In this document: one piece after another, positions 1 through 64,000 of the stretch
Position numbering within the stretch: the stretch's first letter is position 1
Layout: every line of letters starts with the position of its first letter
Position numbers and translations under genes: made by a program
The notes under the pieces: generated by a model
What the model was told of the DNA's origin: nothing
The model's input: only the letters and a program-made list of their open reading frames with translations
Database searches by the model: none
NCBI GenBank assembly: GCA_018242585.1
Contig: JAFEBQ010000050.1
Coordinates: forward strand, 1-64,000
Direction: 5' to 3'
DNA length: 64,000 nucleotides
Source of the DNA: Planctomycetota bacterium
GTDB taxonomy: Bacteria > Planctomycetota > Planctomycetia > Pirellulales > PNKZ01

Positions 1-932
1 TTTAAGTCAATAACAGGCTCTAAACGGCGAAGCAATGCCAAGTGGTCAGGTGATTCGATCGACCATTGCTGCTCGCCCTTGAACCATTCGTCATAACGGT
101 GGTAGGTGACTGCGCCATTCGTCACCTTGCGACGCACGTAGTCGCATTCTTTGGAAGTGGCGTCGGTCAATCTGAAGTAATCAACATGTTTCTTATGCGC
201 TCCATGCCGCATGACGAAGATGCCTGGGTAGCACGTCACGTCAGGTTCAAAGGGAGATGCTTGCGCTAAATCGAGTACATATTCGACAGCGAAGCGCTCC
301 GCTATCAATCCCCGCAGCTTCTTGCCATACTTGTTCTTGGCAAATCGGTCAGGACAAATGAATGCGAGCCGCCCCTCTTTTTCCAGCAGTTGCAAGCTTC
401 GCTCAAAAAAGGCGACGTACAGGTCGGCACGGTCGTAAAAGCACTTGAGCGACGATCGGTATCGTTCAAGTTTTGCTTTGGGGATTGCTTCCTGCCGAAC
501 GTAGGGCGGATTGCCAACGACCAAATCGAACTTGCGATCGAAATCATGCTCTAGAAAATCGCCGATGACGACCCAATGACCTGCCAACTTGTTCGCCAGG
601 CTCTTCGAGACTCCTTCGGTCACAAGTGCTTCGGCCACGCGATCTCGGCAAATGGCAACCGCGTCGTGATCTCGATCAATCGCGAAGATGCAATCGGCGA
701 CTTCAGCAAAAGATTCCGGAATCCCTCCGGCATGCACAAGCCGAACGGCCGCCGCTACGGTGAATGCTCCCTCGCCACAGCCGGGGTCCAGCAACTTTGT
801 TGATCGCTCACCGGTGTATTGCGCAAGATCGAGCATCAACGCAACGATATGTGGCTTGGTAAAGACCTGGCCATGCACAGCTACTTGCGGCGAATCGTCG
901 ATCTTGCGGTAGACACTGAATGCCTGTTCCAT
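1..932 (-). CDS. N6-adenine DNA methyltransferase, partial (runs off left edge)
   Basis: I translated this from the minus strand; about 310 residues are visible and the 3' end lies outside the window. It begins with ATG at 932. The segment GQVFTKPHIVALMLDL (about 21-36) resembles the lead-in of Eco57I/PglX-type enzymes. DPGCGEGAF (49-57) is the SAM-binding motif I, and NPPY (141-144) is the catalytic motif IV of gamma-class N6-adenine methyltransferases. A conserved stretch LAFICPDRF follows, as in type II/IIG and BREX methyltransferases. The family transfers a methyl group from SAM to adenine N6 in DNA, for restriction or phage defence. The target-recognition and any nuclease part are not visible, so the system type cannot be decided. 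The DNA is less GC-rich than its neighbours, and the gene points away from the 3' end of the adjacent tRNA-Ser, which fits an acquired island. Confidence 0.85.
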   Translation of the reverse strand, partial: MEQAFSVYRKIDDSPQVAVHGQVFTKPHIVALMLDLAQYTGERSTKLLDPGCGEGAFTVAAAVRLVHAGGIPESFAEVADCIFAIDRDHDAVAICRDRVAEALVTEGVSKSLANKLAGHWVVIGDFLEHDFDRKFDLVVGNPPYVRQEAIPKAKLERYRSSLKCFYDRADLYVAFFERSLQLLEKEGRLAFICPDRFAKNKYGKKLRGLIAERFAVEYVLDLAQASPFEPDVTCYPGIFVMRHGAHKKHVDYFRLTDATSKECDYVRRKVTNGAVTYHRYDEWFKGEQQWSIESPDHLALLRRLEPVIDL

Positions 933-980
933 GCTGGCGCACTCTCGGAGCATCCGTGATGACTGGGCGACGCGAGAAAG

Positions 981-1067
981 CGGATGGGGAGGGATTCGAA
1001 CCCCCGGATGCCTTGCGACATCGGCGGTTTTCAAGACCGCTGCCTTAAACCACTCAGCCACCCATCC
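981..1067 (-). tRNA. tRNA-Ser (anticodon UGA)
   Basis: On the minus strand the acceptor stem GGATGGG pairs with CCCATCC, followed by discriminator G. The anticodon stem-loop GCGGTCTTGAAAACCGC carries anticodon TGA. There is a long class II variable arm and a T-loop GGTTCGAATCC. CCA is not encoded. The length of 87 nt and the long variable arm fit tRNA-Ser. Its 3' end faces the methyltransferase gene. Confidence 0.95.
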
Positions 1068-1231
1068 GGCTGCGAGTTCGCCCCGCCAGTTTACCAATTC
1101 TGTCAGTAGGCACACTAGGGGCGGTCGAGTTCGCTGCCGTGTCTAGGTTGGGTTGTGGCGTTGAATCGAGAATCCCCCCACACTTCTCAATGAGCCGAGG
1201 GTTGGGAGCGCAGGTCGCGGGCGAGACGCCG

Positions 1232-1498
1232 CTAGTCCCGGTTGGGATAGACGTCTAAGTCCTGGCGGCCGAAGTTGTAGTCGGACCAGCGGCTGTTGTA
1301 GCTCGGCGACTGAGCTGGATACCAGGTCGACGACGACGGTGTCGAGCGAACGGATGGCGAGGGCTGCGAATGGTAATTGGCAGACTCGCGACTGCGAAAT
1401 GCGCGAAACCGACCGGCCCTGCCCCAGGTCGGAGTCAGCAGCACCGCTGCCCCAGCGACCACGGCCAGTGGCACTCGCGTCAAAGAATGAATCGTCAT
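1232..1498 (-). CDS. small secreted protein of unknown function
   Basis: An 88-residue protein with a hydrophobic leader (about residues 8-22, VPLAVVAGAAVLLTP) followed by a short polar, Ser/Tyr/Arg-rich mature part ending in YNFGRQDLDVYPNRD. An AAGG about 8 nt before the ATG could be the ribosome-binding site. I do not recognise a family. A longer overlapping frame (1143-1505) lacks a signal peptide and was judged less likely. The gene stands alone between the tRNA and the protease gene. Confidence 0.5.
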   Translation of the reverse strand: MTIHSLTRVPLAVVAGAAVLLTPTWGRAGRFRAFRSRESANYHSQPSPSVRSTPSSSTWYPAQSPSYNSRWSDYNFGRQDLDVYPNRD

Positions 1499-1830
1499 AG
1501 GGCACCTTGCGCGAGAAAGGCAGGATCAGTTCGTCAGCCGAGGATTATTGCATCCGATTAGCCACGGTTTCGCCGTCAAACCTTCGATTCACGCCAAAAC
1601 GGCACTTTAATCACCGCCTGCTACTTGGACATCAATGCCGCAAGGCGAATCTGAGCGATGCCCAGGGCGAGCAATAAAGTGGCCTAGAATCCAACAACAC
1701 TGGACGGAGCAGAGGATTGTTTCAGGACATCGCCACTGATTAAATGGAGGCCGCTGGCTGGCAACCAGATGACACCCGCGCCTGAGGCGTACACGAAGCC
1801 GGACGCGGTTCCAATGAAGGAAGGCAGAAA
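1499..1830. other. intergenic gap
   Basis: About 330 bases between two divergently read genes. It must contain the promoters of both, but no convincing -35/-10 pair, repeat or RNA was recognised. Confidence 0.4.
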
Positions 1831-2673
1831 ATGTTGCGCACATCGTTAACATTGATCCTTTGGGCTGGGCTTGTGGCCCCCATCGCTGCCGAGCCAACCC
1901 GAGAGTCAGTCGCTCGGGGCAAAGCTGCGACGGCCTTCGTTCATTTTGGGAGTGCCGAGGGATCGGCGACGGCGTTTTGTATCGATGCCGAGTCAGGAAT
2001 CTTCGTCACGAATCAGCATGTGGTCAAAAAGCTTCCCAACAACGGAAGGCTGCAACTCGTCGTCGATCCAAGCAGCGATCGCCCGCGCGAGCTGCTGGCG
2101 CGGGTGTTGCGAACCGACGTGGAAGCGGACCTGGCGATTCTAAAGGCAGTCGATCATGCCGAAGGGTTGACGGCGCTGGAGTTGGGCGACGACACCGCAC
2201 TCTTTGAAACGATGTCAGCCACGACATTTGGCTTTCCATTCGGAAAGCAACTGGCAGCCAAAACGGAAAAGTTTCCCGAAGTCAGCGTGAGCATCGGGCG
2301 CGTCACCGCCTTGCGGCGCAAGCAGGGCAAGCTTGATCGTATCCAGCTTGACGCCACGCTGAACCCTGGCAACTCCGGTGGCCCTGTCATCGATGAGAAT
2401 GGGAAACTCATCGGGGTTGTCAACGCTGGCATCTTTGCCACAGGGGTCAACTTTGCCATCCCCACCAGCAAGCTAGAGGCCTTGCTTGCCAAGCCGATCG
2501 TTTCGTTTACGCCACCGGCCATCAAGGCCGAGGAGCAAAGTGCCACCACATCGTTCGAGGCCTCGATCGTGTCGCTGGCAAAGACCGCCGAGCAATATGT
2601 AGTTGAGCTCGAATTGCGCGGGGGGGGGGCAACCGGTGCGAAAGTTCGCCACTCGACGGGGGGCGGAAAGTAA
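1831..2673 (+). CDS. trypsin-like serine protease, N-terminal part of frameshifted gene
   Basis: An exported HtrA/Deg-like S1 peptidase domain. The start ATG follows a strong AAGGAAGG site. Residues 1-20 are a signal peptide ending in APIAA. The catalytic triad is readable: His63 in TNQHVV, Asp100 in EADLAIL and Ser182 in GNSGGPV. After residue 263 the frame enters a run of ten G (2620-2629) and stops soon after, whereas the +1 frame stays open to 4408. With nine G the two parts fuse into one 858-residue protein. So this is either a sequencing or assembly indel, a phase-variable tract, or a true mutation. No PDZ domain is seen. The family degrades or senses misfolded proteins in the periplasm; the substrate here is unknown. 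Confidence 0.85.
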   Translation: MLRTSLTLILWAGLVAPIAAEPTRESVARGKAATAFVHFGSAEGSATAFCIDAESGIFVTNQHVVKKLPNNGRLQLVVDPSSDRPRELLARVLRTDVEADLAILKAVDHAEGLTALELGDDTALFETMSATTFGFPFGKQLAAKTEKFPEVSVSIGRVTALRRKQGKLDRIQLDATLNPGNSGGPVIDENGKLIGVVNAGIFATGVNFAIPTSKLEALLAKPIVSFTPPAIKAEEQSATTSFEASIVSLAKTAEQYVVELELRGGGATGAKVRHSTGGGK

Positions 2674-4408
2674 ATATGTCGGCGAGTTCGTGGCGATTCC
2701 AAAGCCGGATAGCCCAAAAGTCAATGCAGACGGGCAGGATGTCTGGTTGGACGCGACCGCAACGCTCGGCAGTGGGAAAGTTGAAGGAAAACTGCTCAAT
2801 CAATCGTTTTCGGTGAATGGAGAGTCGTTGCGTTTCGACAATGTGCGATTGTTCGAGAATCAGCAACCTGTTCAAGTCACGCGCCGCGACGGCACTCGTG
2901 TCGGCGGCAAGCCAGTGGGATTGCGACCTGCAAAATTCAATCTCGGGGGGGCGACGGTCGAACTGGATATCGCCGCGATCAAACGCATCGAGATTCGACA
3001 TACCGAACCGCACCGCGAGCCATTGCAGTACACGCTCACCGTTCGGCTGGCCGGCCAGGAAATTGCCAAGCAAGAAGGAACAGTCGCAATACTTGCGGCC
3101 GCCAGCAGCCTTCCGGCGGCCATGTCCACCACTTCGTTCCAGCCGTTCTCGGGCGAATCGCGGCAAATTGATTTGCCTGACCCGATCGCCGACGTGGTGG
3201 TGGCGCGAGGAGGACAATTGGTGCTGCTGTATCTGAAGAACAGCCGCAAGCTGGCGGTCTACGACGTGAATCAAGTCAAGATCGTCCGCTACCTTTCGTT
3301 GGCCATGGACGACGCGCTGATTGCCGCGGGGCAGGACAAGCTGGTGATTATCTCGCCGTCCGCTGGGACGATCGAGCGCTGGTCGTTGGACACGTTTGAA
3401 CGTGAGACGCGCCGCACGCTGACACTGCCTGATCCAACGGCAGCGATCGCTTTGGGCTATGCGTCGCAAGGCCCCTTGATCGCAAACAATTCGGCCAAGA
3501 CACCTGGCCATGCTCCCAGGTTTATCGACCTCCAATCGTTGGCCCAACTGGATGTGAAGATCGAAGGCTCGTCTCCGCGCGACTGCCGGGCTGATTCTCT
3601 GGTTCGGGCTTCGGCAAACGGCCGTACGTTCACCTGGTGGGCCACCGAAACATCTCCCAATGGGATCAACGTGCTTCGCCTGGCTGGAAGTCGGGGGCAG
3701 TATGCCTATGAACATTCGTCTGCCTCTTACTTGGCGCCGAACTTTGACGGCTCGTATGTCATGACCGGCAATTACGGAACATTTCGCTCCGATCAGATTG
3801 CGCAAGGTTCCGTTCGCGGCTATTGCGTTCCCACGACGCATCCCCGTTTTTTCGTGAACCTGCCCGCGCCGCAGATTCCGGCTATTCGCAATAATGCCAA
3901 GCAAAACGACAAGACGATTGCCACGATTTATTCCGTGTCGGGACAAGTCCCCGTGGCAACATTACCCGACATTGAGCTCGGCGCGCCCGAAAAACTGATC
4001 GGCTGGAATCGCAGCAACTTTACTTTTGACAAGCGGTTTGTTTATGTCGTGCAAGCTGGTCAGTTTCTTTACATTCCGCTGTCGAATGATCGATTGATGG
4101 TGCGTAAGTTTGACCTCCGCGAGGCCCTTGACGCGAGCGGCAATGACTATCTATACGTCTCGTCGCTGCCGCCGAGCGCATTTCGCAAAGGTGAAGAGTT
4201 CAGCTATCAACTGGAAGTGGTTTCCAAGCCAGCCGAGTTTACCGCCCGACTTGATAGCGGCCCCGATGGCATGGCGCTGAGCGCTGATGGCAAGCTCACC
4301 TGGAACGTGCCGGCTGATTTTGCCGACCGCCGTATCGACGTGATCATCTCAATTGAAAACAAGAGCGGGCAAGCGGTGTTTGAACGGTTCGGCGCGGATC
4401 AGGAATGA
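2603..4408 (+). CDS. C-terminal part of the frameshifted protease: propeller-like and Ig-like region
   Basis: This frame continues the protease gene after the G10 tract; the nominal TTG start at 2603 overlaps the protease frame and is probably not used. The segment has a linker, then a long beta-rich stretch that could form a WD40-like propeller (VLLYLKNSRKLAVYD and SPSAGTIERWSLDTFE are typical blade-like pieces). The C-terminus (about the last 80 residues, GEEFSYQLEVVSKPAEF to ADGKLTWNVPADF) resembles a putative Ig or cadherin-like domain. It has no leader of its own, so it only makes sense as the second half of the exported protease. The fold assignments are by eye. Confidence 0.75.
   Translation: MSSNCAGGGQPVRKFATRRGAESKYVGEFVAIPKPDSPKVNADGQDVWLDATATLGSGKVEGKLLNQSFSVNGESLRFDNVRLFENQQPVQVTRRDGTRVGGKPVGLRPAKFNLGGATVELDIAAIKRIEIRHTEPHREPLQYTLTVRLAGQEIAKQEGTVAILAAASSLPAAMSTTSFQPFSGESRQIDLPDPIADVVVARGGQLVLLYLKNSRKLAVYDVNQVKIVRYLSLAMDDALIAAGQDKLVIISPSAGTIERWSLDTFERETRRTLTLPDPTAAIALGYASQGPLIANNSAKTPGHAPRFIDLQSLAQLDVKIEGSSPRDCRADSLVRASANGRTFTWWATETSPNGINVLRLAGSRGQYAYEHSSASYLAPNFDGSYVMTGNYGTFRSDQIAQGSVRGYCVPTTHPRFFVNLPAPQIPAIRNNAKQNDKTIATIYSVSGQVPVATLPDIELGAPEKLIGWNRSNFTFDKRFVYVVQAGQFLYIPLSNDRLMVRKFDLREALDASGNDYLYVSSLPPSAFRKGEEFSYQLEVVSKPAEFTARLDSGPDGMALSADGKLTWNVPADFADRRIDVIISIENKSGQAVFERFGADQE
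2620..2629 (+). repeat. G10 homopolymer at the frameshift point
   Basis: Ten consecutive G in the coding strand at the exact place where the protease frame must shift by one base to join the downstream frame. Removing one G restores a continuous reading frame across 1831-4408. Confidence 0.9.
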
Positions 4409-4520
4409 GGCCCTGCCGCTTCGTCAGGCGGCAGCGGACCAACTCGGAACGGTCTGAGTGGCCGAACCTCGGCGGCTCGCGGAGTGTCTATTACAACTGC
4501 CCCTGCCGGCCGGTTTTCGC

Positions 4521-4526
4521 TATACT
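4521..4526 (+). promoter_or_regulatory. possible -10 box upstream of thrS
   Basis: TATACT lies about 114 nt before the thrS start. No good -35 is seen at the usual spacing, so only the -10 element is proposed. Confidence 0.3.
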
Positions 4527-4639
4527 TTCCGGCTTACGGTGGGTTGGCTGCTGGTGTTACGGACTGGGACGCCCTTTGTATCGGCGTCGCATCGGCGGCA
4601 ACGACAACTCATCGCTGGCACCAGTTAGGCGCGCCATTC

Positions 4640-6643
4640 ATGCTTTCGGTCAAGTTGCCCGACGGATCGACCAAGGAATATTCCCGTCCCGTTCGCCCGC
4701 TCGACGTCGCCCAGGAAATCGGTCCCCGGCTGGCCAAGGCCGCCGTGGCCGCGGTCGTCAATGACCAAACGGTCGACATGACCACCCCCCTGCCCGCCTC
4801 GGGCCAGGTGGAGCTTAAGCTCCTCACGCGCAAAGACGCCGAGTCGTTGCGGATCATGCGTCACTCGTGCGCCCACATCATGGCCCGCGCCGTGATGCGC
4901 TTGTATGACGGCGTGCAACTGGCGTTCGGGCCGACGATCGAGAACGGCTTTTACTACGACTTTGAATTGCCGCACAAGCTGACCGAGGAAGACTTCCCAG
5001 CCATCGAAGCCGAGATGCGCAAGATCATTAAGGAAGACGAACCGTTCGAGCGGATCGACGTCCCCCGCGCCGAAGCGATCAAGATTTGCGACGACCTGAA
5101 GCAGACCTTGAAGGTCGAGCACATCAACACCGGGCTCGTCGATCAGGCTTCGCTGTCGTTCTATCGCCAGGGCGAGTTCCTGGACCTGTGCCGCGGGCGC
5201 CACATCCCGAGCGCTAGCTTCGTCGGCGAGTTCAAGCTGCTGAGCGTGGCCGGCGCCTATTGGAAAGGGGACTCCTCGCGTCAGCAATTACAGCGTCTGT
5301 ACGCGACCGCTTTCTTCACCAAGGAAGAACTCGAAGCTCATCTCAAGCTGGTCGAAGAGGCCAAACGGCGCGATCACCGCGTGCTGGGCAAGGCGCTCGA
5401 ACTGTTCACTATCAACCCGATGGTGGGGCAGGGGTTGGTTCTGTGGCTGCCGCGCGGCGCGATCATCCGCAGTATTCTCGAAGGCTTCATTCGCGACGAG
5501 CTGTTCCGTCGCGGCTATGACCCGGTCTACACACCGAACATCGGCCGCGTCGAACTATACGAGACCTCGGGGCATTTCCCTTACTACTCGGACAGCCAGT
5601 TCAAACCGATCGAGATGGAAGAAGGCGAGCGGTATCTGCTGAAGCCGATGAACTGCCCGCACCATGCCATGATCTACCAGTCCAAGCCGCGCAGTTATCG
5701 CGAGCTGCCGGTGCGGTTGGCCGAGTTCGGCACGGTGTATCGCTATGAGAAGTCGGGCGAGCTTGGCGGCATGACCCGCGTGCGTGCGTTCACTCAGGAC
5801 GACGCGCACCTGTTCTGCACTCACGACCAGGTGGCCGATGAATTCCGCGGCTGCCTGGAAATGACCCAATACGTGTTGAAGACGCTGGGGCTGACCGACT
5901 ATCGCGTGCGGCTTGGCTTCCGCGATCCAGCCAGCAGCAAGTACGTCGGCTCGGCCCAGGTTTGGAACCAGGCCGAGCGCGAACTAGCCGATGTGTGCAA
6001 GAACCTGGGCATCGATGCCCAGGCCGAAGCGGGCGAGGCGGCGTTCTATGGACCGAAAGCCGACTTTGTGGTCACCGACTGTCTGGGACGCGAATGGCAG
6101 TTGGGGACCGTGCAGCTTGACTACAACTTGCCCAGTGCCGAGCGGTTCGCGCTCGAATACGTCGGCGCCGACAACACGATGCACCGTCCGGTGATGATTC
6201 ACCGCGCGCCGCTGGGGAGCTTCGAACGCTTCATCGGTGTGCTGATCGAGCACTTTGCCGGAGCGTTTCCGTTGTGGCTCGCGCCGGAACAGATGCGAGT
6301 GCTGACTGTCAGCGAAAAGTCCGAAGAGTACGCCCGCAAGGTCGAAGCCCGACTGCGGCAAGCCGGTTTTCGCGTGTCGGGGGATTACCGTAGCGAAAAG
6401 CTCGGCTCCAAGGTGCGCGATGCCCAGCTTCGGCTGGTGCCGTACATGTTGGTCATTGGCGAACGCGACGCCGAGGCGGGCACGGTTAGTCTGCGCGATC
6501 GGATCGAGGGGGATCTGGGGGCCATGCCGATCGAGCAAGCGGTCGCCCGGCTACAGGCCGAGGTGGCCGAGCGGCGAATCCGCCAAGTGGCGAAGATGGG
6601 GGGCTCGGCCTTCGGCGACCGCCAGTCGGAAAACGCCTATTAA
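4640..6643 (+). CDS. thrS: threonyl-tRNA synthetase
   Basis: A 667-residue class II aminoacyl-tRNA synthetase that charges tRNA-Thr in the cytoplasm. The ATG at 4640 gives [14 protein letters not shown], the normal beginning of the TGS domain; the open frame extends further upstream but without family resemblance. Domains in order: TGS (1-65), editing domain with HSCAHIM (75-81) and later LCRGRHIPS, the catalytic core with [10 protein letters not shown] (zinc and active-site region) and [12 protein letters not shown], and a C-terminal anticodon-binding domain ending near residue 645. All expected motifs are intact and the length fits the family. infC follows, a common bacterial arrangement. 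No T-box leader is recognisable. Confidence 0.97.
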
Positions 6644-6919
6644 GAGGCGTTTCGTTGACGGTCGCTTGTTCTGGTCCACGCTAACCGGCGGCTTACGCTA
6701 CGGGCTGCTAGGGACAAGCACGTACCGTGCTGTCGCACGGGGCACTATCGCGCCCCGTTGAAGGTCGCCCCGGAAATCGCCGGCCCGGCCCACATTTTTG
6801 TCGGGTGGCGGTTGACGGTCGCCCGACGCGTACCCGATACTGAAGTATTAGGCATCGTCGCGGCGTTCGCGGCAGCCGGTGATACCCAACTTATTGAGTT
6901 GTTTTGCAGTTCAGAGTGT

Positions 6920-6924
6920 AAGGA
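6920..6924 (+). promoter_or_regulatory. Shine-Dalgarno site of infC, deciding an AUC start
   Basis: AAGGA ends 8 nt before an in-frame ATC at 6933. No ATG, GTG or TTG is placed correctly relative to this site. Confidence 0.7.
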
Positions 6925-6932
6925 CGTTTACG

Positions 6933-7433
6933 ATCGAACGGTCTCAGAGGGTCAACGAACAGATCCGCATTTCTCCTGTGCGTGTGATTGCCGCCGACGG
7001 CGCTCAGTTGGGCATTATTCCCACCGATCAAGCGCTGAGTTCGGCTCGCGAAGCGGGCTTGGACCTGGTCGAAGTGGCGCCGAACGAGCGGCCCCCCGTG
7101 TGCCGCATCATGGACTTTGGCAAGTTCAAGTACCAACAAAAGAAGCGGCAGCACAAGGCCCACACGCACCAGACCAAGATCAAGGAAATCCGCGTTCGCC
7201 CCAAGACCGGCGAGCACGACATCGAGGTCAAAGTCACGCACGCCCGCGAGTTCCTGCTGCATAAAGACAAGGTCATCGTGTCGGTCGTGTTCCGCGGCCG
7301 CGAGTTGGCCCACATCGAAGAAGGCCAGCGCGTCGTTCGCCAGGTGATCAAGAACCTGGAAGACGTCGCCAAGGTCGAGTCCCCCCCCAGCCAACAGGGG
7401 AAGCGGATCATCTGCGTCCTGGCACCGAAATAG
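6933..7433 (+). CDS. infC: translation initiation factor IF-3
   Basis: IF-3 binds the 30S subunit, prevents 50S joining and checks start-codon pairing. With the proposed ATC start the protein has 166 residues, and its beginning, [11 protein letters not shown], lines up with the Bacillus IF-3 start (SKDQMVNEGIR), itself read from AUU. A GTG at 6879 would add 18 residues that fit no IF-3. The N-domain carries [11 protein letters not shown] and [18 protein letters not shown]; the linker [12 protein letters not shown] follows; the C-domain has [13 protein letters not shown] and [10 protein letters not shown]. Rare start codons in infC are the known basis of its autorepression by IF-3, so the same control is inferred here. 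rpmI and rplT, which often follow infC, are not downstream. Confidence 0.93.
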
Positions 7434-7463
7434 GTCGGACGCGTAGACAGGTATCTCCAATAG

Positions 7464-7487
7464 ATCCAGGGCTTTCATCTCCTGGAT
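7464..7487 (+). terminator. possible hairpin after infC
   Basis: ATCCAGG and CCTGGAT form a 7-bp stem with a 10-nt loop about 30 nt after the infC stop. There is no T-tract, so termination is uncertain. Confidence 0.3.
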
Positions 7488-7520
7488 ACTTCGCACGCGG
7501 CTAATGGCCTGCCTATTCGT

Positions 7521-7594
7521 CCGTCATTCCCGCGCAGGCGGGAATCTAGAGATTGGGTCGCGCGCCTAGATTCCCGCCTGCGCGGGAATGACGG
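7521..7594. repeat. perfect 29-bp inverted repeat (dispersed palindromic element, copy 1)
   Basis: Arms 7521-7549 and 7566-7594 are perfect reverse complements of 29 bp around a 16-nt spacer. The core is ATTCCCGC...GCGGGAAT. A related copy lies at 30704-30773. This type of palindrome is a known dispersed, non-coding repeat in many proteobacterial and environmental genomes. It sits between infC and the secretion operon. Confidence 0.9.
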
Positions 7595-7703
7595 CAGGGG
7601 AACCGCCTTGCCACCCATTGAATTGCGCACTGGACCCACGGGTGAAACCCTTGGCCTTGAGTGCCGTAGTCGAACGTAAACCGCTGCCCTGCCCCGTTTT
7701 TCG

Positions 7704-7733
7704 TTGACAGTCGCGCTTTTCGGCTAGTAGAGT
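7704..7733 (+). promoter_or_regulatory. candidate sigma-70 promoter of the pilM operon
   Basis: TTGACA (7704-7709) and TAGAGT (7728-7733) are separated by 18 nt. The -35 is a perfect consensus and the -10 matches four of six. The implied 5' leader to pilM is about 275 nt; no convincing ORF or riboswitch was recognised in it. Confidence 0.5.
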
Positions 7734-8014
7734 GGATGGTTGCGGAACGAGAGGTGTCACCGCGCCACGCACGCGCCTTGCGCGGCTGTTGCCGATCGTT
7801 GACTGGCCGCCGGTGTATCGAGCGCCGCTGTCCGCGCGCATCGACTGTTGCGCGCTGTCAACTCACGGCGAGCGATGCGCATGCGCCCAGGCCGCCGGGT
7901 CACGCCGGCTTGCTGATCGTGACACCGCGCCGACGGGCGATGGTCCTGCTCGGCAGACGAAACTTATCGCGCTGTTTCAGCGCCCAATTCATACGAACCC
8001 GCTAGACGATTGCT

Positions 8015-10138
8015 ATGGCAAAACAGGTCGCAACCTGGGGCATCGACATCGGCGACTCCGCGCTCAAGGCGCTACGCTGTGTCCCCAACGAAGACGGTAG
8101 CCACATCACCGCCGTTGCCTTCGACTACATCGAGTATCCCAAGCTGCTCAGCCAGCCCGATGCCGATCGCAACGAGTTGGTCGTGGAAGCGCTCAAGCAG
8201 TTTCTGTCGCGCAATTCGGTTCGCGGCGATCGGGTGGTGATCTCGGTTGGTGGCCAGGCCGGCCTGGCCCGGTTTATCAAGTTGCCGCCGGTCGAGACCT
8301 CGAAGATTCCCGACATTGTCCGTTACGAAGCCCGACAGCAGATCCCCTTTCCGTTGGAAGATGTCGTCTGGGACTTTCAGCAACTCAGCGGCGGCATGGC
8401 CACCGAAGGGTTCGCGCTCGACTCGGAGGTGGGCTTGTTCGCGATGAAGCGCGACCAGGTTTACAAGTATCTCAAGCCGTTCGACGACGTCGACGTGGAA
8501 GTCGACGTCATCCAGTTGACGCCCGAGGCGCTGTACAACTACGTCGTCTTCGACCAGTTGACCAACCTGCCGCCGCCGGACGAATACGACCCCGACAACC
8601 CGCCCGACAGCATCGTGGTGATGTCGCTGGGGACTGAATCGACCGATCTGGTGGTGACCAATGGGTTCCGTATTTGGCAGCGCAGCGTGCCGGTCGGCGG
8701 CAACCACTTCACCAAGGCGCTGGTCAAAGACCTGAAGATGAACTTTGCCACGGCCGAACATCTGAAGCGGAATGCCGCGCAGGCCGAGGATCCCAAGGCG
8801 CTGTTCCAGGCGATGCGCCCCGTGTTCAACGATCTGCTCTCCGAGACGCAGCGCTCATTGACCTATTTCAAGAACAACATCGATCGCAAGGCCAAGATCA
8901 GCCGCATTCTGGTTCTTGGCAACGCCATCCGGTTGCCGGGCCTGCAAAAGTTCCTGGCCCAGAATCTGGGTCACGAGCTGGCCAAGGTGGAAAGCCTGCG
9001 CGGGCTAAGCGGCAGCGGCGTGATCGACCAGCCCGCCTTCCGCGACAACCTGCCGGCGTTTGGCGTCTGCTACGGGCTGGCGCTGCAAGGCTTGAGCAAA
9101 GCGCGGTTCAACACCAACCTGCTGCCCCCCGAGATCATCCAGTTCCGCAAGATTCGGGCCAAGAAGCCGTGGGTGGCGCTGGCGGCGTCGCTGATGTTGA
9201 TCGGCTTTGGCGCTAGCTTCTTTATGTGGTCCGAGGCGCTCAAAGCCGTCTCGCTCGATCCGCCGCAGGGAGATCAGTTTTCGACGTTTCGGAAGCCAAT
9301 GGATAACGCAAACAGCGTGATTAACGACGCGGCTAAATGGCAGAAGGAATTTGAGGAGAACCGGGCCGCGTTTGTCAAAACCGATGAAGTGGGTCAGAGC
9401 ATCGTGCAAAACGTGATGCACCGGGACACCTGGATGCAATTGTTGCGGGCGGTCAATCTCTGTCTGCCGCGCAATGCCGGCGAACGCCCCAAGGAAGAAA
9501 TCAAGCTGCGCGACGAGATCAAGATCGACAGCTTTGACTGCCGCTTTGTCCCCAAGCTCGAGGAGTGGTACGCCGCTCATCACAAGCCGGCCGTTCCCGC
9601 GCCGGGCGCGCCTTCGATGGACGGCTCGCAACCGGGCGAGCAGCCGCCGCCTGACCCGAACGCCGACCCCAACGCGCAGCAGCCGGTGCCGACCGCGCCG
9701 ACCGACGCGGGGCCGACTGGCCCAGGTTGGGTGATTCAGATCACGGCGCACCATTATCGAAACATTCGCAGTGAGCCAGCCACGAACCAGGGGGCCAACT
9801 TCCTTCGCCGGACGCTGATGAAGAATTTGGAACAAGACACCGTGCCCATTCCCGACAGCGAACGCAAGGAAGGTGATCCACCGCGGTTCCCGGTGAAAAA
9901 GCTGGGCATCACTTACCCGTTGTTGATGGGCGACGCCGCCATCGACTGGAACTACAAGCTGACGATCCCGCAGGGGGATGGCGGCGACCATGGCGCCGGC
10001 GGCGGTGGTCAGGCCCCGCCGCCCAAGATCGTCGAGCAGCCGCGTTATGACTTCAAGGTGCAGTTCTGCTGGCAGCCCTTCAAGCCCGCCGAGTCGGCCG
10101 CCAAGCCGGCCCCCGACGCCGCGGCCATGAACCAGTAA
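8015..10138 (+). CDS. pilM: PilM-like pilus/secretion assembly protein with GspL-like C-terminal extension
   Basis: A 707-residue protein. Residues 1-370 are an actin-like ATPase domain typical of PilM/GspL (phosphate motif GIDIGDSALK at 9-18, and IKLPPVETSKIPDIVRYE). A membrane segment follows at about 385-405. The rest, about 300 residues, would be extracytoplasmic, with a Pro-rich linker near 525-572. PilM itself is normally about 350 residues and soluble, so this looks like a PilM-PilN or GspL-type fusion that ties a cytoplasmic ATPase-fold ring to the inner membrane. It is the first gene of a four-gene operon ending in a secretin. No pilin, prepilin peptidase or motor ATPase is in the window, so pilus versus type II secretion cannot be decided. 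Confidence 0.85.
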   Translation: MAKQVATWGIDIGDSALKALRCVPNEDGSHITAVAFDYIEYPKLLSQPDADRNELVVEALKQFLSRNSVRGDRVVISVGGQAGLARFIKLPPVETSKIPDIVRYEARQQIPFPLEDVVWDFQQLSGGMATEGFALDSEVGLFAMKRDQVYKYLKPFDDVDVEVDVIQLTPEALYNYVVFDQLTNLPPPDEYDPDNPPDSIVVMSLGTESTDLVVTNGFRIWQRSVPVGGNHFTKALVKDLKMNFATAEHLKRNAAQAEDPKALFQAMRPVFNDLLSETQRSLTYFKNNIDRKAKISRILVLGNAIRLPGLQKFLAQNLGHELAKVESLRGLSGSGVIDQPAFRDNLPAFGVCYGLALQGLSKARFNTNLLPPEIIQFRKIRAKKPWVALAASLMLIGFGASFFMWSEALKAVSLDPPQGDQFSTFRKPMDNANSVINDAAKWQKEFEENRAAFVKTDEVGQSIVQNVMHRDTWMQLLRAVNLCLPRNAGERPKEEIKLRDEIKIDSFDCRFVPKLEEWYAAHHKPAVPAPGAPSMDGSQPGEQPPPDPNADPNAQQPVPTAPTDAGPTGPGWVIQITAHHYRNIRSEPATNQGANFLRRTLMKNLEQDTVPIPDSERKEGDPPRFPVKKLGITYPLLMGDAAIDWNYKLTIPQGDGGDHGAGGGGQAPPPKIVEQPRYDFKVQFCWQPFKPAESAAKPAPDAAAMNQ

Positions 10139-10202
10139 ACGAGCGAATGACCTGGCGACCGAGCATTAGCGACCAACGAACGCAAGCTGAAAGCGAAACG
10201 AT

Positions 10203-11639
10203 ATGGACAAGGTGAAGGTCTATCTCACCTGGCTGAAGCGCAATAACTTCTGGGTGCTCTGCTTCATCCTGCTGGCGACGGCAATTGTCTGCTGGAATAT
10301 GGCGACCAGCCAAGTGGAGGCGGATGTCCAAAAGAATACCAAGCAGATCAATGACGTGAGTTCACGTCTTCGCAGGTTGCAAAAACAGCAGAATCCAAAC
10401 GAGCGGTTTATCGAAGGCTTGAAAGCCGAGGATAAGAAGATTCGCGATCAGGCGTTGCGGGTCACCGAACTGGCTTACGAGACGCAGCACAAGCTGCTGA
10501 AGTGGCCGCTGCCGGCCGAAGTCGAAGCCATCGGCGAATTGAAGCTCAGCTCCAAGGAAGAAAAAGAGAATCACCCGCCCGGAGATCCTCGCGTCCCCGA
10601 GATCCCGATCGGCACGCGCGAAATCTATCAGAACCTGGTGGCCCAGCCGGAGATGAAGCGGATCATCGAAAAGGTGAAAATTCGCCGTGTGAAGCCGGCC
10701 GACAAGGGAGCCAATCCCAACGCGAACCCGAATCACCGTGCGCCGGCGGCCTTCACCGGGATTGTCACCTGGCCCGAGGACCAGTGGAGCACACTGCTCG
10801 ACCGCTATCGCATGGACATCACCCCTTCGACGGTGCGAGTCTATGTGACGCAGGAAGACTTCTGGGTCTTCGAGGCGTTGATCGACGTGATCCTGTACAT
10901 GAACCGGGACGCGACCGACCACTTGAACGCCGTGGTCCGCGGCGTTCAAAAGCTCGACGTGGCGCAGTGGGCCACGCTGGCGGCTCAGCAAGAACCGGGC
11001 GTTGATGTCATGCCCGTCGATGCCGACGCCGCGGCCGGCCTGCCCGGCGGTATGGGTGGCCCGCTGGGTGGCGGCGGAGCGTCGCCGCCAGGAATGCCCG
11101 GCAGCGAAGCTGAATACGTCAAGATTCCCGGCCAGAAAGGCGCGGCCGGCGACGAGAACAAGCTGAGCCCCGATGACCAGTTGATCGATGGCCGCTATGT
11201 GGACGGCGAGAACAAGCCCGTCCCGGCCGAAGCGGTGAAGACCACACCGCCCTTCAACGAATTCAAGCAGTTGCCGATCGTGATGCGATTGCAGATGGAC
11301 CAGCGCCGTGTGCCCGACCTGTTGGCGGCGCTGGCCAATTCGCCCGAGCCGAAGGCCTTGCCGATCGAAGTCCGGCAAGTGCGGATGTTCTTTTTGGACG
11401 TCGACCAGAAGGCCGATGCCGCGGGCTTGGGGGGCAACGCGATCGAGCAGCGAGCCGACCGCGGCCCGTATGATTGTGACGTCGAGATTCGTGGGATTGT
11501 GTACTTGTACAATCGGCCCGACGCGTCCAAGCTCGGCTTGGGCTCGGCGGCCACGCCGGCCAAGCGCGAGTTCGGCATTCCGGTGCCGTCGTCGGCCAGC
11601 GTGCCGATGCCGCCGATGAACTTCGATCAGCCGCAGTAA
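10203..11639 (+). CDS. single-pass membrane protein of the secretin operon (PilO/GspM-like position)
   Basis: A 478-residue protein with a short cytoplasmic N-terminus, one membrane segment at about 18-38 (FWVLCFILLATAIVCW), a coiled-coil stretch (ADVQKNTKQINDVSSRLRRL onward) and a large extracytoplasmic part. A Gly/Pro-rich linker lies near 278-305. No family was recognised with confidence. Membrane topology, coiled coil and position between PilM and the secretin match PilO/GspM-type alignment proteins, so that role is inferred. It starts 64 nt after the previous gene with only a weak ribosome-binding site. Confidence 0.75.
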   Translation: MDKVKVYLTWLKRNNFWVLCFILLATAIVCWNMATSQVEADVQKNTKQINDVSSRLRRLQKQQNPNERFIEGLKAEDKKIRDQALRVTELAYETQHKLLKWPLPAEVEAIGELKLSSKEEKENHPPGDPRVPEIPIGTREIYQNLVAQPEMKRIIEKVKIRRVKPADKGANPNANPNHRAPAAFTGIVTWPEDQWSTLLDRYRMDITPSTVRVYVTQEDFWVFEALIDVILYMNRDATDHLNAVVRGVQKLDVAQWATLAAQQEPGVDVMPVDADAAAGLPGGMGGPLGGGGASPPGMPGSEAEYVKIPGQKGAAGDENKLSPDDQLIDGRYVDGENKPVPAEAVKTTPPFNEFKQLPIVMRLQMDQRRVPDLLAALANSPEPKALPIEVRQVRMFFLDVDQKADAAGLGGNAIEQRADRGPYDCDVEIRGIVYLYNRPDASKLGLGSAATPAKREFGIPVPSSASVPMPPMNFDQPQ

Positions 11640-11669
11640 GACCAGCTTTGATGGAGCGCGGAACCTTTA

Positions 11670-11692
11670 GCCCCCGGTCAATGACCGGGGGC
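11670..11692. repeat. GC-rich palindrome between operon genes
   Basis: GCCCCCGGT and ACCGGGGGC form a 9-bp perfect stem around a 5-nt loop. It has no T-tract and sits within the secretin operon, so it is more likely a dispersed repeat or an mRNA-stabilising hairpin than a full terminator. A related element is at 25803-25825. Confidence 0.6.
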
Positions 11693-11727
11693 CTTGTGGC
11701 GCGAAGCCACCAGGGAGTCTCAATACC

Positions 11728-13353
11728 ATGAAGATGAAACTCAAGCTCGACTCGGCCCGCTTCAAAGGGTTTTTCATCGAGCACGGTGAAAAGGTGGCCC
11801 TGCTCATCGCGCTCGCCGTCTTGGGATGGCTGGGCTATTCGGCTTACCTGACGCCCATCTATGCCGAGAAGCCGGCGGATTTGGATCAGGACGCGGTCAA
11901 GATACGTCGTGTCATTAAAGATGCGCCTTGGGATCCCAAGCTCTACGACATCAAAATTCCCCAGCCCGAGTACCGCCAGCAAGCCGAAGTGGCGATGGTC
12001 ACGTTGGACCCGAATCGCTATGGCATGGGCATGTTGTGGAGCCCGCCGATCCGCGATCTGCGCGTCCGCCGCGTGGCCCCCACGATCGTCGCCGCCCAGA
12101 AGCTGCAAGCGACGTATCGCTTCTCGGCCGTGGCGATGAAAAGCGGCAAAGATGCGTACACTGGCCGTAACTGGATCGTGGTGACGGCGCTGCTTCCTTA
12201 CGGCGAGCAAGCCGCCGAGTATCGCAAGCTATTCGAGAATTGCTTGAATCCCGTCACGGGCGATTTTCCCAAGTACAACCAGGTGATGATCGAACGCGCC
12301 GAAGTGCCGCCAGGGGCCAAGGCCGATGCGCTGGAATGGAAGGCGCTCGACATGGCGGCCAACCGGGCCCAGCGCAAGGGGCTGGTCACCGGCGCCGACA
12401 GCGTCGAAAAGAAATTCTTCGACAAATACGTCGCCGAATCGTGCCTGCAACTGGTTGGCACCACGAACGGTCCCGAGGTGGCGCACGAGCCCGAGATTCC
12501 GTTCGTGGTTCCCGCGGCCGCCGACGCCAACAAGCCCGCCGCCCAGGCCACGCCGGGAGTCGATGACGACGCGCCGAAGAGCCTGCTCGAGGAAGAAAAG
12601 AAGCAGGTTGTTCAACATCAGCAGAATCAAGGCAATGAACCGCAAAAAGCCCTGATCGAAACTATCGATTACAAGCTGATTCGCTTCTTCGACTTCACGG
12701 TCGAGCCGAGCAAGGCCTACGCCTATCGCGTCAAGTTGCAATTGATCAACCCGAACCACGGGATGCCGCAGCATTTCTTGAAGAGCCCCGATCTGGCCGA
12801 GGCCCAGACGCTCGACTCGGCCTTCAGCGAGCCGAGCGAAACGGTCGCCATTCCCAGCCCGTTCCGCGTGGTGGGTGGCGACGTGACGCCGGCCCGCAGC
12901 CAACTGCAAGAAGCCAAGGGGCGCGTGATGATCGTCAAGTGGTCTCCCGAGCAGGGGGCCGAGGTGGCGCACGAGTTCACCTTGGAGCGGGCCGCGGTGT
13001 TGAATTATCGCGACATTTCCGCCCAGGTGCCCGTGCCCGGCAAGACGGGTGAATTCAAGGACGGGACGATCACTTACGAAACCGATTACGTGCTGGTCGA
13101 CGTGGCGGGTGGCGAGGACATCACCTCGCGCGAGAATAGCCAGCGTCGTTATCGCCTGCCCGGCGAGTTGTTGCTGTGGACCCCCACGGGCAAGTTGGCG
13201 CTGCGTGGTTCGATCGACCAAGGTGGCGACGCCGAGCGCAACCGGCCGCCGGTCAAGGCCAAGGAAGGAAAAGCCGCCGCCGACAAGGACGCCGATGGGC
13301 CAGGCGCGCCAGGAGGCGGCAAGTCGTTTGAAGACTTGATCAAAGGGAAATAA
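11728..13353 (+). CDS. single-pass membrane protein of the secretin operon, unknown family
   Basis: A 541-residue protein starting with ATG after a GGGAG site. The N-terminus is basic, the membrane segment is at about 23-41 (VALLIALAVLGWLGYSAYL), and the remainder is extracytoplasmic. There is a charged segment around residue 285-310 (DDDAPKSLLEEEKKQVVQHQ) and a Lys/Gly-rich end. I do not recognise a domain. Same topology and operon as the preceding gene suggests it bridges the inner membrane to the secretin, comparable in position to PilP or GspC, but this is inference from context only. Confidence 0.75.
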   Translation: MKMKLKLDSARFKGFFIEHGEKVALLIALAVLGWLGYSAYLTPIYAEKPADLDQDAVKIRRVIKDAPWDPKLYDIKIPQPEYRQQAEVAMVTLDPNRYGMGMLWSPPIRDLRVRRVAPTIVAAQKLQATYRFSAVAMKSGKDAYTGRNWIVVTALLPYGEQAAEYRKLFENCLNPVTGDFPKYNQVMIERAEVPPGAKADALEWKALDMAANRAQRKGLVTGADSVEKKFFDKYVAESCLQLVGTTNGPEVAHEPEIPFVVPAAADANKPAAQATPGVDDDAPKSLLEEEKKQVVQHQQNQGNEPQKALIETIDYKLIRFFDFTVEPSKAYAYRVKLQLINPNHGMPQHFLKSPDLAEAQTLDSAFSEPSETVAIPSPFRVVGGDVTPARSQLQEAKGRVMIVKWSPEQGAEVAHEFTLERAAVLNYRDISAQVPVPGKTGEFKDGTITYETDYVLVDVAGGEDITSRENSQRRYRLPGELLLWTPTGKLALRGSIDQGGDAERNRPPVKAKEGKAAADKDADGPGAPGGGKSFEDLIKGK

Positions 13354-13421
13354 GCTGAGCCGACACGCCATGGGCGTGCGCGCATCTCCGCGGAATTGCG
13401 GTTAAAACGCCAGCGTGATTG

Positions 13422-13449
13422 AAGCCGGGACTCAACTCTCGGCTTTTTT
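13422..13449 (+). terminator. possible weak terminator hairpin before the secretin
   Basis: AAGCCG...CGGCTT forms a short stem, followed by TTTTTT. It lies about 70 nt after the third operon gene and 490 nt before the secretin start, so it could uncouple the secretin from the upstream genes in part. Confidence 0.45.
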
Positions 13450-13924
13450 CATGCGCCGATCGACGGCACATCGCCGACAGCGTGGCTTCCCGCCTCCCTG
13501 CTCCCACTCCCCTGTCCTTGGCGCGTCAGCACGCCGAGTTGGATAAAGATTCTAATGATTCCGTCGCGAGTGACCTTGACCGGCTTTGCCGGCATCGGTA
13601 TTAACACCGCCTCTTGTCTGAACTTGTCCCTTGATCCGACCAACAGGTGAGCTCAAACGGCCCACGTTTTCCGGCGAAATTCAGCGGTTTTCGCTGAATC
13701 GACCTGGACAACGCGACCCCCGCCGCGCGGTTCACCGAACCTGCCGAACGACCCGTCAGAAAAATCTTGCCGGAAAAAAGTCCGGTCAGATTTGCGCTGA
13801 CAACAACGTCCCATCCTTTGCGTTGTCACGGTCGAGCGTCGCAGGCCAACCAACACCGAACACCCCCGCCCGCCGCACACTACGCCTGGCCGCAAGGCCC
13901 GGCGCGCAAGTCTACGCATCTCGA

Positions 13925-13930
13925 AAGGAG
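13925..13930 (+). promoter_or_regulatory. Shine-Dalgarno site fixing the secretin start at TTG
   Basis: AAGGAG lies 6 nt before the TTG at 13937. The translated sequence right after it is a good signal peptide, so this site defines the start although the open frame extends 306 nt further upstream. Confidence 0.75.
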
Positions 13931-13936
13931 ATCGGC

Positions 13937-16900
13937 TTGAACACCACGTCGCGATTCCTGCTTGGCTGCCTGGCCACTGGCGCGCTCGCCTTGAGCAGCG
14001 TCGTTTGGACCGGCATGCCCGCTCAAGCGCAGAACCCGGCGGTCGGCGTACCGTCCGAGGACGCGAACGAGGCGTTGGAAAACGAGTCGGTCGAGATGCG
14101 CCGCGTCAAGGTGCTCGACTTGTGCAAGCGCGCCCGCCAGGCGATGGAGGCCGGCAATTGGGAAACGGCCGACTCGCTGATTCGCCGCTCCGAGGCGTTC
14201 CAGGTCCGCTGGCCGGTGATGTATTTCGGCGACCGCCCCGAAAAGGTGCGCAAGGACTACCAGAAGGTGCGCGGCACGTCGGCTGGGCTGCCCAGCAAGC
14301 AATACCAGGCCAACAGCACCACGACCAGCACGCCCGACGCGCCGGTCGCCAAACACAACAGCAAGACCCCGACCGATCCATTCGCCGCCCAGGCGGCATT
14401 GGCCGCCCAGAACGAAGCCGCCCCCAAGGCCCCGTCGATCAACGACCCGGGCAGCCAGGCCAAGCAATGGCTGGCCAAGGGCCGCGCTGAACTCAGTCGT
14501 GGCAACGTCACCGGCGCTTCGCACTGGTATCAGAAGGCCGCCCAGGCCCAGACCACTTGGAATCCGAACGAAGACACGCCCGAGAAGTTGTTCGTCGACC
14601 TTCGCGCCGCCGGTGGCAAGGCGCCAGCCGCCGAGCCGATCGCGGCGAACCCGGGCGCCAACGCGCGCAATCCGGTCGCCGCCGGCAACAGCCCGTTCGC
14701 GCGCCCCGAGACGACCACGCCGCCGGCCGCCGACGACCAACTCCCCCCTGCCCTGCGCCGCGCGGGCGCAAACAACGCGCCGGCCACTGCCCAGGCCGCC
14801 CAGGCCAATCCGATGACGGCGCCGGTCAATCCGCCGTCCGCCCCCCCTGTCACGAATCTGCCCGCGGTGACACCCGCGTCGTTCAACGCGCCGCCGGTTG
14901 CCGCCGCGCCGACGACCGCTTCTTACCCGACGACGAATGTGCCGGCGACCGCTTCGCTGCCGACCACGGCCACTCCAAACGACACGGAAAGCCGCCGCGC
15001 GCAAAGCGACGGCTTGTTGTGGACCGCCCGCCGCGCGCTGGCGGTGGGCGATGTGCGCCGCGCCACCGAAGCGGTGAACCAGGCCAAGGCCTTGGCCGTG
15101 AACTATGACCCGCGTGAAGATTCGCCGGCCCGCGTCGAAGCGGCTGTCGCCAAGTTCGCCGACCTGGCCCAGCGTCCCGCCGGCGAACGTGACTCGGAAG
15201 GTTACCGTCGCCGCTACGCCGAATTGCAAATGCAGCAGGCCGACGACCTGCTCCGCCTGCGCGACTTTGACGAGGCCGAACGGCTGGCCACCGAGGCCAA
15301 GCGGCGCGGCATCATCTACTCGCCGTTCGAGAACAATCCGGACGATCTGCTGAAGCGGATCGCCGAAGCCCGTCGTGGCACGAACTCGCGCTCGATCGAA
15401 CCGTTGCCCAGCCCGACCGGGGCCCCGGTGACGATGACTCCGCCGGCCGCCGCCAACCCGACGGCAACTCCCGCGGCCACCAACGAACTGAAGCTCCGTG
15501 CGCAGAATCTGCTGCAACAAGCCCGGGTCGCCATGGCGGGGGGCGATTTGAACCAGGCCGAAGCCTTGGCCCAGGAAGCCGATCGGCTGCGCGTGCCCGA
15601 GGAATCGCTCGGCCAGCGTGACGACCGTCCCTGGCTGGTGTTGATGCAGATTCAAAAGGCCCGGCAGCAGCAAGCCACCGGCGGCGTGCAAAACGTCGGC
15701 GCCGTGCAGCCCGCCTCGGGCGTGATGCCGATTGCCGGCGCGAACGCGGCGTCGCAGGCATACTACGATCCGGCCACCGACGCGACGCACAATATGACCG
15801 TCGCCAACCAGCAACCGCTGACGACCGGCGCGTCGACACCGGCTGCTGGTCCGTCGAGTTCACAGAAGATCGGCGTGGCCTTGTTCGTGCAAGGTGAGGA
15901 GGCCTTGCGGCGCCACGATCCGAAGACCGCGGCGGCCCTGTTCCGCGAAGCGGCCACGCACCACGACGACCTTGACCAGCAAATGCAACAGCGGCTGCAA
16001 GATCGCCTGCAACTGACCGCCGGCACGGCGCCGTTGCCGACCACCCAGCCCAACGAAGCCAACTCGCTGATGCGCGAAGCCGCCCAGGGTCAGGCCCTGA
16101 AGCTGCGCCAGGCCAGCGACGAATTGAACCGCAAGATTTCCCAGGCCAAGCGCCTGCAAGAGTCGGACCCCAAGCAAGCCACCCTGGTCTTGCAACAGGC
16201 CCGCACCGAAGTGGAAAAGTCATCGGTCGATTCGAGCAACAAGGAAATGTTGCTCCGCCGCGTTGACCGAGTGAGCGACGAACTGGCCAAGTACCTCGAT
16301 GCCAATCGGCCGCGCATCGAGCTTGACGAAAAGAACCAAGCGGTCAAAGACGAGATCGCCCGCGAAGAGCAAGCCAAATTCGACATGCAGGACAAGCTGG
16401 CCAAAACGATCGATGAGTTCAACGAACTGATGGACCAGCGCCGCTTTGCCGAAGCCGAACTGGTGGCCAAGAAGGCCTTCGAGATCGCGCCGCGCGAACC
16501 GGTGGTGATGCAGGTCATGCGTCAGGCCAAGCTCGTGCGAAGCAACGAAAATGCCAAGGCGCTCCGCGAGGAAGGCCAGGACGGCTGGGTTCGCCAGATG
16601 GAAAGCATTCAAGAATCGGGCATCCCCTTTGATGACCGCCAGCCGATGCAGTTCCGCGACGCCAAGGAATGGAAGCAACTGAGCGAGACCCGCGGCGCCT
16701 GGTTGGCCCGACAGTCCAAGCGGAAGACCGAGCGCGAAATCGAAATCGAACAGCGACTCCGCACGCCGGTCTCGATGCAGTTCAAGGACACGCCGCTGCA
16801 AGAAGTGATGCGGCACCTGTCGAGCGTGACGGGTGTGAACATCTACCTCGATCCGCGCGGCCTGGCCGAAGAAGCCGTCGACAGCAGCACCCCGGTGACC

Positions 16901-18601
16901 ATCAGCCTGAACAGCGACATTTCGCTGAAGAGCGCGTTGCACCTGGTGCTCGATCCGTTGCACCTGAGCTTCATCATCAAGGATGAAGTGTTGAAGATCA
17001 CCAGCGAGCAAATGCGCGATGGCGAGGTCTATACCCAGACCTACAGCGTCGCCGATCTGGTGATTCCGATTCCGAACTTCGTGCCGAACGGGCAGATGGG
17101 CCTGGCCGGCGCGTTGGCCGACGCCCAGCGCAACGCCGGCGCGGCGGGCAACGGGCAAGGCAGCATGGCCGGCACCGGCGGCCCCATGGCCGTGGTCGCC
17201 AGCTCGAATGGCGGCTCGACCAATGCCGCGGTCAATCCCGAGGTGCTGGCCCAGTTTGGCGGCGGCATTCAGCCGATGGGCGGCATGTTCGGCCGCGGCG
17301 GCGCGACCGGTTCGCCCCAGAACATCCCCTTCGCCTCGCCGGGCGGATTGGGTGGTGGCGTGCAGCCGGACTTTGACTCGTTGATGGAATTGATCACCCA
17401 GACCATCGCGCCGCAAAGTTGGACCGAAGTCGGCGGCGCCGGCGCGATCAAGGAGTTCCCGACCAACTTGAGCCTGGTCATCAGCCAGACCCAGGAAGTC
17501 CACGAACAGATCGCCGAGTTGCTCGAGCAGCTCCGCCGCCTGCAGGATCTGCAAGTGACGATCGAAGTCCGCTTCATCAACCTGAGCGACACGTTCTACG
17601 AGAAGATGGGGATCAACTTCGACATTAATATTCCGAGTAATGTGCCGCAAAGCACGCTCAACAATCAGTTCACCACCGACGCCAACGGCAACCTGATCAA
17701 GACCGGCACGTTCAGCTACTCGAACTCGATTACTGGTGGTATGCAAAACTTGACCCAACCGACCAGCACGACAGGCGGTTTCTCGCCGGTGTGGACGAAC
17801 GACCTGAGCATTCCGTTCAATCAATCGAGCTTTAGCCTGACGAATCCAAACCTGTCGCAGTTCAACTTGCCCCAGTCGGGCGTGTTGGGCGGGGCCTCGC
17901 TCGGGTTTGCCATCTTGAGCGACATCGAGACCTACTTCTTCTTGCAAGCGGTGCAAAGCGACAGCCGCACCAACATCATGCAGGCCCCCAAAGTCACGCT
18001 GTTCAACGGCCAGCAGGCGTTCGTGTCCGACACGCAGCAGGTGCCGTTCGTCATCACGGTCATCCCGGTCGTCGGCGACTTTGCCGCCGCCCAACAACCA
18101 GTGATCGTCGTCTTGTCCGAAGGAACTTTCCTCACGGTCCAGGCGGTGGTGTCGAGCGACCGCCGGTTTGTCCGACTGACGGTGGTGCCATTCTTCAGCA
18201 ATATCTCGGCCGTGAACACCTTCACGTTCACCGGTTCGTCCAGCAGCACCCGTGACACTAGCACCACCGGTCCGGTGGGCGCCTCGACCAGCCAGAACAA
18301 TGTCGCGTCGGCCACGAACAACGGCACCACGGTGCAGTTGCCGACGTTCGCCTTTACCACGGTAACCACCACGGTCAGCGTGCCCGACGGCGGCACGGTC
18401 TTGCTCGGTGGCATCAAACGACTGGCCGAACAGCGGATCGAGAATGGCGTGCCGATCCTGAACAAGCTGCCCTACGTGCAGCGGTTGTTCAACAACATCG
18501 GCACCGGCCGCACGACGACTAGCCTGATGATGATGGTCACGCCGCGCATCATCATCCAGGAAGAAGAAGAAGCCAAACTGGGCCAAGGTTCCACGCCGTA
18601 A
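13937..18601 (+). CDS. secretin (GspD/PilQ family) with large repeat-containing N-terminal region
   Basis: A 1554-residue outer-membrane secretin that would form the exit pore of a type IV pilus or type II secretion machine. The TTG start gives a signal peptide (about 1-31, ending PAQAQ). The first 930 residues are unusual: five or six degenerate helical modules of about 35 residues (for example ARQAMEAGNWETADSLIRRS, ARRALAVGDVRRATEAVNQA and ARVAMAGGDLNQAEALAQEA), separated by Ala/Pro/Thr-rich linkers. A secretin N-domain follows at about 947-1030 (MQFKDTPLQEVMRHLSSVTG), then a Gly-rich spacer, then the secretin core at about 1200-1545 with VTIEVRFINLSD, TNIMQAPKVTLFNGQ and VPDGGTVLLGGI. Ordinary secretins have 600-750 residues. 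A strong terminator follows. Confidence 0.93.
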   Translation: MNTTSRFLLGCLATGALALSSVVWTGMPAQAQNPAVGVPSEDANEALENESVEMRRVKVLDLCKRARQAMEAGNWETADSLIRRSEAFQVRWPVMYFGDRPEKVRKDYQKVRGTSAGLPSKQYQANSTTTSTPDAPVAKHNSKTPTDPFAAQAALAAQNEAAPKAPSINDPGSQAKQWLAKGRAELSRGNVTGASHWYQKAAQAQTTWNPNEDTPEKLFVDLRAAGGKAPAAEPIAANPGANARNPVAAGNSPFARPETTTPPAADDQLPPALRRAGANNAPATAQAAQANPMTAPVNPPSAPPVTNLPAVTPASFNAPPVAAAPTTASYPTTNVPATASLPTTATPNDTESRRAQSDGLLWTARRALAVGDVRRATEAVNQAKALAVNYDPREDSPARVEAAVAKFADLAQRPAGERDSEGYRRRYAELQMQQADDLLRLRDFDEAERLATEAKRRGIIYSPFENNPDDLLKRIAEARRGTNSRSIEPLPSPTGAPVTMTPPAAANPTATPAATNELKLRAQNLLQQARVAMAGGDLNQAEALAQEADRLRVPEESLGQRDDRPWLVLMQIQKARQQQATGGVQNVGAVQPASGVMPIAGANAASQAYYDPATDATHNMTVANQQPLTTGASTPAAGPSSSQKIGVALFVQGEEALRRHDPKTAAALFREAATHHDDLDQQMQQRLQDRLQLTAGTAPLPTTQPNEANSLMREAAQGQALKLRQASDELNRKISQAKRLQESDPKQATLVLQQARTEVEKSSVDSSNKEMLLRRVDRVSDELAKYLDANRPRIELDEKNQAVKDEIAREEQAKFDMQDKLAKTIDEFNELMDQRRFAEAELVAKKAFEIAPREPVVMQVMRQAKLVRSNENAKALREEGQDGWVRQMESIQESGIPFDDRQPMQFRDAKEWKQLSETRGAWLARQSKRKTEREIEIEQRLRTPVSMQFKDTPLQEVMRHLSSVTGVNIYLDPRGLAEEAVDSSTPVTISLNSDISLKSALHLVLDPLHLSFIIKDEVLKITSEQMRDGEVYTQTYSVADLVIPIPNFVPNGQMGLAGALADAQRNAGAAGNGQGSMAGTGGPMAVVASSNGGSTNAAVNPEVLAQFGGGIQPMGGMFGRGGATGSPQNIPFASPGGLGGGVQPDFDSLMELITQTIAPQSWTEVGGAGAIKEFPTNLSLVISQTQEVHEQIAELLEQLRRLQDLQVTIEVRFINLSDTFYEKMGINFDINIPSNVPQSTLNNQFTTDANGNLIKTGTFSYSNSITGGMQNLTQPTSTTGGFSPVWTNDLSIPFNQSSFSLTNPNLSQFNLPQSGVLGGASLGFAILSDIETYFFLQAVQSDSRTNIMQAPKVTLFNGQQAFVSDTQQVPFVITVIPVVGDFAAAQQPVIVVLSEGTFLTVQAVVSSDRRFVRLTVVPFFSNISAVNTFTFTGSSSSTRDTSTTGPVGASTSQNNVASATNNGTTVQLPTFAFTTVTTTVSVPDGGTVLLGGIKRLAEQRIENGVPILNKLPYVQRLFNNIGTGRTTTSLMMMVTPRIIIQEEEEAKLGQGSTP

Positions 18602-18675
18602 GCCGACGGCGGCCCTGCCGCCGGCCTGGCGTTGAAGGGTTGGCCCGATCGAATTGCAAGCGACGTTCCCTCCGG

Positions 18676-18719
18676 CCGTCGTGGTTCCCTCCTCGTGGGG
18701 GAGCCACGACGGTTTTTTC
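18676..18719 (+). terminator. rho-independent terminator after the secretin
   Basis: CCGTCGTGG and CCACGACGG form the lower stem, extended by TTCCC/GGGGA, with a T6 tract at 18713-18718. It ends the secretin operon. Confidence 0.85.
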
Positions 18720-18737
18720 TTGCGCGCGGCGGATCGC

Positions 18738-18743
18738 TATAAT
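18738..18743 (+). promoter_or_regulatory. -10 box of the DUF423 gene
   Basis: A perfect TATAAT about 40 nt before the ATG at 18783. The -35 region at 17 nt spacing (TTTTCT) is poor and overlaps the preceding terminator's T-tract. Confidence 0.5.
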
Positions 18744-18782
18744 GGGGAGCGAATCGCCACGACCGTTGATCGAGGAACGAAT

Positions 18783-19184
18783 ATGACTCCCCGCATGTGG
18801 ATTGCCTTGGGGGCCGCGACCGGCGCGCTGGGAATCGCCCTGGGCGCTTTCGGCGCGCACGCCCTGCCCGGCTGGCTGACAAGTCAGGGACGCACTGCCG
18901 AGGCGATCGTTCGCGCCAGGGAGATCTTTGAAACGGCGGTGCGGTACCAGATGTACCAGGCGTTTGGCCTGGTGCTATTGGGGCTCTACGCCCTGCACCG
19001 CCCCGAGGGATCGGTCACGCTGCCCGGCGCGGCCATATTTCTGGGGATGTGCGTCTTCTCGGGCTTGCTCTACGCGCTGGTCATCACCGACGTGAAGGTG
19101 CTGGGGGCGATCGTCCCGATTGGTGGCGTGTTGATGATTGTCGGCTGGCTCGGTTGGGCCGTCAAAGCCTGGCTCGATCGCTGA
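18783..19184 (+). CDS. DUF423 family inner-membrane protein
   Basis: A 133-residue protein with four hydrophobic segments, of the DUF423 (YgdD-like) family. The hallmark is the N-terminal ALGAATGALGIALGAFGAHA, followed by TAVRYQMYQAFGLVLLGL and an end segment GAIVPIGGVLMIVGWLGW. GAGGAACGA before the ATG serves as ribosome-binding site. Family function is unknown. The length is normal for the family. It is monocistronic between a terminator and a convergent gene. Confidence 0.9.
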   Translation: MTPRMWIALGAATGALGIALGAFGAHALPGWLTSQGRTAEAIVRAREIFETAVRYQMYQAFGLVLLGLYALHRPEGSVTLPGAAIFLGMCVFSGLLYALVITDVKVLGAIVPIGGVLMIVGWLGWAVKAWLDR

Positions 19185-19187
19185 GCG

Positions 19188-19312
19188 AGAAACGATCAAC
19201 GATCAACGATGAATGAAAGGCACGAGAGGGATGATCGACGCATGGCGGTGGTGATTGGTTCAAGGTCACGCAACCTGCGCCGTTTATCGTTCATCATTTA
19301 TCGTTTCTCCCG
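19188..19312. repeat. inverted AACGAT-type repeats between convergent genes
   Basis: GAGAAACGAT with two further AACGAT units at the left is mirrored by ATCGTT repeats and ATCGTTTCTC at the right. The same AACGATGAACGAT word occurs at 25756-25780. The pair could act as a bidirectional end signal, but the loop is long. Confidence 0.5.
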
Positions 19313-20586
19313 AAGATGAGTTCGGTATTGTCGCGCAGCACTTGCGTGCCGAGCGCCAACGCCCGGTCTTCGCTCCAGCCCCGGTCGACGACGAACTTCT
19401 CGGCCAGCACCTTGGCGAGTGTCCGCTTGTACATGGCGAACTTCGGCAGCGCGAACTCCAGCTTGTACATGTCGCTGTAGTAGCCGATCTGCTTGGTCCG
19501 CGGCACCGCTTCCAGTCGCGAAGCCAGATCGTGCTCGATGAACGTCGGCGTGTTCGAGTACCACCAGTGGCCGTTGGTCACCACGTTCGGGAAGATCCAG
19601 CTATAGCTGGTCAGTTCCTGATTGGTCACGCTGGCCAGAACCGAAATCGGGAACGTCACCTGCGGAAAGGCGTTGAACAGCTCGCGGTATTGAATCAGCG
19701 ACACTCGGCTGTCGTACAGGTCTTGTCCCTGGTAAACGCCCGCCGGATAGACCTGGCGATTGACGCCGATCATCAAATCGAACGGCAACTTGTACTCGGC
19801 GCAATACTCGGCCAGCGTCCAAAAGACAAAGTGCGACACGGTGCGTCGCGGGTCGTCGAACGTGTGACTCCCCTGCTTTAACACCGATTGTAGCGCCGGC
19901 CCTGCGTCGGCCTCGCTCACCTTGGACGGAGCGAAATCAGGCGGCAGCGAAATGGCGCAGGCCTTGGCTCCCTTGGCCACAAAATGGGCGAACAGCTTGC
20001 CGATTGCTTCCTTCAGTTGGGCCACCGTGCCAACCGCGATGCCCGTCGCTTTTTCCAGTCGAGCACGCACCTCGGACTTGGCCAAATGGAACACCAGATC
20101 ATCAGTCCGCAGACAGGGGATATAGACCTTGGTGTCGAACCCGGTCAGCGGATCGTCGAAGTCGTTGGTTAAGAATACCGCCGACAGGCGGCTTTGCTTC
20201 AACACCTGGTTGGCCCAATCGGGCGAGCTCATCTTCTTGACCGCGCCGTCGTACAACGCTTCCCAGTTCTTCATGGTCAGCCGGTCGTCGGCAAAGCCGA
20301 AGAACTCGCGGGCTAGTTCGATGAACCAACTGTATTGAATCGTGTTGTCCAGCGGCCCCATCCGCTCGACCAGCCGGCGAACTTTCTCCTTGGGGTCCAG
20401 GCCGGGTTCTTCGATCCGCGCCTTGGGCATGCCGGCCGAGTGGGCCAGTTCGGTGTAGTAGTGATAGCCCAGGATGTCGGCCACCGTCTGCGACGCCGGC
20501 GCGTGCGGGTTGATATGCGTGTGCGGATCGACAATCGTCAGGGCATTCAACTCGGCAAACAACCGATCTCGTAAAGCTTGCGACAT
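19294..20586 (-). CDS. uronate (glucuronate) isomerase family protein
   Basis: A 430-residue protein of the UxaC-like branch of the amidohydrolase superfamily. The metal-binding HxH is in VDPHTHINPH (His22, His24) near the N-terminus. Later features are TNDFDDP, VTNGHWWYSNTP and IGYYSDMYKLEFALPKF, typical of planctomycete uronate-isomerase-like proteins. Classical UxaC interconverts D-glucuronate and D-fructuronate and is about 470 residues; this one is somewhat shorter and may act on a related sugar acid. No other uronate-pathway gene is nearby. It is convergent with the DUF423 gene. Confidence 0.8.
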   Translation of the reverse strand: MSQALRDRLFAELNALTIVDPHTHINPHAPASQTVADILGYHYYTELAHSAGMPKARIEEPGLDPKEKVRRLVERMGPLDNTIQYSWFIELAREFFGFADDRLTMKNWEALYDGAVKKMSSPDWANQVLKQSRLSAVFLTNDFDDPLTGFDTKVYIPCLRTDDLVFHLAKSEVRARLEKATGIAVGTVAQLKEAIGKLFAHFVAKGAKACAISLPPDFAPSKVSEADAGPALQSVLKQGSHTFDDPRRTVSHFVFWTLAEYCAEYKLPFDLMIGVNRQVYPAGVYQGQDLYDSRVSLIQYRELFNAFPQVTFPISVLASVTNQELTSYSWIFPNVVTNGHWWYSNTPTFIEHDLASRLEAVPRTKQIGYYSDMYKLEFALPKFAMYKRTLAKVLAEKFVVDRGWSEDRALALGTQVLRDNTELIFGRNDK

Positions 20587-20675
20587 GGCGGCAATGGTCT
20601 CGTGTTGGAGATGAGTAGCTAACGGGACAATTCAAATTCAACCACGACGACATGGCGCAAACGCCAAGAAATTTG

Positions 20676-20774
20676 CACCACGGAGACACAGAGATCACAG
20701 AGAGGACAGAGAGGACAAACAGCACAGTTCTTTCTGTTCTCTGTGTCCTCTGTGTCCTCTGTGCCTCTGTGGTG
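20676..20774. repeat. long imperfect inverted repeat of CACGGAG/CACAGAG type
   Basis: CACCACGGAGACACAGAG at the left is mirrored by CTCTGTGCCTCTGTGGTG at the right, with short repeats such as AGAGGACAG and TGTCCTCTG between. Shorter relatives are at 30557-30590 and 34255-34298. It fills the gap upstream of the isomerase gene. Confidence 0.8.
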
Positions 20775-21122
20775 AATTCCCTCTCTGATGCCTTGACGTC
20801 GTGTGGTCGTGGTTGATTGCTTGGCTTCACGAACCGAAGGCAGGCGATAGCTGTTTATAAGGCTCGGCCAGCCCGGTCGCAATTGGCCGGCAATGTCGGC
20901 AACCATGCTTAATGGCTGAATCCAAAACAACTTGCATCCCCACCCCTGCTGAAAAAACCTTGACACTTGCGGCCCGGTTTGGTTCGATGGAGTCCTGACC
21001 CTCCGGCCGCGAACTCCAGCACCGCCCTCCCCTGCGAACGAAACGATCGTCGCAGCGGTCCCGCCTGCGGTGGCCTGACCCCCGGACTGCCCGCCTTCCG
21101 GTTTTGTCCGAGGAGTTTGCCG

Positions 21123-24100
21123 ATGATTGCCCGGCGCTCATTGATTTGGGTGTGCCTTGTCGTGCTTGGCGCTACCGCTGCAAGCGGCGGTGTCTTCGTT
21201 TGTCCGTTGGCCGCCGCCGAGAAGTCCCCTGCCCCGGCCCAGATCGACTTCACCCGCGACGTGCAACCGATCTTCGTCAAACGCTGCTATTCGTGCCACG
21301 GCCCCGACACGGCCGAAGGAAGCCTGCGACTCGACGATCGTTCGTCGGCCCATCGTGGCGGCAACAGCGGCCCTGCCTGGGTCGCGGGTCAAAGTGGCGA
21401 AAGCCGGCTGGTGCGCTATGTGACCGCGCCCGAGGACGAGGAGTTCGCCATGCCTCCCGAGGGGGAACGATTGTCGTCCGACGAGGTGGCGCTGGTCCGG
21501 GCCTGGGTCGATCAGGGGGCGCGCTGGCCCGAGCAGGCCGCCACGGCTGGCAAGAAGAACGATCACTGGTCGTTCCAGCCCGTCAAGCGTCCCGAGGTCC
21601 CGCGTGTGAAGCGGGCCGACTGGTGCCGGAACCCGATCGATCACTTTGTGCTGGCTCGACTCGAACACGAAAACATCACACCGTCACCCGAGGCCGATCG
21701 GGCCACGTTGATTCGCCGCCTGAGTCTCGACCTGACCGGGCTGCCGCCGACGCCGGCCGAGGTTAACGACTTTGTGGCCGATCCAAGCGCCGGCGCGTAC
21801 GAACGACTGGTCGATCGCTTGCTCGCCTCGCCCCATTACGGCGAGCGTTGGGCACGCCACTGGCTCGATCTGGCTCGCTATGCCGACAGCGACGGCTACG
21901 AGAAAGACACCGGCCGGCCCCATGCCTGGCGGTGGCGCAACTGGGTGATCGACGCGCTCAATCGCGATCTGCCGTTCGACCAGTTCACCGTCGAGCAACT
22001 GGCGGGCGATTTGCTTCCAGGCGCGAGCGAAGATCAACGTATCGCCACCGGCTTTCACCGCAACACGTTGACGAACAAAGAAGGAGGCGTTGACCAGGAA
22101 GAATACCGCGTCGCGGCCACGATCGACCGCGTGAACACGACCAGCACTGTATGGATGGCGTTGACGATGGGCTGTGCGCAGTGCCACACCCACAAGTACG
22201 ACCCCATCGCCCAGCGCGAATACTACGAGCTGTTCGCGTTCTTCAACAACTTGCAAGAGACCGACATGCCGGCCCCCCTGCCCGACCAGGTGGCGGCTTA
22301 TCAAAAGGCCAAGGCCGCGTTCGACGCCGACCATGCGAAACTCGTCGCCAAGGTGACCGACTTCGAGCGCGAGCAACTACCCTCGCGGTTGGCCAACTGG
22401 GAACGCGAAGCCAAGCCGGCCGAGTCGATCGAATGGCAAGTCGTCGAGCCGGCCGCCATGACGCCGGGCCCCAAGGCCAAGACCAAGTTCAAGCAACTGC
22501 CCGACGGCGTCGTCGAGGTCGAAGGGGCCGCGTCCGACACCGAAGTTTACACGCTGACCCTCAGCACTAAGCTGCGCGGCATCACCGGCCTGCGGCTCGA
22601 AGCCTTGGCCGACGCCGAAAAGAAAACGGGCCCGGGCCGGGCAAAGGATCACAACTTTGTCCTGACCGGCGTGCGGATCTCGGCCGCGCCCACGGGCAAG
22701 AAAGACGCCAAGCCGGTGACGGTGCCGCTCCGCTGGGCCGTGGCCGATTATTCACAGGGCAAGTTCGAGGTGCTGAACGCGATCGACGCCGACCCCAAGT
22801 CGGGTTGGGCCATCGGCCCCAAGTTTGGCGAGGACCATCTCGCGCTGTTCGAACTGGCGTCGCCGATCGATTTCGAGGAGGGGGCCACGCTCGTCGTCAC
22901 GCTGGACCATCAATATCCCAAGCAGTTCGCCCTGGCCCGGTTTCGCTTGTCGCTGACCACGACGACTGGCCCCTTGTCCGACGCCAAGATTGCGACGGGG
23001 CCGGCCGCGGTGCTGGCCAAGCCGGCCAGCGCGCGCAGCGCCACCGAACAGAAACTGCTGGCCGATTACTATCGCCGCGTCGACAAGGATCTGAGTGCGC
23101 TCGACGGCGCCGTCGTCGCTCACGCGAAGAAAGCCCCCGTCGACCCCGCCACGACCAACCGAGCGATGGTGCTGGTCGATCTGCCCAAGGGGCGCGAGAC
23201 ACATGTTCTGGTCCGCGGCGATTTCTTGCGGCCGGGGGCGAAAGTCGAAGCGGGCGTGCCGTCGTTCTTGCCTCCGATCGAGCCGCGAGGCGAGCACGGC
23301 GACCGGCTTGACCTGGCCCGCTGGCTGGTTTCGGAAGAAAACCCACTGACGCCGCGCGTGACCGTGAACCGGATATGGGGGCAACATTTCGGTCGCCCGC
23401 TGGTCAACTCGGTGCCCGACTTCGGCACGCAAGGAGACCGGCCGACGCATCCTGAGCTGCTCGATTGGCTGGCCGACGAGTTTCGCCAGACGTGGAGCAT
23501 GAAACAGCTCCACCGCTTGATCGTTACCTCGGCCACGTACCGGCAATCGTCGCGCCGCCGGGCCGAGCTCAACCAGCGCGACCCATACAACATGCTGCTG
23601 GCGCAACAACCGCGAATGCGCGTCGAGGCGGAAGTGGTCCGCGATCTGGCGCTGGCAGTGTCGGGTCTGATCGACGAGCGGATCGGTGGTCCGAGCGTGC
23701 GCCCCAAGCAACCGGACGGCGTGTCCGAGTTGACCTACGCCAACGCCGCCAAGTGGGTCGAAAGCAACGGGGCCGACCGCTACCGGCGCGGGATGTACAC
23801 CTGGTTCCAGCGCACTAGTCCCTACCCGATGCTGATGACATTCGATTCGCCCGACGGGGTGTTGTGCTGTGCCCGGCGCGAGCGCTCGAACACGCCGCTC
23901 CAGGCGTTGACCTTGTTGAACGACCCGGTGTTCGTCGAGTGTTCCCAGGCGCTGGCCCGTCGGGTGTTGCGCGAAGCGCCGGCCGGCGACACGACCGAGG
24001 GGGCGCGCGACGGGCGATTGCGCTGGGCGTTTCAGGCCTGCCTGGCGCGTGTGCCGAGCGCCGGCGAACTTGACGCGCTGCGAGCGTTGTACGCCGATCA

Positions 24101-24254
24101 ATTGCAACTGGCTCGGGCGAACGCCGACGCGTCCAAGGCGATTGTCGGCACGGGTGTGAAGGACGAAAAGGTCGACGACCCGGCCGAGTTGGCGGCCTGG
24201 GTGATGGTGGGGCGGACGCTACTGAACTTGGACGAATTCATTACGCGGGAGTGA
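21123..24254 (+). CDS. planctomycete cytochrome c / DUF1549-DUF1553 protein
   Basis: A 1043-residue exported protein. The ATG follows GAGGAG and opens a signal peptide (about 1-33); upstream in-frame sequence is not family-like. Domains: PSCyt1 with the haem site CYSCH (55-59), DUF1549/PSCyt2 (LDLTGLPPTPAEV, HYGERWARHWLDLARYADSD, and a second CAQCH pair), a central beta-rich insert, and DUF1553/PSD1 at the C-terminus (NPLTPRVTVNRIWGQHFGR, CCARRERSNTPLQALTLLND). These proteins are abundant in planctomycetes and usually paired with DUF1501 proteins, as here. The role is unproven; polysaccharide breakdown or electron transfer has been suggested. Confidence 0.95.
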   Translation: MIARRSLIWVCLVVLGATAASGGVFVCPLAAAEKSPAPAQIDFTRDVQPIFVKRCYSCHGPDTAEGSLRLDDRSSAHRGGNSGPAWVAGQSGESRLVRYVTAPEDEEFAMPPEGERLSSDEVALVRAWVDQGARWPEQAATAGKKNDHWSFQPVKRPEVPRVKRADWCRNPIDHFVLARLEHENITPSPEADRATLIRRLSLDLTGLPPTPAEVNDFVADPSAGAYERLVDRLLASPHYGERWARHWLDLARYADSDGYEKDTGRPHAWRWRNWVIDALNRDLPFDQFTVEQLAGDLLPGASEDQRIATGFHRNTLTNKEGGVDQEEYRVAATIDRVNTTSTVWMALTMGCAQCHTHKYDPIAQREYYELFAFFNNLQETDMPAPLPDQVAAYQKAKAAFDADHAKLVAKVTDFEREQLPSRLANWEREAKPAESIEWQVVEPAAMTPGPKAKTKFKQLPDGVVEVEGAASDTEVYTLTLSTKLRGITGLRLEALADAEKKTGPGRAKDHNFVLTGVRISAAPTGKKDAKPVTVPLRWAVADYSQGKFEVLNAIDADPKSGWAIGPKFGEDHLALFELASPIDFEEGATLVVTLDHQYPKQFALARFRLSLTTTTGPLSDAKIATGPAAVLAKPASARSATEQKLLADYYRRVDKDLSALDGAVVAHAKKAPVDPATTNRAMVLVDLPKGRETHVLVRGDFLRPGAKVEAGVPSFLPPIEPRGEHGDRLDLARWLVSEENPLTPRVTVNRIWGQHFGRPLVNSVPDFGTQGDRPTHPELLDWLADEFRQTWSMKQLHRLIVTSATYRQSSRRRAELNQRDPYNMLLAQQPRMRVEAEVVRDLALAVSGLIDERIGGPSVRPKQPDGVSELTYANAAKWVESNGADRYRRGMYTWFQRTSPYPMLMTFDSPDGVLCCARRERSNTPLQALTLLNDPVFVECSQALARRVLREAPAGDTTEGARDGRLRWAFQACLARVPSAGELDALRALYADQLQLARANADASKAIVGTGVKDEKVDDPAELAAWVMVGRTLLNLDEFITRE

Positions 24255-24259
24255 CGGCC

Positions 24260-25747
24260 ATGAATCCGCTCGATGCTGCGATTGCTCGCTCGCGCCGGCA
24301 GTTTCTCTGTTCGACGGCCAGCGGGCTGGGCGGCGCGGCCTTGCTGCAAATGCTGCTGGCCGATGCGCTGTTGGCGGCCGACAAATCGCCCGACCCGGCG
24401 AACCCGTTGACGGTGAAGCTGCCCCATTTCGCGCCCAAGGCCAAGGCGTGCATCTTCATTTTCCTGGAAGGGGCGCCGAGCCAGCTCGATCTGTTCGACC
24501 CTAAACCCGAGTTGAACCGCCTGCACGGACAGAAGCTGCCCGAGTCGCTGACCAAGAACGTCCGCTTTGCCTTCATCCAGAAAGAGTCGGCGGTCGTGAT
24601 GGGCTCGCCGCGCAAGTTCCAGAAGTACGGCGAATGCGGCATGGACATCAGCGACCTGCTGCCTCACACGGCCACGTGCGCCGACGATCTCTGCCTGATC
24701 CGCTCGATGCACACCGACGCGTTCAATCATCATCCCGCGCAGTTGTTGATGAACACGGGCGTGTCGCGGTTCGGCCGGCCGAGCATCGGCGCGTGGTTGA
24801 ACTATGGCCTGGGGAGCGAGTCGAGTGACTTGCCCGGCTACGTGGTGTTGAACGCCGGCCGAGGGACCAGCGGCGGGGCCAGCCTCTGGTCGAGCGGCTG
24901 TTTGCCGTCGAGCTACGCGGGCGTGTTGTTCCGCAACAAGGGCGAGCCGGTGCTGAACCTGGACAACCCGGCCGGCGTGAGCGACGCCATGCAACGGCGC
25001 AGCCTCGACGCGCTGGAGCGCTTGAACCACGAGCGGCTCACGGCGCTGGACGATCCGGAAATCGCGTCGCGGATCAACGCCTATGAACTGGCCTTCCGCA
25101 TGCAGTCGGCGGCGCCCGAACTGATCGACTTGGCCAGCGAGACGCAAGCCACGCGCGACGCCTACGGCGTCGACCGTCCCGATGACGAGGCCAGTAAAGT
25201 TAGCCGCGGCGGCGGGGCAGGGGTGTTCGCGTCATTCTCGCGCAACTGTCTGCTCGCGCGGCGCCTGGTCGAGCGTGGCGTGCGGTTCGTCAATTTGTAT
25301 CACGCCTCATGGGACCACCACAGCAACTTGGACAAGGAACTGGCGTTCAATTGCCAGATGGCCGATCAACCCGTCGCGGCGTTGCTCAAGGACCTGAAGC
25401 AGCGCGGGCTGCTTGATACCACGTTGGTCGTGTGGGCCGGCGAGTTCGGGCGCACGCCACTGGGCGAGAATCGCGGCGGCAACCCCAACGCCACCGGTCG
25501 CGATCATCACCCGTTCGCGTTCAGCCTGTGGGCGGCCGGCGGCGGGATCAAAGGGGGTCAGGTCGTTGGCCGCACCGACGACATCGGTTGGAACATTGTC
25601 GAAGATCCGATCCACATGAACGACTTCCACGCCACGCTGTTGCACCTGTTCGGGCTCGACCACCTAAAGCTGACATACAAGTTCCAAGGGCTCGACGTGC
25701 GGTTGACCAACGTCGGCGGCAAGGTGGTGAAGCAGCTGCTGGCGTGA
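24260..25747 (+). CDS. DUF1501 family (sulfatase-like) exported protein
   Basis: A 495-residue protein. The ATG at 24260 has a GGGAG site 8 nt upstream; a GTG at 24251 overlapping the previous stop is less likely. The N-terminus has a Tat-like leader with RSRRQFLCSTASGLGGAAL. DUF1501 hallmarks are FLEGAPSQLDLFDPKPELN, SWDHHSNLDKELAFNCQMAD, LVVWAGEFGRTPLGE and TGRDHHPFAFSLWAAGGGIK. The family is related to alkaline phosphatase/sulfatase folds. The gene begins 5 nt after the DUF1549/DUF1553 gene, so the two are translated from one message and probably function together in the periplasm. Confidence 0.95.
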   Translation: MNPLDAAIARSRRQFLCSTASGLGGAALLQMLLADALLAADKSPDPANPLTVKLPHFAPKAKACIFIFLEGAPSQLDLFDPKPELNRLHGQKLPESLTKNVRFAFIQKESAVVMGSPRKFQKYGECGMDISDLLPHTATCADDLCLIRSMHTDAFNHHPAQLLMNTGVSRFGRPSIGAWLNYGLGSESSDLPGYVVLNAGRGTSGGASLWSSGCLPSSYAGVLFRNKGEPVLNLDNPAGVSDAMQRRSLDALERLNHERLTALDDPEIASRINAYELAFRMQSAAPELIDLASETQATRDAYGVDRPDDEASKVSRGGGAGVFASFSRNCLLARRLVERGVRFVNLYHASWDHHSNLDKELAFNCQMADQPVAALLKDLKQRGLLDTTLVVWAGEFGRTPLGENRGGNPNATGRDHHPFAFSLWAAGGGIKGGQVVGRTDDIGWNIVEDPIHMNDFHATLLHLFGLDHLKLTYKFQGLDVRLTNVGGKVVKQLLA

Positions 25748-26285
25748 TGGGGAAACGATGAACGCGAAACGATGAACGATCAAGTAATGCTGTCGTTCAT
25801 TAGCCCCCGGCGAGTCGCCGGGGGCGTGCGATTGGCCACGGCGAAATAGTCCCCGACTTGCTTTGTGTGTCGCAAGTTGTGTTCCTGAAGTGACTTGCGC
25901 GCCGTTTGACGGCGAAGCTCATCTTTACCGCGTAACTTTTTTCGTTTTCGCGCGAACTTATTTGCCGACCAATGCTCATAAGCATCGTTCCCCCCGTTGA
26001 TGCTCGAAGTGTTGCCTGGGGGGGGTACGATTCGTGGTCGGCCGGCGTCTAGCTGGTATGCTAGAGAGGTTGACTGAAGCTAGCGGGAACGTGGCCGAGA
26101 AATGGCCGTGACTTGCCGGCGCGAGTTTGGTAATTGAGTTCGGATACAAGCCGGTCGTCGTCACGTGGTTATTCACCGCGCGGCGATCGGAACTGGTTCA
26201 GAGGTTTTTGCAAGCAGCGTTTTAACAAGAGCGACAGTTTCTTTCTTTTTTCGACGCGCTGGTCGCCCCGGCGCAGGAGCATGTC
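25748..26285. other. long intergenic region upstream of the sigma-factor locus
   Basis: About 540 bases. It holds AACGATGAACGAT repeats just after the DUF1501 gene, a perfect GC palindrome, a G8 run near 26020 and a pyrimidine-rich stretch near 26240-26250. No further gene or classical promoter pair was recognised. Confidence 0.4.
25803..25825. repeat. perfect GC-rich palindrome
   Basis: GCCCCCGGCGA and TCGCCGGGGGC are perfect arms around a single central base. It is about 55 nt after the DUF1501 stop and related to the palindrome at 11670-11692. No T-tract follows. Confidence 0.7.
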
Positions 26286-26621
26286 ATGCGTAGCTCATTC
26301 TTGGTTACCGACGTCCGTAACGTACTGGGTTCGACCCTGGTCCGTAACGTCGTTGCCGGTTGCCGTGAAGTGCGCTCGGACAAGTGCGCGTCGAAATCCT
26401 TTGGTAAGCGGTTCGCCTTCTTGGCGGACCATCTGGGAACGGCGTTGCGCCATCTATGGCGCACTACGCGGCATGAAGGCGCGCGGTATCAAGCCGCGTG
26501 GTCGATGCAGCCCGCAGGCGTGCCGATGGCCGCCATGCTACCGGCAGCAACGGCCACGGCGACAGGTTGGCGAATTAACGCCGCCAGTCGCACGCCTGCG
26601 GCCGCGACGAGTCGGCAGTAG
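26286..26621 (+). CDS. possible small protein upstream of the sigma factor, unknown
   Basis: A 111-residue ORF with an ideal AGGAG site 6 nt before the ATG. The first half (MRSSFLVTDVRNVLGSTLV, then RSDKCASKSFGKRFAFLADH) has codon use like the neighbours; the C-terminal third is Ala/Thr-rich and low in complexity. No domain or signal peptide is recognised. It ends about 180 nt before the sigma gene and may share its transcript. A longer frame at 26134-26832 overlaps it but has no ribosome-binding site and looks random. Confidence 0.4.
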   Translation: MRSSFLVTDVRNVLGSTLVRNVVAGCREVRSDKCASKSFGKRFAFLADHLGTALRHLWRTTRHEGARYQAAWSMQPAGVPMAAMLPAATATATGWRINAASRTPAAATSRQ

Positions 26622-26804
26622 CGCGAGTCGCCCGGCAGACCGGGTTCCTCCACGTTACGACCTGATCTCGCTCGACGTCACCGCCAGGCGTATGGCCCTC
26701 TGGCTGTTGCGCGCGTTGTTTCGCGCTTCGCAGCCGGTGCTCGCCACTCGCGTCTGGTTTGCTTCCCATTCAATCCATGCACCGCTTGCTCAAGGAATAC
26801 GACC

Positions 26805-27389
26805 GTGGCACCTATCGCTTGTGAGGAGTTGATCACCGAGGCATCGATCGCGACCCTCGTGCGCGCCGCGCAGGAGGGGGACAACGATTCGTTCGCGGAA
26901 CTGGCCCGTCGGTTCGAGCGGATGGTCTACGGACTGGCCTTGCGCCGGCTGCAGAACCACGCCGAGGCCCAGGAGACGGTGCAGGAAGTGTTCGTCACCT
27001 TGCTGCGCAAGATCCACCAGCTGCGCGAGCCGGCCAGCTTGCCGGGCTGGCTGCGGCAGATTGCGATGCGCAACATCAGCAATCGGCTGTCGCGGCGCGG
27101 CCCGGTGACGTCGACTACCGGCGAGTACTTGGAGGCGGCCCACGCCACCCAGGAAACCCCGCTGACTTCGGCGCTGGCCCGCGAACGGCAGAGCCAGGTC
27201 CGGGCTGGCCTGGCGCGGCTGGGCACGCTCGACCGTCGCACGCTGGTGGCGTTCTACGTCGAGGGCCAGTCGCTCGTCGAGATGAGCGAGGCGTTTGCTT
27301 CGCCCGTCGGCACGATCAAGCGCCGGCTGCACGTCGCCCGCAAGCGGCTGGCGGCCGAACTGAGTGGGTTGGAAATGATGAATGCTTAA
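26805..27389 (+). CDS. ECF-type RNA polymerase sigma factor
   Basis: A 194-residue sigma-70 family protein. GTG start with AAGGA 8 nt upstream. Region 2 spans about 20-95 (DSFAELARRFERMVYGLALR, AEAQETVQEVFVTLLRKI, LPGWLRQIAMRNISNRL). Region 4 lies at about 140-188 (LDRRTLVAFYVEGQSLVEMS, VGTIKRRLHVARKRLAAEL), the helix-turn-helix that reads the -35 element. It directs core polymerase to a small regulon. No anti-sigma factor is adjacent downstream; the only possible partner is the small ORF upstream. The gene ends in a strong terminator. Confidence 0.92.
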   Translation: MAPIACEELITEASIATLVRAAQEGDNDSFAELARRFERMVYGLALRRLQNHAEAQETVQEVFVTLLRKIHQLREPASLPGWLRQIAMRNISNRLSRRGPVTSTTGEYLEAAHATQETPLTSALARERQSQVRAGLARLGTLDRRTLVAFYVEGQSLVEMSEAFASPVGTIKRRLHVARKRLAAELSGLEMMNA

Positions 27390-27450
27390 TGCGCAATGCT
27401 TCATAAAGGCATTCGCGCGGAGCGTCGCATTCAGTTGCAGTGCAACAAGA

Positions 27451-27478
27451 ACCGGGGACGAAAGTCCCCGGTTTTTTT
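27451..27478 (+). terminator. rho-independent terminator of the sigma gene
   Basis: ACCGGGGAC-GAAA-GTCCCCGGT is a perfect 9-bp stem with a GAAA tetraloop, followed by a T7 tract. It works in the plus direction only. Confidence 0.95.
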
Positions 27479-27484
27479 ATGCGC

Positions 27485-28315
27485 TCAGCCGTCGAGCGTC
27501 TGACGCAGCGCGTTTGACAGTTCGCTGCTCGCGGCGGCGACGAAGCGGCGCGAGTCGCAGCGGATCGGGCTGCCGTCGCGCTCGATGACGTGTCCGCCGG
27601 CTTCGGCTACCAGCAAGAACCCGGCCGCCACGTCCCAGGGCTTAGCGCTGAGCGACCAATAGGCGTCGTAGCGCCCGGCCGCGATGTACGACAAGTTCAA
27701 GGCCGACGAGCCGCTGCGGCGCATCGATTGAGACAGCAGGATGATTTTTAAGAAGTCCTTCAGCTCCTGCGACTCGGCATTGATCCCCGGTGGGGAGCTG
27801 ACCGCGGTCACGGCCCGGTCGAGGGTCGTCACGCCGCTGGTCTTCATGGGCTTGCCATTCAGCGTGGCGCCCCGTCCGCGCATGGCCGCGAAACATTCCT
27901 TGGCCACCGGGTCGAACACCACGCCGACGATCGGTTGGTTCCCTTGGGCCAGGGCGATCGAGACCGCATAGTGCGGGATCGAATGCACATAATTAGTCGT
28001 GCCGTCCAAGGGGTCGACGATCCAGGTCAGGTCGTTGTCGCGGCTGGCAATTGACAGGTTTTCCTCACCCAGGAACCCGTGGCCCGGAAAGGCGCCCAGG
28101 AGGGTGGCCTGGATGCTGGTCTGGGCGGCCACGTCGGCCTCGGTCACCAAATCGGCCGGCCCCTTTTCGCTGACGCTGAACCGACCGGCCCAATCGAGCA
28201 GCACGTCCCCGGCCAGCCGGGCGGCGCGCTGGGCCACGTCGAGAAAACTCGTCAAATCGGCATCGCTCGGGGACCAGTGGGTGGCCATCGGGCTGGCGGG
28301 TTCGCGGTCGGGCAC
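27485..28315 (-). CDS. inositol monophosphatase family protein (SuhB-like)
   Basis: A 276-residue Mg-dependent phosphatase. Metal-site motifs are present: GEEN (83-86), DPLDGTTN (101-108) and WDVAAG near residue 230. Family members hydrolyse inositol monophosphate or related sugar phosphates (SuhB, 3'-phosphoadenosine or histidinol phosphatases). The annotated start is GTG; an ATG at residue 10 (28288) is an alternative, and neither has a strong ribosome-binding site. Length is normal. It is convergent with the sigma factor and divergent from the locus at 28.4 kb. Confidence 0.9.
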   Translation of the reverse strand: MPDREPASPMATHWSPSDADLTSFLDVAQRAARLAGDVLLDWAGRFSVSEKGPADLVTEADVAAQTSIQATLLGAFPGHGFLGEENLSIASRDNDLTWIVDPLDGTTNYVHSIPHYAVSIALAQGNQPIVGVVFDPVAKECFAAMRGRGATLNGKPMKTSGVTTLDRAVTAVSSPPGINAESQELKDFLKIILLSQSMRRSGSSALNLSYIAAGRYDAYWSLSAKPWDVAAGFLLVAEAGGHVIERDGSPIRCDSRRFVAAASSELSNALRQTLDG

Positions 28316-28451
28316 GGCTGGTCGCTCTGGGTAAAGAATGTGGGGGATCGGCCCCCACGGAACAGATTAGCGGTTCAGGGGGGCGGCTGACCAGCGGCTG
28401 CTGGCCCGACAGGCTGACGCGGCCTCGGTTCAAGAACTGGTTAAAAAAAGT

Positions 28452-28480
28452 TTGGAAGGCGTCAGGCAGGTTGCTAAAAT
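28452..28480 (+). promoter_or_regulatory. candidate sigma-70 promoter of an orphan transcript
   Basis: TTGGAA (28452-28457) and TAAAAT (28475-28480) with ideal 17-nt spacing. The -10 matches five of six consensus bases. It lies in a gap with no plus-strand gene directly after it. Confidence 0.5.
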
Positions 28481-28486
28481 ACAGGC

Positions 28487-28632
28487 GAAATGGTGACCGT
28501 GGGTCGAACGCGACCGGGAAATTAACGGCCTCGTTACATTCCTGATTCCGGAACGCCTCGACCAGTCGATCACCGGCCTCTTCTCTGTTCCGGCCCTGCC
28601 GCTCGGTTGACCACGAGCGGCGGGGTTTTTTT
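28487..28632 (+). ncRNA. candidate small RNA or leader/attenuator
   Basis: Between the promoter at 28452 and a strong terminator at 28594 lie about 145 nt with no convincing ORF. The transcript would begin near 28487. It contains several potential hairpins, but I could not match it to 6S RNA, SRP RNA, tmRNA or a known riboswitch. It could be a stand-alone small RNA, or the attenuated leader of the gene at 28708. Confidence 0.35.
28594..28632 (+). terminator. strong terminator upstream of the 28708 gene
   Basis: CCCTGCCGCTCG pairs with CGAGCGGCGGGG (12 positions with one mismatch) around an 8-nt loop and is followed by T7. No plus-strand gene precedes it. Confidence 0.85.
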
Positions 28633-28707
28633 ATTGGTGGATAGCGCACGGGCAAATGTCCGACCGCTTGAGCCTGGTTTCATAACGCGCGACGGAGTTC
28701 ACTGCCG

Positions 28708-29487
28708 ATGCCTGACTCTGGTTGGACCTTGCACGACACGACGGCCGAACTTTCGACCGGCAGTTGGCGCGGCTTGCTGTCGCTGGCCCGGTCGAGCGCG
28801 GGGCTGACGTGCCTGACATTTGAAAAAGCATTTCATCCCAGCGCGACGATCCTGGCCGTGCAGGTGGCGCCCGAGTCACACACGGGCGACGTGCCGGTCG
28901 AAGCGTACGTGCGAGGCAACGATCTGGTGGCGAACTATCCGGCCACCGGCGCGCGCGAGGTGGCGATTCAAGCCTATTGGCGGCTGGCGCCGTGGCGCGA
29001 TCCGGCGGCGCTGGTTGTCGACTTGCAAGTCTCGGTCAACACACAACAGTGGGAAACCTGCCCCGAACAACTCGTCACCAGTTGGCTGGCGCCGTATCAC
29101 GCCTATCGCGTGCCAAACGTGCCGGGCGAGTTGATCGCGCTGGGCTGGCCGGCCAGCGACGGCGCGGTGGCGCTCGACAGCGAAACGTACTGCGTCCTGT
29201 GGCGACCCAATCGGGGCGGGTTCAGCTATGTCGAGATGACCCATCCCGACGATTCGGCGGTCAATTGCCTGGAACGCCGCACGCTGGGACGCCAGCCGCG
29301 CGACGAGCACGAACCCGAGGCCCACCTGTGGCTGAACTCGCACCGGTTGTTTTCGTCGCACCTGGAAAAAGGGGTGATCCTGCGGTCGCGGCTGCGCGGG
29401 GCGTGGGTGCCGCGGGCCGGTGACGAGCAAGCGGCCGCCGATCTTTACGCCGATCTGCTCAGCGCGCCGTTGCCGTTGACTACCTGA
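28708..29487 (+). CDS. protein of unknown function
   Basis: A 259-residue protein without signal peptide or membrane segment. It is rich in aromatic residues and beta-strand-like alternation (for example FEKAFHPSATILAVQVAPES, VAIQAYWRLAPWRDPAALVV). I do not recognise a domain; planctomycete genomes often carry such conserved orphans. It ends 19 nt before the pseudouridine synthase gene and is probably co-transcribed with it. Upstream is the orphan terminator at 28594, which might regulate it by attenuation. Confidence 0.8.
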   Translation: MPDSGWTLHDTTAELSTGSWRGLLSLARSSAGLTCLTFEKAFHPSATILAVQVAPESHTGDVPVEAYVRGNDLVANYPATGAREVAIQAYWRLAPWRDPAALVVDLQVSVNTQQWETCPEQLVTSWLAPYHAYRVPNVPGELIALGWPASDGAVALDSETYCVLWRPNRGGFSYVEMTHPDDSAVNCLERRTLGRQPRDEHEPEAHLWLNSHRLFSSHLEKGVILRSRLRGAWVPRAGDEQAAADLYADLLSAPLPLTT

Positions 29488-29506
29488 GCGAGCGTGCGGC
29501 CTGGCC

Positions 29507-30556
29507 ATGAAAGATGCGCAAGGAAAGCTCTACCGCGTTCTGCCTAAGCAGGCGAACACCACGCTGGCCGCGGCCCTGAAGCTATGGCTCGGTGAAAAGC
29601 AGTCGTGGGGGCGCATCGAGCGGCTGGTCAAGACTCGCCACGTGTTGGTGAACGGCAATCTGTGCCTGGACGGGGCGCGGCGGTTGAAGCTGACCGACGT
29701 GATCCGCGTACTCGAACATCCGACCGCGCCGCCGGTCAGCGAACAGGACGTGCGCGTTCGCTATCTCGACGCCGACGTGGTGGTGGTCGAAAAGCCGGCC
29801 GGCATGACCAGCGTGCGTCATCGCGAAGAGCAGGGGTGGTCCGAGCGCCGCAAGCAGGACCAGCCGACGCTCGAAGATGTCTTGCCACGGATCATCGCCA
29901 AGCGAATCGCCGGCAAGCAAACCAATCGACCCGGCCGAACGAAGCCGGGCAGGGGAGGCGCGCAGCGCCCGCAACCGGGACGCACGCTGCGCACGCCACC
30001 GGTGCGGCCGGTTCATCGGATCGATCGCGACACCAGCGGCCTGATGGTCTTTGCCCGGACGGTGCCGGCCGAGCGGATCCTGGGCGCTCAGTTCCGGCAA
30101 CACACGACGGGGCGGCGCTACCTGGCCGTGGTGCCGGGCAAGGTCAAGGCGCAAACGATCGAGTCGCAACTGGTCCGCGACCGTGGCGACGGCCGCCGCG
30201 GCAGCACCGAGGACGAAGGGCACGGCAAACGGTCGGTCACGCACATCCGGCCCGTCGAAACGCTCGACGGCTACACGCTGATTGAATGCCGACTGGAAAC
30301 CGGGCGGACGCACCAGATTCGGATTCATCTGTCGGAACTCGGCCACCCATTATGCGGCGACAAGGTCTACGGCCGAGCGCGCGGCAAAGAGGAACACGTC
30401 GACCGGAGCGGCGCGCCGCGGTTGGCGTTGCACGCCTGCGACCTGGCGTTCGATCATCCGGTGTCGGGGGAGCGGATCGAGTTTCACATGCCGCTGCCCG
30501 AGGACTTGCGGCGGTTCGTCGATCGACTGCGGGGGAAGCCTCAGAGAGATGACTAG
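29507..30556 (+). CDS. RluA-family pseudouridine synthase
   Basis: A 349-residue enzyme that converts uridine to pseudouridine in rRNA or tRNA. An S4-like RNA-binding region is at about 30-70 (GRIERLVKTRHVLVNGNLCL). The catalytic motif HRIDRDTSGL is at 170-179 with Asp173 as nucleophile. Later motifs are ECRLETGRTHQIRIHLSELG and HPLCGDKVYG. Between the N-terminal part and the active site there is a basic insertion at about 125-165 (RIAGKQTNRPGRTKPGRGG), which is not usual in RluA/RluD. The RNA target cannot be told from sequence. Confidence 0.92.
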   Translation: MKDAQGKLYRVLPKQANTTLAAALKLWLGEKQSWGRIERLVKTRHVLVNGNLCLDGARRLKLTDVIRVLEHPTAPPVSEQDVRVRYLDADVVVVEKPAGMTSVRHREEQGWSERRKQDQPTLEDVLPRIIAKRIAGKQTNRPGRTKPGRGGAQRPQPGRTLRTPPVRPVHRIDRDTSGLMVFARTVPAERILGAQFRQHTTGRRYLAVVPGKVKAQTIESQLVRDRGDGRRGSTEDEGHGKRSVTHIRPVETLDGYTLIECRLETGRTHQIRIHLSELGHPLCGDKVYGRARGKEEHVDRSGAPRLALHACDLAFDHPVSGERIEFHMPLPEDLRRFVDRLRGKPQRDD

Positions 30557-30590
30557 CCACGGAGGCACTGGGGCACGGAGGTTTGCACGG
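30557..30590. repeat. short CACGGAG-type repeat
   Basis: CCACGGAGGCACTGGGGCAC followed by GGAGGTTTGCACGG. A close relative is at 34255-34298 and a longer inverted form at 20676-20774. Confidence 0.7.
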
Positions 30591-30703
30591 AGCAGAGAGA
30601 GGGAGATGAGAGGGGGCAGGGGAGCGGCAAGTTGGTAAATGATTCGTTGTGGTGTGATGCCGGGGGGTAGAATGCGTCGCGCGGTTCGTGTCGCCTCGAT
30701 TAG

Positions 30704-30773
30704 GTCATTCCCGTGCAGGCGGGAATCTAGCGGGTAACCGCAACCACAAGATTCCCGCCTGCGCGGGAATAAC
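30704..30773. repeat. dispersed palindromic element, copy 2
   Basis: Arms at about 30704-30728 and 30749-30773 repeat the GTCATTCCCG...GCGGGAATCT core seen at 7521-7594, with a few mismatches and a 20-nt spacer. An upstream reading of the next gene would translate this repeat and should not be trusted. Confidence 0.85.
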
Positions 30774-30828
30774 GGCCTTGATCGGCAGGCTGAAACGAAT
30801 TGACAATCGCTCTCACGGGGGCTTTCGC

Positions 30829-32115
30829 ATGTTGCGGATTTCGTTTCTGGATGAGCATCGTGAGTTGACGCGGCGGTTTTTCTTGCGCCTGGGTGTCGCG
30901 GCGCCGGCGGTGATGGGTCTGGTGGGCGAATCGCTGGCCGACGAGCCGAACGCCGCGCCTGCCAAAGACGCCAAGCCGGCGGCGAAACTCCCTAAGCCTG
31001 ACAAGGCCGGCGCGCGGGGCGAGCCTTACTTCACGCCGACCGCCGATTTTCGCGACGTCTCGCGCGGCAAGCCGGTGCCACACACCTTGTCCGACGAACA
31101 GAAAGGCGCGGTCGGGCTGACGCGCGAGACCTGGAAGCTGTCGATCATTTCCGACGCCGAGCAGCCCGCTCGGCTGGGCAAGCAATTCAATCGCGACGAT
31201 GAAACGGCGTTCGACTTTGACGACTTGATGGAGCTGGCCAAGACGCATGCGGTTCGGTTCGCCAAGGTGATGACCTGTTTGAACCTGGGTTGTCCGCTGG
31301 GGATGGGGTTGTGGGAAGGGGTGCCGCTGCGCGAGTTGGTGTGGCTGACCAGGCCGCGCGAGAATCTGCGCCGGGTGTTCTACTGGGGCTATCACAACGA
31401 CGACCCCAAGCAGATGTTTCGCAGCTCGTTGCCCGTGGGACGTGTGCTCGAAGACCCTTACGATCTGCCGCCGGTGATTGTCTGTTACAAGCTGAATGGC
31501 GAGTGGCTCGATGCCGAGCGCGGCGGCCCGGTGCGGATCGTGGTGCCCGAGGCGTATGGTTTCAAGTCGGTCAAATGGCTGACGCATGTGGTGTTGTCGA
31601 ACCTGGCGCACGCCAACGACACTTACGCCGAACAGAGCAACGACGTCGACAGCCCATTGAAGACGTTTGCCGCATCGTTGTCTGTGCCGACGTCGGTCAA
31701 AGCGGGCGAGCCAATCGCGGCCTCGGGTTACGCCCAGGTCGGCATCTCGGGCTTGAAGAAGGTGCAAGTCTCGCTCGAGTCGAATGCCGAACCGCGCGCG
31801 GGGGACGATCCCCATTTCACGCGAGCGCCGTGGGTCGATGCCGAGTTGCTGCCAGCGCCGGTCGGTTGGGCCAGCTTGCCCGAAGGAAAGATTCCACTCT
31901 CGACTCACGGCTTTGACGACGCGGGCAAGCCGAAGCAGTGGCCGATGCGGCTGGCCAACGCCCATTGGGCGGCGGTGTTGCCCGGTGTGCCCGCCGGCGA
32001 GTACACGTTCCGCAGCCGGACGATCGACGAGCAGGGGCACGCGCAGCCCATGCCGCGCCCCTTCAAGAAATCGGGGCATGCGGCGATCGAATCGATCGTC
32101 ATCCGGGCGACGTAG
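30829..32115 (+). CDS. molybdopterin-dependent oxidoreductase (sulfite-oxidase fold), Tat-exported
   Basis: A 428-residue protein. The ATG at 30829 gives a Tat-like leader with TRRFFLRLG (about 14-22). The central part resembles the sulfite oxidase/YedY Mo-cofactor fold: LPKPDKAG linker, SDAEQPARLG, FDFDDLMEL, then MTCLNLGCPLGMGLWEGVPL, where one of the two Cys should be the Mo ligand, and VIVCYKLNGEWLDAERGGPV. The C-terminal 130 residues resemble the Mo-cofactor dimerisation domain. Substrate unknown; sulfite, a sulfoxide or another oxoanion is possible. The usual CxGN-type Cys motif is altered. No haem partner is adjacent. Confidence 0.85.
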   Translation: MLRISFLDEHRELTRRFFLRLGVAAPAVMGLVGESLADEPNAAPAKDAKPAAKLPKPDKAGARGEPYFTPTADFRDVSRGKPVPHTLSDEQKGAVGLTRETWKLSIISDAEQPARLGKQFNRDDETAFDFDDLMELAKTHAVRFAKVMTCLNLGCPLGMGLWEGVPLRELVWLTRPRENLRRVFYWGYHNDDPKQMFRSSLPVGRVLEDPYDLPPVIVCYKLNGEWLDAERGGPVRIVVPEAYGFKSVKWLTHVVLSNLAHANDTYAEQSNDVDSPLKTFAASLSVPTSVKAGEPIAASGYAQVGISGLKKVQVSLESNAEPRAGDDPHFTRAPWVDAELLPAPVGWASLPEGKIPLSTHGFDDAGKPKQWPMRLANAHWAAVLPGVPAGEYTFRSRTIDEQGHAQPMPRPFKKSGHAAIESIVIRAT

Positions 32116-32254
32116 GATGCTCTTATTCTTCGCGTGCTGGGCGACATTGCCGCGAATCGTGCTGCTATTACTAGAGATATGATGCCGTAGCAGGTAAACT
32201 GTAACGGCCTGCCAGGTTCACCCTTCCGCGTCGCACTACCCCTGAAAGCTTTCC

Positions 32255-33439
32255 ATGACACGCCCTCTTACGCTCGTTGTGTTGCTGGCTGCCGTGGCTG
32301 GCTCGATTCATGCCGCCGAGGCGCCGGGCGGTTCGATCGCCTTCAAGAAGACCAAGCTCGATGGCGTGTTCCGCAGCGAAGGGGTGGCGGTCGGCGACTA
32401 CAACCACGATGGCAAGCTCGACATTGCCGCCGGCAGTGTCTATTACGCGGCGCCAAATTGGGATCTGCGCGCCATTCGCGACAAGGCCGAGGAGTGGGAT
32501 CCGCTGAAGTACAGCGACAGCTTTGTGAACTATGCCGAGGACTTCAACGGCGACGGCTGGATCGATCTGATGGTCGTCGACTTCCCCGGCAAGCAGACCT
32601 GGTGGTTCGAGAATCCCAAGAACGAGCCGGGCCCGTGGAAGCGACACGAGTGCATTGCCGTCACCAACAATGAAAGCCCGGCGCTGCTGGACATTGACGG
32701 CAACGGCCGCCGAGCGCTGGTGATGGCCTTTGCCCCCAGCTTCAAGGAATCGGACGGCCCCGATCGGCAGCAAGGGATCGCTCGCCGCAATGCTGATCCG
32801 TTCGCGCCGTGGACCATTCAGGCCGTTTCGGAGAAGGCCGCTCCGAACACGACCAAGTATTCGCACGGGCTGGGCGTCGGCGACATCAACCGTGACGGGC
32901 GCAACGACATCGTGATTCCGCAGGGTTGGTGGGAACACCCGGCCAGCCCGGCCGAGGGGCTGTGGAAGTTCCACGAGGCCAAGCTGGGCGAGCCGTGCGC
33001 GCACATGCACGTGTACGACTTCGACGGCGACGGCGACAACGATGTGCTCAGCTCGGCCGCCCACAAGATTGGCATCTGGTGGCACGAACAAACGCCCGGC
33101 GGCTGGGTCACGCACGAAATCGACAAGACGTTCTCCCAGACCCACGCGCTGTGTCTGGCCGACATCAACGAAGATGGCCTGCCCGACTTCGTCACCGGCA
33201 AGCGCTGGTGGGCTCACGGTCCCAAGGGGGACGTCAACCCGGGCGACCCGGCGGTGATGTACTGGTTCGAGCTGCGGCGCGAGAACGGCAAGGCGAGCTG
33301 GATTCCGCACCCGTTCGATGACGACAGCGGTGTTGGCACCCAGTTTGAAGTGACCGACGTCAACGGCGACGGCATGCTGGATGTGGTCACCTCGAACAAG
33401 AAGGGGGTCCACTACTTCCAGCAGGTCCGGATCAAGTAG
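32255..33439 (+). CDS. secreted FG-GAP/VCBS repeat protein
   Basis: A 394-residue protein with signal peptide (about 1-21, ending SIHAAEA). At least seven calcium-binding DxNxDGxxD-like motifs are visible: DYNHDGKLD, DFNGDGWID, DIDGNGRR, DINRDGRND, DFDGDGDND, DINEDGLPD and DVNGDGMLD. This periodicity indicates a seven-bladed integrin-like beta-propeller filling the whole mature protein. Such proteins bind ligands or carbohydrates outside the cell or in the periplasm. It starts 139 nt after the oxidoreductase gene and could be co-transcribed. Confidence 0.92.
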   Translation: MTRPLTLVVLLAAVAGSIHAAEAPGGSIAFKKTKLDGVFRSEGVAVGDYNHDGKLDIAAGSVYYAAPNWDLRAIRDKAEEWDPLKYSDSFVNYAEDFNGDGWIDLMVVDFPGKQTWWFENPKNEPGPWKRHECIAVTNNESPALLDIDGNGRRALVMAFAPSFKESDGPDRQQGIARRNADPFAPWTIQAVSEKAAPNTTKYSHGLGVGDINRDGRNDIVIPQGWWEHPASPAEGLWKFHEAKLGEPCAHMHVYDFDGDGDNDVLSSAAHKIGIWWHEQTPGGWVTHEIDKTFSQTHALCLADINEDGLPDFVTGKRWWAHGPKGDVNPGDPAVMYWFELRRENGKASWIPHPFDDDSGVGTQFEVTDVNGDGMLDVVTSNKKGVHYFQQVRIK

Positions 33440-33472
33440 CGGTCTTCTGGTTCATTACCCAACGCGCAAACG

Positions 33473-34234
33473 ATGAGCACCTCCTCGACCACCGAAGCGG
33501 CCGGCTACGCGATCCGCGTGATGGACCTGGTGAAGGAATATCACCTGGGGGGCGAGGTGGTCCGCGCGCTAGCCGGGGTGTCGCTCGATGTGCCGATTGG
33601 CGACTATGTGGCCATCATGGGTCCGTCGGGCTCGGGCAAGAGTACCTTACTGAACATGTTGGGCTGCCTGGACCGGCCGTCCGGGGGAAGTTACTGGCTC
33701 GGCGAAGATGACGTGGCGCAGCTCGACGACGACGAACTGTCCGAGATTCGCGCCGCGCGGATCGGCTTTGTCTTTCAGTCGTACAATCTGATCCCGCAAT
33801 TAACGGTGCTCGAAAACATCGAAGTGCCGCTCTACTATCGGCGCAATTTAACGCCAGCCGACAAACAGCGCTGCCGCGAGTTGGCCGAGATGGTCGGCCT
33901 GGGCCGCCGGCTCGATCACCGGCCGACGCAGCTTTCGGGCGGTCAACAGCAGCGCGCCGGCATTGCCCGTTCGCTAATCAACGACCCGTACTTCATCCTG
34001 GCCGACGAGCCGACCGGGAATCTGGACTCGGCGACGACACAGGAGATTCTGGCGCTGTTCGACACGCTGAACATGCGCGGCAAGACGATCATCATCGTCA
34101 CCCACGAAGACTTCGTGGCCAATCGGGCCAAGCGCGTGGTGCGGTTGCGCGACGGACTGGTCCAGTCCGACCTGCGCAACGTCCCGGTCGAGTCGCCGCC
34201 CCCCGGCCCGCAACCGGGCGAAGGGGCGCACTAG
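33473..34234 (+). CDS. ABC transporter ATP-binding protein (MacB/LolD type)
   Basis: A 253-residue ATPase subunit. Walker A GPSGSGKST, Q-loop FVFQSYNLIPQLT, signature LSGGQQQR, Walker B FILADEPTGNLDS and switch His in IVTHE are all intact. The sequence is closest in style to LolD/MacB/FtsE-type exporters that use an FtsX-like permease. No permease gene is next to it in this window, so its partner must be encoded elsewhere. The last 20 residues are Pro/Gly-rich. Confidence 0.95.
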   Translation: MSTSSTTEAAGYAIRVMDLVKEYHLGGEVVRALAGVSLDVPIGDYVAIMGPSGSGKSTLLNMLGCLDRPSGGSYWLGEDDVAQLDDDELSEIRAARIGFVFQSYNLIPQLTVLENIEVPLYYRRNLTPADKQRCRELAEMVGLGRRLDHRPTQLSGGQQQRAGIARSLINDPYFILADEPTGNLDSATTQEILALFDTLNMRGKTIIIVTHEDFVANRAKRVVRLRDGLVQSDLRNVPVESPPPGPQPGEGAH

Positions 34235-34254
34235 CTCTTTCTGAAAAGAGTCTC

Positions 34255-34298
34255 GCCACGGAGGCACTGAGACACGGAGGTTGGCACGGAGAGAGCGG
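34255..34298. repeat. short CACGGAG-type repeat
   Basis: CCACGGAGGCACTGAGACAC followed by GGAGGTTGGCACGG and a purine-rich tail. It is nearly identical to the copy at 30557. Confidence 0.7.
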
Positions 34299-34383
34299 AA
34301 GGATTGACCGCGCGACGGATTTGCATTGCTTCAATGCTGGTTGCTGTGTCTGATAATTCACTTTTCCACGAGAGAAAGCTCTC

Positions 34384-35646
34384 ATGAATTTTGCGCGCTC
34401 AATTCGCAAACTGTTCGTCTGCAATGTGTTCATGTTGGTAGTATTCGCGCTGCGGGCGAATGCCGCGGAGCCGTTCCTGGAGAAGTCGAGTCTGTTCACC
34501 GTGGGGGAAGACCCCGCGTTCAAGCTGTACCACATCCCGGGCCTTGTGGTCACCAGCAAAGGGACCGTGCTGGCCTGGTGCGAGGCGCGCAAGCGATCGG
34601 CCGGCGTGAGCGACTGGGACGACATTCGCATTCTGTTGCGTCGTTCGACCGACGATGGCAAGACCTGGAGCCCGCCACGAAGCATCGCCGACGTGCCGGG
34701 TCCGAAAACGAAGAATCCTTTTTCGCTGCGGATGAAGAACGTCGATCCAAACGACGTTACGTACAACAACCCGGTGTTGATTGCCGGCCGCGACGGCACG
34801 GTGCATATGTTGTTCTGTCTGGAATATGAACGCTGTTTCTACCAGCGCAGCTCCGACGACGGCCAAAGCTGGAACGCACCGGTCGAAATCACCGCGGCCT
34901 TTGCCGGCTTCAAGCCAAGCTACGACTGGAAGGTGCTTGCCACCGGGCCGAATCACGGCATTCAATTGCGGACGGGCCGCTTGGTGGTGCCGGTCTGGTT
35001 GTCGACGGGCACCGGCGGCAACGCGCATCACCCCAGCGTCACGGCAACGATTTACAGCGACGATCAAGGCCGGACCTGGCGGGCCGGCGAGATTGCCGTG
35101 CCGCGCACCGACCAGTGGATCGACCCGAACGAAACCGTGGCCATCGAGTTGGCCGACGGCAGCGTGATGCTCAACGTGCGCAACGAGTCCCACGCTCACC
35201 GCCGGCTGGTGACGGTCAGCAAGGACGGCGCTCACGGGTGGAGCACGCCTCGGTTCGATCCTGCGCTGCTGGAACCGATTTGCATGGCCGGCCTGGTGCG
35301 CTACTCGGTGAAGCCTACGGCCGAGAAGAACCGCATCTTGTTTTCAAATCCCGACAACTTGGCGCGGGCCGACGGCAAGGAAACGCCAGGCAAGAATCGC
35401 GATCGCAAGAACCTGAGCGTCAAGCTCAGCTACGACGAAGGACAAACCTGGCCGGTGAACAAGGTGCTCGAGCCGGGCCAAAGCATGTACAGCGATCTGG
35501 CCGTCACGCCGCGAGGGACGATCCTGTGTCTGTACGGCACCGGCGGCAACAACTCGGGGCTCAGTTACTTTGCCGGCGGTCAATTGACCCTGGCGCGGTT
35601 CAACCTGGAATGGCTGACCGACGGTAAAGACAAAACTTCCGAGTGA
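34384..35646 (+). CDS. exo-alpha-sialidase-like BNR-repeat protein, secreted
   Basis: A 420-residue protein with signal peptide (about 1-27, ending RANAAE). It has the sialidase-type RIP-like motif YHIPGLV followed by four Asp boxes: STDDGKTWS, SSDDGQSWN, SDDQGRTWR and SYDEGQTWP. The spacing fits a six-bladed GH33-type propeller, and YSDLAVTPRGTILCLYG is typical near the end. The family cleaves terminal sialic acids, or related sugars in environmental bacteria. The exact substrate cannot be deduced. The gene is monocistronic. Confidence 0.9.
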   Translation: MNFARSIRKLFVCNVFMLVVFALRANAAEPFLEKSSLFTVGEDPAFKLYHIPGLVVTSKGTVLAWCEARKRSAGVSDWDDIRILLRRSTDDGKTWSPPRSIADVPGPKTKNPFSLRMKNVDPNDVTYNNPVLIAGRDGTVHMLFCLEYERCFYQRSSDDGQSWNAPVEITAAFAGFKPSYDWKVLATGPNHGIQLRTGRLVVPVWLSTGTGGNAHHPSVTATIYSDDQGRTWRAGEIAVPRTDQWIDPNETVAIELADGSVMLNVRNESHAHRRLVTVSKDGAHGWSTPRFDPALLEPICMAGLVRYSVKPTAEKNRILFSNPDNLARADGKETPGKNRDRKNLSVKLSYDEGQTWPVNKVLEPGQSMYSDLAVTPRGTILCLYGTGGNNSGLSYFAGGQLTLARFNLEWLTDGKDKTSE

Positions 35647-36030
35647 GTTGGCGGTAGGTGCTCCAGTACGCTTCGCTGCTAACATCATTAGTTTTCCGTG
35701 ACCCGGCGGTCTGGGGCTGGATGACCAACCGCCGCGCCTGAAGGAACGATTGGTCTCGTTGCGCCGGATCGACCGAAGTGACGGTTAATTCCTGCGATGC
35801 GTTGAGCCCCCTCTGTCAACGTGCGGGAACACGCATTGTTGGGGGTGAATTGCCTCTAGCTCCCGTAAAGGGTGGGTCGATGCTGTAATCACGTTGGTGC
35901 TTGCTGCAATCAAACGATGCTTCGCAGGGTAGCCGGCCGCGGGAAGCGGTCCAGTGCGAAGCATACGATCGGCGCCATCGCTACAGTTTCGCATCGCTCG
36001 GCCAACGGACTTGCCACGAGACGACCTTCC
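35647..36030. other. intergenic gap
   Basis: About 380 bases between the sialidase and MORN-protein genes. An open frame extends upstream from the MORN gene but is not protein-like. No repeat, RNA or clear promoter was recognised. Confidence 0.4.
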
Positions 36031-37299
36031 ATGTCACGACGGTTTCGCTTTGCGCTCGCCTTGTTTGCGCTCCCGGCCACTTTTAGCCCAGGCGCTTTCG
36101 CCGCCGAGCCATCGCTGTTGCCGCTGGCCGCTGGTGTGACGGTGTCGAGCGCGGAACCAGCCGCTCAGCCCGAGGCGTCGAGTGGCGGCCCCGCGCGCTC
36201 GACCGAATTTGTCCAAGAGCGTCATCCCAACGGCAAGATTCGGGTCGAGCGGGAAGTCACCCAGGACGCCAACGACAACTTCGTCAACCACGGCGTCTGG
36301 ACGATGTTCAATGACCGGGGCGAGGAAACCGCTCGCGGCGAATACCGCCTGGGCAAGCGCCACGGCAACTGGCAGCGCTCGCACGTGGCGTTGCGCGAAC
36401 TCGACCTCCCCTTCGCGCCCAATGCCGCCGGTTTCAAAGGACCGTTCCTGTCGACGGCCCAGTTCCAGGACGGCCTGTTGGACGGCGTGTGGCTGATTAC
36501 CGATTTGGAAGATCGCAAGGTGGTCGAGTTGCACTACTCCGGTGACCGGCGCGACGGAAAATGCACCTGGTACTTCCCCAACGGCAACGTCTGGCGCGAA
36601 GTCGCCTACAAACAAGGGGTCCGCGACGGGCAGTTCGTTGAGTACGCGGGCGACGGCTCGGTGGCCAAGCAGTATCAATACACCGACGGCGCGCGGGTGG
36701 TGGTGCAAGTCGAGTGGTACAAGAAGGGGCAGAAGAAACTCGAAGTCGACACGTTGCAGCCCCCCGAGTTCGCCGGCACGGTCGATGACTGGTGGGCCGG
36801 CTCGAGCCGCGAACTGGCCGCCGACCTGCAACGTCAGTCGGCCCCGGTCACGATCAAGGTCGTGGGCGTGCGGCACGGCGGCTGGAAGCTCTGGCACGCG
36901 AGTGGCCAGCTTGCCGCCAGCGGGCAGTTCGAGCACGACCGCCCGGTCGGCAAGTTCGAGTGGGTCCATGCCAACGGCCAGCAAGCGTGCCGCGGCGAGT
37001 ACGTGCAAGGCCAGCCGGTCGGCGTGTGGACCTGGTGGCACGCCAACGGCTCGAAAGAGGCGAATGGCTCACTGCAAACTGGCAGCCAGATTGGCAAGTG
37101 GCTCTGGTGGGACGACGAAGGACGCGTCGTCAAATCGGCACAATTCACCGACAGCCAGAGCGGCCTGCAGCTCACGCTGCTGCCCGAGGGGATTCAGCCC
37201 CCCGCAGCCGACATCGACGCCGCCGAAACAGCCGCGAAGCGCCCGACTCGCACAGCGAGCACGCCCGCCCGAGCCGGGCACGGCCCGGTGATTCGGTAA
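36031..37299 (+). CDS. secreted MORN-like (YwqK-type) repeat protein
   Basis: A 422-residue protein. The ATG at 36031 begins a signal peptide (about 1-25, SRRFRFALALFALPATFSPG). The mature part has repeated units of the form G.W..WH.NG....G.Y..G, such as HGGWKLWHASGQLAASGQF, VGKFEWVHANGQQACRGEY and VGVWTWWHANGSKEANGSL. These are MORN_2/YwqK-like repeats; similar proteins are often called antitoxins of the YwqK family without evidence. An open frame upstream to 35872 adds no leader-like sequence. The C-terminus is low-complexity. Confidence 0.88.
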   Translation: MSRRFRFALALFALPATFSPGAFAAEPSLLPLAAGVTVSSAEPAAQPEASSGGPARSTEFVQERHPNGKIRVEREVTQDANDNFVNHGVWTMFNDRGEETARGEYRLGKRHGNWQRSHVALRELDLPFAPNAAGFKGPFLSTAQFQDGLLDGVWLITDLEDRKVVELHYSGDRRDGKCTWYFPNGNVWREVAYKQGVRDGQFVEYAGDGSVAKQYQYTDGARVVVQVEWYKKGQKKLEVDTLQPPEFAGTVDDWWAGSSRELAADLQRQSAPVTIKVVGVRHGGWKLWHASGQLAASGQFEHDRPVGKFEWVHANGQQACRGEYVQGQPVGVWTWWHANGSKEANGSLQTGSQIGKWLWWDDEGRVVKSAQFTDSQSGLQLTLLPEGIQPPAADIDAAETAAKRPTRTASTPARAGHGPVIR

Positions 37300-37417
37300 A
37301 TCGGAACGTAGCCGACCAGAATCGCCAGCGCTGGCTTGTTCACCGGTTAGGATTGCGCGATACTCATTTGCCGCACAAAGGTTCGCGGCGCCGCAGTTCT
37401 CTAATGGTCCCTGGCGA

Positions 37418-38191
37418 ATGATGGCACGTTGGCGCAGCAAGCCTGGTCCTTACGTGCAATGGATTGAATTGTTACGCGAACGCATCGCATCGTTCGACGA
37501 ATATCCGTTCTGCATTCCAGCGGTTCGCCACCTCGAAAAGCTTGTCCTCCACCCGCAGGTAACATTCTTGGTCGGCGAGAACGGGACGGGCAAGTCGACG
37601 CTGCTCGAAGCGTTTGCCGTGGCGTCGGGTATGAATGCCGAGGGCGGAAGCCGCAATCTGCAGTTTTCGACGCACGCGTCGCATTCGGCATTGTGCGAGT
37701 CGCTTCGCATCGCCCGGACCACGGCCGGTTCACCCGGCGATACCTATTTCCTGCGGGCCGAAAGCTTCTACAACGTGGCGACCGAAATCGAGCGGATCGG
37801 CATGTTGATACCCTACGGCGGCCAGTCGCTTCACGAGCAATCGCATGGCGAGTCGTTCTTCACACTGTTCGAAGTTCGCTTTGGCAAGCATGGGCTATAC
37901 CTGATGGACGAGCCCGAGGCGGCGCTGTCGGTATCACGGCAATTGCAGTTTCTGAGCTTGTTGAACTCCTATTGCCGGCGCGGGTGCCAGTTTGTGATTG
38001 CCACCCACTCGCCGATCATCATGGCCTTTCCCCACGCGACGATCTACGAGTTCTCGCCAGTAGGCATTCGCGAGATTAAATATCAGGAGAGCGAGCAGTA
38101 TCGCGTGACCCGAGGATTCCTCGAACACCCCGAGCGATCGTTGGAGATTCTTTTAGCGGACGACGAGCACGATTTGCCAGAGGAAGAATGA
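37418..38191 (+). CDS. COG3910-type predicted ATPase (ABC/AAA fold)
   Basis: A 257-residue ATPase. Walker A is GENGTGKST (53-61), Walker B and following Glu are in LYLMDEPEAALS, and a switch His is in VIATHSPIIMA. The N-terminal FCIPAVRHLEKLVLHPQVTF is typical of the stand-alone predicted ATPases of COG3910. A transport role is unlikely because no permease is known for the family. Related ATPases occur in repair and defence. Its stop overlaps an upstream in-frame start of the next ORF, but that gene's real start is probably further down. Confidence 0.88.
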   Translation: MMARWRSKPGPYVQWIELLRERIASFDEYPFCIPAVRHLEKLVLHPQVTFLVGENGTGKSTLLEAFAVASGMNAEGGSRNLQFSTHASHSALCESLRIARTTAGSPGDTYFLRAESFYNVATEIERIGMLIPYGGQSLHEQSHGESFFTLFEVRFGKHGLYLMDEPEAALSVSRQLQFLSLLNSYCRRGCQFVIATHSPIIMAFPHATIYEFSPVGIREIKYQESEQYRVTRGFLEHPERSLEILLADDEHDLPEEE

Positions 38192-38271
38192 GCATGGCGC
38201 CAGTGCAATTGGCAATCGCCACTGCTGATTGCCCCTCGAACAACTTGTCGCTGACTTCGAGTCATTGGCAG

Positions 38272-38868
38272 ATGCGAGCGATTTCATTCATTCTCGTGCT
38301 GGCCCTGGGCGCCTCGGTCGCGATGGGTGTCGAACCATCGAGTGGCGACGTCGCGCCGTCGGGTGGGTGGAAGCTGACGGACCTGGCCGAGACAATGCAG
38401 ACGCTGCGCGGGCGGTCGTACGAGAACGGCAAGCGATTGTTCGCCCGGGCCAATTGCACGCTGTGCCACCGACAGGACAACGTCGGCAACGAGTTTGGCC
38501 CCGACCTCTCGAAGCTCGACCTGCGATTCCAACCGCTCGATATCCTGCGCGACATTCTTGACCCGTCGCGGCGGATTGCCGACGCCAAGTTCGATCTGTG
38601 GATGTTTGAAACCGAATCGGGCCAGGCGGTGGCTGGCCTGATCGCGCGCGAGACCGACGCACGGGTCGAAGTCCTGGAAAAGCCGCTGGCCTTGGCGCCG
38701 GCCGTGGTGCTCGACAAGCGGCAGATCGTCGAGCGAAAAATGTCGCTCGTGTCGATCATGCCGCAAGGGCTGGTCAACAATTTGACCCGCGACGAGATCG
38801 CCGACCTGGTGGCGTACCTCGCCGCCCGTGGCGATCCGGCCGACCCCATCGTCGCGCCGGGGAATTGA
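38272..38868 (+). CDS. exported c-haem protein (Pirellula-type haem-binding domain)
   Basis: A 198-residue protein. The ATG at 38272 opens a signal peptide (about 1-19, FILVLALGASVAMG); an earlier in-frame ATG at 38188 would precede the leader by 28 residues. The haem site is CTLCH (62-66), followed by GNEFGPDLSKLD and ILRDILDPSRRI, the signature of the TIGR02603-type haem-binding domain of planctomycetes and verrucomicrobia. A Met near ERKMSLVSIMPQGL may be the axial ligand. It probably carries electrons in the periplasm; the partner is unknown. Confidence 0.9.
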   Translation: MRAISFILVLALGASVAMGVEPSSGDVAPSGGWKLTDLAETMQTLRGRSYENGKRLFARANCTLCHRQDNVGNEFGPDLSKLDLRFQPLDILRDILDPSRRIADAKFDLWMFETESGQAVAGLIARETDARVEVLEKPLALAPAVVLDKRQIVERKMSLVSIMPQGLVNNLTRDEIADLVAYLAARGDPADPIVAPGN

Positions 38869-38933
38869 ACGCCGGATGTCGAAACATTTGGCCGCTCACG
38901 TCCGACTAATGTCCATAACGAACGGTAGCAGGA

Positions 38934-40937
38934 TCATTCGCTGGCGACGCTCCAAATCTCGCCGAGCAGGTCCACCAGCGCCGGATAGAGCACGCGATTG
39001 CCGTGTCCACTCAGATGGTCGTTGTCGAAGAAGAGCGGCTTGTCGCCGTCAAAGGCGGAACATTCCTGGCCGCGACAGAGCAGGGGGAACGGATCCCAGA
39101 CGCGGACTGCGGGACACGCCTGCTGGACGGCGGCGATCGATCGCATGGCCTGGGCACGATGTGTCAAGAGAAATTCCCGATCCATTACGAAGCCCGGCCG
39201 CCCGATCGGGTTCATCTGATTGAACCAGTCACTGCACCGAAACGGAGGCGCGGCAAACGTCGGCTTGGGAGCATCGATCAAGACGACCAACCCTAATGGT
39301 TGCAACTGCCGGATCAATTCAACGCCTTCTTGCACCGCGAGCTGACGTTCCGCCTCGGCCGCGGCGCTGTCCCGTTGCTTCAGGACTTCGTCCAGCGGCA
39401 GGCTGGCCCATTGCGTGCCGAATCGGAGCACGCGAAACGAGGCCAGAAAGATGACGTCCCCGGGGCGGGACCACCGACGAATGTCGGCCAAGATTCCGAC
39501 CTGCCGCGATCGGTCGCTTGCCGTCTGTGAGGACACCAGCGACCCGATGCGCGCGCCGCCGAGGCCGCTCAGGTAGACATCAACCCCTTGATGGCGCCGC
39601 AACAAACTGACGACTTCCGCGTACGACTCGGCGTGTGAATCGCCGACCACGAACAGCCGCCGCCCGTTCCACGGTTTGCCTGGCTCGCCGGGGCACAACT
39701 GGCTGGCCGTGATGTCCTGGGCCGAAAGTTGCCAATCGGTTTTTGATATTTCGCGCGTCGTAATGCTTTGGGGCAAGCTGGCCGACCGATGGGCGCCGAA
39801 ATAAAGTCCGCTCGCGCCGACGATCACCAACAGGCTGACGATCACCACCACCGCGTGTGCCGGAAGTTTGCCAAAGTGCGCTCGTTCGATGGTCGCAGAT
39901 GAGAATTGGAACGTCTTTTCAATCAGGTGGTAAGACAGACTGCCCAGCGCGAACGACAGCAGCGTGGCCACCAACATCTGCGAGGGCGATTCAATTCCGC
40001 AGGTCCAGCGCATCAGCACGATGACGGGCCAATGCCAAAGATAAAGCGAATAGGAAATCCGGCCGACATATACGACCGCGCGGCTGCTCAAGAGCCGTGC
40101 GGGTAAGCAGTCGGTCTGGCCGGCCACGCCAATGATGTAGAGCGCCGAGCCAACAACCGGCGAGATGGCCCACGGAAACGGGAACCAGGCGGCCTGGGTC
40201 AGCGCCAATGATGCGGCAATGCAAAGCAATCCGGCCACGACGAAACCGGCGGCTTGCGACGGCGTACGCGCCAGCAGACGATTGCGGCGATGGCACAGAC
40301 ACACAATAGCGCCGATTGCCAATTCCCAGAATCGGCTGGGAAGCAAGTAGTACGCCCAATCCGGCCGCGCAGTTGTCTCGAACGCGGCGTAGGCCAGCGA
40401 GCCGCCGCCCAACGCGGCCAACAGCCACGCGGCGCCACGCCCCGAGCGCAGGTAGGCATACAAAATGGGCGGAAACAGAAAGTAGAACTGTTCTTCAACG
40501 GCCAACGACCAGGTGTGCGTAAAGGGGTTGAATTCGGCCGTCGGGGCGAAGTAGCCCTCGGTCTTCATGATGAGCTGAATGTTGCTGAGCCCGAAGAAAG
40601 CGTAAAAGCCGGTGTGCGCACTGGTGCCCGCCAGAAATGAGACCGGCACGAACATCCGCTTCAGCACCCCCACGACCAGCAACATCACCACCAGTGCGGG
40701 ATAGATGCGGAGCAACCGTCGCGCATAGAAGCCGGTCGCAAAGTCGAGAAACCCCGCACGGGCGTCGGCTTTGAGCAACGAGCCACAGACCACGTAGCCC
40801 GAGATCACAAAGAAGACATCGACGCCGACAAACCCGCCGGGTAGCGCCGGCGCGAACAGGTGATAGACGAGCACCGCCAGAACGGCGATCGCACGCAAAC
40901 CATCAATGGCCAGAATGCGGTGTTGCGTCGGATTCAC
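38934..40937 (-). CDS. membrane O-acyltransferase (acyltransferase-3 plus SGNH domain)
   Basis: A 667-residue OafA/YrhL-like protein. The first 370 residues contain about ten membrane segments and the acyltransferase-3 motifs: HRILAIDGLRAIAVLAVLVY, VDVFFVISGYV, FYARRLLRIYP and HTWSLAVEEQFYFLFP. After a last membrane segment near residue 360-380 comes a periplasmic SGNH hydrolase-like domain with VVGDSHAES (about 430) and the C-terminal DHLSGHGNRV. The family moves acyl groups across the inner membrane onto cell-surface polysaccharides. It is alone between plus-strand genes. Confidence 0.93.
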   Translation of the reverse strand: MNPTQHRILAIDGLRAIAVLAVLVYHLFAPALPGGFVGVDVFFVISGYVVCGSLLKADARAGFLDFATGFYARRLLRIYPALVVMLLVVGVLKRMFVPVSFLAGTSAHTGFYAFFGLSNIQLIMKTEGYFAPTAEFNPFTHTWSLAVEEQFYFLFPPILYAYLRSGRGAAWLLAALGGGSLAYAAFETTARPDWAYYLLPSRFWELAIGAIVCLCHRRNRLLARTPSQAAGFVVAGLLCIAASLALTQAAWFPFPWAISPVVGSALYIIGVAGQTDCLPARLLSSRAVVYVGRISYSLYLWHWPVIVLMRWTCGIESPSQMLVATLLSFALGSLSYHLIEKTFQFSSATIERAHFGKLPAHAVVVIVSLLVIVGASGLYFGAHRSASLPQSITTREISKTDWQLSAQDITASQLCPGEPGKPWNGRRLFVVGDSHAESYAEVVSLLRRHQGVDVYLSGLGGARIGSLVSSQTASDRSRQVGILADIRRWSRPGDVIFLASFRVLRFGTQWASLPLDEVLKQRDSAAAEAERQLAVQEGVELIRQLQPLGLVVLIDAPKPTFAAPPFRCSDWFNQMNPIGRPGFVMDREFLLTHRAQAMRSIAAVQQACPAVRVWDPFPLLCRGQECSAFDGDKPLFFDNDHLSGHGNRVLYPALVDLLGEIWSVASE

Positions 40938-41290
40938 GGGGGAGGCAGCCTCGACACGGTCACGCTACTGATCAGCATAGCATTCCAGTCTGGCCGTCGG
41001 CGAGGTCGGCAAGAGGGAGGAGCGACCGCAACAGTCAACGAGTCTAGCTCATGCCCGCAGCTCGAAATGTTGGAGTTGCAGGGGCAGGATTACGCCTGAT
41101 ATTATTGCGATTGGAGAGGTTTGCCCACCTCAATATACTCCGCAGCGCTGGGCTGACCTTGCTGATAGCTGCCGCATTGCGGTTCTTCGAAGGGCTCAAC
41201 TGCAAGCGATGTTGCAATTGCCATCGTTCACGCCATACTGCCCCAAAGATTTCGTACTAACGGCGTGCCCTATTTATACCTCGCGGAGAA
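40938..41290. other. intergenic gap
   Basis: About 350 bases between the divergent acyltransferase and thioredoxin genes. No ORF with a ribosome-binding site, repeat or RNA was recognised. Confidence 0.4.
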
Positions 41291-41701
41291 ATGATCGTGA
41301 ATGTTCGACCCTGGCTGCCGGTGCTTGGTTTGTTCCTGGTTGGTTGTAGCCGCGGCGTGCAGCACGTGGCCACGTCGCACGACGCGATCGAAGTAACCGA
41401 CCAGAGCTTTCAGGCCGAGGTGCTCGATTCGTCCCAGCCAGTGCTGGTCGACTTCTGGGCGCCCTGGTGCGGGCCGTGTCGGATGATTGGGCCGGTGGTC
41501 GAGGAGTTGGCCACCGAGCACAAAGGCTCGGCCAAGGTCTGCAAGGTGAACGTCGACGAGTGTCCGGAACTGTCGAAGAAGTACGCAGTCCAATCGATTC
41601 CGCTGTTGCTGGTCTTCAAGTCGGGCGAGGTGAAAGAGCGTTTTCTCGGTGTGCAGGCGAAGGACACCTTGCAAGCCGCGCTGGAATCCGCCAAGAAGTG
41701 A
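41291..41701 (+). CDS. thioredoxin-fold lipoprotein
   Basis: A 136-residue protein. The N-terminus has a lipoprotein leader (LGLFLVGC, lipid Cys19). The mature part is a complete thioredoxin domain with FWAPWCGPCRMIG (active Cys60 and Cys63) and the cis-Pro in VQSIPLLLV. Cytoplasmic thioredoxins lack such a leader, so this copy is probably anchored in the periplasm and reduces exported proteins. No electron-feeding DsbD or CcdA gene is adjacent. Confidence 0.92.
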   Translation: MIVNVRPWLPVLGLFLVGCSRGVQHVATSHDAIEVTDQSFQAEVLDSSQPVLVDFWAPWCGPCRMIGPVVEELATEHKGSAKVCKVNVDECPELSKKYAVQSIPLLLVFKSGEVKERFLGVQAKDTLQAALESAKK

Positions 41702-41776
41702 GCGTACGATGCTTGGCCATCGCCACGCCGACGCGAAGCGTTTTCATCACCACACTTGCTGAACAGGGGAGCTGAC

Positions 41777-42388
41777 ATGTCGACTACTGACGCGGCGCCA
41801 CAACCCAAGCGGCGGAATCCCCTGGCCACTGCGGCAATCGTCGTCGTGGGCATCGCGGCCATCGTGGCCGGCGCCATGCAGATCTATCGAGGGCTGGGTG
41901 AAATCGCTGGCGGCCTCGGCGGGAAGGCCAAACAGGCGATCGACGAATCGGACAAGCTGCTCGCCGAAGCCAAAGCGCAGACCGTGGCGGCGGCCCCCTT
42001 GTTTCAGGAGCTGATGACGGCGGTCGACGCCCAAGGGCTGGAAGCAGCGCGCCAGCAGCATCGCGAGGCTGGCCAAAAAGCAATTGCCGACTATGCCGAG
42101 GCGGCCAAGGATTTCCGCCAGGCCGCCGAAAAGGCCGATGAGGTGGCCACCGGTGAGACGAACACTCGTCTCACTAGCTTTCTTAAGAAGAAGTCGGAGA
42201 GCTATCGGCAATACGCCGAGGTTTGCGAACTGAATCGGCAACTGATCGCGGCAGTGCTCGACGAAGCGAACAAGGCACTTGAGCCCATGATGGCCAAGCT
42301 TCAGCCGCTGATTCAAAAGCGCGACGCGGTGCAAAAATCCGCCGACGCCGCCAGCGTCGAGGCCGACGAGATGGTTAAGAAGAAGTAG
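41777..42388 (+). CDS. membrane-anchored coiled-coil protein, unknown
   Basis: A 203-residue protein. The ATG at 41777 follows AGGGGAGC; an upstream in-frame start at 41756 is less likely. One membrane segment lies at about 19-38 (TAAIVVVGIAAIVAGAMQIY), after a short basic N-terminus. The remaining 160 residues are helical and Ala/Glu/Lys-rich with coiled-coil character (AKQAIDESDKLLAEAKAQTV and onward). No family was recognised. Confidence 0.8.
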   Translation: MSTTDAAPQPKRRNPLATAAIVVVGIAAIVAGAMQIYRGLGEIAGGLGGKAKQAIDESDKLLAEAKAQTVAAAPLFQELMTAVDAQGLEAARQQHREAGQKAIADYAEAAKDFRQAAEKADEVATGETNTRLTSFLKKKSESYRQYAEVCELNRQLIAAVLDEANKALEPMMAKLQPLIQKRDAVQKSADAASVEADEMVKKK

Positions 42389-42435
42389 GTCTCGTCGTGG
42401 CAGGCTCGGCGCTCGGTTTCCGCCAACGGGGCGTC

Positions 42436-43761
42436 CTACACCCACTCGCGGACGGGTCGCCCTTCGTTCAATAGGATCGGCCGGCCGTCCGGCGTCATCG
42501 TGATCAGGTCCAGCGGGATGCCCAGCTTGGTGTAGATCGTCGCCGCCACGTCTTCGGTGGTGTACGGGTCGTCGACCGCGGCACCACCTTCGTCGTCGGT
42601 GCGGCCCACGATCGTGCCGCCCTCGACACCGGCGCCGGCCATCATCACAAACCCGGCCGAGGCCCAGTGGTCGCGTCCCGAGGCCGAGTTGATCTTCGGA
42701 GTGCGGCCAAAGTCGGTCAGCCAGACCACCATTGTCGAATCGAGCATGCCGCGCTCTTCCAGGTCGATCAGCAATTGCGGCAGGCCCTGGTCGACCGGCG
42801 GCATTCGAGTTTTCTTCAACGAGGTGAAGTTGTTCTGGTGTGTGTCCCAGCCCGGGTCGGTGACGGTCACGAACCGGACTCCCGATTCGATCAACCGGCG
42901 GGCCAGCAAGCAGCTTTGCCCGAACCGCGTGCGGCCATAGGCGTCGCGCAGGGTGTCCTTCTCGGAGTTCAGGTCGAACGCCCGCTTGGTTTCCGGCGCG
43001 GTGATCATGTTCAGCGCCGCTTCGTAGTGCTCGTCAAGCGCGTGATACGCGGCCGGCTGTAGATCGCTCTTGCGTTGCAAATGGTCGATCGCTTCGAGCA
43101 TCGTGCGGCGGCGGGCAATGCGCCCGGCGTCGATCCCCTTGGGTGGCGTGATGTCCCGAACCGCGAAGTCCTTGGCGGCCGGATCGGCCATCAGCATGAA
43201 CGGGTTGTGTTCCAGGCCCAGGTAGCCGGCAAAACCACCGTTGTTGCGGTGGTCCATTGAATCGCCCAATTGCACGTACGGGGGCAATGCGTTGCGGAAG
43301 CCTTTCTGATGGCTGACCACCGAACCATAGCAGGGGAACGTCAACGCCGGGTTGAATCGCTTGCCCGACAGAACGTAAGCGTCGGCCACGCCGTGGCTGC
43401 CGTTCATCGGGTTCCAACTGCGCAAAATCGAGAACCGCTTGAACTCCTTGGCCATCCGCGAGCAGACTTCGGTGAATTGCACGCCCGGCACGGCGGTGTC
43501 GATGGCCTTGAACTCGCCGCGGACGGCGACCGGCGCGTTGGGCTTGGGGTCGAACGTGTCGTGGTGACTGGTCCCCCCTTGGGTCCAGATCAGGATGCAG
43601 TTTAATTCCTTGGTCGATTGCCCCTGGGCGGCCAACGCTTGCTTGTGCTTCAACAGGGCGGGCAGCGACAGCCCCAGGCCCGAGAGGGCGCCCAAGCGCA
43701 GAAACTCGCGACGACGAACACCCTGGCAATCGCGCGAAACGTGGGGCAGCAAGCCAAACAT
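42436..43761 (-). CDS. DUF1501 family exported protein
   Basis: A 441-residue paralogue of the DUF1501 protein at 24260. The ATG at 43761 has a GGAGG site and begins MFGLLPHVSRDCQG; an upstream in-frame start at 43878 adds a non-leader sequence. The Tat-like leader is GVRRREFLRLGALSGLGLSL. Family motifs: IWTQGGTSHHDTFDPKPNAP, DPGWDTHQNNFTSLKKTRMP, MVVWLTDFGRTPKINS and SGRDHWASAGFVMMAGAGV. No DUF1549/DUF1553 partner is adjacent to this copy. Confidence 0.95.
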   Translation of the reverse strand: MFGLLPHVSRDCQGVRRREFLRLGALSGLGLSLPALLKHKQALAAQGQSTKELNCILIWTQGGTSHHDTFDPKPNAPVAVRGEFKAIDTAVPGVQFTEVCSRMAKEFKRFSILRSWNPMNGSHGVADAYVLSGKRFNPALTFPCYGSVVSHQKGFRNALPPYVQLGDSMDHRNNGGFAGYLGLEHNPFMLMADPAAKDFAVRDITPPKGIDAGRIARRRTMLEAIDHLQRKSDLQPAAYHALDEHYEAALNMITAPETKRAFDLNSEKDTLRDAYGRTRFGQSCLLARRLIESGVRFVTVTDPGWDTHQNNFTSLKKTRMPPVDQGLPQLLIDLEERGMLDSTMVVWLTDFGRTPKINSASGRDHWASAGFVMMAGAGVEGGTIVGRTDDEGGAAVDDPYTTEDVAATIYTKLGIPLDLITMTPDGRPILLNEGRPVREWV

Positions 43762-44105
43762 GACGAGCCTCCGCAGGCAGTGATTCGGGGGGGGGCGGGA
43801 AAGATCCCGGGCAGGACGTGCAGTATAAGGCCAAATTGCCCGACCAATCAAGCGATTTGGATTGATAGCTGTCGGCAAATATCGGCTTTCTGTCGACAGA
43901 TTCTTGCCTGTTTTCGCGGGGGTGTTTCGGCCCTTTGGCGGGTATTACGGGTTAGGGGGGCTAAACCAGTAAAGTTGCGCGGTTCTGCGGGTTTTAACAG
44001 CTAGCGGTGTTGAGGAAACGCAACCTATTGGTGTCTGGCGGCTTGAAGCACTGGGGGGCGTTGATAGAGTCGAATCTATAGCCCCGATGCAACGACGAGA
44101 GCACC
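43762..44105. other. intergenic gap
   Basis: About 340 bases between divergent genes. It contains a G8 run near the DUF1501 start (43789-43796) and otherwise nothing recognised. Confidence 0.4.
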
Positions 44106-44708
44106 ATGGCGAGCAGCAGCGACGAGGTTTGGCGTATGTCGGAACCCCAGCCCACGAAATTCGATGAAGTCGAGCAGTTGATGCGCAACGCGCAACTGCG
44201 CGACGAGCTCGAACGATATGGCGACGAGTCGATCACCGTGCTCGACACGCGCGCCGTGCCGACTCCGGTCGAAAACGAATTCCTGGCCAGCATGCTGGCC
44301 TGGGAACGCGCGCCGGTGTTGCCGATTGCTCGCTGGTTCGAGCCGGCGTTGGCGTTGCCCGCGCCCGACACGCTGGACGACGCGCCGCTGCGCGATCTGT
44401 TGTGGAGCACGATCCACAAGCTGTTCAGCAAGCGGATTGTGTTGGACTTCACCGACCACTTATCGGATCGACAGTTGTACTGCTTGATCTTCCGCGACAT
44501 TCTGCCGGCCTGCGAAAAGAAGATCGACAACACCGAAAGCTACCTGCACTGGGACTGCGCCGGCGTCGGGGACGACGTTGAGGTCTGGCTCCGCTTTTAC
44601 GCCTCGGACGAAGAGCGCGAAGACTGGGCCGAACAGTTTCCCGAAGACCCGATACCCGGGCGCGAATCGCCCCCCTTCCCTCGTCGCCTGCCGCGGCGAC
44701 CCCTCTGA
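44106..44708 (+). CDS. conserved-looking protein of unknown function
   Basis: A 200-residue acidic, soluble protein; no leader or membrane segment. Features are KFDEVEQLMRNAQLRDELER near the N-terminus, a helical middle (LLWSTIHKLFSKRIVLDFTD) and YCLIFRDILPACEKKID, then a charged C-terminus with a Pro/Arg-rich end. No domain recognised. An alternative start is the internal Met at residue 11. It has its own terminator and stands alone. Confidence 0.8.
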   Translation: MASSSDEVWRMSEPQPTKFDEVEQLMRNAQLRDELERYGDESITVLDTRAVPTPVENEFLASMLAWERAPVLPIARWFEPALALPAPDTLDDAPLRDLLWSTIHKLFSKRIVLDFTDHLSDRQLYCLIFRDILPACEKKIDNTESYLHWDCAGVGDDVEVWLRFYASDEEREDWAEQFPEDPIPGRESPPFPRRLPRRPL

Positions 44709-44762
44709 TCGCAAGATCAGGGTCGCTTCTAAACAGCACGAGTAACACGTCGATAACACAAG

Positions 44763-44789
44763 CCCAGGGGCCTCACCCCTGGGTTTTTT
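44763..44789 (+). terminator. rho-independent terminator
   Basis: CCCAGGGG and CCCCTGGG form a perfect 8-bp stem with a 5-nt loop, followed by T6. It ends the 44106 gene. Confidence 0.92.
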
Positions 44790-44940
44790 GTTTGCCACCG
44801 CTTTGCTTCCCAAGGGAGTGAAATTCCTTGGCTTCGCGGGAGTTTAGCGACGTTGGACGCTCCCTTCAGGCACCGGTTGGTCGACTTCGCTATACTTGGA
44901 GTAGATCGATCTTCTCGTCGAGCAAGGCTTGGTCGTTCGT

Positions 44941-45507
44941 ATGGACCCGCTGATCTGGGCAATTCTGCTGCTGGTGGTTGGCCTGTTGCTGGCTGTCCTC
45001 GAGCTGTTCATTCCCTCCGGGGGCATCATCGGCGCCCTGGCGGCCGTGTCGCTGATTGGCGCGGTCTGGATGGGGTTCAAGCACGGCAATTGGACCGGTT
45101 TGGGGATGGCGACGGTGGCGCTGGTCGCGCTACCGGGGATTCTCAGCTTGGCGTTTCATGTTTGGCCCCACACCCGGATGGGGCGTCGGCTGCTGCTGGA
45201 TACACCGACCGCCGAGAGGGTGCTGCCCGACAACGACTTGCGTCGGTCGCTCCGATCGCTGGTCGGCAAGGTGGGTGTGACGCAGAGCTTGATGATGCCC
45301 AGCGGCGCGGTCGAAATCGAAGGCCGCTCGGTCGACGCGGTGACCGAAGGGCTGGCCATCGAAGCAGGCCAGCCGGTGCGCGTGGTCGAGGTGCGGGGCA
45401 CGCTGGTCGTGGTGCGTCCGTCGACCGATAAACCGGCGGCGCAAGACCCGCTGGCCCAATCGATTGAGTCGATCGGGCTCGATCCGTTCCAAGACCCGCT
45501 GGCCTAA
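44941..45507 (+). CDS. NfeD-family membrane protein
   Basis: A 188-residue protein. The ATG at 44941 is preferred over an upstream TTG at 44929, whose only ribosome-binding candidate would be too close. Hydrophobic segments at about 3-22, 25-44 and 52-72 (IWAILLLVVGLLLAVLELFI first) are followed by a small C-terminal OB-fold-like NfeD domain (GKVGVTQSLMMPSGAVEIEG to VRVVEVRGTLVVVR). NfeD proteins work with flotillin-like proteins, and here floA follows after 78 nt, confirming the assignment by context. Confidence 0.9.
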   Translation: MDPLIWAILLLVVGLLLAVLELFIPSGGIIGALAAVSLIGAVWMGFKHGNWTGLGMATVALVALPGILSLAFHVWPHTRMGRRLLLDTPTAERVLPDNDLRRSLRSLVGKVGVTQSLMMPSGAVEIEGRSVDAVTEGLAIEAGQPVRVVEVRGTLVVVRPSTDKPAAQDPLAQSIESIGLDPFQDPLA

Positions 45508-45585
45508 TTCGCCCGTTGCTTGACAAGCCTCTCGGCCCAGGCGACGATCCAAGCGGCTTTAATACACACTTTTCAGGGGCTGCCC

Positions 45586-46659
45586 ATGCCGTCCGCCCAG
45601 CTTGCCTTGTTCGCCGCGATTTCTGCGCCGAACCTGTTCTTGATCATCGGCTTGTTCATTGCGGTGATCGTGCTGCTGATCTTCCTGGCGGTGTTTGCCA
45701 GGTATTTCCGGTTTTGGATTCAATCGGTGACGACCGGCGCCGACATTGGCATCTTGGACCTGATCGGCATGACCTTCCGCAAGGTCAATCCGACGGTCAT
45801 CGTCCGCAGCAAGATCATGGCCGTGCAGGCCGGCCTGGGCGAAGACACCGGCATTACCTGCAAGGCCCTCGAGGCACACTACCTGGCCGGTGGCAACGTG
45901 CCGCTGGTGATTCGGGCCATGATCGCGGCCATGAAGGCCAAGACGATTGATCTCGATTTCAAGTTGGCGACGGCCATCGACTTGGCCGGGCGCAACGTGC
46001 TGGAAGCCGTCCAGACCAGCGTCTATCCCAAGGTGATCGACTGCCCGGGGCGTTCCTCGGGACGCGAATCGCTGGATGCGGTGGCCAAGAACGGCATTCA
46101 ATTGAAGGTCCGCGCCCGGGTGACGGTTCGCGCGAATCTGAACCAGGTCATCGGCGGCGCGACCGAAGAGACGATCATCGCGCGCGTCGGCGAAGGGATT
46201 GTCAGCGCCATTGGCTCGGCCGAGACGCACGCCGACGTGTTGGCGAATCCTGATCGCATTTCCAAGGCCGTGCTGGCCCGCCGGCTCGACTCGCAAACGG
46301 CGTTCGAGATCGTCTCGATCGACATCGCCAACGTCGACGTCGGCGATAACATCGGCGCGCGCCTGCAAGCCGACCAGGCCGAAGCCGACACGCGCGTGGC
46401 TCGGGCCAGCGCCGAAGGACGCCGCGCGATGGCGGTCTCGCAAGAGCAAGAGAACATAGCAATCATCGAAGAAAGCCGGGCCAAGCTGGTCGAAGCCGAA
46501 GCGGCGGTCCCCCAGGCGATTGCCGATGCGTTCAACGATCGCAAGCTGACGATCATGGACTATTACAAGCTGCGCAACGTGCAGGCCGACACCGACATGC
46601 GGGCCGCCATCGCCGGCACCAGCCATACGCGCAATGGACAGCGGAGTCCCGCCACATGA
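45586..46659 (+). CDS. floA: flotillin-like protein FloA
   Basis: A 357-residue scaffold protein of functional membrane microdomains. The ATG at 45586 gives an N-terminal hydrophobic hairpin (about 12-38, [19 protein letters not shown]), then the FloA/YqfA-type SPFH-like domain ([60 protein letters not shown]) and a Glu/Ala-rich helical tail ([20 protein letters not shown]). Length and sequence fit bacterial FloA well. It sits between nfeD and an unknown membrane protein whose start overlaps its stop. Confidence 0.93.
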
Positions 46660-47402
46660 GCATGCTGCTGGCCGGCCTGATGCCGGACCACGTGTTGCTG
46701 GCCGACGGTGACATGAAGGCGGTGATTCAGATCATCGTCTTCATTCTGATTCTGGCATTCTCCGGGATCAGCCAGTTGGTCAAATGGCTCAAGAAGCAAC
46801 AGCAGCAACCGCCCGGCCCCCGTCCCGATGCCCCGGCGCAGCGCCCGGCCGGCCAGCAAGAGCTGATGAACGAGGTCGAAGAGTTCCTGCGTCGCGCTTC
46901 GCAGGGAGGAAACAAGCCCCCTGAGCCGCAACCTCAAGCCCAGCAGCGCTCGCGTCAGGAGCGTGGCAAGAAGCGCTCCGCCGCGCAAAGCGAATCTGCC
47001 AAGCAAGCTTCCCGCCGCACACAGCGCCCGGCGGCACAGCCGCGCGTGGACGTTGTGGCAGCCGAGGTGGTGGACGAGCCGCTGGCGCGCCGGCATTTGG
47101 CCCCCGGCCTGCAGGATCACATCAGCCAGCGCAACCTGGAACAGCGCCAAGGAAGCATTGCCGAGCACGAGCAACAGTTCAGCTCGAAAATCGAGTCGAC
47201 GTTCCAGCACAGCGTCGGCGGGTTGTCGGCCCAGTTGGGTGACTCGACTGTCGAATCGGCCACACCCGCCGCTCCGGCCGGCCAGGAGGCGCCGGCTGAC
47301 TCGCCCGCCGCCGAGATGCTGGCCTTGCTGCAAAGCCCCGCGGGCATTCGCCAGGCCGTGCTGCTGAACGAGGTTCTGCAGCGTCCTACCCAGCGCTGGT
47401 AA
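46656..47402 (+). CDS. membrane-anchored Gln-rich protein in the NfeD-FloA operon
   Basis: A 248-residue protein starting with ATGA overlap on the floA stop. One membrane segment at about 20-42 ([20 protein letters not shown]) is followed by a Gln/Pro/Arg-rich, probably disordered stretch (60-130) and a helical C-terminal part ending [20 protein letters not shown]. The C-terminal 30 residues look like a conserved short motif. No family recognised. The translational coupling to FloA suggests a function in the same membrane microdomain. Confidence 0.82.
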
Positions 47403-47633
47403 TAACGGCCATAATCAAGCCATGTCCGCTTTGCTTGCGCCACTCGGGCGCTATAAGAACTCCGAATCTAGAGTCGCTTGACGGAGCGATCGGTAGATGA
47501 AAGTGCGCGAGTGACGTATAAGCTGGTTTCGATTGAGAATTGTAGCGAGAAGTGACTGGCATTCTGCGAAACAATACGTTTCGAAAACGGACAGATCCGC
47601 GAATCGCTGCGCTCTGGAAGGGAAGGTCGCACT

Positions 47634-48575
47634 ATGAGTAACTTGCACGCCGGGATAAGCGAAGTTGCCATCAGGAACTTTAGGGGCATCGAGGATTTGA
47701 CTCTAAAGTTTGAACAACCATCTGGCTATCCCACGCAAGTTGGCGTAATTGCTGGACCAAATGGGTCAGGTAAGACTTCCGTACTCGAGGCGTGCCTTGC
47801 AGCTGGAGCCCATCGTGATTTAGTCAAGGGACAGCTTGGCAAATCGGCTGTTCGGTTCGGGCAAGCTGACTATCAGATTGACATCACGATCCGCGTACAA
47901 AGCGAGACTTATGAGGCTAGAGCTACGGCTCAAAGTCATGGTCGGTCGGTCATCCCTTTTGCCTACTTCTCATCCTGGAGGGCTCCTCAGCTGGTGGGGT
48001 CATTGGGAATTACCGCTGGAAAGCGCGGGCGCCGACCCAAATTGAATGAACAGAACCGCTTGTGGAATATCAAACAATTCTTGATCAACGCGAGGGCGCA
48101 CGAGTTCTTCCCAAAAACGACCCAACCGGTCAAATCGCGATTTGAATCGGTTGCTCACGATTTGAACCATGTGTGGAATCTCTTCTTTCCTGGCCAATCA
48201 TTTGTCGTTGAACCTGTCGATGAGAGACCCGACGAGGGATTTGATGTATTTCTACTAGACCGCGGCGCACGACTGCCCATCGACGCGCTGAGTTCAGGTC
48301 AGTTGGAGATTTTTATGTTTGCGGGTGGTCTAGCTATCGAAGAATTTCAGCAAGGGATCATTCTCATCGATGAGCCGGAATTGCACCTCGATCCTCAATG
48401 GCACCGGACGTTTCTAAAGGCCCTCGCTTATCTGAAGCCAGAATGCCAGATTATTGTTGGAACGCATTCACCAGAAGTGTTCGATTCCGTCATGTCGTTC
48501 GAACGGCACTTTCTCGTCCCGGCCGAAGACCGAAGAGCCAATGCGTGGCTAAGCGGTTTCGGCAAGGGAGCATGA
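47634..48575 (+). CDS. AAA/ABC-type ATPase, PARIS AriA-like
   Basis: A 313-residue ATPase. The ATG has a strong AAGGGAAGG region upstream. It begins with VAIRNFRGIEDLTLKF, typical of OLD/RecF-like ATPases. Walker A is GPNGSGKT (41-48), the signature is ALSSGQLE, Walker B is GIILIDEPELHLDP and the switch region is IIVGTHSPEVFDS. It is fused to no nuclease; instead a DUF4435/TOPRIM-like gene follows after one base. That pairing is the PARIS layout, where the ATPase senses phage proteins and releases the toxic partner. AriA proteins are often somewhat longer. Codon use and lower GC differ from the neighbours, suggesting transfer. Confidence 0.82.
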   Translation: MSNLHAGISEVAIRNFRGIEDLTLKFEQPSGYPTQVGVIAGPNGSGKTSVLEACLAAGAHRDLVKGQLGKSAVRFGQADYQIDITIRVQSETYEARATAQSHGRSVIPFAYFSSWRAPQLVGSLGITAGKRGRRPKLNEQNRLWNIKQFLINARAHEFFPKTTQPVKSRFESVAHDLNHVWNLFFPGQSFVVEPVDERPDEGFDVFLLDRGARLPIDALSSGQLEIFMFAGGLAIEEFQQGIILIDEPELHLDPQWHRTFLKALAYLKPECQIIVGTHSPEVFDSVMSFERHFLVPAEDRRANAWLSGFGKGA

Positions 48576-48576
48576 T

Positions 48577-49416
48577 ATGACGGCAACTGCCAAGTTCCCC
48601 GGCTTTTACACCGGCGCTATCAACCTTTGGGTCGAAGATGTCGTAACTGAAAATTACTTGCGAAAGGCATGGAACGATGATCCGGCAGTTCGCTTTTACA
48701 TTGGCGGAGGAGCGGACGGCATTTTAGCTGTTCTAAAGGAGGCAGAGTCAGCCGGACTTAAAAACGTGTTTGCCTATGTCGATCGTGATTTTCGGACGTC
48801 GAATCGAGCGGATTGGAATAATCCTGCAAAGGGTCGGAAATTTGTTGCCGATGTGCATGAAGTCGAAAATCACCTTTTAGATTGCGCCGCGCTCGCTGGG
48901 TGTCGCTTAAACTCACAAGGCCGCGTGGCTGCGGATATCGATACACGGCTTAAGCAACGTGCTGGGGAATTGGCGTGGTGGATGGCTTGTCGAAGAGTAA
49001 TCGCTGAAGTGAGAGAACGAACACTCCAGGGTTTTTATCACGACCCCATATGCCCTGAAGTGACTGATCAGACATCGGCCGAAAAGTATGTTCTGGCCGA
49101 ACCCTGGCGAGCCCAAGTGCAAGCCTATGTGCCAACATTGACCAACCTTAATCTTCAAACGGCTCTGGCAAATCACCATGTAGACGCCACCACTTGGATC
49201 ACGAATGGTCAATGGCGATCGCAGTTTTCAGGCAAAGAACTCTTCAGGCACATTCGCGGTTGGGTGTACACCAACGCGCCGGCAACAAATTCGACATCCA
49301 TGTCCGATGCCGACCTAGCCAAGGCAATCGGTGAGTGGCAGTGCCAGAATGCATGCGTTCCGAGTGAGATTGCCGATCTGCTCATTGCGTTGAAGGCCAA
49401 GGCGGGAGTTCCGTAG
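48577..49416 (+). CDS. DUF4435/TOPRIM-like protein, PARIS AriB-like effector
   Basis: A 279-residue protein beginning one base after the ATPase stop. The TOPRIM-like pattern is visible: Glu20 in NLWVEDVVTENYL, GGGADGI (43-49), Asp69 and Asp71 in VFAYVDRDF, and HEVENHLL (94-101), which is the DUF4435 hallmark. AriB of PARIS is such a protein and cuts host tRNA-Lys when released from AriA. The function here is therefore inferred as an abortive-infection nuclease. The C-terminal half (150-279) is helical and not recognised. AT-richer than the surroundings. Related alternatives are other ATPase-TOPRIM pairs such as OLD or Gabija-like systems. Confidence 0.8.
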   Translation: MTATAKFPGFYTGAINLWVEDVVTENYLRKAWNDDPAVRFYIGGGADGILAVLKEAESAGLKNVFAYVDRDFRTSNRADWNNPAKGRKFVADVHEVENHLLDCAALAGCRLNSQGRVAADIDTRLKQRAGELAWWMACRRVIAEVRERTLQGFYHDPICPEVTDQTSAEKYVLAEPWRAQVQAYVPTLTNLNLQTALANHHVDATTWITNGQWRSQFSGKELFRHIRGWVYTNAPATNSTSMSDADLAKAIGEWQCQNACVPSEIADLLIALKAKAGVP

Positions 49417-49540
49417 CAGTTCCATGTCCAAGAGCACTTGCGTGATATACGACTAACATTCTTTTGGTGCCCGACGTCAACCACGCCGCACGATTCAACT
49501 TTGATCCACACACAACTCTCAATACAGAAGGATACATCGC

Positions 49541-50464
49541 ATGGCCATTCTCAAAATTGAACCCGGCAAGACGCGACTCGGCTGGATCGGCACCGGTGTG
49601 ATGGGGACCAGCATGTGCGGCCACCTGCTGGCCAAAGGCTTCGCGGTCACCGCCTATAACCGCACTCGTGAACGGGCCGACAAGGCGCTGGCCGCCGGCG
49701 CCAAGTGGGCCGACACGCCCAAAGCGGTTGCCGAACAATCGGACGTGGTGTTCACCATTGTCGGTTATCCGCGCGATGTCCGCGAAGTGACCATGGGCAA
49801 GGACGGCGCGCTGGCCGGCAGTAAGGCCGGCAACATTCTGGTCGACATGACCACCAGCGAACCGTCCCTGGCGCGTGAAATCGAAGCCGCCGCCAAGGCC
49901 AAGGGAGTGCATAGCGTCGACGCGCCGGTTTCGGGTGGCGACATCGGCGCGCGCGAAGCCCGGCTGTCGATCATGATCGGCGGCGATAAGAGTGTCGTTG
50001 ACGCGCTGATGCCCTGCTTCGAAGCGATGGGCAAGACGATCGTTCACCAGGGAGGCCCTGGCGCTGGTCAACACACCAAGATGGTGAACCAGATTCTGAT
50101 CGCCACCGGGATGATTGGCGTGTGCGAGGCGATGTTGTACGGCTACAAGGCTGGGCTCGACCTCGAAACGGTGCTCAAGTCGGTCGGCTCGGGGGCGGCC
50201 GGCAGTTGGTCGCTGTTGAACTATGGGCCGCGATTGCTGGCCAACAACTTTGACCCGGGCTTTTACGTCGAGCATTTCATCAAGGACATGGGCATCGCCT
50301 TGGAAGAGGCTCGGCGGATGAATCTGTCGCTGCCTGGACTCGGCCTGGCCCAGCAACTATACGTGGCACTGGCGGCCCAGGGGCACTCGCGCTGCGGTGT
50401 GCAGGCCTTGCAGTTGGCGCTGGCGAATCTGTCGGGCATCGATTGGAAGAACCGTGCCAAATAA
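49541..50464 (+). CDS. beta-hydroxyacid dehydrogenase (3-hydroxyisobutyrate/tartronate-semialdehyde reductase family)
   Basis: A 307-residue NAD(P)-dependent enzyme. The Rossmann motif is [20 protein letters not shown] (14-33), the substrate loop is [17 protein letters not shown], and the catalytic Lys is in [13 protein letters not shown]. The family oxidises or reduces small beta-hydroxyacids such as 3-hydroxyisobutyrate, tartronate semialdehyde or glyoxylate derivatives. Which substrate is used cannot be read from sequence. The next gene's probable start overlaps its stop by 11 nt. Confidence 0.93.
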
Positions 50465-51761
50465 GTTGTTGCGGCTGGCAAGCGCGATGGTCTGGTTGAC
50501 GGCGGCCGTGGCGGTGGCCGCTGCGCCGGGTGAGCGACTGCCCTGGCCCGACAAAAGCGGCCCGACCTTCGACGGGCACGCGGCCGCGGAAGATTGCGCC
50601 GGCGTGCCGACCACTTGGGACGAAGCCTCGGGCAAGAACGTCGCCTGGAAGATTCCGATCGAAGGGGCTGGGCTCTCGACGCCGGTCATCGGCCACGGCA
50701 AGCTTTGGTTCACCTCGGCCACCGAAGACGGCAAGCAGCAGTACGTCTATTGCGTCGAGGCGGCCAGCGGGCGCGTGCTGCACCACAAGCTGGTGTTCGA
50801 GAATCCCGAGCCCGAGCCGTTGGGCAATCCGGTGAACACGTACGCCTCGCCGTCGTGTTACTTGGAACCTGACGCGGTGTACGTCCATTTCGGCGCGTAT
50901 GGGACGGCGCGGCTCGATCCGGAAACAGCCAGCGTCGTCTGGCAGCGGCGCGACCTGCCGTGCCGTCACTTTCGCGGGCCGGGCTCGTCGCCGGTCGTGT
51001 TTCAGGATTTGCTGATCCTGACGTTCGATGGCATCGACCTGCAATACGTCGAAGCCCTCGACAAGCGCACCGGCAAGACGGTGTGGCACACGCCACGCAG
51101 CACCGACTACAAGGACTTGAACGCCGAGGGAAAGCCGAAGGCCGACGGCGATCTGCGCAAGGCGTACCACACGCCGGTCATCACCATGGTCGACGGCCAG
51201 CCGCAGCTGATTTCCATCGGATCGAAGGCCGGCTTTGGCTACGAGCCGCTGACCGGCAAAGAGATTTGGACGTTCGAGCACAGCGACATGAACGCCTCGG
51301 CGCGGCCGCTGTTTTTGCCGCACCAAGTCATCGTCAATACCGGCGGCAGCGAGCTGTATAACATTCGCCTCGACAGCACCGCGCGCGGCAATGTGTCGAA
51401 GAGTCACGTCAATTGGATGCGCAAAAAGAACAACGCCAAGCTGTCTTCGCCGGTGGTGGTAAAGGGCCGGATTTACTACGTGACCGACAAGGGGGTGGTG
51501 TTCTGCGTCGATGCCGCCAAGGGGGAGGAACTGTGGGCCAAGCGGCTGGGCGGACAGTTCGTGGCGTCGCCGGTCGTGATTGGCGACTTGATCTACTTCT
51601 GCGACGAGGTCGGGACCAGCTACGTGATCCGCGCCGGCACCGAGTATCAGGAAGTGGCGCAAGGCCTGCTAAGCGACGGCATGCGGGCATCGCCGGCGGT
51701 GGCCAACGGCGCGCTGTACATGCGCACCTTTAATTCGCTCTACAAGATTGCCGCCAAGTAA
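50454..51761 (+). CDS. exported PQQ-like beta-propeller protein
   Basis: A 435-residue protein. GTG at 50454 follows GGAAGA and gives a signal peptide (about 1-28, [20 protein letters not shown]); TTG at 50466 is an alternative. The mature part has repeated blades of the PQQ/BamB-like type: [69 protein letters not shown] and [20 protein letters not shown]. Many planctomycete proteins of this family are annotated as PQQ-binding without cofactor proof. Coupled to the dehydrogenase gene. Confidence 0.92.
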
Positions 51762-51833
51762 CGCTAGCTGGGCACACACGCCGCGGGCGACACGCGACCG
51801 GCGGAAACTTTGTGCGGCCCAGGCAAATCAAGG

Positions 51834-51863
51834 TTGCCCAATCGCGCGCGGCGCGGCTAGATT
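51834..51863 (+). promoter_or_regulatory. candidate promoter of the SYLF gene
   Basis: TTGCCC (51834-51839) and TAGATT (51858-51863) with 18-nt spacing, 65 nt before the ATG at 51928. Each box matches about four of six consensus bases. Confidence 0.35.
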
Positions 51864-51927
51864 CTGGGCTGCGCCGGGCGTATTCGTTGGCTCGGTTTCA
51901 TTCGTTGACTCGCACCGAGGCAGGCTT

Positions 51928-52947
51928 ATGTTGCGATACACACCACTGGTCATTGCCGCGCTCGTCACGTTCAGCGCCAGCGCGCCGGTCGTCCACGCCG
52001 ATCCCGAGCAGACGGTCCTTTCGGCCGATCAGGTGTTGCAGGAGGTGATGGCCATTCCGGCCAAGCAGATTCCCGAGTCGCTAATCACGCAGGCTCAGGG
52101 GATCGTGATTGTGCCCGACGTGTTGAAGATCGGCTTTGTGGCCGGCGTGCGGCGCGGACAGGGAGTAGTGATGGTGAAGGACAAGGACGGCGAGTGGACC
52201 TTGCCGCAGTTCATCACCCTGACCGGTGGCAGCGTCGGTTGGCAAGCGGGCGTACAAGGTTCGGATGTGATTCTGGTGTTCATGACTCAAAAGAGCGTCG
52301 AAGGGCTGCTGCGCGGCAAGGTGACAATCGGCGCCGACGCGGCCGCCTCGGCCGGTCCCGTGGGGCGCAACGCGGCCGCCGCCACCGACGCGCGCTTGAA
52401 AGCCGAGATTCTTTCCTACTCGCGTAGCCGCGGGTTGTTCGCTGGCCTGGCGATTGACGGCTCGGTGATTGAAGTCGATCAGACCAGTCCGCTGGCTTAT
52501 TACGGCGCTGGGGCTGGGCAGATACCACTGCACGTTCCTCAGTCGGCGGCCAAGCTGCGCCAGGATCTGACCGCCATCACCCACGGCGTGGCCCACGCAC
52601 CGGCCGCGCCGGGTGCCGTATCTGGGAGCGCGCCGCCGACTCGGTTGATGGTCCTACGCCAGTCATTACGGACCAATGCGGGACAGTTGACGCCGCTGGT
52701 CGATCCCAGTTGGCAGCAATACCTGGCGCTGCCACGCGAGGTGTTTGAAGGAGACGTCGCGCCGAGCCTTGATAGCCTGAAGGCGGTGCAGGATCGGTAC
52801 GCGTCCGTGGCCACACGGCCCGAGTACAAAGCGTTGGCTGAGCGCCCCGAGTTCCAGGCGACGTACGAGACCCTACGCGAGTTTACCCAGGAAGTCACCG
52901 CCGCCACGCGAGCCCGGCTGGCCTTGCCACCACCACCGGCGCCGTAA
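51928..52947 (+). CDS. SYLF (Ysc84) domain lipid-binding protein, secreted
   Basis: A 339-residue protein. The ATG at 51928 has GAGG upstream and opens a signal peptide (about 1-25, VIAALVTFSASAPVVHA). The SYLF domain spans about 40-195: IPESLITQAQGIVIVPDVLK, GFVAGVRRGQGVVMVKDKDG, QGSDVILVFMTQKSVEGLLR and YSRSRGLFAGLAIDGSVI. SYLF domains bind phosphoinositides in eukaryotes; in bacteria the role is unclear. The C-terminal 120 residues are not recognised. Confidence 0.9.
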   Translation: MLRYTPLVIAALVTFSASAPVVHADPEQTVLSADQVLQEVMAIPAKQIPESLITQAQGIVIVPDVLKIGFVAGVRRGQGVVMVKDKDGEWTLPQFITLTGGSVGWQAGVQGSDVILVFMTQKSVEGLLRGKVTIGADAAASAGPVGRNAAAATDARLKAEILSYSRSRGLFAGLAIDGSVIEVDQTSPLAYYGAGAGQIPLHVPQSAAKLRQDLTAITHGVAHAPAAPGAVSGSAPPTRLMVLRQSLRTNAGQLTPLVDPSWQQYLALPREVFEGDVAPSLDSLKAVQDRYASVATRPEYKALAERPEFQATYETLREFTQEVTAATRARLALPPPPAP

Positions 52948-52964
52948 GGCGAGTCGTGCGTTTC

Positions 52965-53115
52965 AACCCTCGCCCCTTGCGGGAGAGGGTGGCGAGCGCA
53001 ACTCGCCGGGTGAGGGGTGAGAAGCGTGCGCGACGCTCAGCTTGTCAGCAGTGGAGAGTGGACCCTCATCCGGCCTTCGGCCACCTTCTCCCCGGGGGAG
53101 AAGGGTCGAGGCGCA
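52965..53115. repeat. dispersed GC-rich repeat with internal palindromes
   Basis: CCCTCGCCCCTTGCGGGAGA, AACTCGCCGGGTGAGGGG and later CCCTCATCCGGCC with CTTCTCCCCGGGGGAGAAGG form several local inverted repeats. This type (reading as PRPLRERV/RRVRG in translation) is a common intergenic repeat in planctomycetes and other bacteria. Confidence 0.7.
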
Positions 53116-53128
53116 CTCGCCCGAGGGG

Positions 53129-53842
53129 TCATTCCGCTGAATCCTTCGGCGGTTCGGGCGGGGGTTCTTGCGCGCGGCGCTGGGCGGCCTCGAACGCGCC
53201 GGTCAGCGAGTGGAGCAAGCCGGGAACGTGCTGCGCGCTCATGCAAATCCGACAACTGACCGCCGAGCGCGGAAAAAAGTTGGTGATGAAGTCGAACCAG
53301 AACTCGGTCGCCGTGTGCCCGATCATCACCGCGTTGGCATACACGCCGCTCAGCATTTCATCAGGCAGCTTCAAGTCGGCGTAAACGTCGTCGATCGTGA
53401 CCCGATTCTCGGTGGCGTGCGGCTTGCCATGAGGCTGCGAGCCGACGATCCCGGCGGCGCCCGGCGGCGGTTGGCTGACGACCGGCAGCGGAGCAGGGGG
53501 ACCGAAGCGGCTGGTGTACATGCCCAGGTTTTCGCGCAAGGCGCCGATTACCTGGCCGAACACGGGCGGCGAGATGATCACGCGGGCCGCCACGATGTGC
53601 GGCTTGCCCAGCCGTGTCAGAAAGTCGATCACGAACTCGGTCGGCGCCTGAAACACGATCACTTCGGTGGCCAGAATCCAATGACTGGCTTGTGTGGGAA
53701 TCCGCGCGCTGACCGGCGCCATTTCATATTTCTGTGGATCGCTGGGGTCACCCGGACCTGCCGGTTCGCCGTGGTTGGTCATGTGCGGTCCAGTTGACTG
53801 CTCAAAGGTGCTGGAAGACGAGTATCGATCGACCGTTATCAT
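53129..53842 (-). CDS. tandem DUF3467 protein
   Basis: A 237-residue soluble protein with two copies of the DUF3467 domain. Copy one (about 55-110) reads EVIVFQAPTEFVIDFLTRLG then AARVIISPPVFGQVIGAL. Copy two (about 165-220) reads GVYANAVMIGHTATEFWFDF then AVSCRICMSAQHVPGLLHSL. The usual DUF3467 protein is about 100 residues with one copy. Function unknown. Start uncertain: Met1 at 53842 has GGGG upstream, Met21 at 53782 has none. The linker and both ends are Pro/Ser-rich. Confidence 0.85.
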   Translation of the reverse strand: MITVDRYSSSSTFEQSTGPHMTNHGEPAGPGDPSDPQKYEMAPVSARIPTQASHWILATEVIVFQAPTEFVIDFLTRLGKPHIVAARVIISPPVFGQVIGALRENLGMYTSRFGPPAPLPVVSQPPPGAAGIVGSQPHGKPHATENRVTIDDVYADLKLPDEMLSGVYANAVMIGHTATEFWFDFITNFFPRSAVSCRICMSAQHVPGLLHSLTGAFEAAQRRAQEPPPEPPKDSAE

Positions 53843-53943
53843 CAGCCCCGGTCAACAAGTCGTCAAGTTGAGCGCGGCGCGATAAGATCGTTCTCGCCAC
53901 CCCCAATTGCCATTCACGAGCGCAGAGCGCCAAAGGATCCGAG

Positions 53944-54711
53944 ATGAATTACGCCGAGCGTTCGTTTCTGGTCACTGGTGGCGCGGCTGGCCTGGGGCGT
54001 GCCTGCGTCGAGCGGCTGGTCTCGCTGGGCGCGCGCGTGGTGATTGCCGATCGGAACGCCGCCGAGGGCCAGGCGCTCGCCGCTCAACTCGGCGCGCTGG
54101 CCGAGTTCATCGCCACCGACGTGACCTCGACCGGCGACATCGAGCGCGCCGTGGCGTTGGCCCAGCAGCCGCAGCGTCCCTTGTTCGGCGTGGTGCAATG
54201 CGCCGGCATTTTGACCGGCGCGCGGGTCGTGGGGCGCGACGGGCCGCACGACCTGGCGATGTTCGAGCGCGTGATCGCCGTGAACCTGACCGGCACGTTT
54301 AACGTGTTGCGGCTGGCCGCGGCCGCCATGTCGAAGAACACGCCCGACGAACACGGCCAGCGCGGCGTCGTGGTGAACACGGCCAGCATCTCGGCCTACG
54401 AAGGACAGATCGGCCAGGCGGCCTATGCGGCGTCGAAGGGGGGCGTGGCGTCGATGACCATGCCCGCGGCACGCGAACTGGCGAGGTTCGGCATTCGCGT
54501 GGTGGCGATTGCGCCAGGGGTGTTCGAGACGCCGATGATGGCCGCGGCCGCCTCCGAGATTCGCCAATCGCTGTTGGCTGGCGCGACGTTTCCAGCACGG
54601 TTTGGGCTGCCCGGCGAGTTTGCCCAATTCGTCCAGCAGGCCATCGAAAACCCCATGCTCAATGGCGCGGTGCTACGCTTGGACGGGGCCATGCACATGG
54701 CCCCCAAATGA
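53944..54711 (+). CDS. short-chain dehydrogenase (3-hydroxyacyl-CoA dehydrogenase type II-like)
   Basis: A 255-residue SDR. The cofactor motif is VTGGAAGLGRAC (about 10-21), the acidic IADRN after strand 2 points to NAD, and the active site has Tyr161 and Lys165 in AYAASKGG with a preceding Ser in NTASISAYEG. AGILTGARVVG and the C-terminal PFPARFGLP-like GATFPARFGLPGEFA match the type II 3-hydroxyacyl-CoA dehydrogenases (HSD17B10 group) of fatty-acid beta-oxidation. GAT-like start region has a GGATCCGAG box. No other beta-oxidation gene is adjacent. Confidence 0.92.
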   Translation: MNYAERSFLVTGGAAGLGRACVERLVSLGARVVIADRNAAEGQALAAQLGALAEFIATDVTSTGDIERAVALAQQPQRPLFGVVQCAGILTGARVVGRDGPHDLAMFERVIAVNLTGTFNVLRLAAAAMSKNTPDEHGQRGVVVNTASISAYEGQIGQAAYAASKGGVASMTMPAARELARFGIRVVAIAPGVFETPMMAAAASEIRQSLLAGATFPARFGLPGEFAQFVQQAIENPMLNGAVLRLDGAMHMAPK

Positions 54712-54868
54712 TTCCATGCGTCAGATTGCCATTACAGCCGTTAGGCTCGGCCTGATTCGTCGTTGCATCTTAAAAAACCGACGTGCCGCCGCCGCGGAAT
54801 GATTGCGGCCGCGCGTCGGCGATCCTTACAATGGGGGGCTCAGTCCTCAATCGGCATTGGGCAGTCCG

Positions 54869-57800
54869 ATGGCAATGACGGCCGAACAACTTGGGCAAGC
54901 GATCGTCGACGCGAGCATTATGCCCGCCGACGAGATCAAGGCCTTCTGGTCTTCGCTGCCGGCGGGGAGCCGGCCCAAGACGGGTGAAGAACTCGCGCGG
55001 TTGCTCGTCGAAAAGCAACTCTTCACCGAGTTCCAAATCAAGCAAATGTTGGCCGGCCGCGCCCAGGGGCTGGTGTTGAACCAGTACCTGCTGATCGACA
55101 AGATCGGCGCCGGCGGGATGGGGCAGGTGTTCAAGGCCCGACATCGCAAGATGAAGCGGCTGGTGGCAATCAAGCTCCTACCCCCTCAGATGGTCAAGGA
55201 CAAGGACGCCATCCGGCGCTTCCAGCGCGAGGTCGAAGCGGCCGCGCGGTTGTCGCACCCGAACATCGTCGCGGCGCTTGATGCCGACGAGTGCAAGGGG
55301 TTGCACTATCTGGCCATGGAATACGTCGACGGCAAGGACTTGTCGGCCAATGTCAAAGAGCGCGGGCCGTTGCCGGTTGACGAGGCGTTGAACTACATCG
55401 CGCAAGCGGCCCGCGGGCTGGCGTTCGCCCACGGCGAAGGGGTGGTCCATCGAGACATCAAGCCGGCCAACTTGTTGCTCGACAAAAAGGGTGTCGTCAA
55501 GATTCTCGACATGGGGTTGGCCCGGCTCGAGGACGCCAATGCCGCCGACCAGCAATTGACGAACACCGGCGCGGTGATGGGGACCGTCGACTACATGGCC
55601 CCCGAGCAGGCGACCGACACCCGCCACGCCGACGCCCGCAGCGACATTTACAGCCTGGGTTGTTCGCTGTATCGCATCTTGACGGCTGAAAGCGCGTTCG
55701 AAGGAGACACGGTCGTCAAGAAGATTCTGGCGCACATGAACGCGCCCATTCCCTCGCTCGTGGCCAAGCGCCCCGACGTGTCGGCCGAGGTCGATCGGGT
55801 CTTTCAGAAGATGATGGCCAAGCGCCCCGAGGACCGCTACCAGACGGCCGATCAACTGGTTACCGAACTCGACGCCGCCCGAGGGGTTTCGTCAACGGCC
55901 ACGATGGTCACTTCGGCCAGCACGACCAGCGACCCCCAGTTGAGTCAGTTTCTCAGCTCGTTCAAGCCCGAGGGGGGCAGCTCGCCGAGCCTCGGTGGTG
56001 CGGGCAAGGTCGTCGACTTCGCGGACAGCGCGACGGCGGCGTTCGGTAATCAGCAACTGAAGAGCTTGATGGGGAATACGCTTTCCACGTCGCGGGCCGA
56101 GTTGGAAACCGACCCCAAAAGTCAGGTTCAATTCCCCAAGGGTCTGCCTGGCGCCAAACCGGCCGGCGGCAAGTCGCCTCCCGGGAAGAACCCGTTGGTG
56201 CTCGTCGGCGCTGGCGGGGCTGGGTTTGTGCTGGTGGCGCTGGGACTGTGGTTGGTGTTCCGCGATTCGGGCGGCAAGGAAGTCGCTCGCGTCGAGGCCC
56301 AGCCGGGAGTGAAAGTGCAGACGGCGCCGGGTACCACGGTCGAGGTGCAATCTCCATCGGCCGACCCCGACGGCGCCTTCAAGATCGGCGATTCTGACCG
56401 CGCAGTCGCCGAGTGGATTTGCGCCAATCAAGGATTGGCTGGCATCGAAGTCGGCACTGGTCGCGCGATGCGCAACGTCGACGCCAAAGACGCGGGCAAG
56501 CTGCCTGTCGAAAACTTTGCTTTGGTGACCGTGAGATTCCCAGCGGGCAAGAAGCCGCCAGCGGAAATCATTCAACAGCTTCCGGGCTGCAAGCGCCTGT
56601 CGAACCTGGTGCTCAACAAGACCTTACTCACCGACACTGATTTGTCGCCGCTGTCCAAGCTGCCGCAACTCAGCTGGCTCGATCTGGCCTATAACGACAT
56701 CACCGCCACGGCGCTACTGGTGCTGCGTAATCAACGCAGCCTGAAATTACTGTTTCTCAACTCGACCCAGATTGCTCCCCAATCGGCCGTGGCGTTCGCC
56801 TTGAGCCAACCGGCGCTCGAACACTTGGACGCTAATTGGGACGATGCCACGCGCGCTGCATTTGTTCCCCCCCCGACCCTCACGAGTCTGGGCATGCCAG
56901 GCATCGATGACCAGATTGCCGCGCGAATGGGTACCTGGGCCCAACTCAATAACTTGTCGATCCCTTCCAGCGGCAAATTGACCGAAGCAGGTTTCGTCAA
57001 CATTTGCCGGTTAACTAAGCTGGACCGCTTGAGGATCGACAGTACCAACGCCGCCGACTCATGGTTGCTCCATTTACAAAAGTTGCCGCAGCTCGAACGT
57101 CTAGAGGTTGGGAATACCAAGGTCACAATCGCTGGACTGGAAAAACTCGCCTCGTTGCCGAAGCTTCGTTTCGTCAGCCTCACAGGCTCCAAGCTGAGTG
57201 CCGACAACCTCGCATCGCTCAGAAAAGCGTTACCCAAGTGCATCATCGATTACGACGGCCGCACTTTTGGACCGTCAATCGGAGGGACGGACGTTTCGAG
57301 CGGCTCGTCAGCGACCATTGCGTCGGCTTCCTCGCCGTACGCCCCTTGGCCGTACGATCTCCAGGACGGCAGGCAGTATGCGTGGAGTGCGCCCGAGAAT
57401 CTCGGGCCAAATATCAACACCAACAATGAAGATATTCTGTGGGGAGTCAGCGAAGACGAGCGGACTCTTTACTTCGTCAATGCTCGAAGCACCTTGCAGG
57501 TGAGTCGCCGCGCCAGTCCAAGCGAGCCTTGGCCCAAGCCGACATCACTTCCTGTTATGCCAGGATTTGAGTATGTGGGCATCGTCAGCTACGACGGCCA
57601 GGAAGCGATGAGCGTCAAAGATAAGGATCTGTGGCAGTGTCATTGGGACGCGAAACAGCAGGCGTTTATCAACCCCACGCCGCTGCCGGCGCCGGTCAAT
57701 CTCCCGGGTCACGGGACCAAGCACCCTGCGCTATCGCCTGACGGATTGACGCTGTTGTGCACTTCCGCTCGCCCGGGTAGTCAATCGGGGGACGTGTGGA

Positions 57801-60800
57801 TGTTTTCGCGTTCGGCGTTGGACAAGCCGTTCGCGACCGCCGGGCGTTGGGGCGAGCCGATCAGTTCGCCCGATTGGGACATGCCTTATTACGTGTCGAA
57901 CGATCGCTGCTTTGTGATTGTCTCGCGGCAGTACGACGCGGCAGGTCGCTCGATTCGCGATACGTCGTATTTCACCCGTGCCAAAGCTCCCGATCCGTTT
58001 GGCCCTGGCCAATCGATTGGCATTCCAATGGGCGGGGGAGAGCGGGATCCGAGCAACGGCGCGTTCAAGCTCGCTGACCAGGGTCGCGCGGTGTATTTCC
58101 ACTCGCAAGCGGTCCCTGGGGGGCGGGGCTACGACATCTGGGTCAGCCGCCGCGTGCCCGTAGCCAGCCAATCGGATTCGAGTGTGGCCTTTCTCGATGA
58201 CTTGAACGAGGTCTTCTATCAAGGGGGCCATCGCATACTGGGCAAGCGCGGCCACGAAGACAGCAACCAGCCGTTTACCTTCCGCGGCGTGCAACCGGCC
58301 CATGCGCTGGTGACGCATCCCCGCGACGACAGCACCGCCAAGGTGCTCTATCAACTAAATGGCCAATACCAATCATTTGAAACCAAGGTCGGATTTGCCG
58401 ACAAGACCGCGAAAGGGGACGGCTTCAAGGGAACATTGACCTTCCGAGTGCTGGGGGACGGCAAGGAACTGTGGAAGTCTCCCGGGCTGCGCGGAGCGAC
58501 CGACGAGGCGACGTGCGCGGTCGCGGTGCCCGGAGTGCGCGAGTTACAGCTTGAAATCAGGTGCGACGGGCCGTGTGATCGGGGCTATGGCGTCTGGCTC
58601 GACCCGCGGCTGGCGCGGACCATTGCCGCGCCGTCTTCGGCGGGAGTTGTCTACCTGGATGACCTGGCCGAGGTGGAAAGCAAGTCCTTCTGGGGACCGC
58701 TTCTGAAGCACGGCCTGGCTCCCCCCAGCCTTCGCGAAGGAGCTGGGATCCCCACCACCTGGCAGGGCAAACCGCTTGTTCACTCTTTGGCCATTCATCC
58801 CGCCGGCGGCCAACCAGCGCTGGTTCGCTATCGTTTGGATGGCAAGTACGAGACCTTCGAAGGGATCGTGGGGATTGCCGAGACTGCGGCCACGCCCCCG
58901 GCTTCGCCGGTCGAGTTTCGCGTCATCGGAGACGGACGCGAGTTGTATAAGGTCGCCTCGGGAAAAGAGCTCGGCCAGGCGGGCCGATTCTCCTTTTCGG
59001 TTCGCGGCGTCAACGAACTGCGCTTGGAAGCGGCCTGCCTGGGCTCGAGCAATGGCAATTGTCACGCCATGTGGATCAACCCGCGGCTGACGCCGGCATT
59101 GGGGGCTACGCCAAACGCGACGAGCGATCGTGCTCTCGATCGCAAGGCGGCCCAGTGGTTGCTCGATCACCAGTTTGGCTGCCTGCTGATGGTCCGCGAC
59201 AAGAAGGTGGTGGTCAAGCCGGGCACACCTCTGCCCGCCGAAGCGTTCGTATTCAGCAGCATCGATACTTACGCGACGGCATCGATTCCGCGCGATGAAC
59301 TGGTTCCCTTCCTCAGCGAATTTCGCCAGTTGACCGGTGTCGTTTTCAGTTACTTGCCCCAAAAAGATTGTGACCTGTGGGCCGAGACGTTTGCCGCCAT
59401 GCCGGGCATTGCCGCCGTCAATGCCGCCAGTTGTGCCGAGTTGACGGACGCCGGCGTGGCTCACCTGGCCCGCTTGCCCAAGCTGGGCTATCTCAACCTG
59501 GGAGGTTGTTCAAAGGTCACTCGAGTCGGCCTGGCGGCGCTGGAAAAATGTACTTCGCTCAACACCATCGAGTTGGAACCACAGGGGTTCGCGGACGGCA
59601 AGTACTCGCTCGCCGACGTGCAACGGCTGCAAGACGCCTTGCCGAAAACGCGCGTGGTCTTCACCCGCATTCAACCGATCCCCGGTCTCAAGCCGGCCAG
59701 CCAGAGCGCCGCCGAAAAGCCGAAGGCCGGCGGCGTTTGGAACACGCCCGCGTTCCAGAAGTGGCTGACCGAGACGCAAAAGCTGCCGGCCGAAAAACAG
59801 CTTGAAGCCGTCAGCAAGAAGCTGGTGGAGTTGAACCCCGGCTTCGACGGCAAGGTCACCCACAAGACCCATCAAGCGGCGGTGACCGAGTTTACTTTCT
59901 ATTCCGACCGCGTGACGGACCTTTCGCCGGTGCGAGTGTTTTCGAAGCTGACCACGCTGGGCTGCGGTGGTAGCCGTGACGACGCGGGACAGCTCGTTGA
60001 TTTGTCTCCTCTGCAAGGGATGAGCCTGACTTCGCTGTTATGCGGAGGAACGCGGGTGGCGGACTTGACGCCGCTCAAGGGAATGCCGCTGGTCAGCCTG
60101 CGCGCCTATGCCACGTTGATCGCCGATCTGACGCCGTTGGCGGGAATGCCGCTCCGGGATATTAACATTGGCGGCACGCGAGTCGCCGACCTCTCGCCGC
60201 TTGCGGGAGATACGATTCAGGCAGTCAGCTTCGGCTACACGGCGATTGTAGATCTGACCCCGTTGCAACGCTGCCCGAATCTGAAAAACGTCAGTGCGGA
60301 GCACACGAAGCTCACCGCCGCCAACGTCGCGGCCCTACAAAAAGCATTGCCCAATTGCCAGATTCAATGGGACGGCGCGAGCAACGCCACGGCCAGCAAG
60401 CCTGGGGAGGCCGCCGTATTCCAAAAGTGGGTCGAGGAGACGAAGAAGCTGCCGGTCGACAAGCAAATCGAAGCCGTCAGTAAAAAGATGATGGAGCTGA
60501 ACCCTGGCTTCGACGGCCAACTGCGCGGGCGCGACGGCAAGGTACCGCCGACCATGGAAAACGGCGTGGTCACCTTGGTTCATTGCTGGCCCGAAAAGGT
60601 CACTGATCTCTCCCCGCTGCAAGCCTTCGCCGGATTGAAGGATATCAACCTGGGGGGCGGAGGAACGCACGGCCGCGGCAAGGTGAGCGATCTATCGCCG
60701 CTGGTGGGCTTGCGATTGATTTCGGTCAGCATCTACGTGACGATGGTCAAAGACCTGACGCCGCTGGCGGGAATGCGGATCACTTATCTGAACGCTGGCG

Positions 60801-61084
60801 ATACGCCGATCACCGATTTGCGCCCGTTGGCGGAATTGCCGCTCCGGCAGTTGTTCCTGCCCAATACCAAGGTTGCCGATCTGTCACCGTTGGCAGGAGT
60901 GCCGCTGAGTATCTTGAACTGCGCGGGAACACTGGTGGCCGACCTGACGCCGCTGGAAAGGTGCCCTGAGCTGACCTCGCTGAACGTCAAGGGAACCAAG
61001 GTCACCGCGGCCGGTGTGGCCAAGCTGCAGAAGGCGCTTCCCAAGTGTCACATCGACTGGGATGACCCGGCCGCCAAGCAGTGA
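54869..61084 (+). CDS. giant Ser/Thr protein kinase with LRR, propeller and NPCBM modules
   Basis: A 2071-residue membrane protein. Residues 1-70 are a helical N-domain seen in planctomycete kinases. The kinase domain is at about 73-338: GAGGMGQV (80-87), Lys102, HRDIKPAN (194-201), Mg motif DMG instead of DFG (214-216), and MAPEQA. A membrane segment lies at 441-464. Outside: a leucine-rich region (about 560-790), a PD40/WD40-like stretch (about 845-1100), two NPCBM domains (about 1105-1250 and 1260-1410), another LRR part (1420-1610), and a duplicated C-terminal unit starting at about 1629 and 1851, each with [24 protein letters not shown] followed by short VTDLSPL-type repeats. All kinase residues are present, so it is probably active. 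It may sense carbohydrates. Confidence 0.93.
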
Positions 61085-61103
61085 CCCGAGCGCTCTGGGC
61101 GCC

Positions 61104-62045
61104 TCAGGTCGTCCGCGGTTGCCGCGCGGCGTAAGCCCGGGCCTGGGCCACGAAATCCAGGCCCACCTCCTGGCCGAGCGCTTCGCGCAGCCGCAGCGTG
61201 ATTGGCCCCGCGTGGCCGTCCCCGATTTGGCGCCCGTCGAACGATCGGGCGTGCAGCACTCCGATCGACGTTGACGTGATCAGCAACTCGTCGGCCCCTC
61301 GGGCGTCGTCGACCGTCAGGTTCATTTCGCGCCGCGCGATGCCCAGCCGCGTGGCGATGCTGGCGATCACGCCGCGCGTCACTCCGGCCAGCACGTTCTT
61401 CGGCAAAGGAGAACAGAGCACCCCGTCGCGGACCAGGAACAGATTGGCGTTGGTCGTTTCGGTCAAGTGCCCGTCGGGATCGACCAGCGCTGGCACGGCG
61501 CCCGGCTTGATGGCGGCCGCTTGCTGCAGCGCCACCTGGAACGCGGCCCGGCTTCGCGTCTTGATCGAACAGTCCCACAGCGACGACGGCAGCGCCCGTT
61601 GCGCCGGCACGACCAGATCGATGCCCGAGTCGTACGCCGGCGCCAGGGTAGCCATCTTGTCGACCAGCGGCACGCAACTAATCAGCACGGTCGGCCGCCG
61701 CTGCTCGGCCGGGAACATCATCTCGAAGCCCGCCGCCGGCCCACGGGAGACGTTGTGGATGATGTTCCAGTCGACGTCGTCCGCCTCGGTCGGCAGATTG
61801 CGCCGCAAGGTTTCGAGCGTCGCCGCTTCCAACTGCTCGAGCGACAAGCCGGGATCGATCCGCAGCACTTGTAATGAGTGAGCCAGCCGTTGCAGGTGAT
61901 CGCCAAGGTGGAACGGCCGCTGGTGGAAAGTCCGCGTGACGTCGAACGCCATGTCCCCCATCACCAGGGCCGAGTCGTAAATCGACAGCCGGGCCTCGCG
62001 CTCGGGTACCCAAACCCCGTTGAAGTAGACGACTCGTTCAGCCAT
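61104..62045 (-). CDS. class IV (branched-chain/D-amino acid) aminotransferase
   Basis: A 313-residue PLP enzyme. The ATG at 62045 has AGGA 11 nt upstream; the longer open frame has no family resemblance before it. Features are VYFNGVWVPEREARLSIYDS, ALVMGDMAFDVTRTFHQRPF, the PLP Lys in WDCSIKTRSRAAFQ, DGHLTETTNANLFLVRDG and LLITSTSIGVLHARSFDG. It fits D-amino acid transaminase, branched-chain aminotransferase or aminodeoxychorismate lyase. Substrate undecided. It begins 48 nt downstream of the rmuC stop on the same strand and may be co-transcribed. Confidence 0.9.
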   Translation of the reverse strand: MAERVVYFNGVWVPEREARLSIYDSALVMGDMAFDVTRTFHQRPFHLGDHLQRLAHSLQVLRIDPGLSLEQLEAATLETLRRNLPTEADDVDWNIIHNVSRGPAAGFEMMFPAEQRRPTVLISCVPLVDKMATLAPAYDSGIDLVVPAQRALPSSLWDCSIKTRSRAAFQVALQQAAAIKPGAVPALVDPDGHLTETTNANLFLVRDGVLCSPLPKNVLAGVTRGVIASIATRLGIARREMNLTVDDARGADELLITSTSIGVLHARSFDGRQIGDGHAGPITLRLREALGQEVGLDFVAQARAYAARQPRTT

Positions 62046-62092
62046 GCCCGATTCCTGGGGGTGCCGCGACCCGAATGGACGCGACGCGAAAA

Positions 62093-63526
62093 TCAATCCA
62101 ACTCGTCGATGCCCGACAACAGCTCCGGCGCTTGCACCATGCGCGGAGCGACTTCGATCGGCACGGTCTCTTCGATTTGCGTCTGGTCGTTCGCGGCTCG
62201 CAGCGCGCTGAACCGCCGCGCCGTCACCAGCACCCGGCTTTCCAGCGAGCCGATCGCCGAGTTGTAGGCCTCGACCGCGCCGCGCAGTTGCGTCCCCAGC
62301 TTCTTCAGATGCCCGCCAAAGTCGGCGCACCGCTTGTGCAATTCCTTGCCCAGTTCGCTGATTTGCTGGGCGTTCTTGGCCAGCTCTTCCTGCCGCCAGC
62401 CATAGGCCACGGCCCGGAGCAGCGCAATCAGCGTCGTCGGCGTGGCCAGAATCACGTTCCGCGCCGCCCCGTCTTCGATGATCTGCGGATCGCTCGACAG
62501 GGCGGCGAAGAAGTACGCTTCGCCCGGCAGGAACAGCACCACGAACTCGGGCGAGGACTCCAGCGCTTCGTAGTACGACTTTTTGCTCAGGGCGTAGATG
62601 TGATTGCGGACCTGCCCGGCATGCTCTTCGAGCCGCGCTTTGCGGGTCTCGTCGTCGGTCGCTTCGATCGCCTCCAGGTACGCCGCCAGCGGCACTTTGG
62701 AGTCGACGACAATCGTCTTGTTCCCCGGCAGTTGCACGAGCATGTCGGGGCGCAGACGCCCTTCGTCGGTGTCGAGCGTCTCTTGCTCGTAGAAGTCGCA
62801 GTGCTCCTGCATGCCGGCCAGCTCAACCACGCGGCGCAGTTGCACTTCGCCCCAGCGTCCGCGCACGGCTGGCGCGCGCAGCGCGTTGACCAGATTGGCC
62901 GTCTCGGAGCGCAGCTCTTTCTGGCTTTCGAGCAACGAGCGGACCTGCTCGGTCAGGCCGGCGTACGCGCCGACGCGGGTCTTCTCGAGTTCCTGAATCT
63001 TGCCGTCGAACTTGTCGAGCGACTCTTTCACCGGCTTGACCAACTCGTTGATCGCCTGCTGTCGCTTGTCCAGGTCGCCCCGCGCGGCTTCCTGGTACTT
63101 GGCCAGGTTGGTCGTCGCCAATTCAAGGAACGACTCGTTGTTATGCTTCAGCGCGTCGGCCGCCAGCGCCTTGAACGCGTCGGAGAGCTGCTTCTGGGCG
63201 TCGTCGAAGACCTTGAGCTTCTCGGCGTGCTCGCTGCGTTCGCTGTCGAGCGTGGCTGTCAGGCGGGTGACTTCCTTGTCCAGGTCGGTGTGCGTCGAGG
63301 TGATTTGTTGCAACTCGGCGTGTTGCTCGTGGACCCGATCGCGCAGCTCGGCCAGCAGTTGCTCGGCCCCCCGGGCCCGTTCGGCCAGGGTGGCACGCTC
63401 GGCTGCGGTGGCCGCCCGGGCCAGCGTCTCGGCCTGGGCCAGGCGTTGGCGCATCAGCCCAAAGACCACGGCCGCGCCGACAGCCAGGCCCAACACGAAC
63501 ACTAGCGCTGGAATGAGTCCTTCCAA
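62093..63526 (-). CDS. rmuC: DNA recombination protein RmuC
   Basis: A 477-residue protein. One N-terminal membrane segment (about 3-24, GLIPALVFVLGLAVGAAVVF), a long coiled coil (about 28-210), then the nuclease-like RmuC domain: RAPAVRGRWGEVQLRRVVEL, DEGRLRPDMLVQLPGNKTIV, DSKVPLAAYLEAIEATDD and EAYFFAALSSDP. In E. coli RmuC limits recombination between inverted repeats. Length and architecture are normal. Confidence 0.96.
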   Translation of the reverse strand: MEGLIPALVFVLGLAVGAAVVFGLMRQRLAQAETLARAATAAERATLAERARGAEQLLAELRDRVHEQHAELQQITSTHTDLDKEVTRLTATLDSERSEHAEKLKVFDDAQKQLSDAFKALAADALKHNNESFLELATTNLAKYQEAARGDLDKRQQAINELVKPVKESLDKFDGKIQELEKTRVGAYAGLTEQVRSLLESQKELRSETANLVNALRAPAVRGRWGEVQLRRVVELAGMQEHCDFYEQETLDTDEGRLRPDMLVQLPGNKTIVVDSKVPLAAYLEAIEATDDETRKARLEEHAGQVRNHIYALSKKSYYEALESSPEFVVLFLPGEAYFFAALSSDPQIIEDGAARNVILATPTTLIALLRAVAYGWRQEELAKNAQQISELGKELHKRCADFGGHLKKLGTQLRGAVEAYNSAIGSLESRVLVTARRFSALRAANDQTQIEETVPIEVAPRMVQAPELLSGIDELD

Positions 63527-63613
63527 AACAAATACTCCCTGATTCCCGCATTTGGCGGCATGGGGCGACGATTGTCAACCGGCCGGGCCGCCGTCGTCGT
63601 TGTCAAGTATGCA

Positions 63614-63664
63614 CCAAGCCGGCGGCTCTGCCGCCGATTCGCGGCGACCGAGTCGCCGGCTTGG
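63614..63664. repeat. GC-rich inverted repeat between two minus-strand genes
   Basis: CCAAGCCGGCG (63614-63624) and CGCCGGCTTGG (63654-63664) are perfect 11-bp arms; the inside also contains GGCGGC/GCCGCC. It could be a terminator for the gene at the right edge, but no T-tract follows on the minus strand. Confidence 0.6.
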
Positions 63665-63696
63665 TAATACTAAGTGCGTGCAACTGACGACGCTAC

Positions 63697-64000
63697 TTAG
63701 GCGTCTTTGATCTCGATGGCCCGTACCTGGGCAACCAGATCGTTCCAATCGGTTGGCGTCGGCGCGCCCAGGTAGTCGACCGCCGAGTCCCCGTGCCGGC
63801 GCAGGCGCGTGACCACCTGCTCGGCCTCTTGTTCCAGCAGAGCCAGCCAGGCTGGCACGTCGATGCCCGCCCCGGTTGGATGCTCGGCCCACTCGATCAG
63901 CTCTTGCTCGAACAACTCGAACGCCGTCGGCGGCAACCCCACGCGGGGCTCCTCGATGGCCGGCTTGATCAGCGCCCGGACCCGATCGATTTCCAGACCG
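63697..64000 (-). CDS. hypothetical protein, 5' end beyond the window
   Basis: The minus-strand frame stays open through the right edge, so the GTG at 63942 is not necessarily the start. About 100 C-terminal residues are visible: GLEIDRVRALIKPAIEEPRV, a Leu/Glu-rich helical part (ELFEQELIEWAEHP) and an end DWNDLVAQVRAIEIKDA. No domain recognised. Confidence 0.65.
   Translation of the reverse strand, partial: GLEIDRVRALIKPAIEEPRVGLPPTAFELFEQELIEWAEHPTGAGIDVPAWLALLEQEAEQVVTRLRRHGDSAVDYLGAPTPTDWNDLVAQVRAIEIKDA

Follow-up and report, generated by a model that had tools for sequence, protein, structure and literature searches.

The window analysed here, a stretch of 64,000 nucleotides from a Planctomycetota bacterium (contig JAFEBQ010000050.1 of assembly GCA_018242585.1), carries four genes on the forward strand at positions 8015-18601, and the question is what kind of envelope machine these genes encode. 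Their long open reading frames were confirmed, and the genes are separated by gaps of 64, 88 and 583 bases. Each of the products of genes 1, 2, and 3 has one strongly hydrophobic helix by hydropathy, near residues 387, 16, and 23, respectively. Most likely, the set is a pilM-N-O-P-Q operon in canonical order, in which two of the five pil slots have been fused and two others have been altered almost past recognition. The first-pass annotation, made from the letters alone, had described a protein of GspL-like layout, in which the actin-like PilM domain is joined to a periplasmic part that spans the membrane, as well as two middle proteins that cross the membrane once and belong to no recognised family, and an oversized secretin. 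All of these descriptions were borne out, the middle proteins having no match at any curated family cut-off. None of the four proteins reached the cut-offs of the PilN, PilO, and PilP profiles, so the clear profile matches that the annotation had named as its refutation were not found. The features are as follows.

8015-10138, +, gene 1, putative PilM-PilN fusion, 707 aa (PilM_2, NF045709, PDB PilM chains)
8015-9091, +, PilM actin-like domain, residues 1-359 (profile, PDB PilM chains, 5eou alignment)
9116-9127, +, NLLP, residues 368-371, corresponding to the N-terminal peptide of PilN (alignment with 5eou)
9173-9229, +, gene 1 membrane helix, about residues 387-405 (hydropathy)
9230-10135, +, gene 1 periplasmic PilN-like part (hhalign against the PF05137 PilN set)
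10203-11639, +, gene 2 (X), predicted Amuc_1100/PilO-type inner-membrane subunit, 478 aa (AlphaFold2, Foldseek, VIA-align, NF038287 in relatives)
10248-10304, +, gene 2 membrane helix, about residues 16-34 (model, hydropathy)
10830-11510, +, gene 2 core alpha-beta-beta-alpha-beta-beta domain, residues 210-436, with a low-confidence linker inside (model)
11728-13353, +, gene 3 (Y), 541 aa, subunit with one membrane helix at the PilP position (gene order, AlphaFold2 model)
11794-11850, +, gene 3 membrane helix, about residues 23-41 (model, hydropathy)
12079-12861, +, gene 3 fibronectin-III-like domain in two halves, residues 118-378 (VIA fold comparison)
12862-13209, +, gene 3 second beta domain, residues 379-494 (model)
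13937-18601, +, gene 4, large secretin, 1554 aa, TTG start (Secretin profile, PilQ TIGR02515)
14090-16036, +, gene 4 helical (TPR-like) repeats and low-complexity linkers, residues 52-700 (self-alignment)
17948-18553, +, Secretin domain, residues 1338-1539 (profile PF00263)

Ahead of the operon, positions 4484-7433 hold genes for threonyl-tRNA synthetase and initiation factor IF-3, recognised by eye, and no pilus island. Farther along the window (54803-61084, +), a 2093-aa protein with a TTG start shows, by eye, a Ser/Thr kinase domain, a membrane helix, and then leucine-rich-repeat-like and further repeat regions.

The fused PilM protein of gene 1

Residues 9-358 of gene 1 matched PilM_2 (PF11104) over its cut-off (E 8.4e-30), and the same profile was found in all 19 members of the gene 1 family alignment (A1). 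The model of the Amuc_1101 family, NF045709, matched residues 42-481 (E 4.9e-57, 194.1 bits), a score below its curated cut-off of 650 bits, so that gene 1 is a relative of the Amuc_1101 equivalog and not a member. Since this match reaches residue 481, the similarity to Amuc_1101 extends beyond the membrane helix.

The N-terminal peptide of PilN binds PilM. In the crystal construct 5eou, in which PilM is joined to the PilN peptide, the NLLP of the peptide aligns with the NLLP of gene 1, and 82 of 115 members of the gene 1 family carry N[LM]LP in its strict form. The profile of residues 365-707 built from these 82 PilM sequences was compared by hhalign with the PF05137 PilN set, which comprised 27 of 30 loci (L235, L244, and L247 were omitted, as the match there yielded no clear reading). 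The two profiles aligned over 117 columns with a probability of 95.8% (E 7.6e-9). The aligned columns begin at NLLP, include the helix, and end where the PilN domain starts, leaving the rest of the periplasmic part uncovered. Against the same set, the X and Y families reached 8.45% and 5.34%, respectively. Most controls gave 0.2-16%; the PilM tail gave 49.6% against X and 38% against Y, which suggests a shared helix and composition. Since controls reached 49.6%, middling hhalign percentages carry little meaning here.

Judged by its sequence, gene 1 is a PilM-PilN fusion, because the fused part has NLLP and compares with PilN. It had been named a PilM-GspL fusion in the first-pass annotation; the GspL-like layout stands, but the fused part is PilN by both the motif and the profile comparison. 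At some phylum loci found with the PilN model (e.g. L222, L242, and L251), a PilM-like stretch lies in the same long frame, and therefore fusions of the PilM-PilN type are not unique to the window.

The two middle subunits

The AlphaFold2 model of gene 2, built with 63 sequences (pLDDT 79.8), consists of a membrane helix, a coiled coil, and the core domain. The first-pass annotation had proposed that the predicted structures of genes 2 and 3 be compared with the PilN/O/P and GspC/L/M subunits. For gene 2, the predicted fold was nearest to Amuc_1100 in both searches. In Foldseek, the first three ranks went to chains of Amuc_1100 and the fourth to PilO; the probabilities were 0.98-0.99, but the E values were weak, at 1.3e-2 and higher (0.99 and 1.3e-2 for the top Amuc_1100 chain). 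VIA-align likewise placed Amuc_1100 at ranks 1-3 (Z 11.3, 10.5, and 10.5; 168-180 residues aligned), followed by PilO (2rjz, Z 6.6, rmsd 4.8, 126 residues aligned; 5uvr, Z 5.5) and, lower, by the periplasmic domains of GspL (XcpY, Z 5.3; EpsL, Z 4.8), with unrelated proteins appearing from about Z 5.

At the level of sequence, gene 2 itself matched no family above chance; it had no match to the PilO profile and none to NF038287 (Amuc_1100) at E 1 or better. NF038287 matched 11 of the 63 members of the X family, more than any other model did (best E 7.9e-4). It also matched the family consensus with 25.3 bits (E 9.4e-6) over residues 22-101, which is the helix and coiled coil only, a region where chance matches come easier. 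Its curated cut-off of 180 bits was reached neither by gene 2 nor by the X relatives. In a distant relative, X' of locus L258, the match covers residues 119-342 (E 1.6e-5). When 199 whole genomes were searched with this model, 17 of them gave weak matches, 19 in all, and six of these matches could be placed beside a PilM gene; the model also matched in Bacillus subtilis. Comparison with sequence profiles of solved structures gave chance rows for both X, with PilO of 3jc8 at E 0.69, and Y. Overall, gene 2, with its helix, coiled coil, and ferredoxin-like domain, is best read from its model as the occupant of the PilO slot. Both middle proteins had been thought to belong to no recognised family and to be possibly planctomycete-specific. 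By curated cut-offs the former holds, but gene 2 has fold kin, and a model nearest to Amuc_1100 and PilO speaks against specificity. For gene 3, specificity is compatible with the searches, which found no family and did not extend to Verrucomicrobia.

The AlphaFold2 model of gene 3 (pLDDT 83.9) has one helix, a fibronectin-III-like domain, and a second beta domain. No family was found for it in any profile search, PilP included. In the fold search, fibronectin and antibody domains were returned at Z 7.9 or less (best row: 102 residues, rmsd 3.0), which is below the level that the tool calls clear; PilP and GspC were not among these rows, which were filled by a single domain, and their absence argues against neither. 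Distant proteins in the Y place also gave faint matches to the fn3 model (E 0.038 and 0.11).

Loci L258 and L261, which belong to another family, offer a point of comparison, since there the PilM gene is followed by X' and then by a Y' gene of the GspC/PilP kind. Y' matched NF041515 (GspC) with E 6.4e-8 in L258 and 3.7e-7 in L261, and TIGR03021 (PilP) with E 1.3e-5 and 2.4e-4, respectively. At both loci (8995-10997 in L258), the order is an Amuc_1100-like gene and then a clear GspC/PilP-type gene. The two clusters lie between the ordinary pilus operon and the type found in the window. When gene 3 was compared with the L258 protein by profile, the result was 24% and confined to the membrane helix, with the domains below 1%, and the comparison of the Y profile with PilP/GspC-type proteins of L278-L286 gave no useful match. 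The PilP profile itself matched in 6 of 199 genomes of the phylum, never over its cut-off, with only the best row (G190) placed in a PilM cluster. By gene position, Y may be the PilP equivalent. It may also be a replacement rather than a relative, since it shows no kinship with Y' of L258 beyond the helix and the Y place is empty at two phylum loci (L271 and L272).

The large secretin and the conservation of the gene order

For gene 4, the best start is TTG at 13937, with aaaggag just before it and a hydrophobic leader after it; the mechanical call of the open reading frame is longer (1656 aa from 13631). The Secretin profile PF00263 matched over its cut-off (E 5.6e-23), and PilQ TIGR02515 (E 1.9e-25, below its cut-off) and GspD (E 2.9e-25) scored nearly equally. 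The match to NF042912 (Amuc_1098) reached 63.7 bits (E 8.9e-18), under the curated cut-off of 750 bits. In the N-terminal half, the best pair in self-alignment scored 81, versus 44-45 in three shuffles; the match to TPR_2 is weak (E 0.024). A fusion accident or mis-call was considered as the origin of the large size and was rejected, because secretins of similar length occur in the relatives: those next to Y in 17 class loci have 1119-1567 aa, and in all 14 genomes asked the best secretin-family match lies in a frame of 1123-1724 aa, whether or not it is adjacent to Y.

Forty loci of the class were fetched from 50 X-bearing genomes besides that of the window, X being present in 51 of 118 genomes. 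PilM, X, and Y stand in the same order and on the same strand in 39 of these 40 loci, an arrangement far from chance; as the loci were chosen for holding X, this count informs on order and not on frequency. The fortieth has PilM and X and no Y on its stretch, which stops at a contig end. By the adjacency rule, the secretin follows Y in 17 of the 39 loci and is not adjacent in 22, L063 being counted among the latter although its secretin overlaps Y slightly. Of a set of 80 loci, 62 have an X frame and 55 a Y frame, and several of the rest are short. Two related genomes have a gene for a PilB-type ATPase some 3.6 kb downstream from the Y gene, behind housekeeping-looking genes (L074, 15733-17649; L082, 15851-17767).

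Across the phylum, the gene 1 family matched in 178 of 199 genomes, a number which includes matches to the PilM half only and is not a count of fusions. Among 20 phylum loci, PilM, X, and Y are side by side in ten (L263-L269 and L273-L275). In L270, L276, and L277, PilM is followed by further genes and the secretin, and in L271 and L272 by one gene (X) and the secretin. The secretin gene precedes PilM in L258, L261, and L262, and L259 and L260 are without PilM.

Partner motors, proposed working, and known systems

The first-pass annotation had noted that motor ATPase, platform protein, and pilins are missing. On the contig of the window this is correct, and PF00437 (motor ATPase) has no match there. 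Elsewhere in the genome, however, PF00437 matched ten times over five contigs, with a weak tenth match on contig C9, and contig C10 carries a cluster of pilB, pilT, pilB, and pilC followed by two N-methyl prepilins. Hence the genes are absent from the contig only, and the term 'minimal' was an overstatement. Both PilB-type ATPases of the C10 cluster have MshEN domains, the ATPase between them is PilT-sized, and the platform protein is T2SSF; an additional prepilin-like reading has no Pfam match, and neither PilM nor a secretin matched on that contig. Given the C10 cluster and the other PF00437 matches, a machine lacking motors and pilins was rejected. The genome also contains three shorter secretion-type ATPase matches, of the CpaF kind by length (C2, C32, and C26 at 34148), a PilT/PilB-like ATPase pair on C24, and six secretin places, that is, several such machines.

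One of these is an ordinary set on C26, with PilM (349 aa), a PilN-like protein (247 aa), a PilO/T2SSM_b protein (182 aa; T2SSM_b E 5.3e-13, PilO E 2.4e-6), a 224-aa protein, a secretin (822 aa), a GspE ATPase, and T2SSF. Since its proteins are separate, short, and recognised by profiles, the set of the window is a second, diverged one. Among the motor sets on C10, C26, and C24, complementarity alone points to the one on C10 as the likely partner of the four genes, a guess based on its having motors, platform protein, and prepilins without PilM or secretin, whereas C26 has its own full set. The co-occurrence with pilB, pilC, and pilin clusters, which had been proposed as a check, was found in the form of the C10 cluster; as PilT is present in 198 of 199 genomes, however, such co-occurrence proves nothing. 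All motor sets share one genome and the operon is tied to none, so that the four proteins could instead use the C26 motor (GspE/PilC), the C24 pair, or several motors. We regard this as unlikely, since the C26 set, with its own PilM, PilN, PilO-type, and secretin genes, needs no partner and C10 lacks PilM and a secretin.

Very probably, the products of the four genes are the trans-envelope alignment complex of a type IV pilus-like machine and its pore in the outer membrane. The observed basis is the gene order, its conservation, the domains of genes 1 and 4, and the predicted fold of gene 2. In the proposed working, the cytoplasmic actin-like part of gene 1 would lie next to its own PilN tail, followed by the PilN helix and periplasmic domain. 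We infer that the ferredoxin-like domain of gene 2 should pair with the PilN part of gene 1 and that PilM-N and the PilO-like X would form a ring around the platform protein. Gene 3, in the PilP place, would bridge this inner-membrane complex to the secretin. Gene 4 would be the PilQ pore, whose repeats may occupy the wide periplasm of planctomycetes. The platform protein, the pilins, and the motors for extension and retraction would come in trans, most likely from C10, and the C10 motors would drive the fibre through the gene 4 pore.

A type II secretion-like system (GspL-M-C-D), with a short pseudopilus and export of proteins via the secretin in place of a surface pilus, is a doubtful alternative. 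It would account for the GspL layout of the fused gene 1, for the GspL domains among the fold matches of gene 2, for the gene in the Y place of L258, whose best match is the GspC model, and for the nearly equal secretin scores of GspD and PilQ. Retraction motors, however, belong to pili, and the genome has PilT and the PilB-PilT-PilB-PilC cluster. Moreover, the family model of gene 1, like the nearest relatives of gene 2, is named for the pilus-like cluster of Akkermansia, and the self-contained C26 set could be the secretion system of this genome. It is very unlikely that genes 2 and 3 are new subunits, unrelated to PilO and PilP, of a different envelope machine into which PilM and a secretin were recruited: the lack of a curated family match, the member identity of about 20-30%, and the lack of a PilP-like signal in gene 3 would agree with it, but the fold of gene 2 and the conserved gene order speak against it.

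The gene set recurs through a phylum with poorly explained envelope biology, and its genes are named candidates for crateriform structures and fibres. Dextran is bound by the crateriform structures and pili-like fibres of Planctopirus limnophila and Gemmata obscuriglobus, and the connection of uptake with these structures is given there as the authors' speculation (PMC5394234). The distribution of the set, together with this published link of fibres, craters, and dextran, is the reason for proposing, as a long shot, that it is the trans-envelope body of the large crateriform structures, a pilus machine whose fibres would catch polysaccharides and pull them toward a wide secretin. With a similarly slim chance, gene 3 and the secretin repeats might be the press-stud link between the membranes in tomograms. 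PilQ-like genes of P. limnophila were deleted singly and growth was kept (PMC11958385).

In Akkermansia, Amuc_1100 is a surface protein known for immunomodulatory activity. The fold comparison places it beside PilO, the inner-membrane alignment subunit, and if this relation is true, the role of Amuc_1100 in its cluster becomes directly testable. Related pilus-like loci of Akkermansiaceae have been tied to glycan attachment (PMC13174399), and polysaccharide capture shared across the superphylum is therefore a testable idea. The kind of machine is already known, and the planctomycete variant is one for which no published description was found; the literature searched, mostly outside subscription journals, contained no description of the operon or of an Amuc_1100 relative in Planctomycetota.

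Among known systems, the C26 set of the same genome fills identical functional slots in an identical order, but with separate, short, profile-recognised proteins. The GspL-GspM-GspC set resembles the window genes in a PilM-like domain fused to a helix and a periplasmic part and in ferredoxin-like neighbours. It differs in that NLLP and the relatives of the window proteins indicate PilN/PilO and Amuc_1100, and gene 3 gives no GspC signal, whereas GspC-type proteins occupy that place in L258 and L261. With the type IVa pilMNOPQ set, the window shares the order of PilM-N, O-type subunit, P place, and secretin, the PilM with its NLLP peptide, and the location of motors at another locus. PilM, the PilN peptide and helix, a predicted PilO-type fold, and a secretin were all found, with motors, PilC, and prepilins elsewhere in the genome. 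The differences are the fusion of PilM and PilN, an O-type subunit without a PilO profile match, a fibronectin-III-like protein in the P place, and a secretin about twice as long.

In Akkermansia muciniphila, Amuc_1098-1102 are PilQ, Amuc_1099, Amuc_1100, the PilM Amuc_1101, and Amuc_1102 (MUL2 in PMC13174399), and a cluster with PilM, Amuc_1100, Amuc_1099, and PilQ has already been published (PMC5332112, PMC10688800, and PMC13174399). A prepilin-like gene corresponding to Amuc_1102 was not seen in or beside the four genes (list of open reading frames at 6000-21000, by eye), and the window proteins are below every Amuc equivalog cut-off. The likeness lies in a PilM of the Amuc_1101 kind with similarity past the membrane helix, in an Amuc_1100-like subunit by the predicted fold of gene 2, in the 907-residue PilQ described there with TPRs in its N-terminal part (PMC4960237), and in the locus numbering, which follows the same gene set (PMC5332112 and PMC10688800). 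Overall, the four genes most likely represent a known machine in a diverged form that occurs phylum-wide and is kin to the Amuc_1098-1101 cluster of Akkermansia.

What the first reader, a model, noticed from the sequence alone, without database searches (positions are those of the whole stretch)
54869..61084. 2071-aa kinase with carbohydrate-binding and duplicated LRR-like sensor units
One polypeptide joins an apparently active kinase, a membrane segment, LRRs, a PD40-like region, two NPCBM domains and a C-terminal tandem duplication (about 1629-1850 and 1851-2071) with the shared EAVSKK and ELNPGFDG pieces. It suggests a surface glycan receptor signalling inward by phosphorylation. The C-terminal duplicated unit may be an undescribed domain.
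Basis: partly seen in the sequence, partly recalled or inferred. Interest (0 to 1): 0.6.

Follow-up and report, generated by a model that had tools for sequence, protein, structure and literature searches.

The report
Mosaic membrane kinase with internalin-like sensors
This planctomycete gene makes one long membrane protein: a protein kinase inside the cell and a string of binding modules outside, the last two shaped like the host-binding part of Listeria internalins; it is a mosaic member of a known class of bacterial receptor-like kinases, with a sensor cap that the main protein-family library has not named.

Summary
In detail: a 2071-aa ORF (54869-61084) with an intact kinase, one membrane segment, LRRs, a PD40 propeller, two NPCBM domains and two related C-terminal units (49% identical). 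The C-terminal unit is not an unknown fold: it is modelled with high confidence (pLDDT 95) as an internalin-type LRR domain with helical N-cap, a variable number of 21-residue repeats and a helix-strand C-cap. What Pfam lacks is the N-cap (~33 residues). The cap recurs 16 times in 7 of about 38 kinases of this genome and in 6 of 7 family genomes, but in only 16 of 392 sampled phylum genomes. In relatives the module also sits behind signal peptides, and charge bias supports kinase-in/sensor-out in 39 of 42 homologs, so the sensor is extracytoplasmic, most likely periplasmic rather than "surface". The protein is a mosaic: its kinase-membrane half is 82% identical to a paralog with a different sensor half, and the two C-terminal units are probably not sisters. 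Glycan binding rests only on the NPCBM family name. Most likely a ligand-gated transmembrane Ser/Thr kinase of a known planctomycete class with a distinctive, expanded sensor module. Rapid diversification was tested in a limited way and not supported.

The parts
54869..55078 (+). N-terminal ~70-residue region before the kinase, shared by paralogous kinases; no Pfam family
   Evidence: no Pfam match; conserved in paralogs
55091..55858 (+). Ser/Thr protein kinase domain (residues 75-330), G-loop, [16 protein letters not shown] and APE present
   Evidence: Pfam PF00069 E 3.1e-53; motifs
55859..56188 (+). Cytoplasmic juxtamembrane linker (331-440), net positive just before the membrane
56189..56260 (+). 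Single transmembrane segment (441-464)
   Evidence: Kyte-Doolittle maximum 2.16 at 445-463; same place in homologs; charge bias N-in/C-out in 39 of 42
56261..56389 (+). Outer juxtamembrane linker ([25 protein letters not shown]) shared by paralogs; strong similarity to the C37 paralog stops here at residue ~507
56396..57259 (+). LRR block A (510-797), 41% identical to the end of the C28 kinase paralog
   Evidence: Pfam LRR_8/LRR_4
57377..58168 (+). PD40 / WD40-like beta-propeller region (837-1100)
   Evidence: PF07676 23.1 bits, cut-off 20.9; 28% identity to paralog PD40 region
58196..58618 (+). NPCBM domain 1 (1110-1250)
   Evidence: PF08305 E 2e-18
58649..59080 (+). NPCBM domain 2 (1261-1404)
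   Evidence: PF08305 E 1.2e-13
59108..59698 (+). LRR-like block B (1414-1610), no Pfam match; 57% identical to the end of a 2277-aa kinase in a family member
   Evidence: LRR by eye
59753..60370 (+). C-terminal unit 1 (1629-1834): helical N-cap (1629-1661), internalin-type LRRs, C-cap
60419..61060 (+). C-terminal unit 2 (1851-2064): same anatomy, N-cap 1851-1883

Best explanation
A single-pass inner-membrane Ser/Thr (Hanks-type) kinase with a ~1600-residue extracytoplasmic sensor built as a string of exchangeable binding modules: LRR block, PD40 propeller, two NPCBM, LRR block, then two capped internalin-type LRR units. Most likely mechanism: a ligand in the periplasm or envelope (protein, peptide or glycan) binds one or more modules, this brings kinase chains together or changes their spacing, and the cytoplasmic kinases phosphorylate each other and then target proteins. 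Shown here by sequence, topology signal and predicted structure: the module anatomy, the fold of the C-terminal units, the extracytoplasmic placement of the unit, and the mosaic make-up. Inferred: catalytic activity, ligand binding, dimerisation and targets.
For: Kinase motifs and Pkinase match. One hydrophobic segment in homologous position in relatives, positive-inside bias in 39 of 42. The same capped-LRR module follows apparent Sec signal peptides in stand-alone relatives (L041, L180). AlphaFold2: tandem pLDDT 92, single unit pLDDT 95 / pTM 0.91; best structural matches are internalins and the Roco LRR domain, e.g. InlB 1oto Z 19.9, rmsd 2.9, 187 aligned from its N-cap on. 16 full caps in 7 kinases of this genome. 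Ectodomains of relatives swap FGE-sulfatase, Lectin_C, Laminin_G_3, 3keto-disac_hyd, NPCBM, PD40 and LRR modules. Kinase-TM half 82% identical to the C37 paralog while the ectodomain differs. Published precedent: planctomycete kinases with cytoplasmic Pkinase and periplasmic repeat, FGE and DUF1080 domains (PMC11032199).
Against: No experiment. No ligand, target or phosphatase partner is suggested by the neighbours: HIBADH-like dehydrogenase, PQQ/BamB-like, Ysc84, DUF3467 and SDR genes on one side, aminotransferase IV and RmuC on the other. The DFG motif reads DMG. Topology rests on hydropathy and charge, not on a dedicated predictor. A few relatives carry the cap in proteins without a kinase, so the module is not bound to kinase output.
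Confidence: 0.72

Rival explanations
1. Glycan receptor in the strict sense: the two NPCBM domains bind an envelope or environmental polysaccharide and that binding is the signal.
For: Two NPCBM above cut-off; weak sequence match to solved carbohydrate-binding relatives (7js4, 2vmg/2vmh); relatives carry other lectin-like domains in the same place.
Against: Matches to solved NPCBM relatives are weak (best E 4e-6 and 1e-4) and sugar-contacting residues were not tested. Only two of the seven cap-bearing kinases here (window and C10) show NPCBM. NPCBM has also been proposed as an invader sensor (PMC8195603).
Confidence: 0.3
2. Protein or peptide receptor, or envelope scaffold: the LRR units bind a protein ligand, a partner receptor or the cell's own envelope proteins; NPCBM only anchors the chain.
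For: The most expanded part in this genome is the internalin-like LRR unit; the LRR frame is constant while positions 11, 12, 14, 16 and 17 of each repeat vary at 3.0-4.0 bits, as expected for a binding face. Internalins bind host proteins through this domain (InlB-MET, PMC3986869).
Against: A shared fold shows no function; no ligand known.
Confidence: 0.4
3. Member of a fast-diversifying recognition or conflict repertoire, in which modules are shuffled and binding faces are under diversifying selection, akin to an immune receptor set.
For: Mosaic architectures; near-random concave positions with all 51 own-genome repeats unique; published proposal of NPCBM and FGS domains as invader sensors fused to kinases (PMC8195603).
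Against: No reverse transcriptase found in this genome, so no diversity-generating retroelement was detected; in three ~91-93% identical orthologs the concave codons show pN/pS 0.21-0.61, not above 1 (only 35 codons). No defence neighbours.
Confidence: 0.1
4. The hydrophobic stretch is not membrane-spanning and the whole protein is cytoplasmic.
For: Hydropathy of the stretch is moderate (2.16).
Against: Conserved segment with charge bias in homologs; stand-alone relatives with signal peptides.
Confidence: 0.04

Closest known systems
Planctomycete transmembrane Ser/Thr kinases with periplasmic repeat domains (Ca. Uabimicrobium, Gemmataceae; PMC11032199)
   Same: Cytoplasmic Pkinase, one membrane span, C-terminal extracytoplasmic repeat or lectin-like domains, strong paralog expansion
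   Different: That paper's main text names WD40, TPR, FGE and DUF1080 domains; LRR and NPCBM are not mentioned in it. Here capped internalin-like LRR units are the expanded part.
Internalin domain of Listeria (InlA, InlB, InlC2)
   Same: Helical N-cap followed by short (21-22 residue) LRRs; Z about 19-20 over ~190 residues including the cap
   Different: No C-terminal Ig-like domain; a helix-strand C-cap ([12 protein letters not shown]) instead; cap not matched in Pfam and PDB sequence searches; fused to a kinase and repeated up to 5 times
LRR domain of Chlorobium tepidum Roco protein (5il7, 6hlu)
   Same: Best or tied structural match of the single unit (Z 20.2, rmsd 2.5, 195 aligned)
   Different: Intracellular GTPase partner, different architecture
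Plant LRR receptor-like kinases
   Same: Works alike: LRR sensor outside, Ser/Thr kinase inside, one membrane span
   Different: Kinase is N-terminal here, LRR class is internalin-like, no evidence of common origin of the architecture
PknB/Stk1 PASTA kinases
   Same: Kinase domain scores best with this NCBIfam model (321.7 bits) and topology is alike
   Different: Below the equivalog cut-off (450); no PASTA domains

Membership tests
Hanks-type (Pkinase, PF00069) transmembrane Ser/Thr kinases | Pkinase domain above Pfam cut-off with catalytic Lys, HRD Asp and DxG Asp | tested here: met
Hanks-type (Pkinase, PF00069) transmembrane Ser/Thr kinases | Single membrane span between kinase and extracytoplasmic part | tested here: met
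   hydropathy and positive-inside bias; not by a dedicated topology predictor
Hanks-type (Pkinase, PF00069) transmembrane Ser/Thr kinases | Kinase activity | not testable with these tools
   needs a biochemical assay
PknB/Stk1 PASTA kinases (NF033483) | Score above the equivalog cut-off, with PASTA repeats | tested here: not met
   321.7 against 450 bits; no PASTA in Pfam
Internalin domain | Internalin-type LRRs with helical N-cap | tested here: met
Internalin domain | C-terminal Ig-like domain after the LRRs | tested here: not met
   AlphaFold model ends in a helix-strand C-cap; definition from PMC3986869 abstract
NPCBM (PF08305) | Profile match above Pfam cut-off | tested here: met
   two stretches
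NPCBM (PF08305) | Binds carbohydrate | not testable with these tools
   only sequence relatives with weak scores
PD40 propeller (PF07676) | Profile match above Pfam cut-off | tested here: met
   23.1 against 20.9 bits for the piece alone; whole protein 16.1, below
DGR-diversified receptors | Reverse transcriptase in the genome | tested here: not met
   no PF00078 match, controls ring; genome is 56 contigs, 99.9% complete

The most novel reading that the evidence does not exclude
A lineage-restricted bacterial receptor-kinase repertoire in which one kinase-membrane chassis is joined to shuffled strings of capped internalin-like LRR units with constant frames and near-random binding faces, a bacterial counterpart of plant LRR receptor kinases used to tell envelope, prey or invader molecules apart.
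Probability: 0.15. Interest if true: 0.65.

Novelty: new variant of a known kind. Interest (0 to 1): 0.4.

Why it matters
The N-cap (FQxW...[15 protein letters not shown]) marks a portable sensor module absent from Pfam; naming it would annotate many planctomycete kinases and secreted proteins at once. The set also gives a testable bacterial system of receptor-kinase mosaics: nearly the same kinase half (82% identity) with different sensor halves in one genome allows direct sensor-swap tests of what planctomycete kinases perceive, which is largely unknown.

Tried and rejected
Unknown fold for the repeated unit: rejected, internalin-like LRR. Diversity-generating retroelement: no reverse transcriptase. 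Diversifying selection on the LRR face: not seen in three Schlesneria orthologs (small sample, the pattern caught 7 repeats and no caps). Local tandem duplication of the two units: the tree puts unit 1 with a C51 unit (96/84) and unit 2 with a unit of another species (87/93), but the test holding them together gives p 0.057, so it is not formally rejected; a first tree missed unit 2 because of a pattern error and was redone. Functional gene cluster: neighbours give no hint. PASTA, BREX, lanthionine-synthetase and MADS6 NCBIfam hits only reflect the shared kinase fold and lie below cut-offs. No ortholog of the same full architecture in the 7 family genomes; the nearest is a 2277-aa kinase in G395 with PD40, NPCBM and block B in the same order but no match reported to the C-terminal units. 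Literature searches found no description of the capped LRR unit; the library is open-access only.

Full report
Observation. The window encodes on the + strand a 2071-aa protein from ATG 54869 to the stop at 61084. Paralogous kinases start at the same place relative to the kinase, which supports this start. Pfam finds a kinase at 75-330 and two NPCBM domains, plus LRRs; pieces scanned alone give PD40 above its cut-off and both NPCBM clearly. Motifs for an active kinase are present: G-loop 80, VAIK 99, HRDIKPAN 194, LDMG 213, APE 244. The only strong hydrophobic segment is 445-463. The C-terminal units are 49% identical over their whole length, E 4e-63. It missed an LRR-like block at about 1414-1610, without a Pfam match, which is 57% identical to the end of a kinase in a family member.

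What the C-terminal unit is. In the same genome the unit recurs in six further kinases (contigs C3, C51, two on C12, C10, C37), up to five in one protein. Alignment of 13 units shows three parts: a conserved N-cap ([29 protein letters not shown]), a variable number of 21-residue LRRs (DLSPLxGMPLxxLxxxxTxV), and a conserved C-cap ([21 protein letters not shown]). AlphaFold2 gives pLDDT 92 for the pair and 95 (pTM 0.91) for unit 2 alone: two cap helices, a beta hairpin, an LRR solenoid, a closing helix and strand. The low pTM of the pair (0.59) means that the relative placing of the units is uncertain. Sequence profiles match internalins only from about profile position 43-50 on, that is without the cap, and Pfam finds only LRR families in all 19 members tested. 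Structure comparison aligns the unit, cap included, with InlB (Z 19.9, rmsd 2.9, 187 residues), InlC2 and the Roco LRR domain. So the fold is known and internalin-like; the cap sequence is what Pfam does not cover. The Ig-like domain that ends the internalin domain (PMC3986869) is missing here, so this is 'like an internalin domain', not a member.

Distribution. With the cap profile, 6 of 7 genomes of the same family have it (17 matches in the own genome, one of them a fragment), but only 16 of 392 genomes sampled across the phylum. The LRR part matches far more widely (166 of 392 with the whole-unit profile), as expected of generic LRRs. Named relatives with the whole unit are Schlesneria, Planctomicrobium, Pirellula and other planctomycete MAGs. 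In the own genome all 16 full caps lie in kinase ORFs, 7 of about 38 kinases (40 Pkinase matches, two genes being split in two). Elsewhere a few lie in proteins without a kinase.

Topology. Over 42 homologous kinases with a clear segment, the net charge is more positive on the kinase side in 39. Independent support: in L041 (two adjacent genes) and L180, stand-alone proteins carry the capped unit behind what read as N-terminal signal peptides (...VIACLGCPAVFADEA......LFVAISFGPIARADEP...; judged by eye). The sensor is therefore extracytoplasmic. A published survey of planctomycete kinases places Pkinase in the cytoplasm and the fused repeat, FGE and DUF1080 domains in the periplasm (PMC11032199). 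Hence periplasmic is a better word than surface.

Mosaic make-up. Relatives carry at the same place combinations of FGE-sulfatase, Lectin_C, Laminin_G_3, 3-keto-disaccharide hydrolase, NPCBM, PD40 and LRR units. Residues 1-507 of the window protein are 82% identical to the C37 paralog, while beyond that point only a 28% PD40 match and the LRR unit remain. LRR block A matches the C28 paralog at 41%. Unit 1 groups with a C51 unit and unit 2 with a unit from another species, though the test against a sister relation is borderline (p 0.057). The first units behind the membrane in five other kinases form their own clade (97/96). This looks like module shuffling on a kinase-membrane chassis.

Binding face. 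Across 51 own and 238 related repeats the frame positions are near constant, while positions 12, 14, 16 and 17 reach 3.4-4.0 bits of a possible 4.3. This suits a binding surface. It does not show diversifying selection: orthologs give pN/pS below 1 there (few codons), and the genome has no detectable reverse transcriptase.

Mechanism. Shown: anatomy, fold prediction, extracytoplasmic signal, mosaic. From established knowledge of Hanks-type receptor kinases: ligand-driven association and trans-phosphorylation. Inferred: activity, ligand, targets. A glycan ligand is possible through NPCBM but has only weak support; a protein or peptide ligand through the LRR units is at least as likely. NPCBM and FGS domains fused to kinases have been proposed as invader sensors inside cells (PMC8195603), which keeps a recognition role open.

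Verdict. A real, well-formed gene; a new variant of a known class; moderately interesting for the recurrent capped module and the swap-ready paralogs.

Noticed in passing
54869-55078: The ~70 residues before the kinase are conserved in paralogs of this genome and have no Pfam family.
   Followed up: partly
13631-18601: ORF of 1656 aa whose last ~200 residues are a secretin domain; very long N-terminal part, near a PilM-like gene at 8015-10138: an unusually large pilus or secretion-type secretin.
   Followed up: no
L040:7347-8978: ORF with only the first ~82 positions of the kinase profile followed by the capped LRR unit; an internal deletion, recombination product or assembly join.
   Followed up: no
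L163:3096-9590: 2165-aa protein with membrane segments near the N-terminus, Laminin_G_3, FGE-sulfatase, PD40, LRRs and the cap but no kinase: same sensor modules on a different output.
   Followed up: partly
L174:3897-5711 and L175:4029-6086: Cap-profile matches at the end of proteins that begin with a CxxC...CxxC zinc-ribbon-like stretch and a membrane segment, no Pfam family, no kinase.
   Followed up: no
L028:6520-6960, L029:4678-5445: Some units lack the usual C-cap and end in an alternative tail (FWKKYDAGEF / FWKEVE) that is common in related kinases.
   Followed up: no
51748-52947: Ysc84 (Las17-binding) domain protein upstream of the kinase, a family named after a eukaryotic actin regulator.
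   Followed up: no
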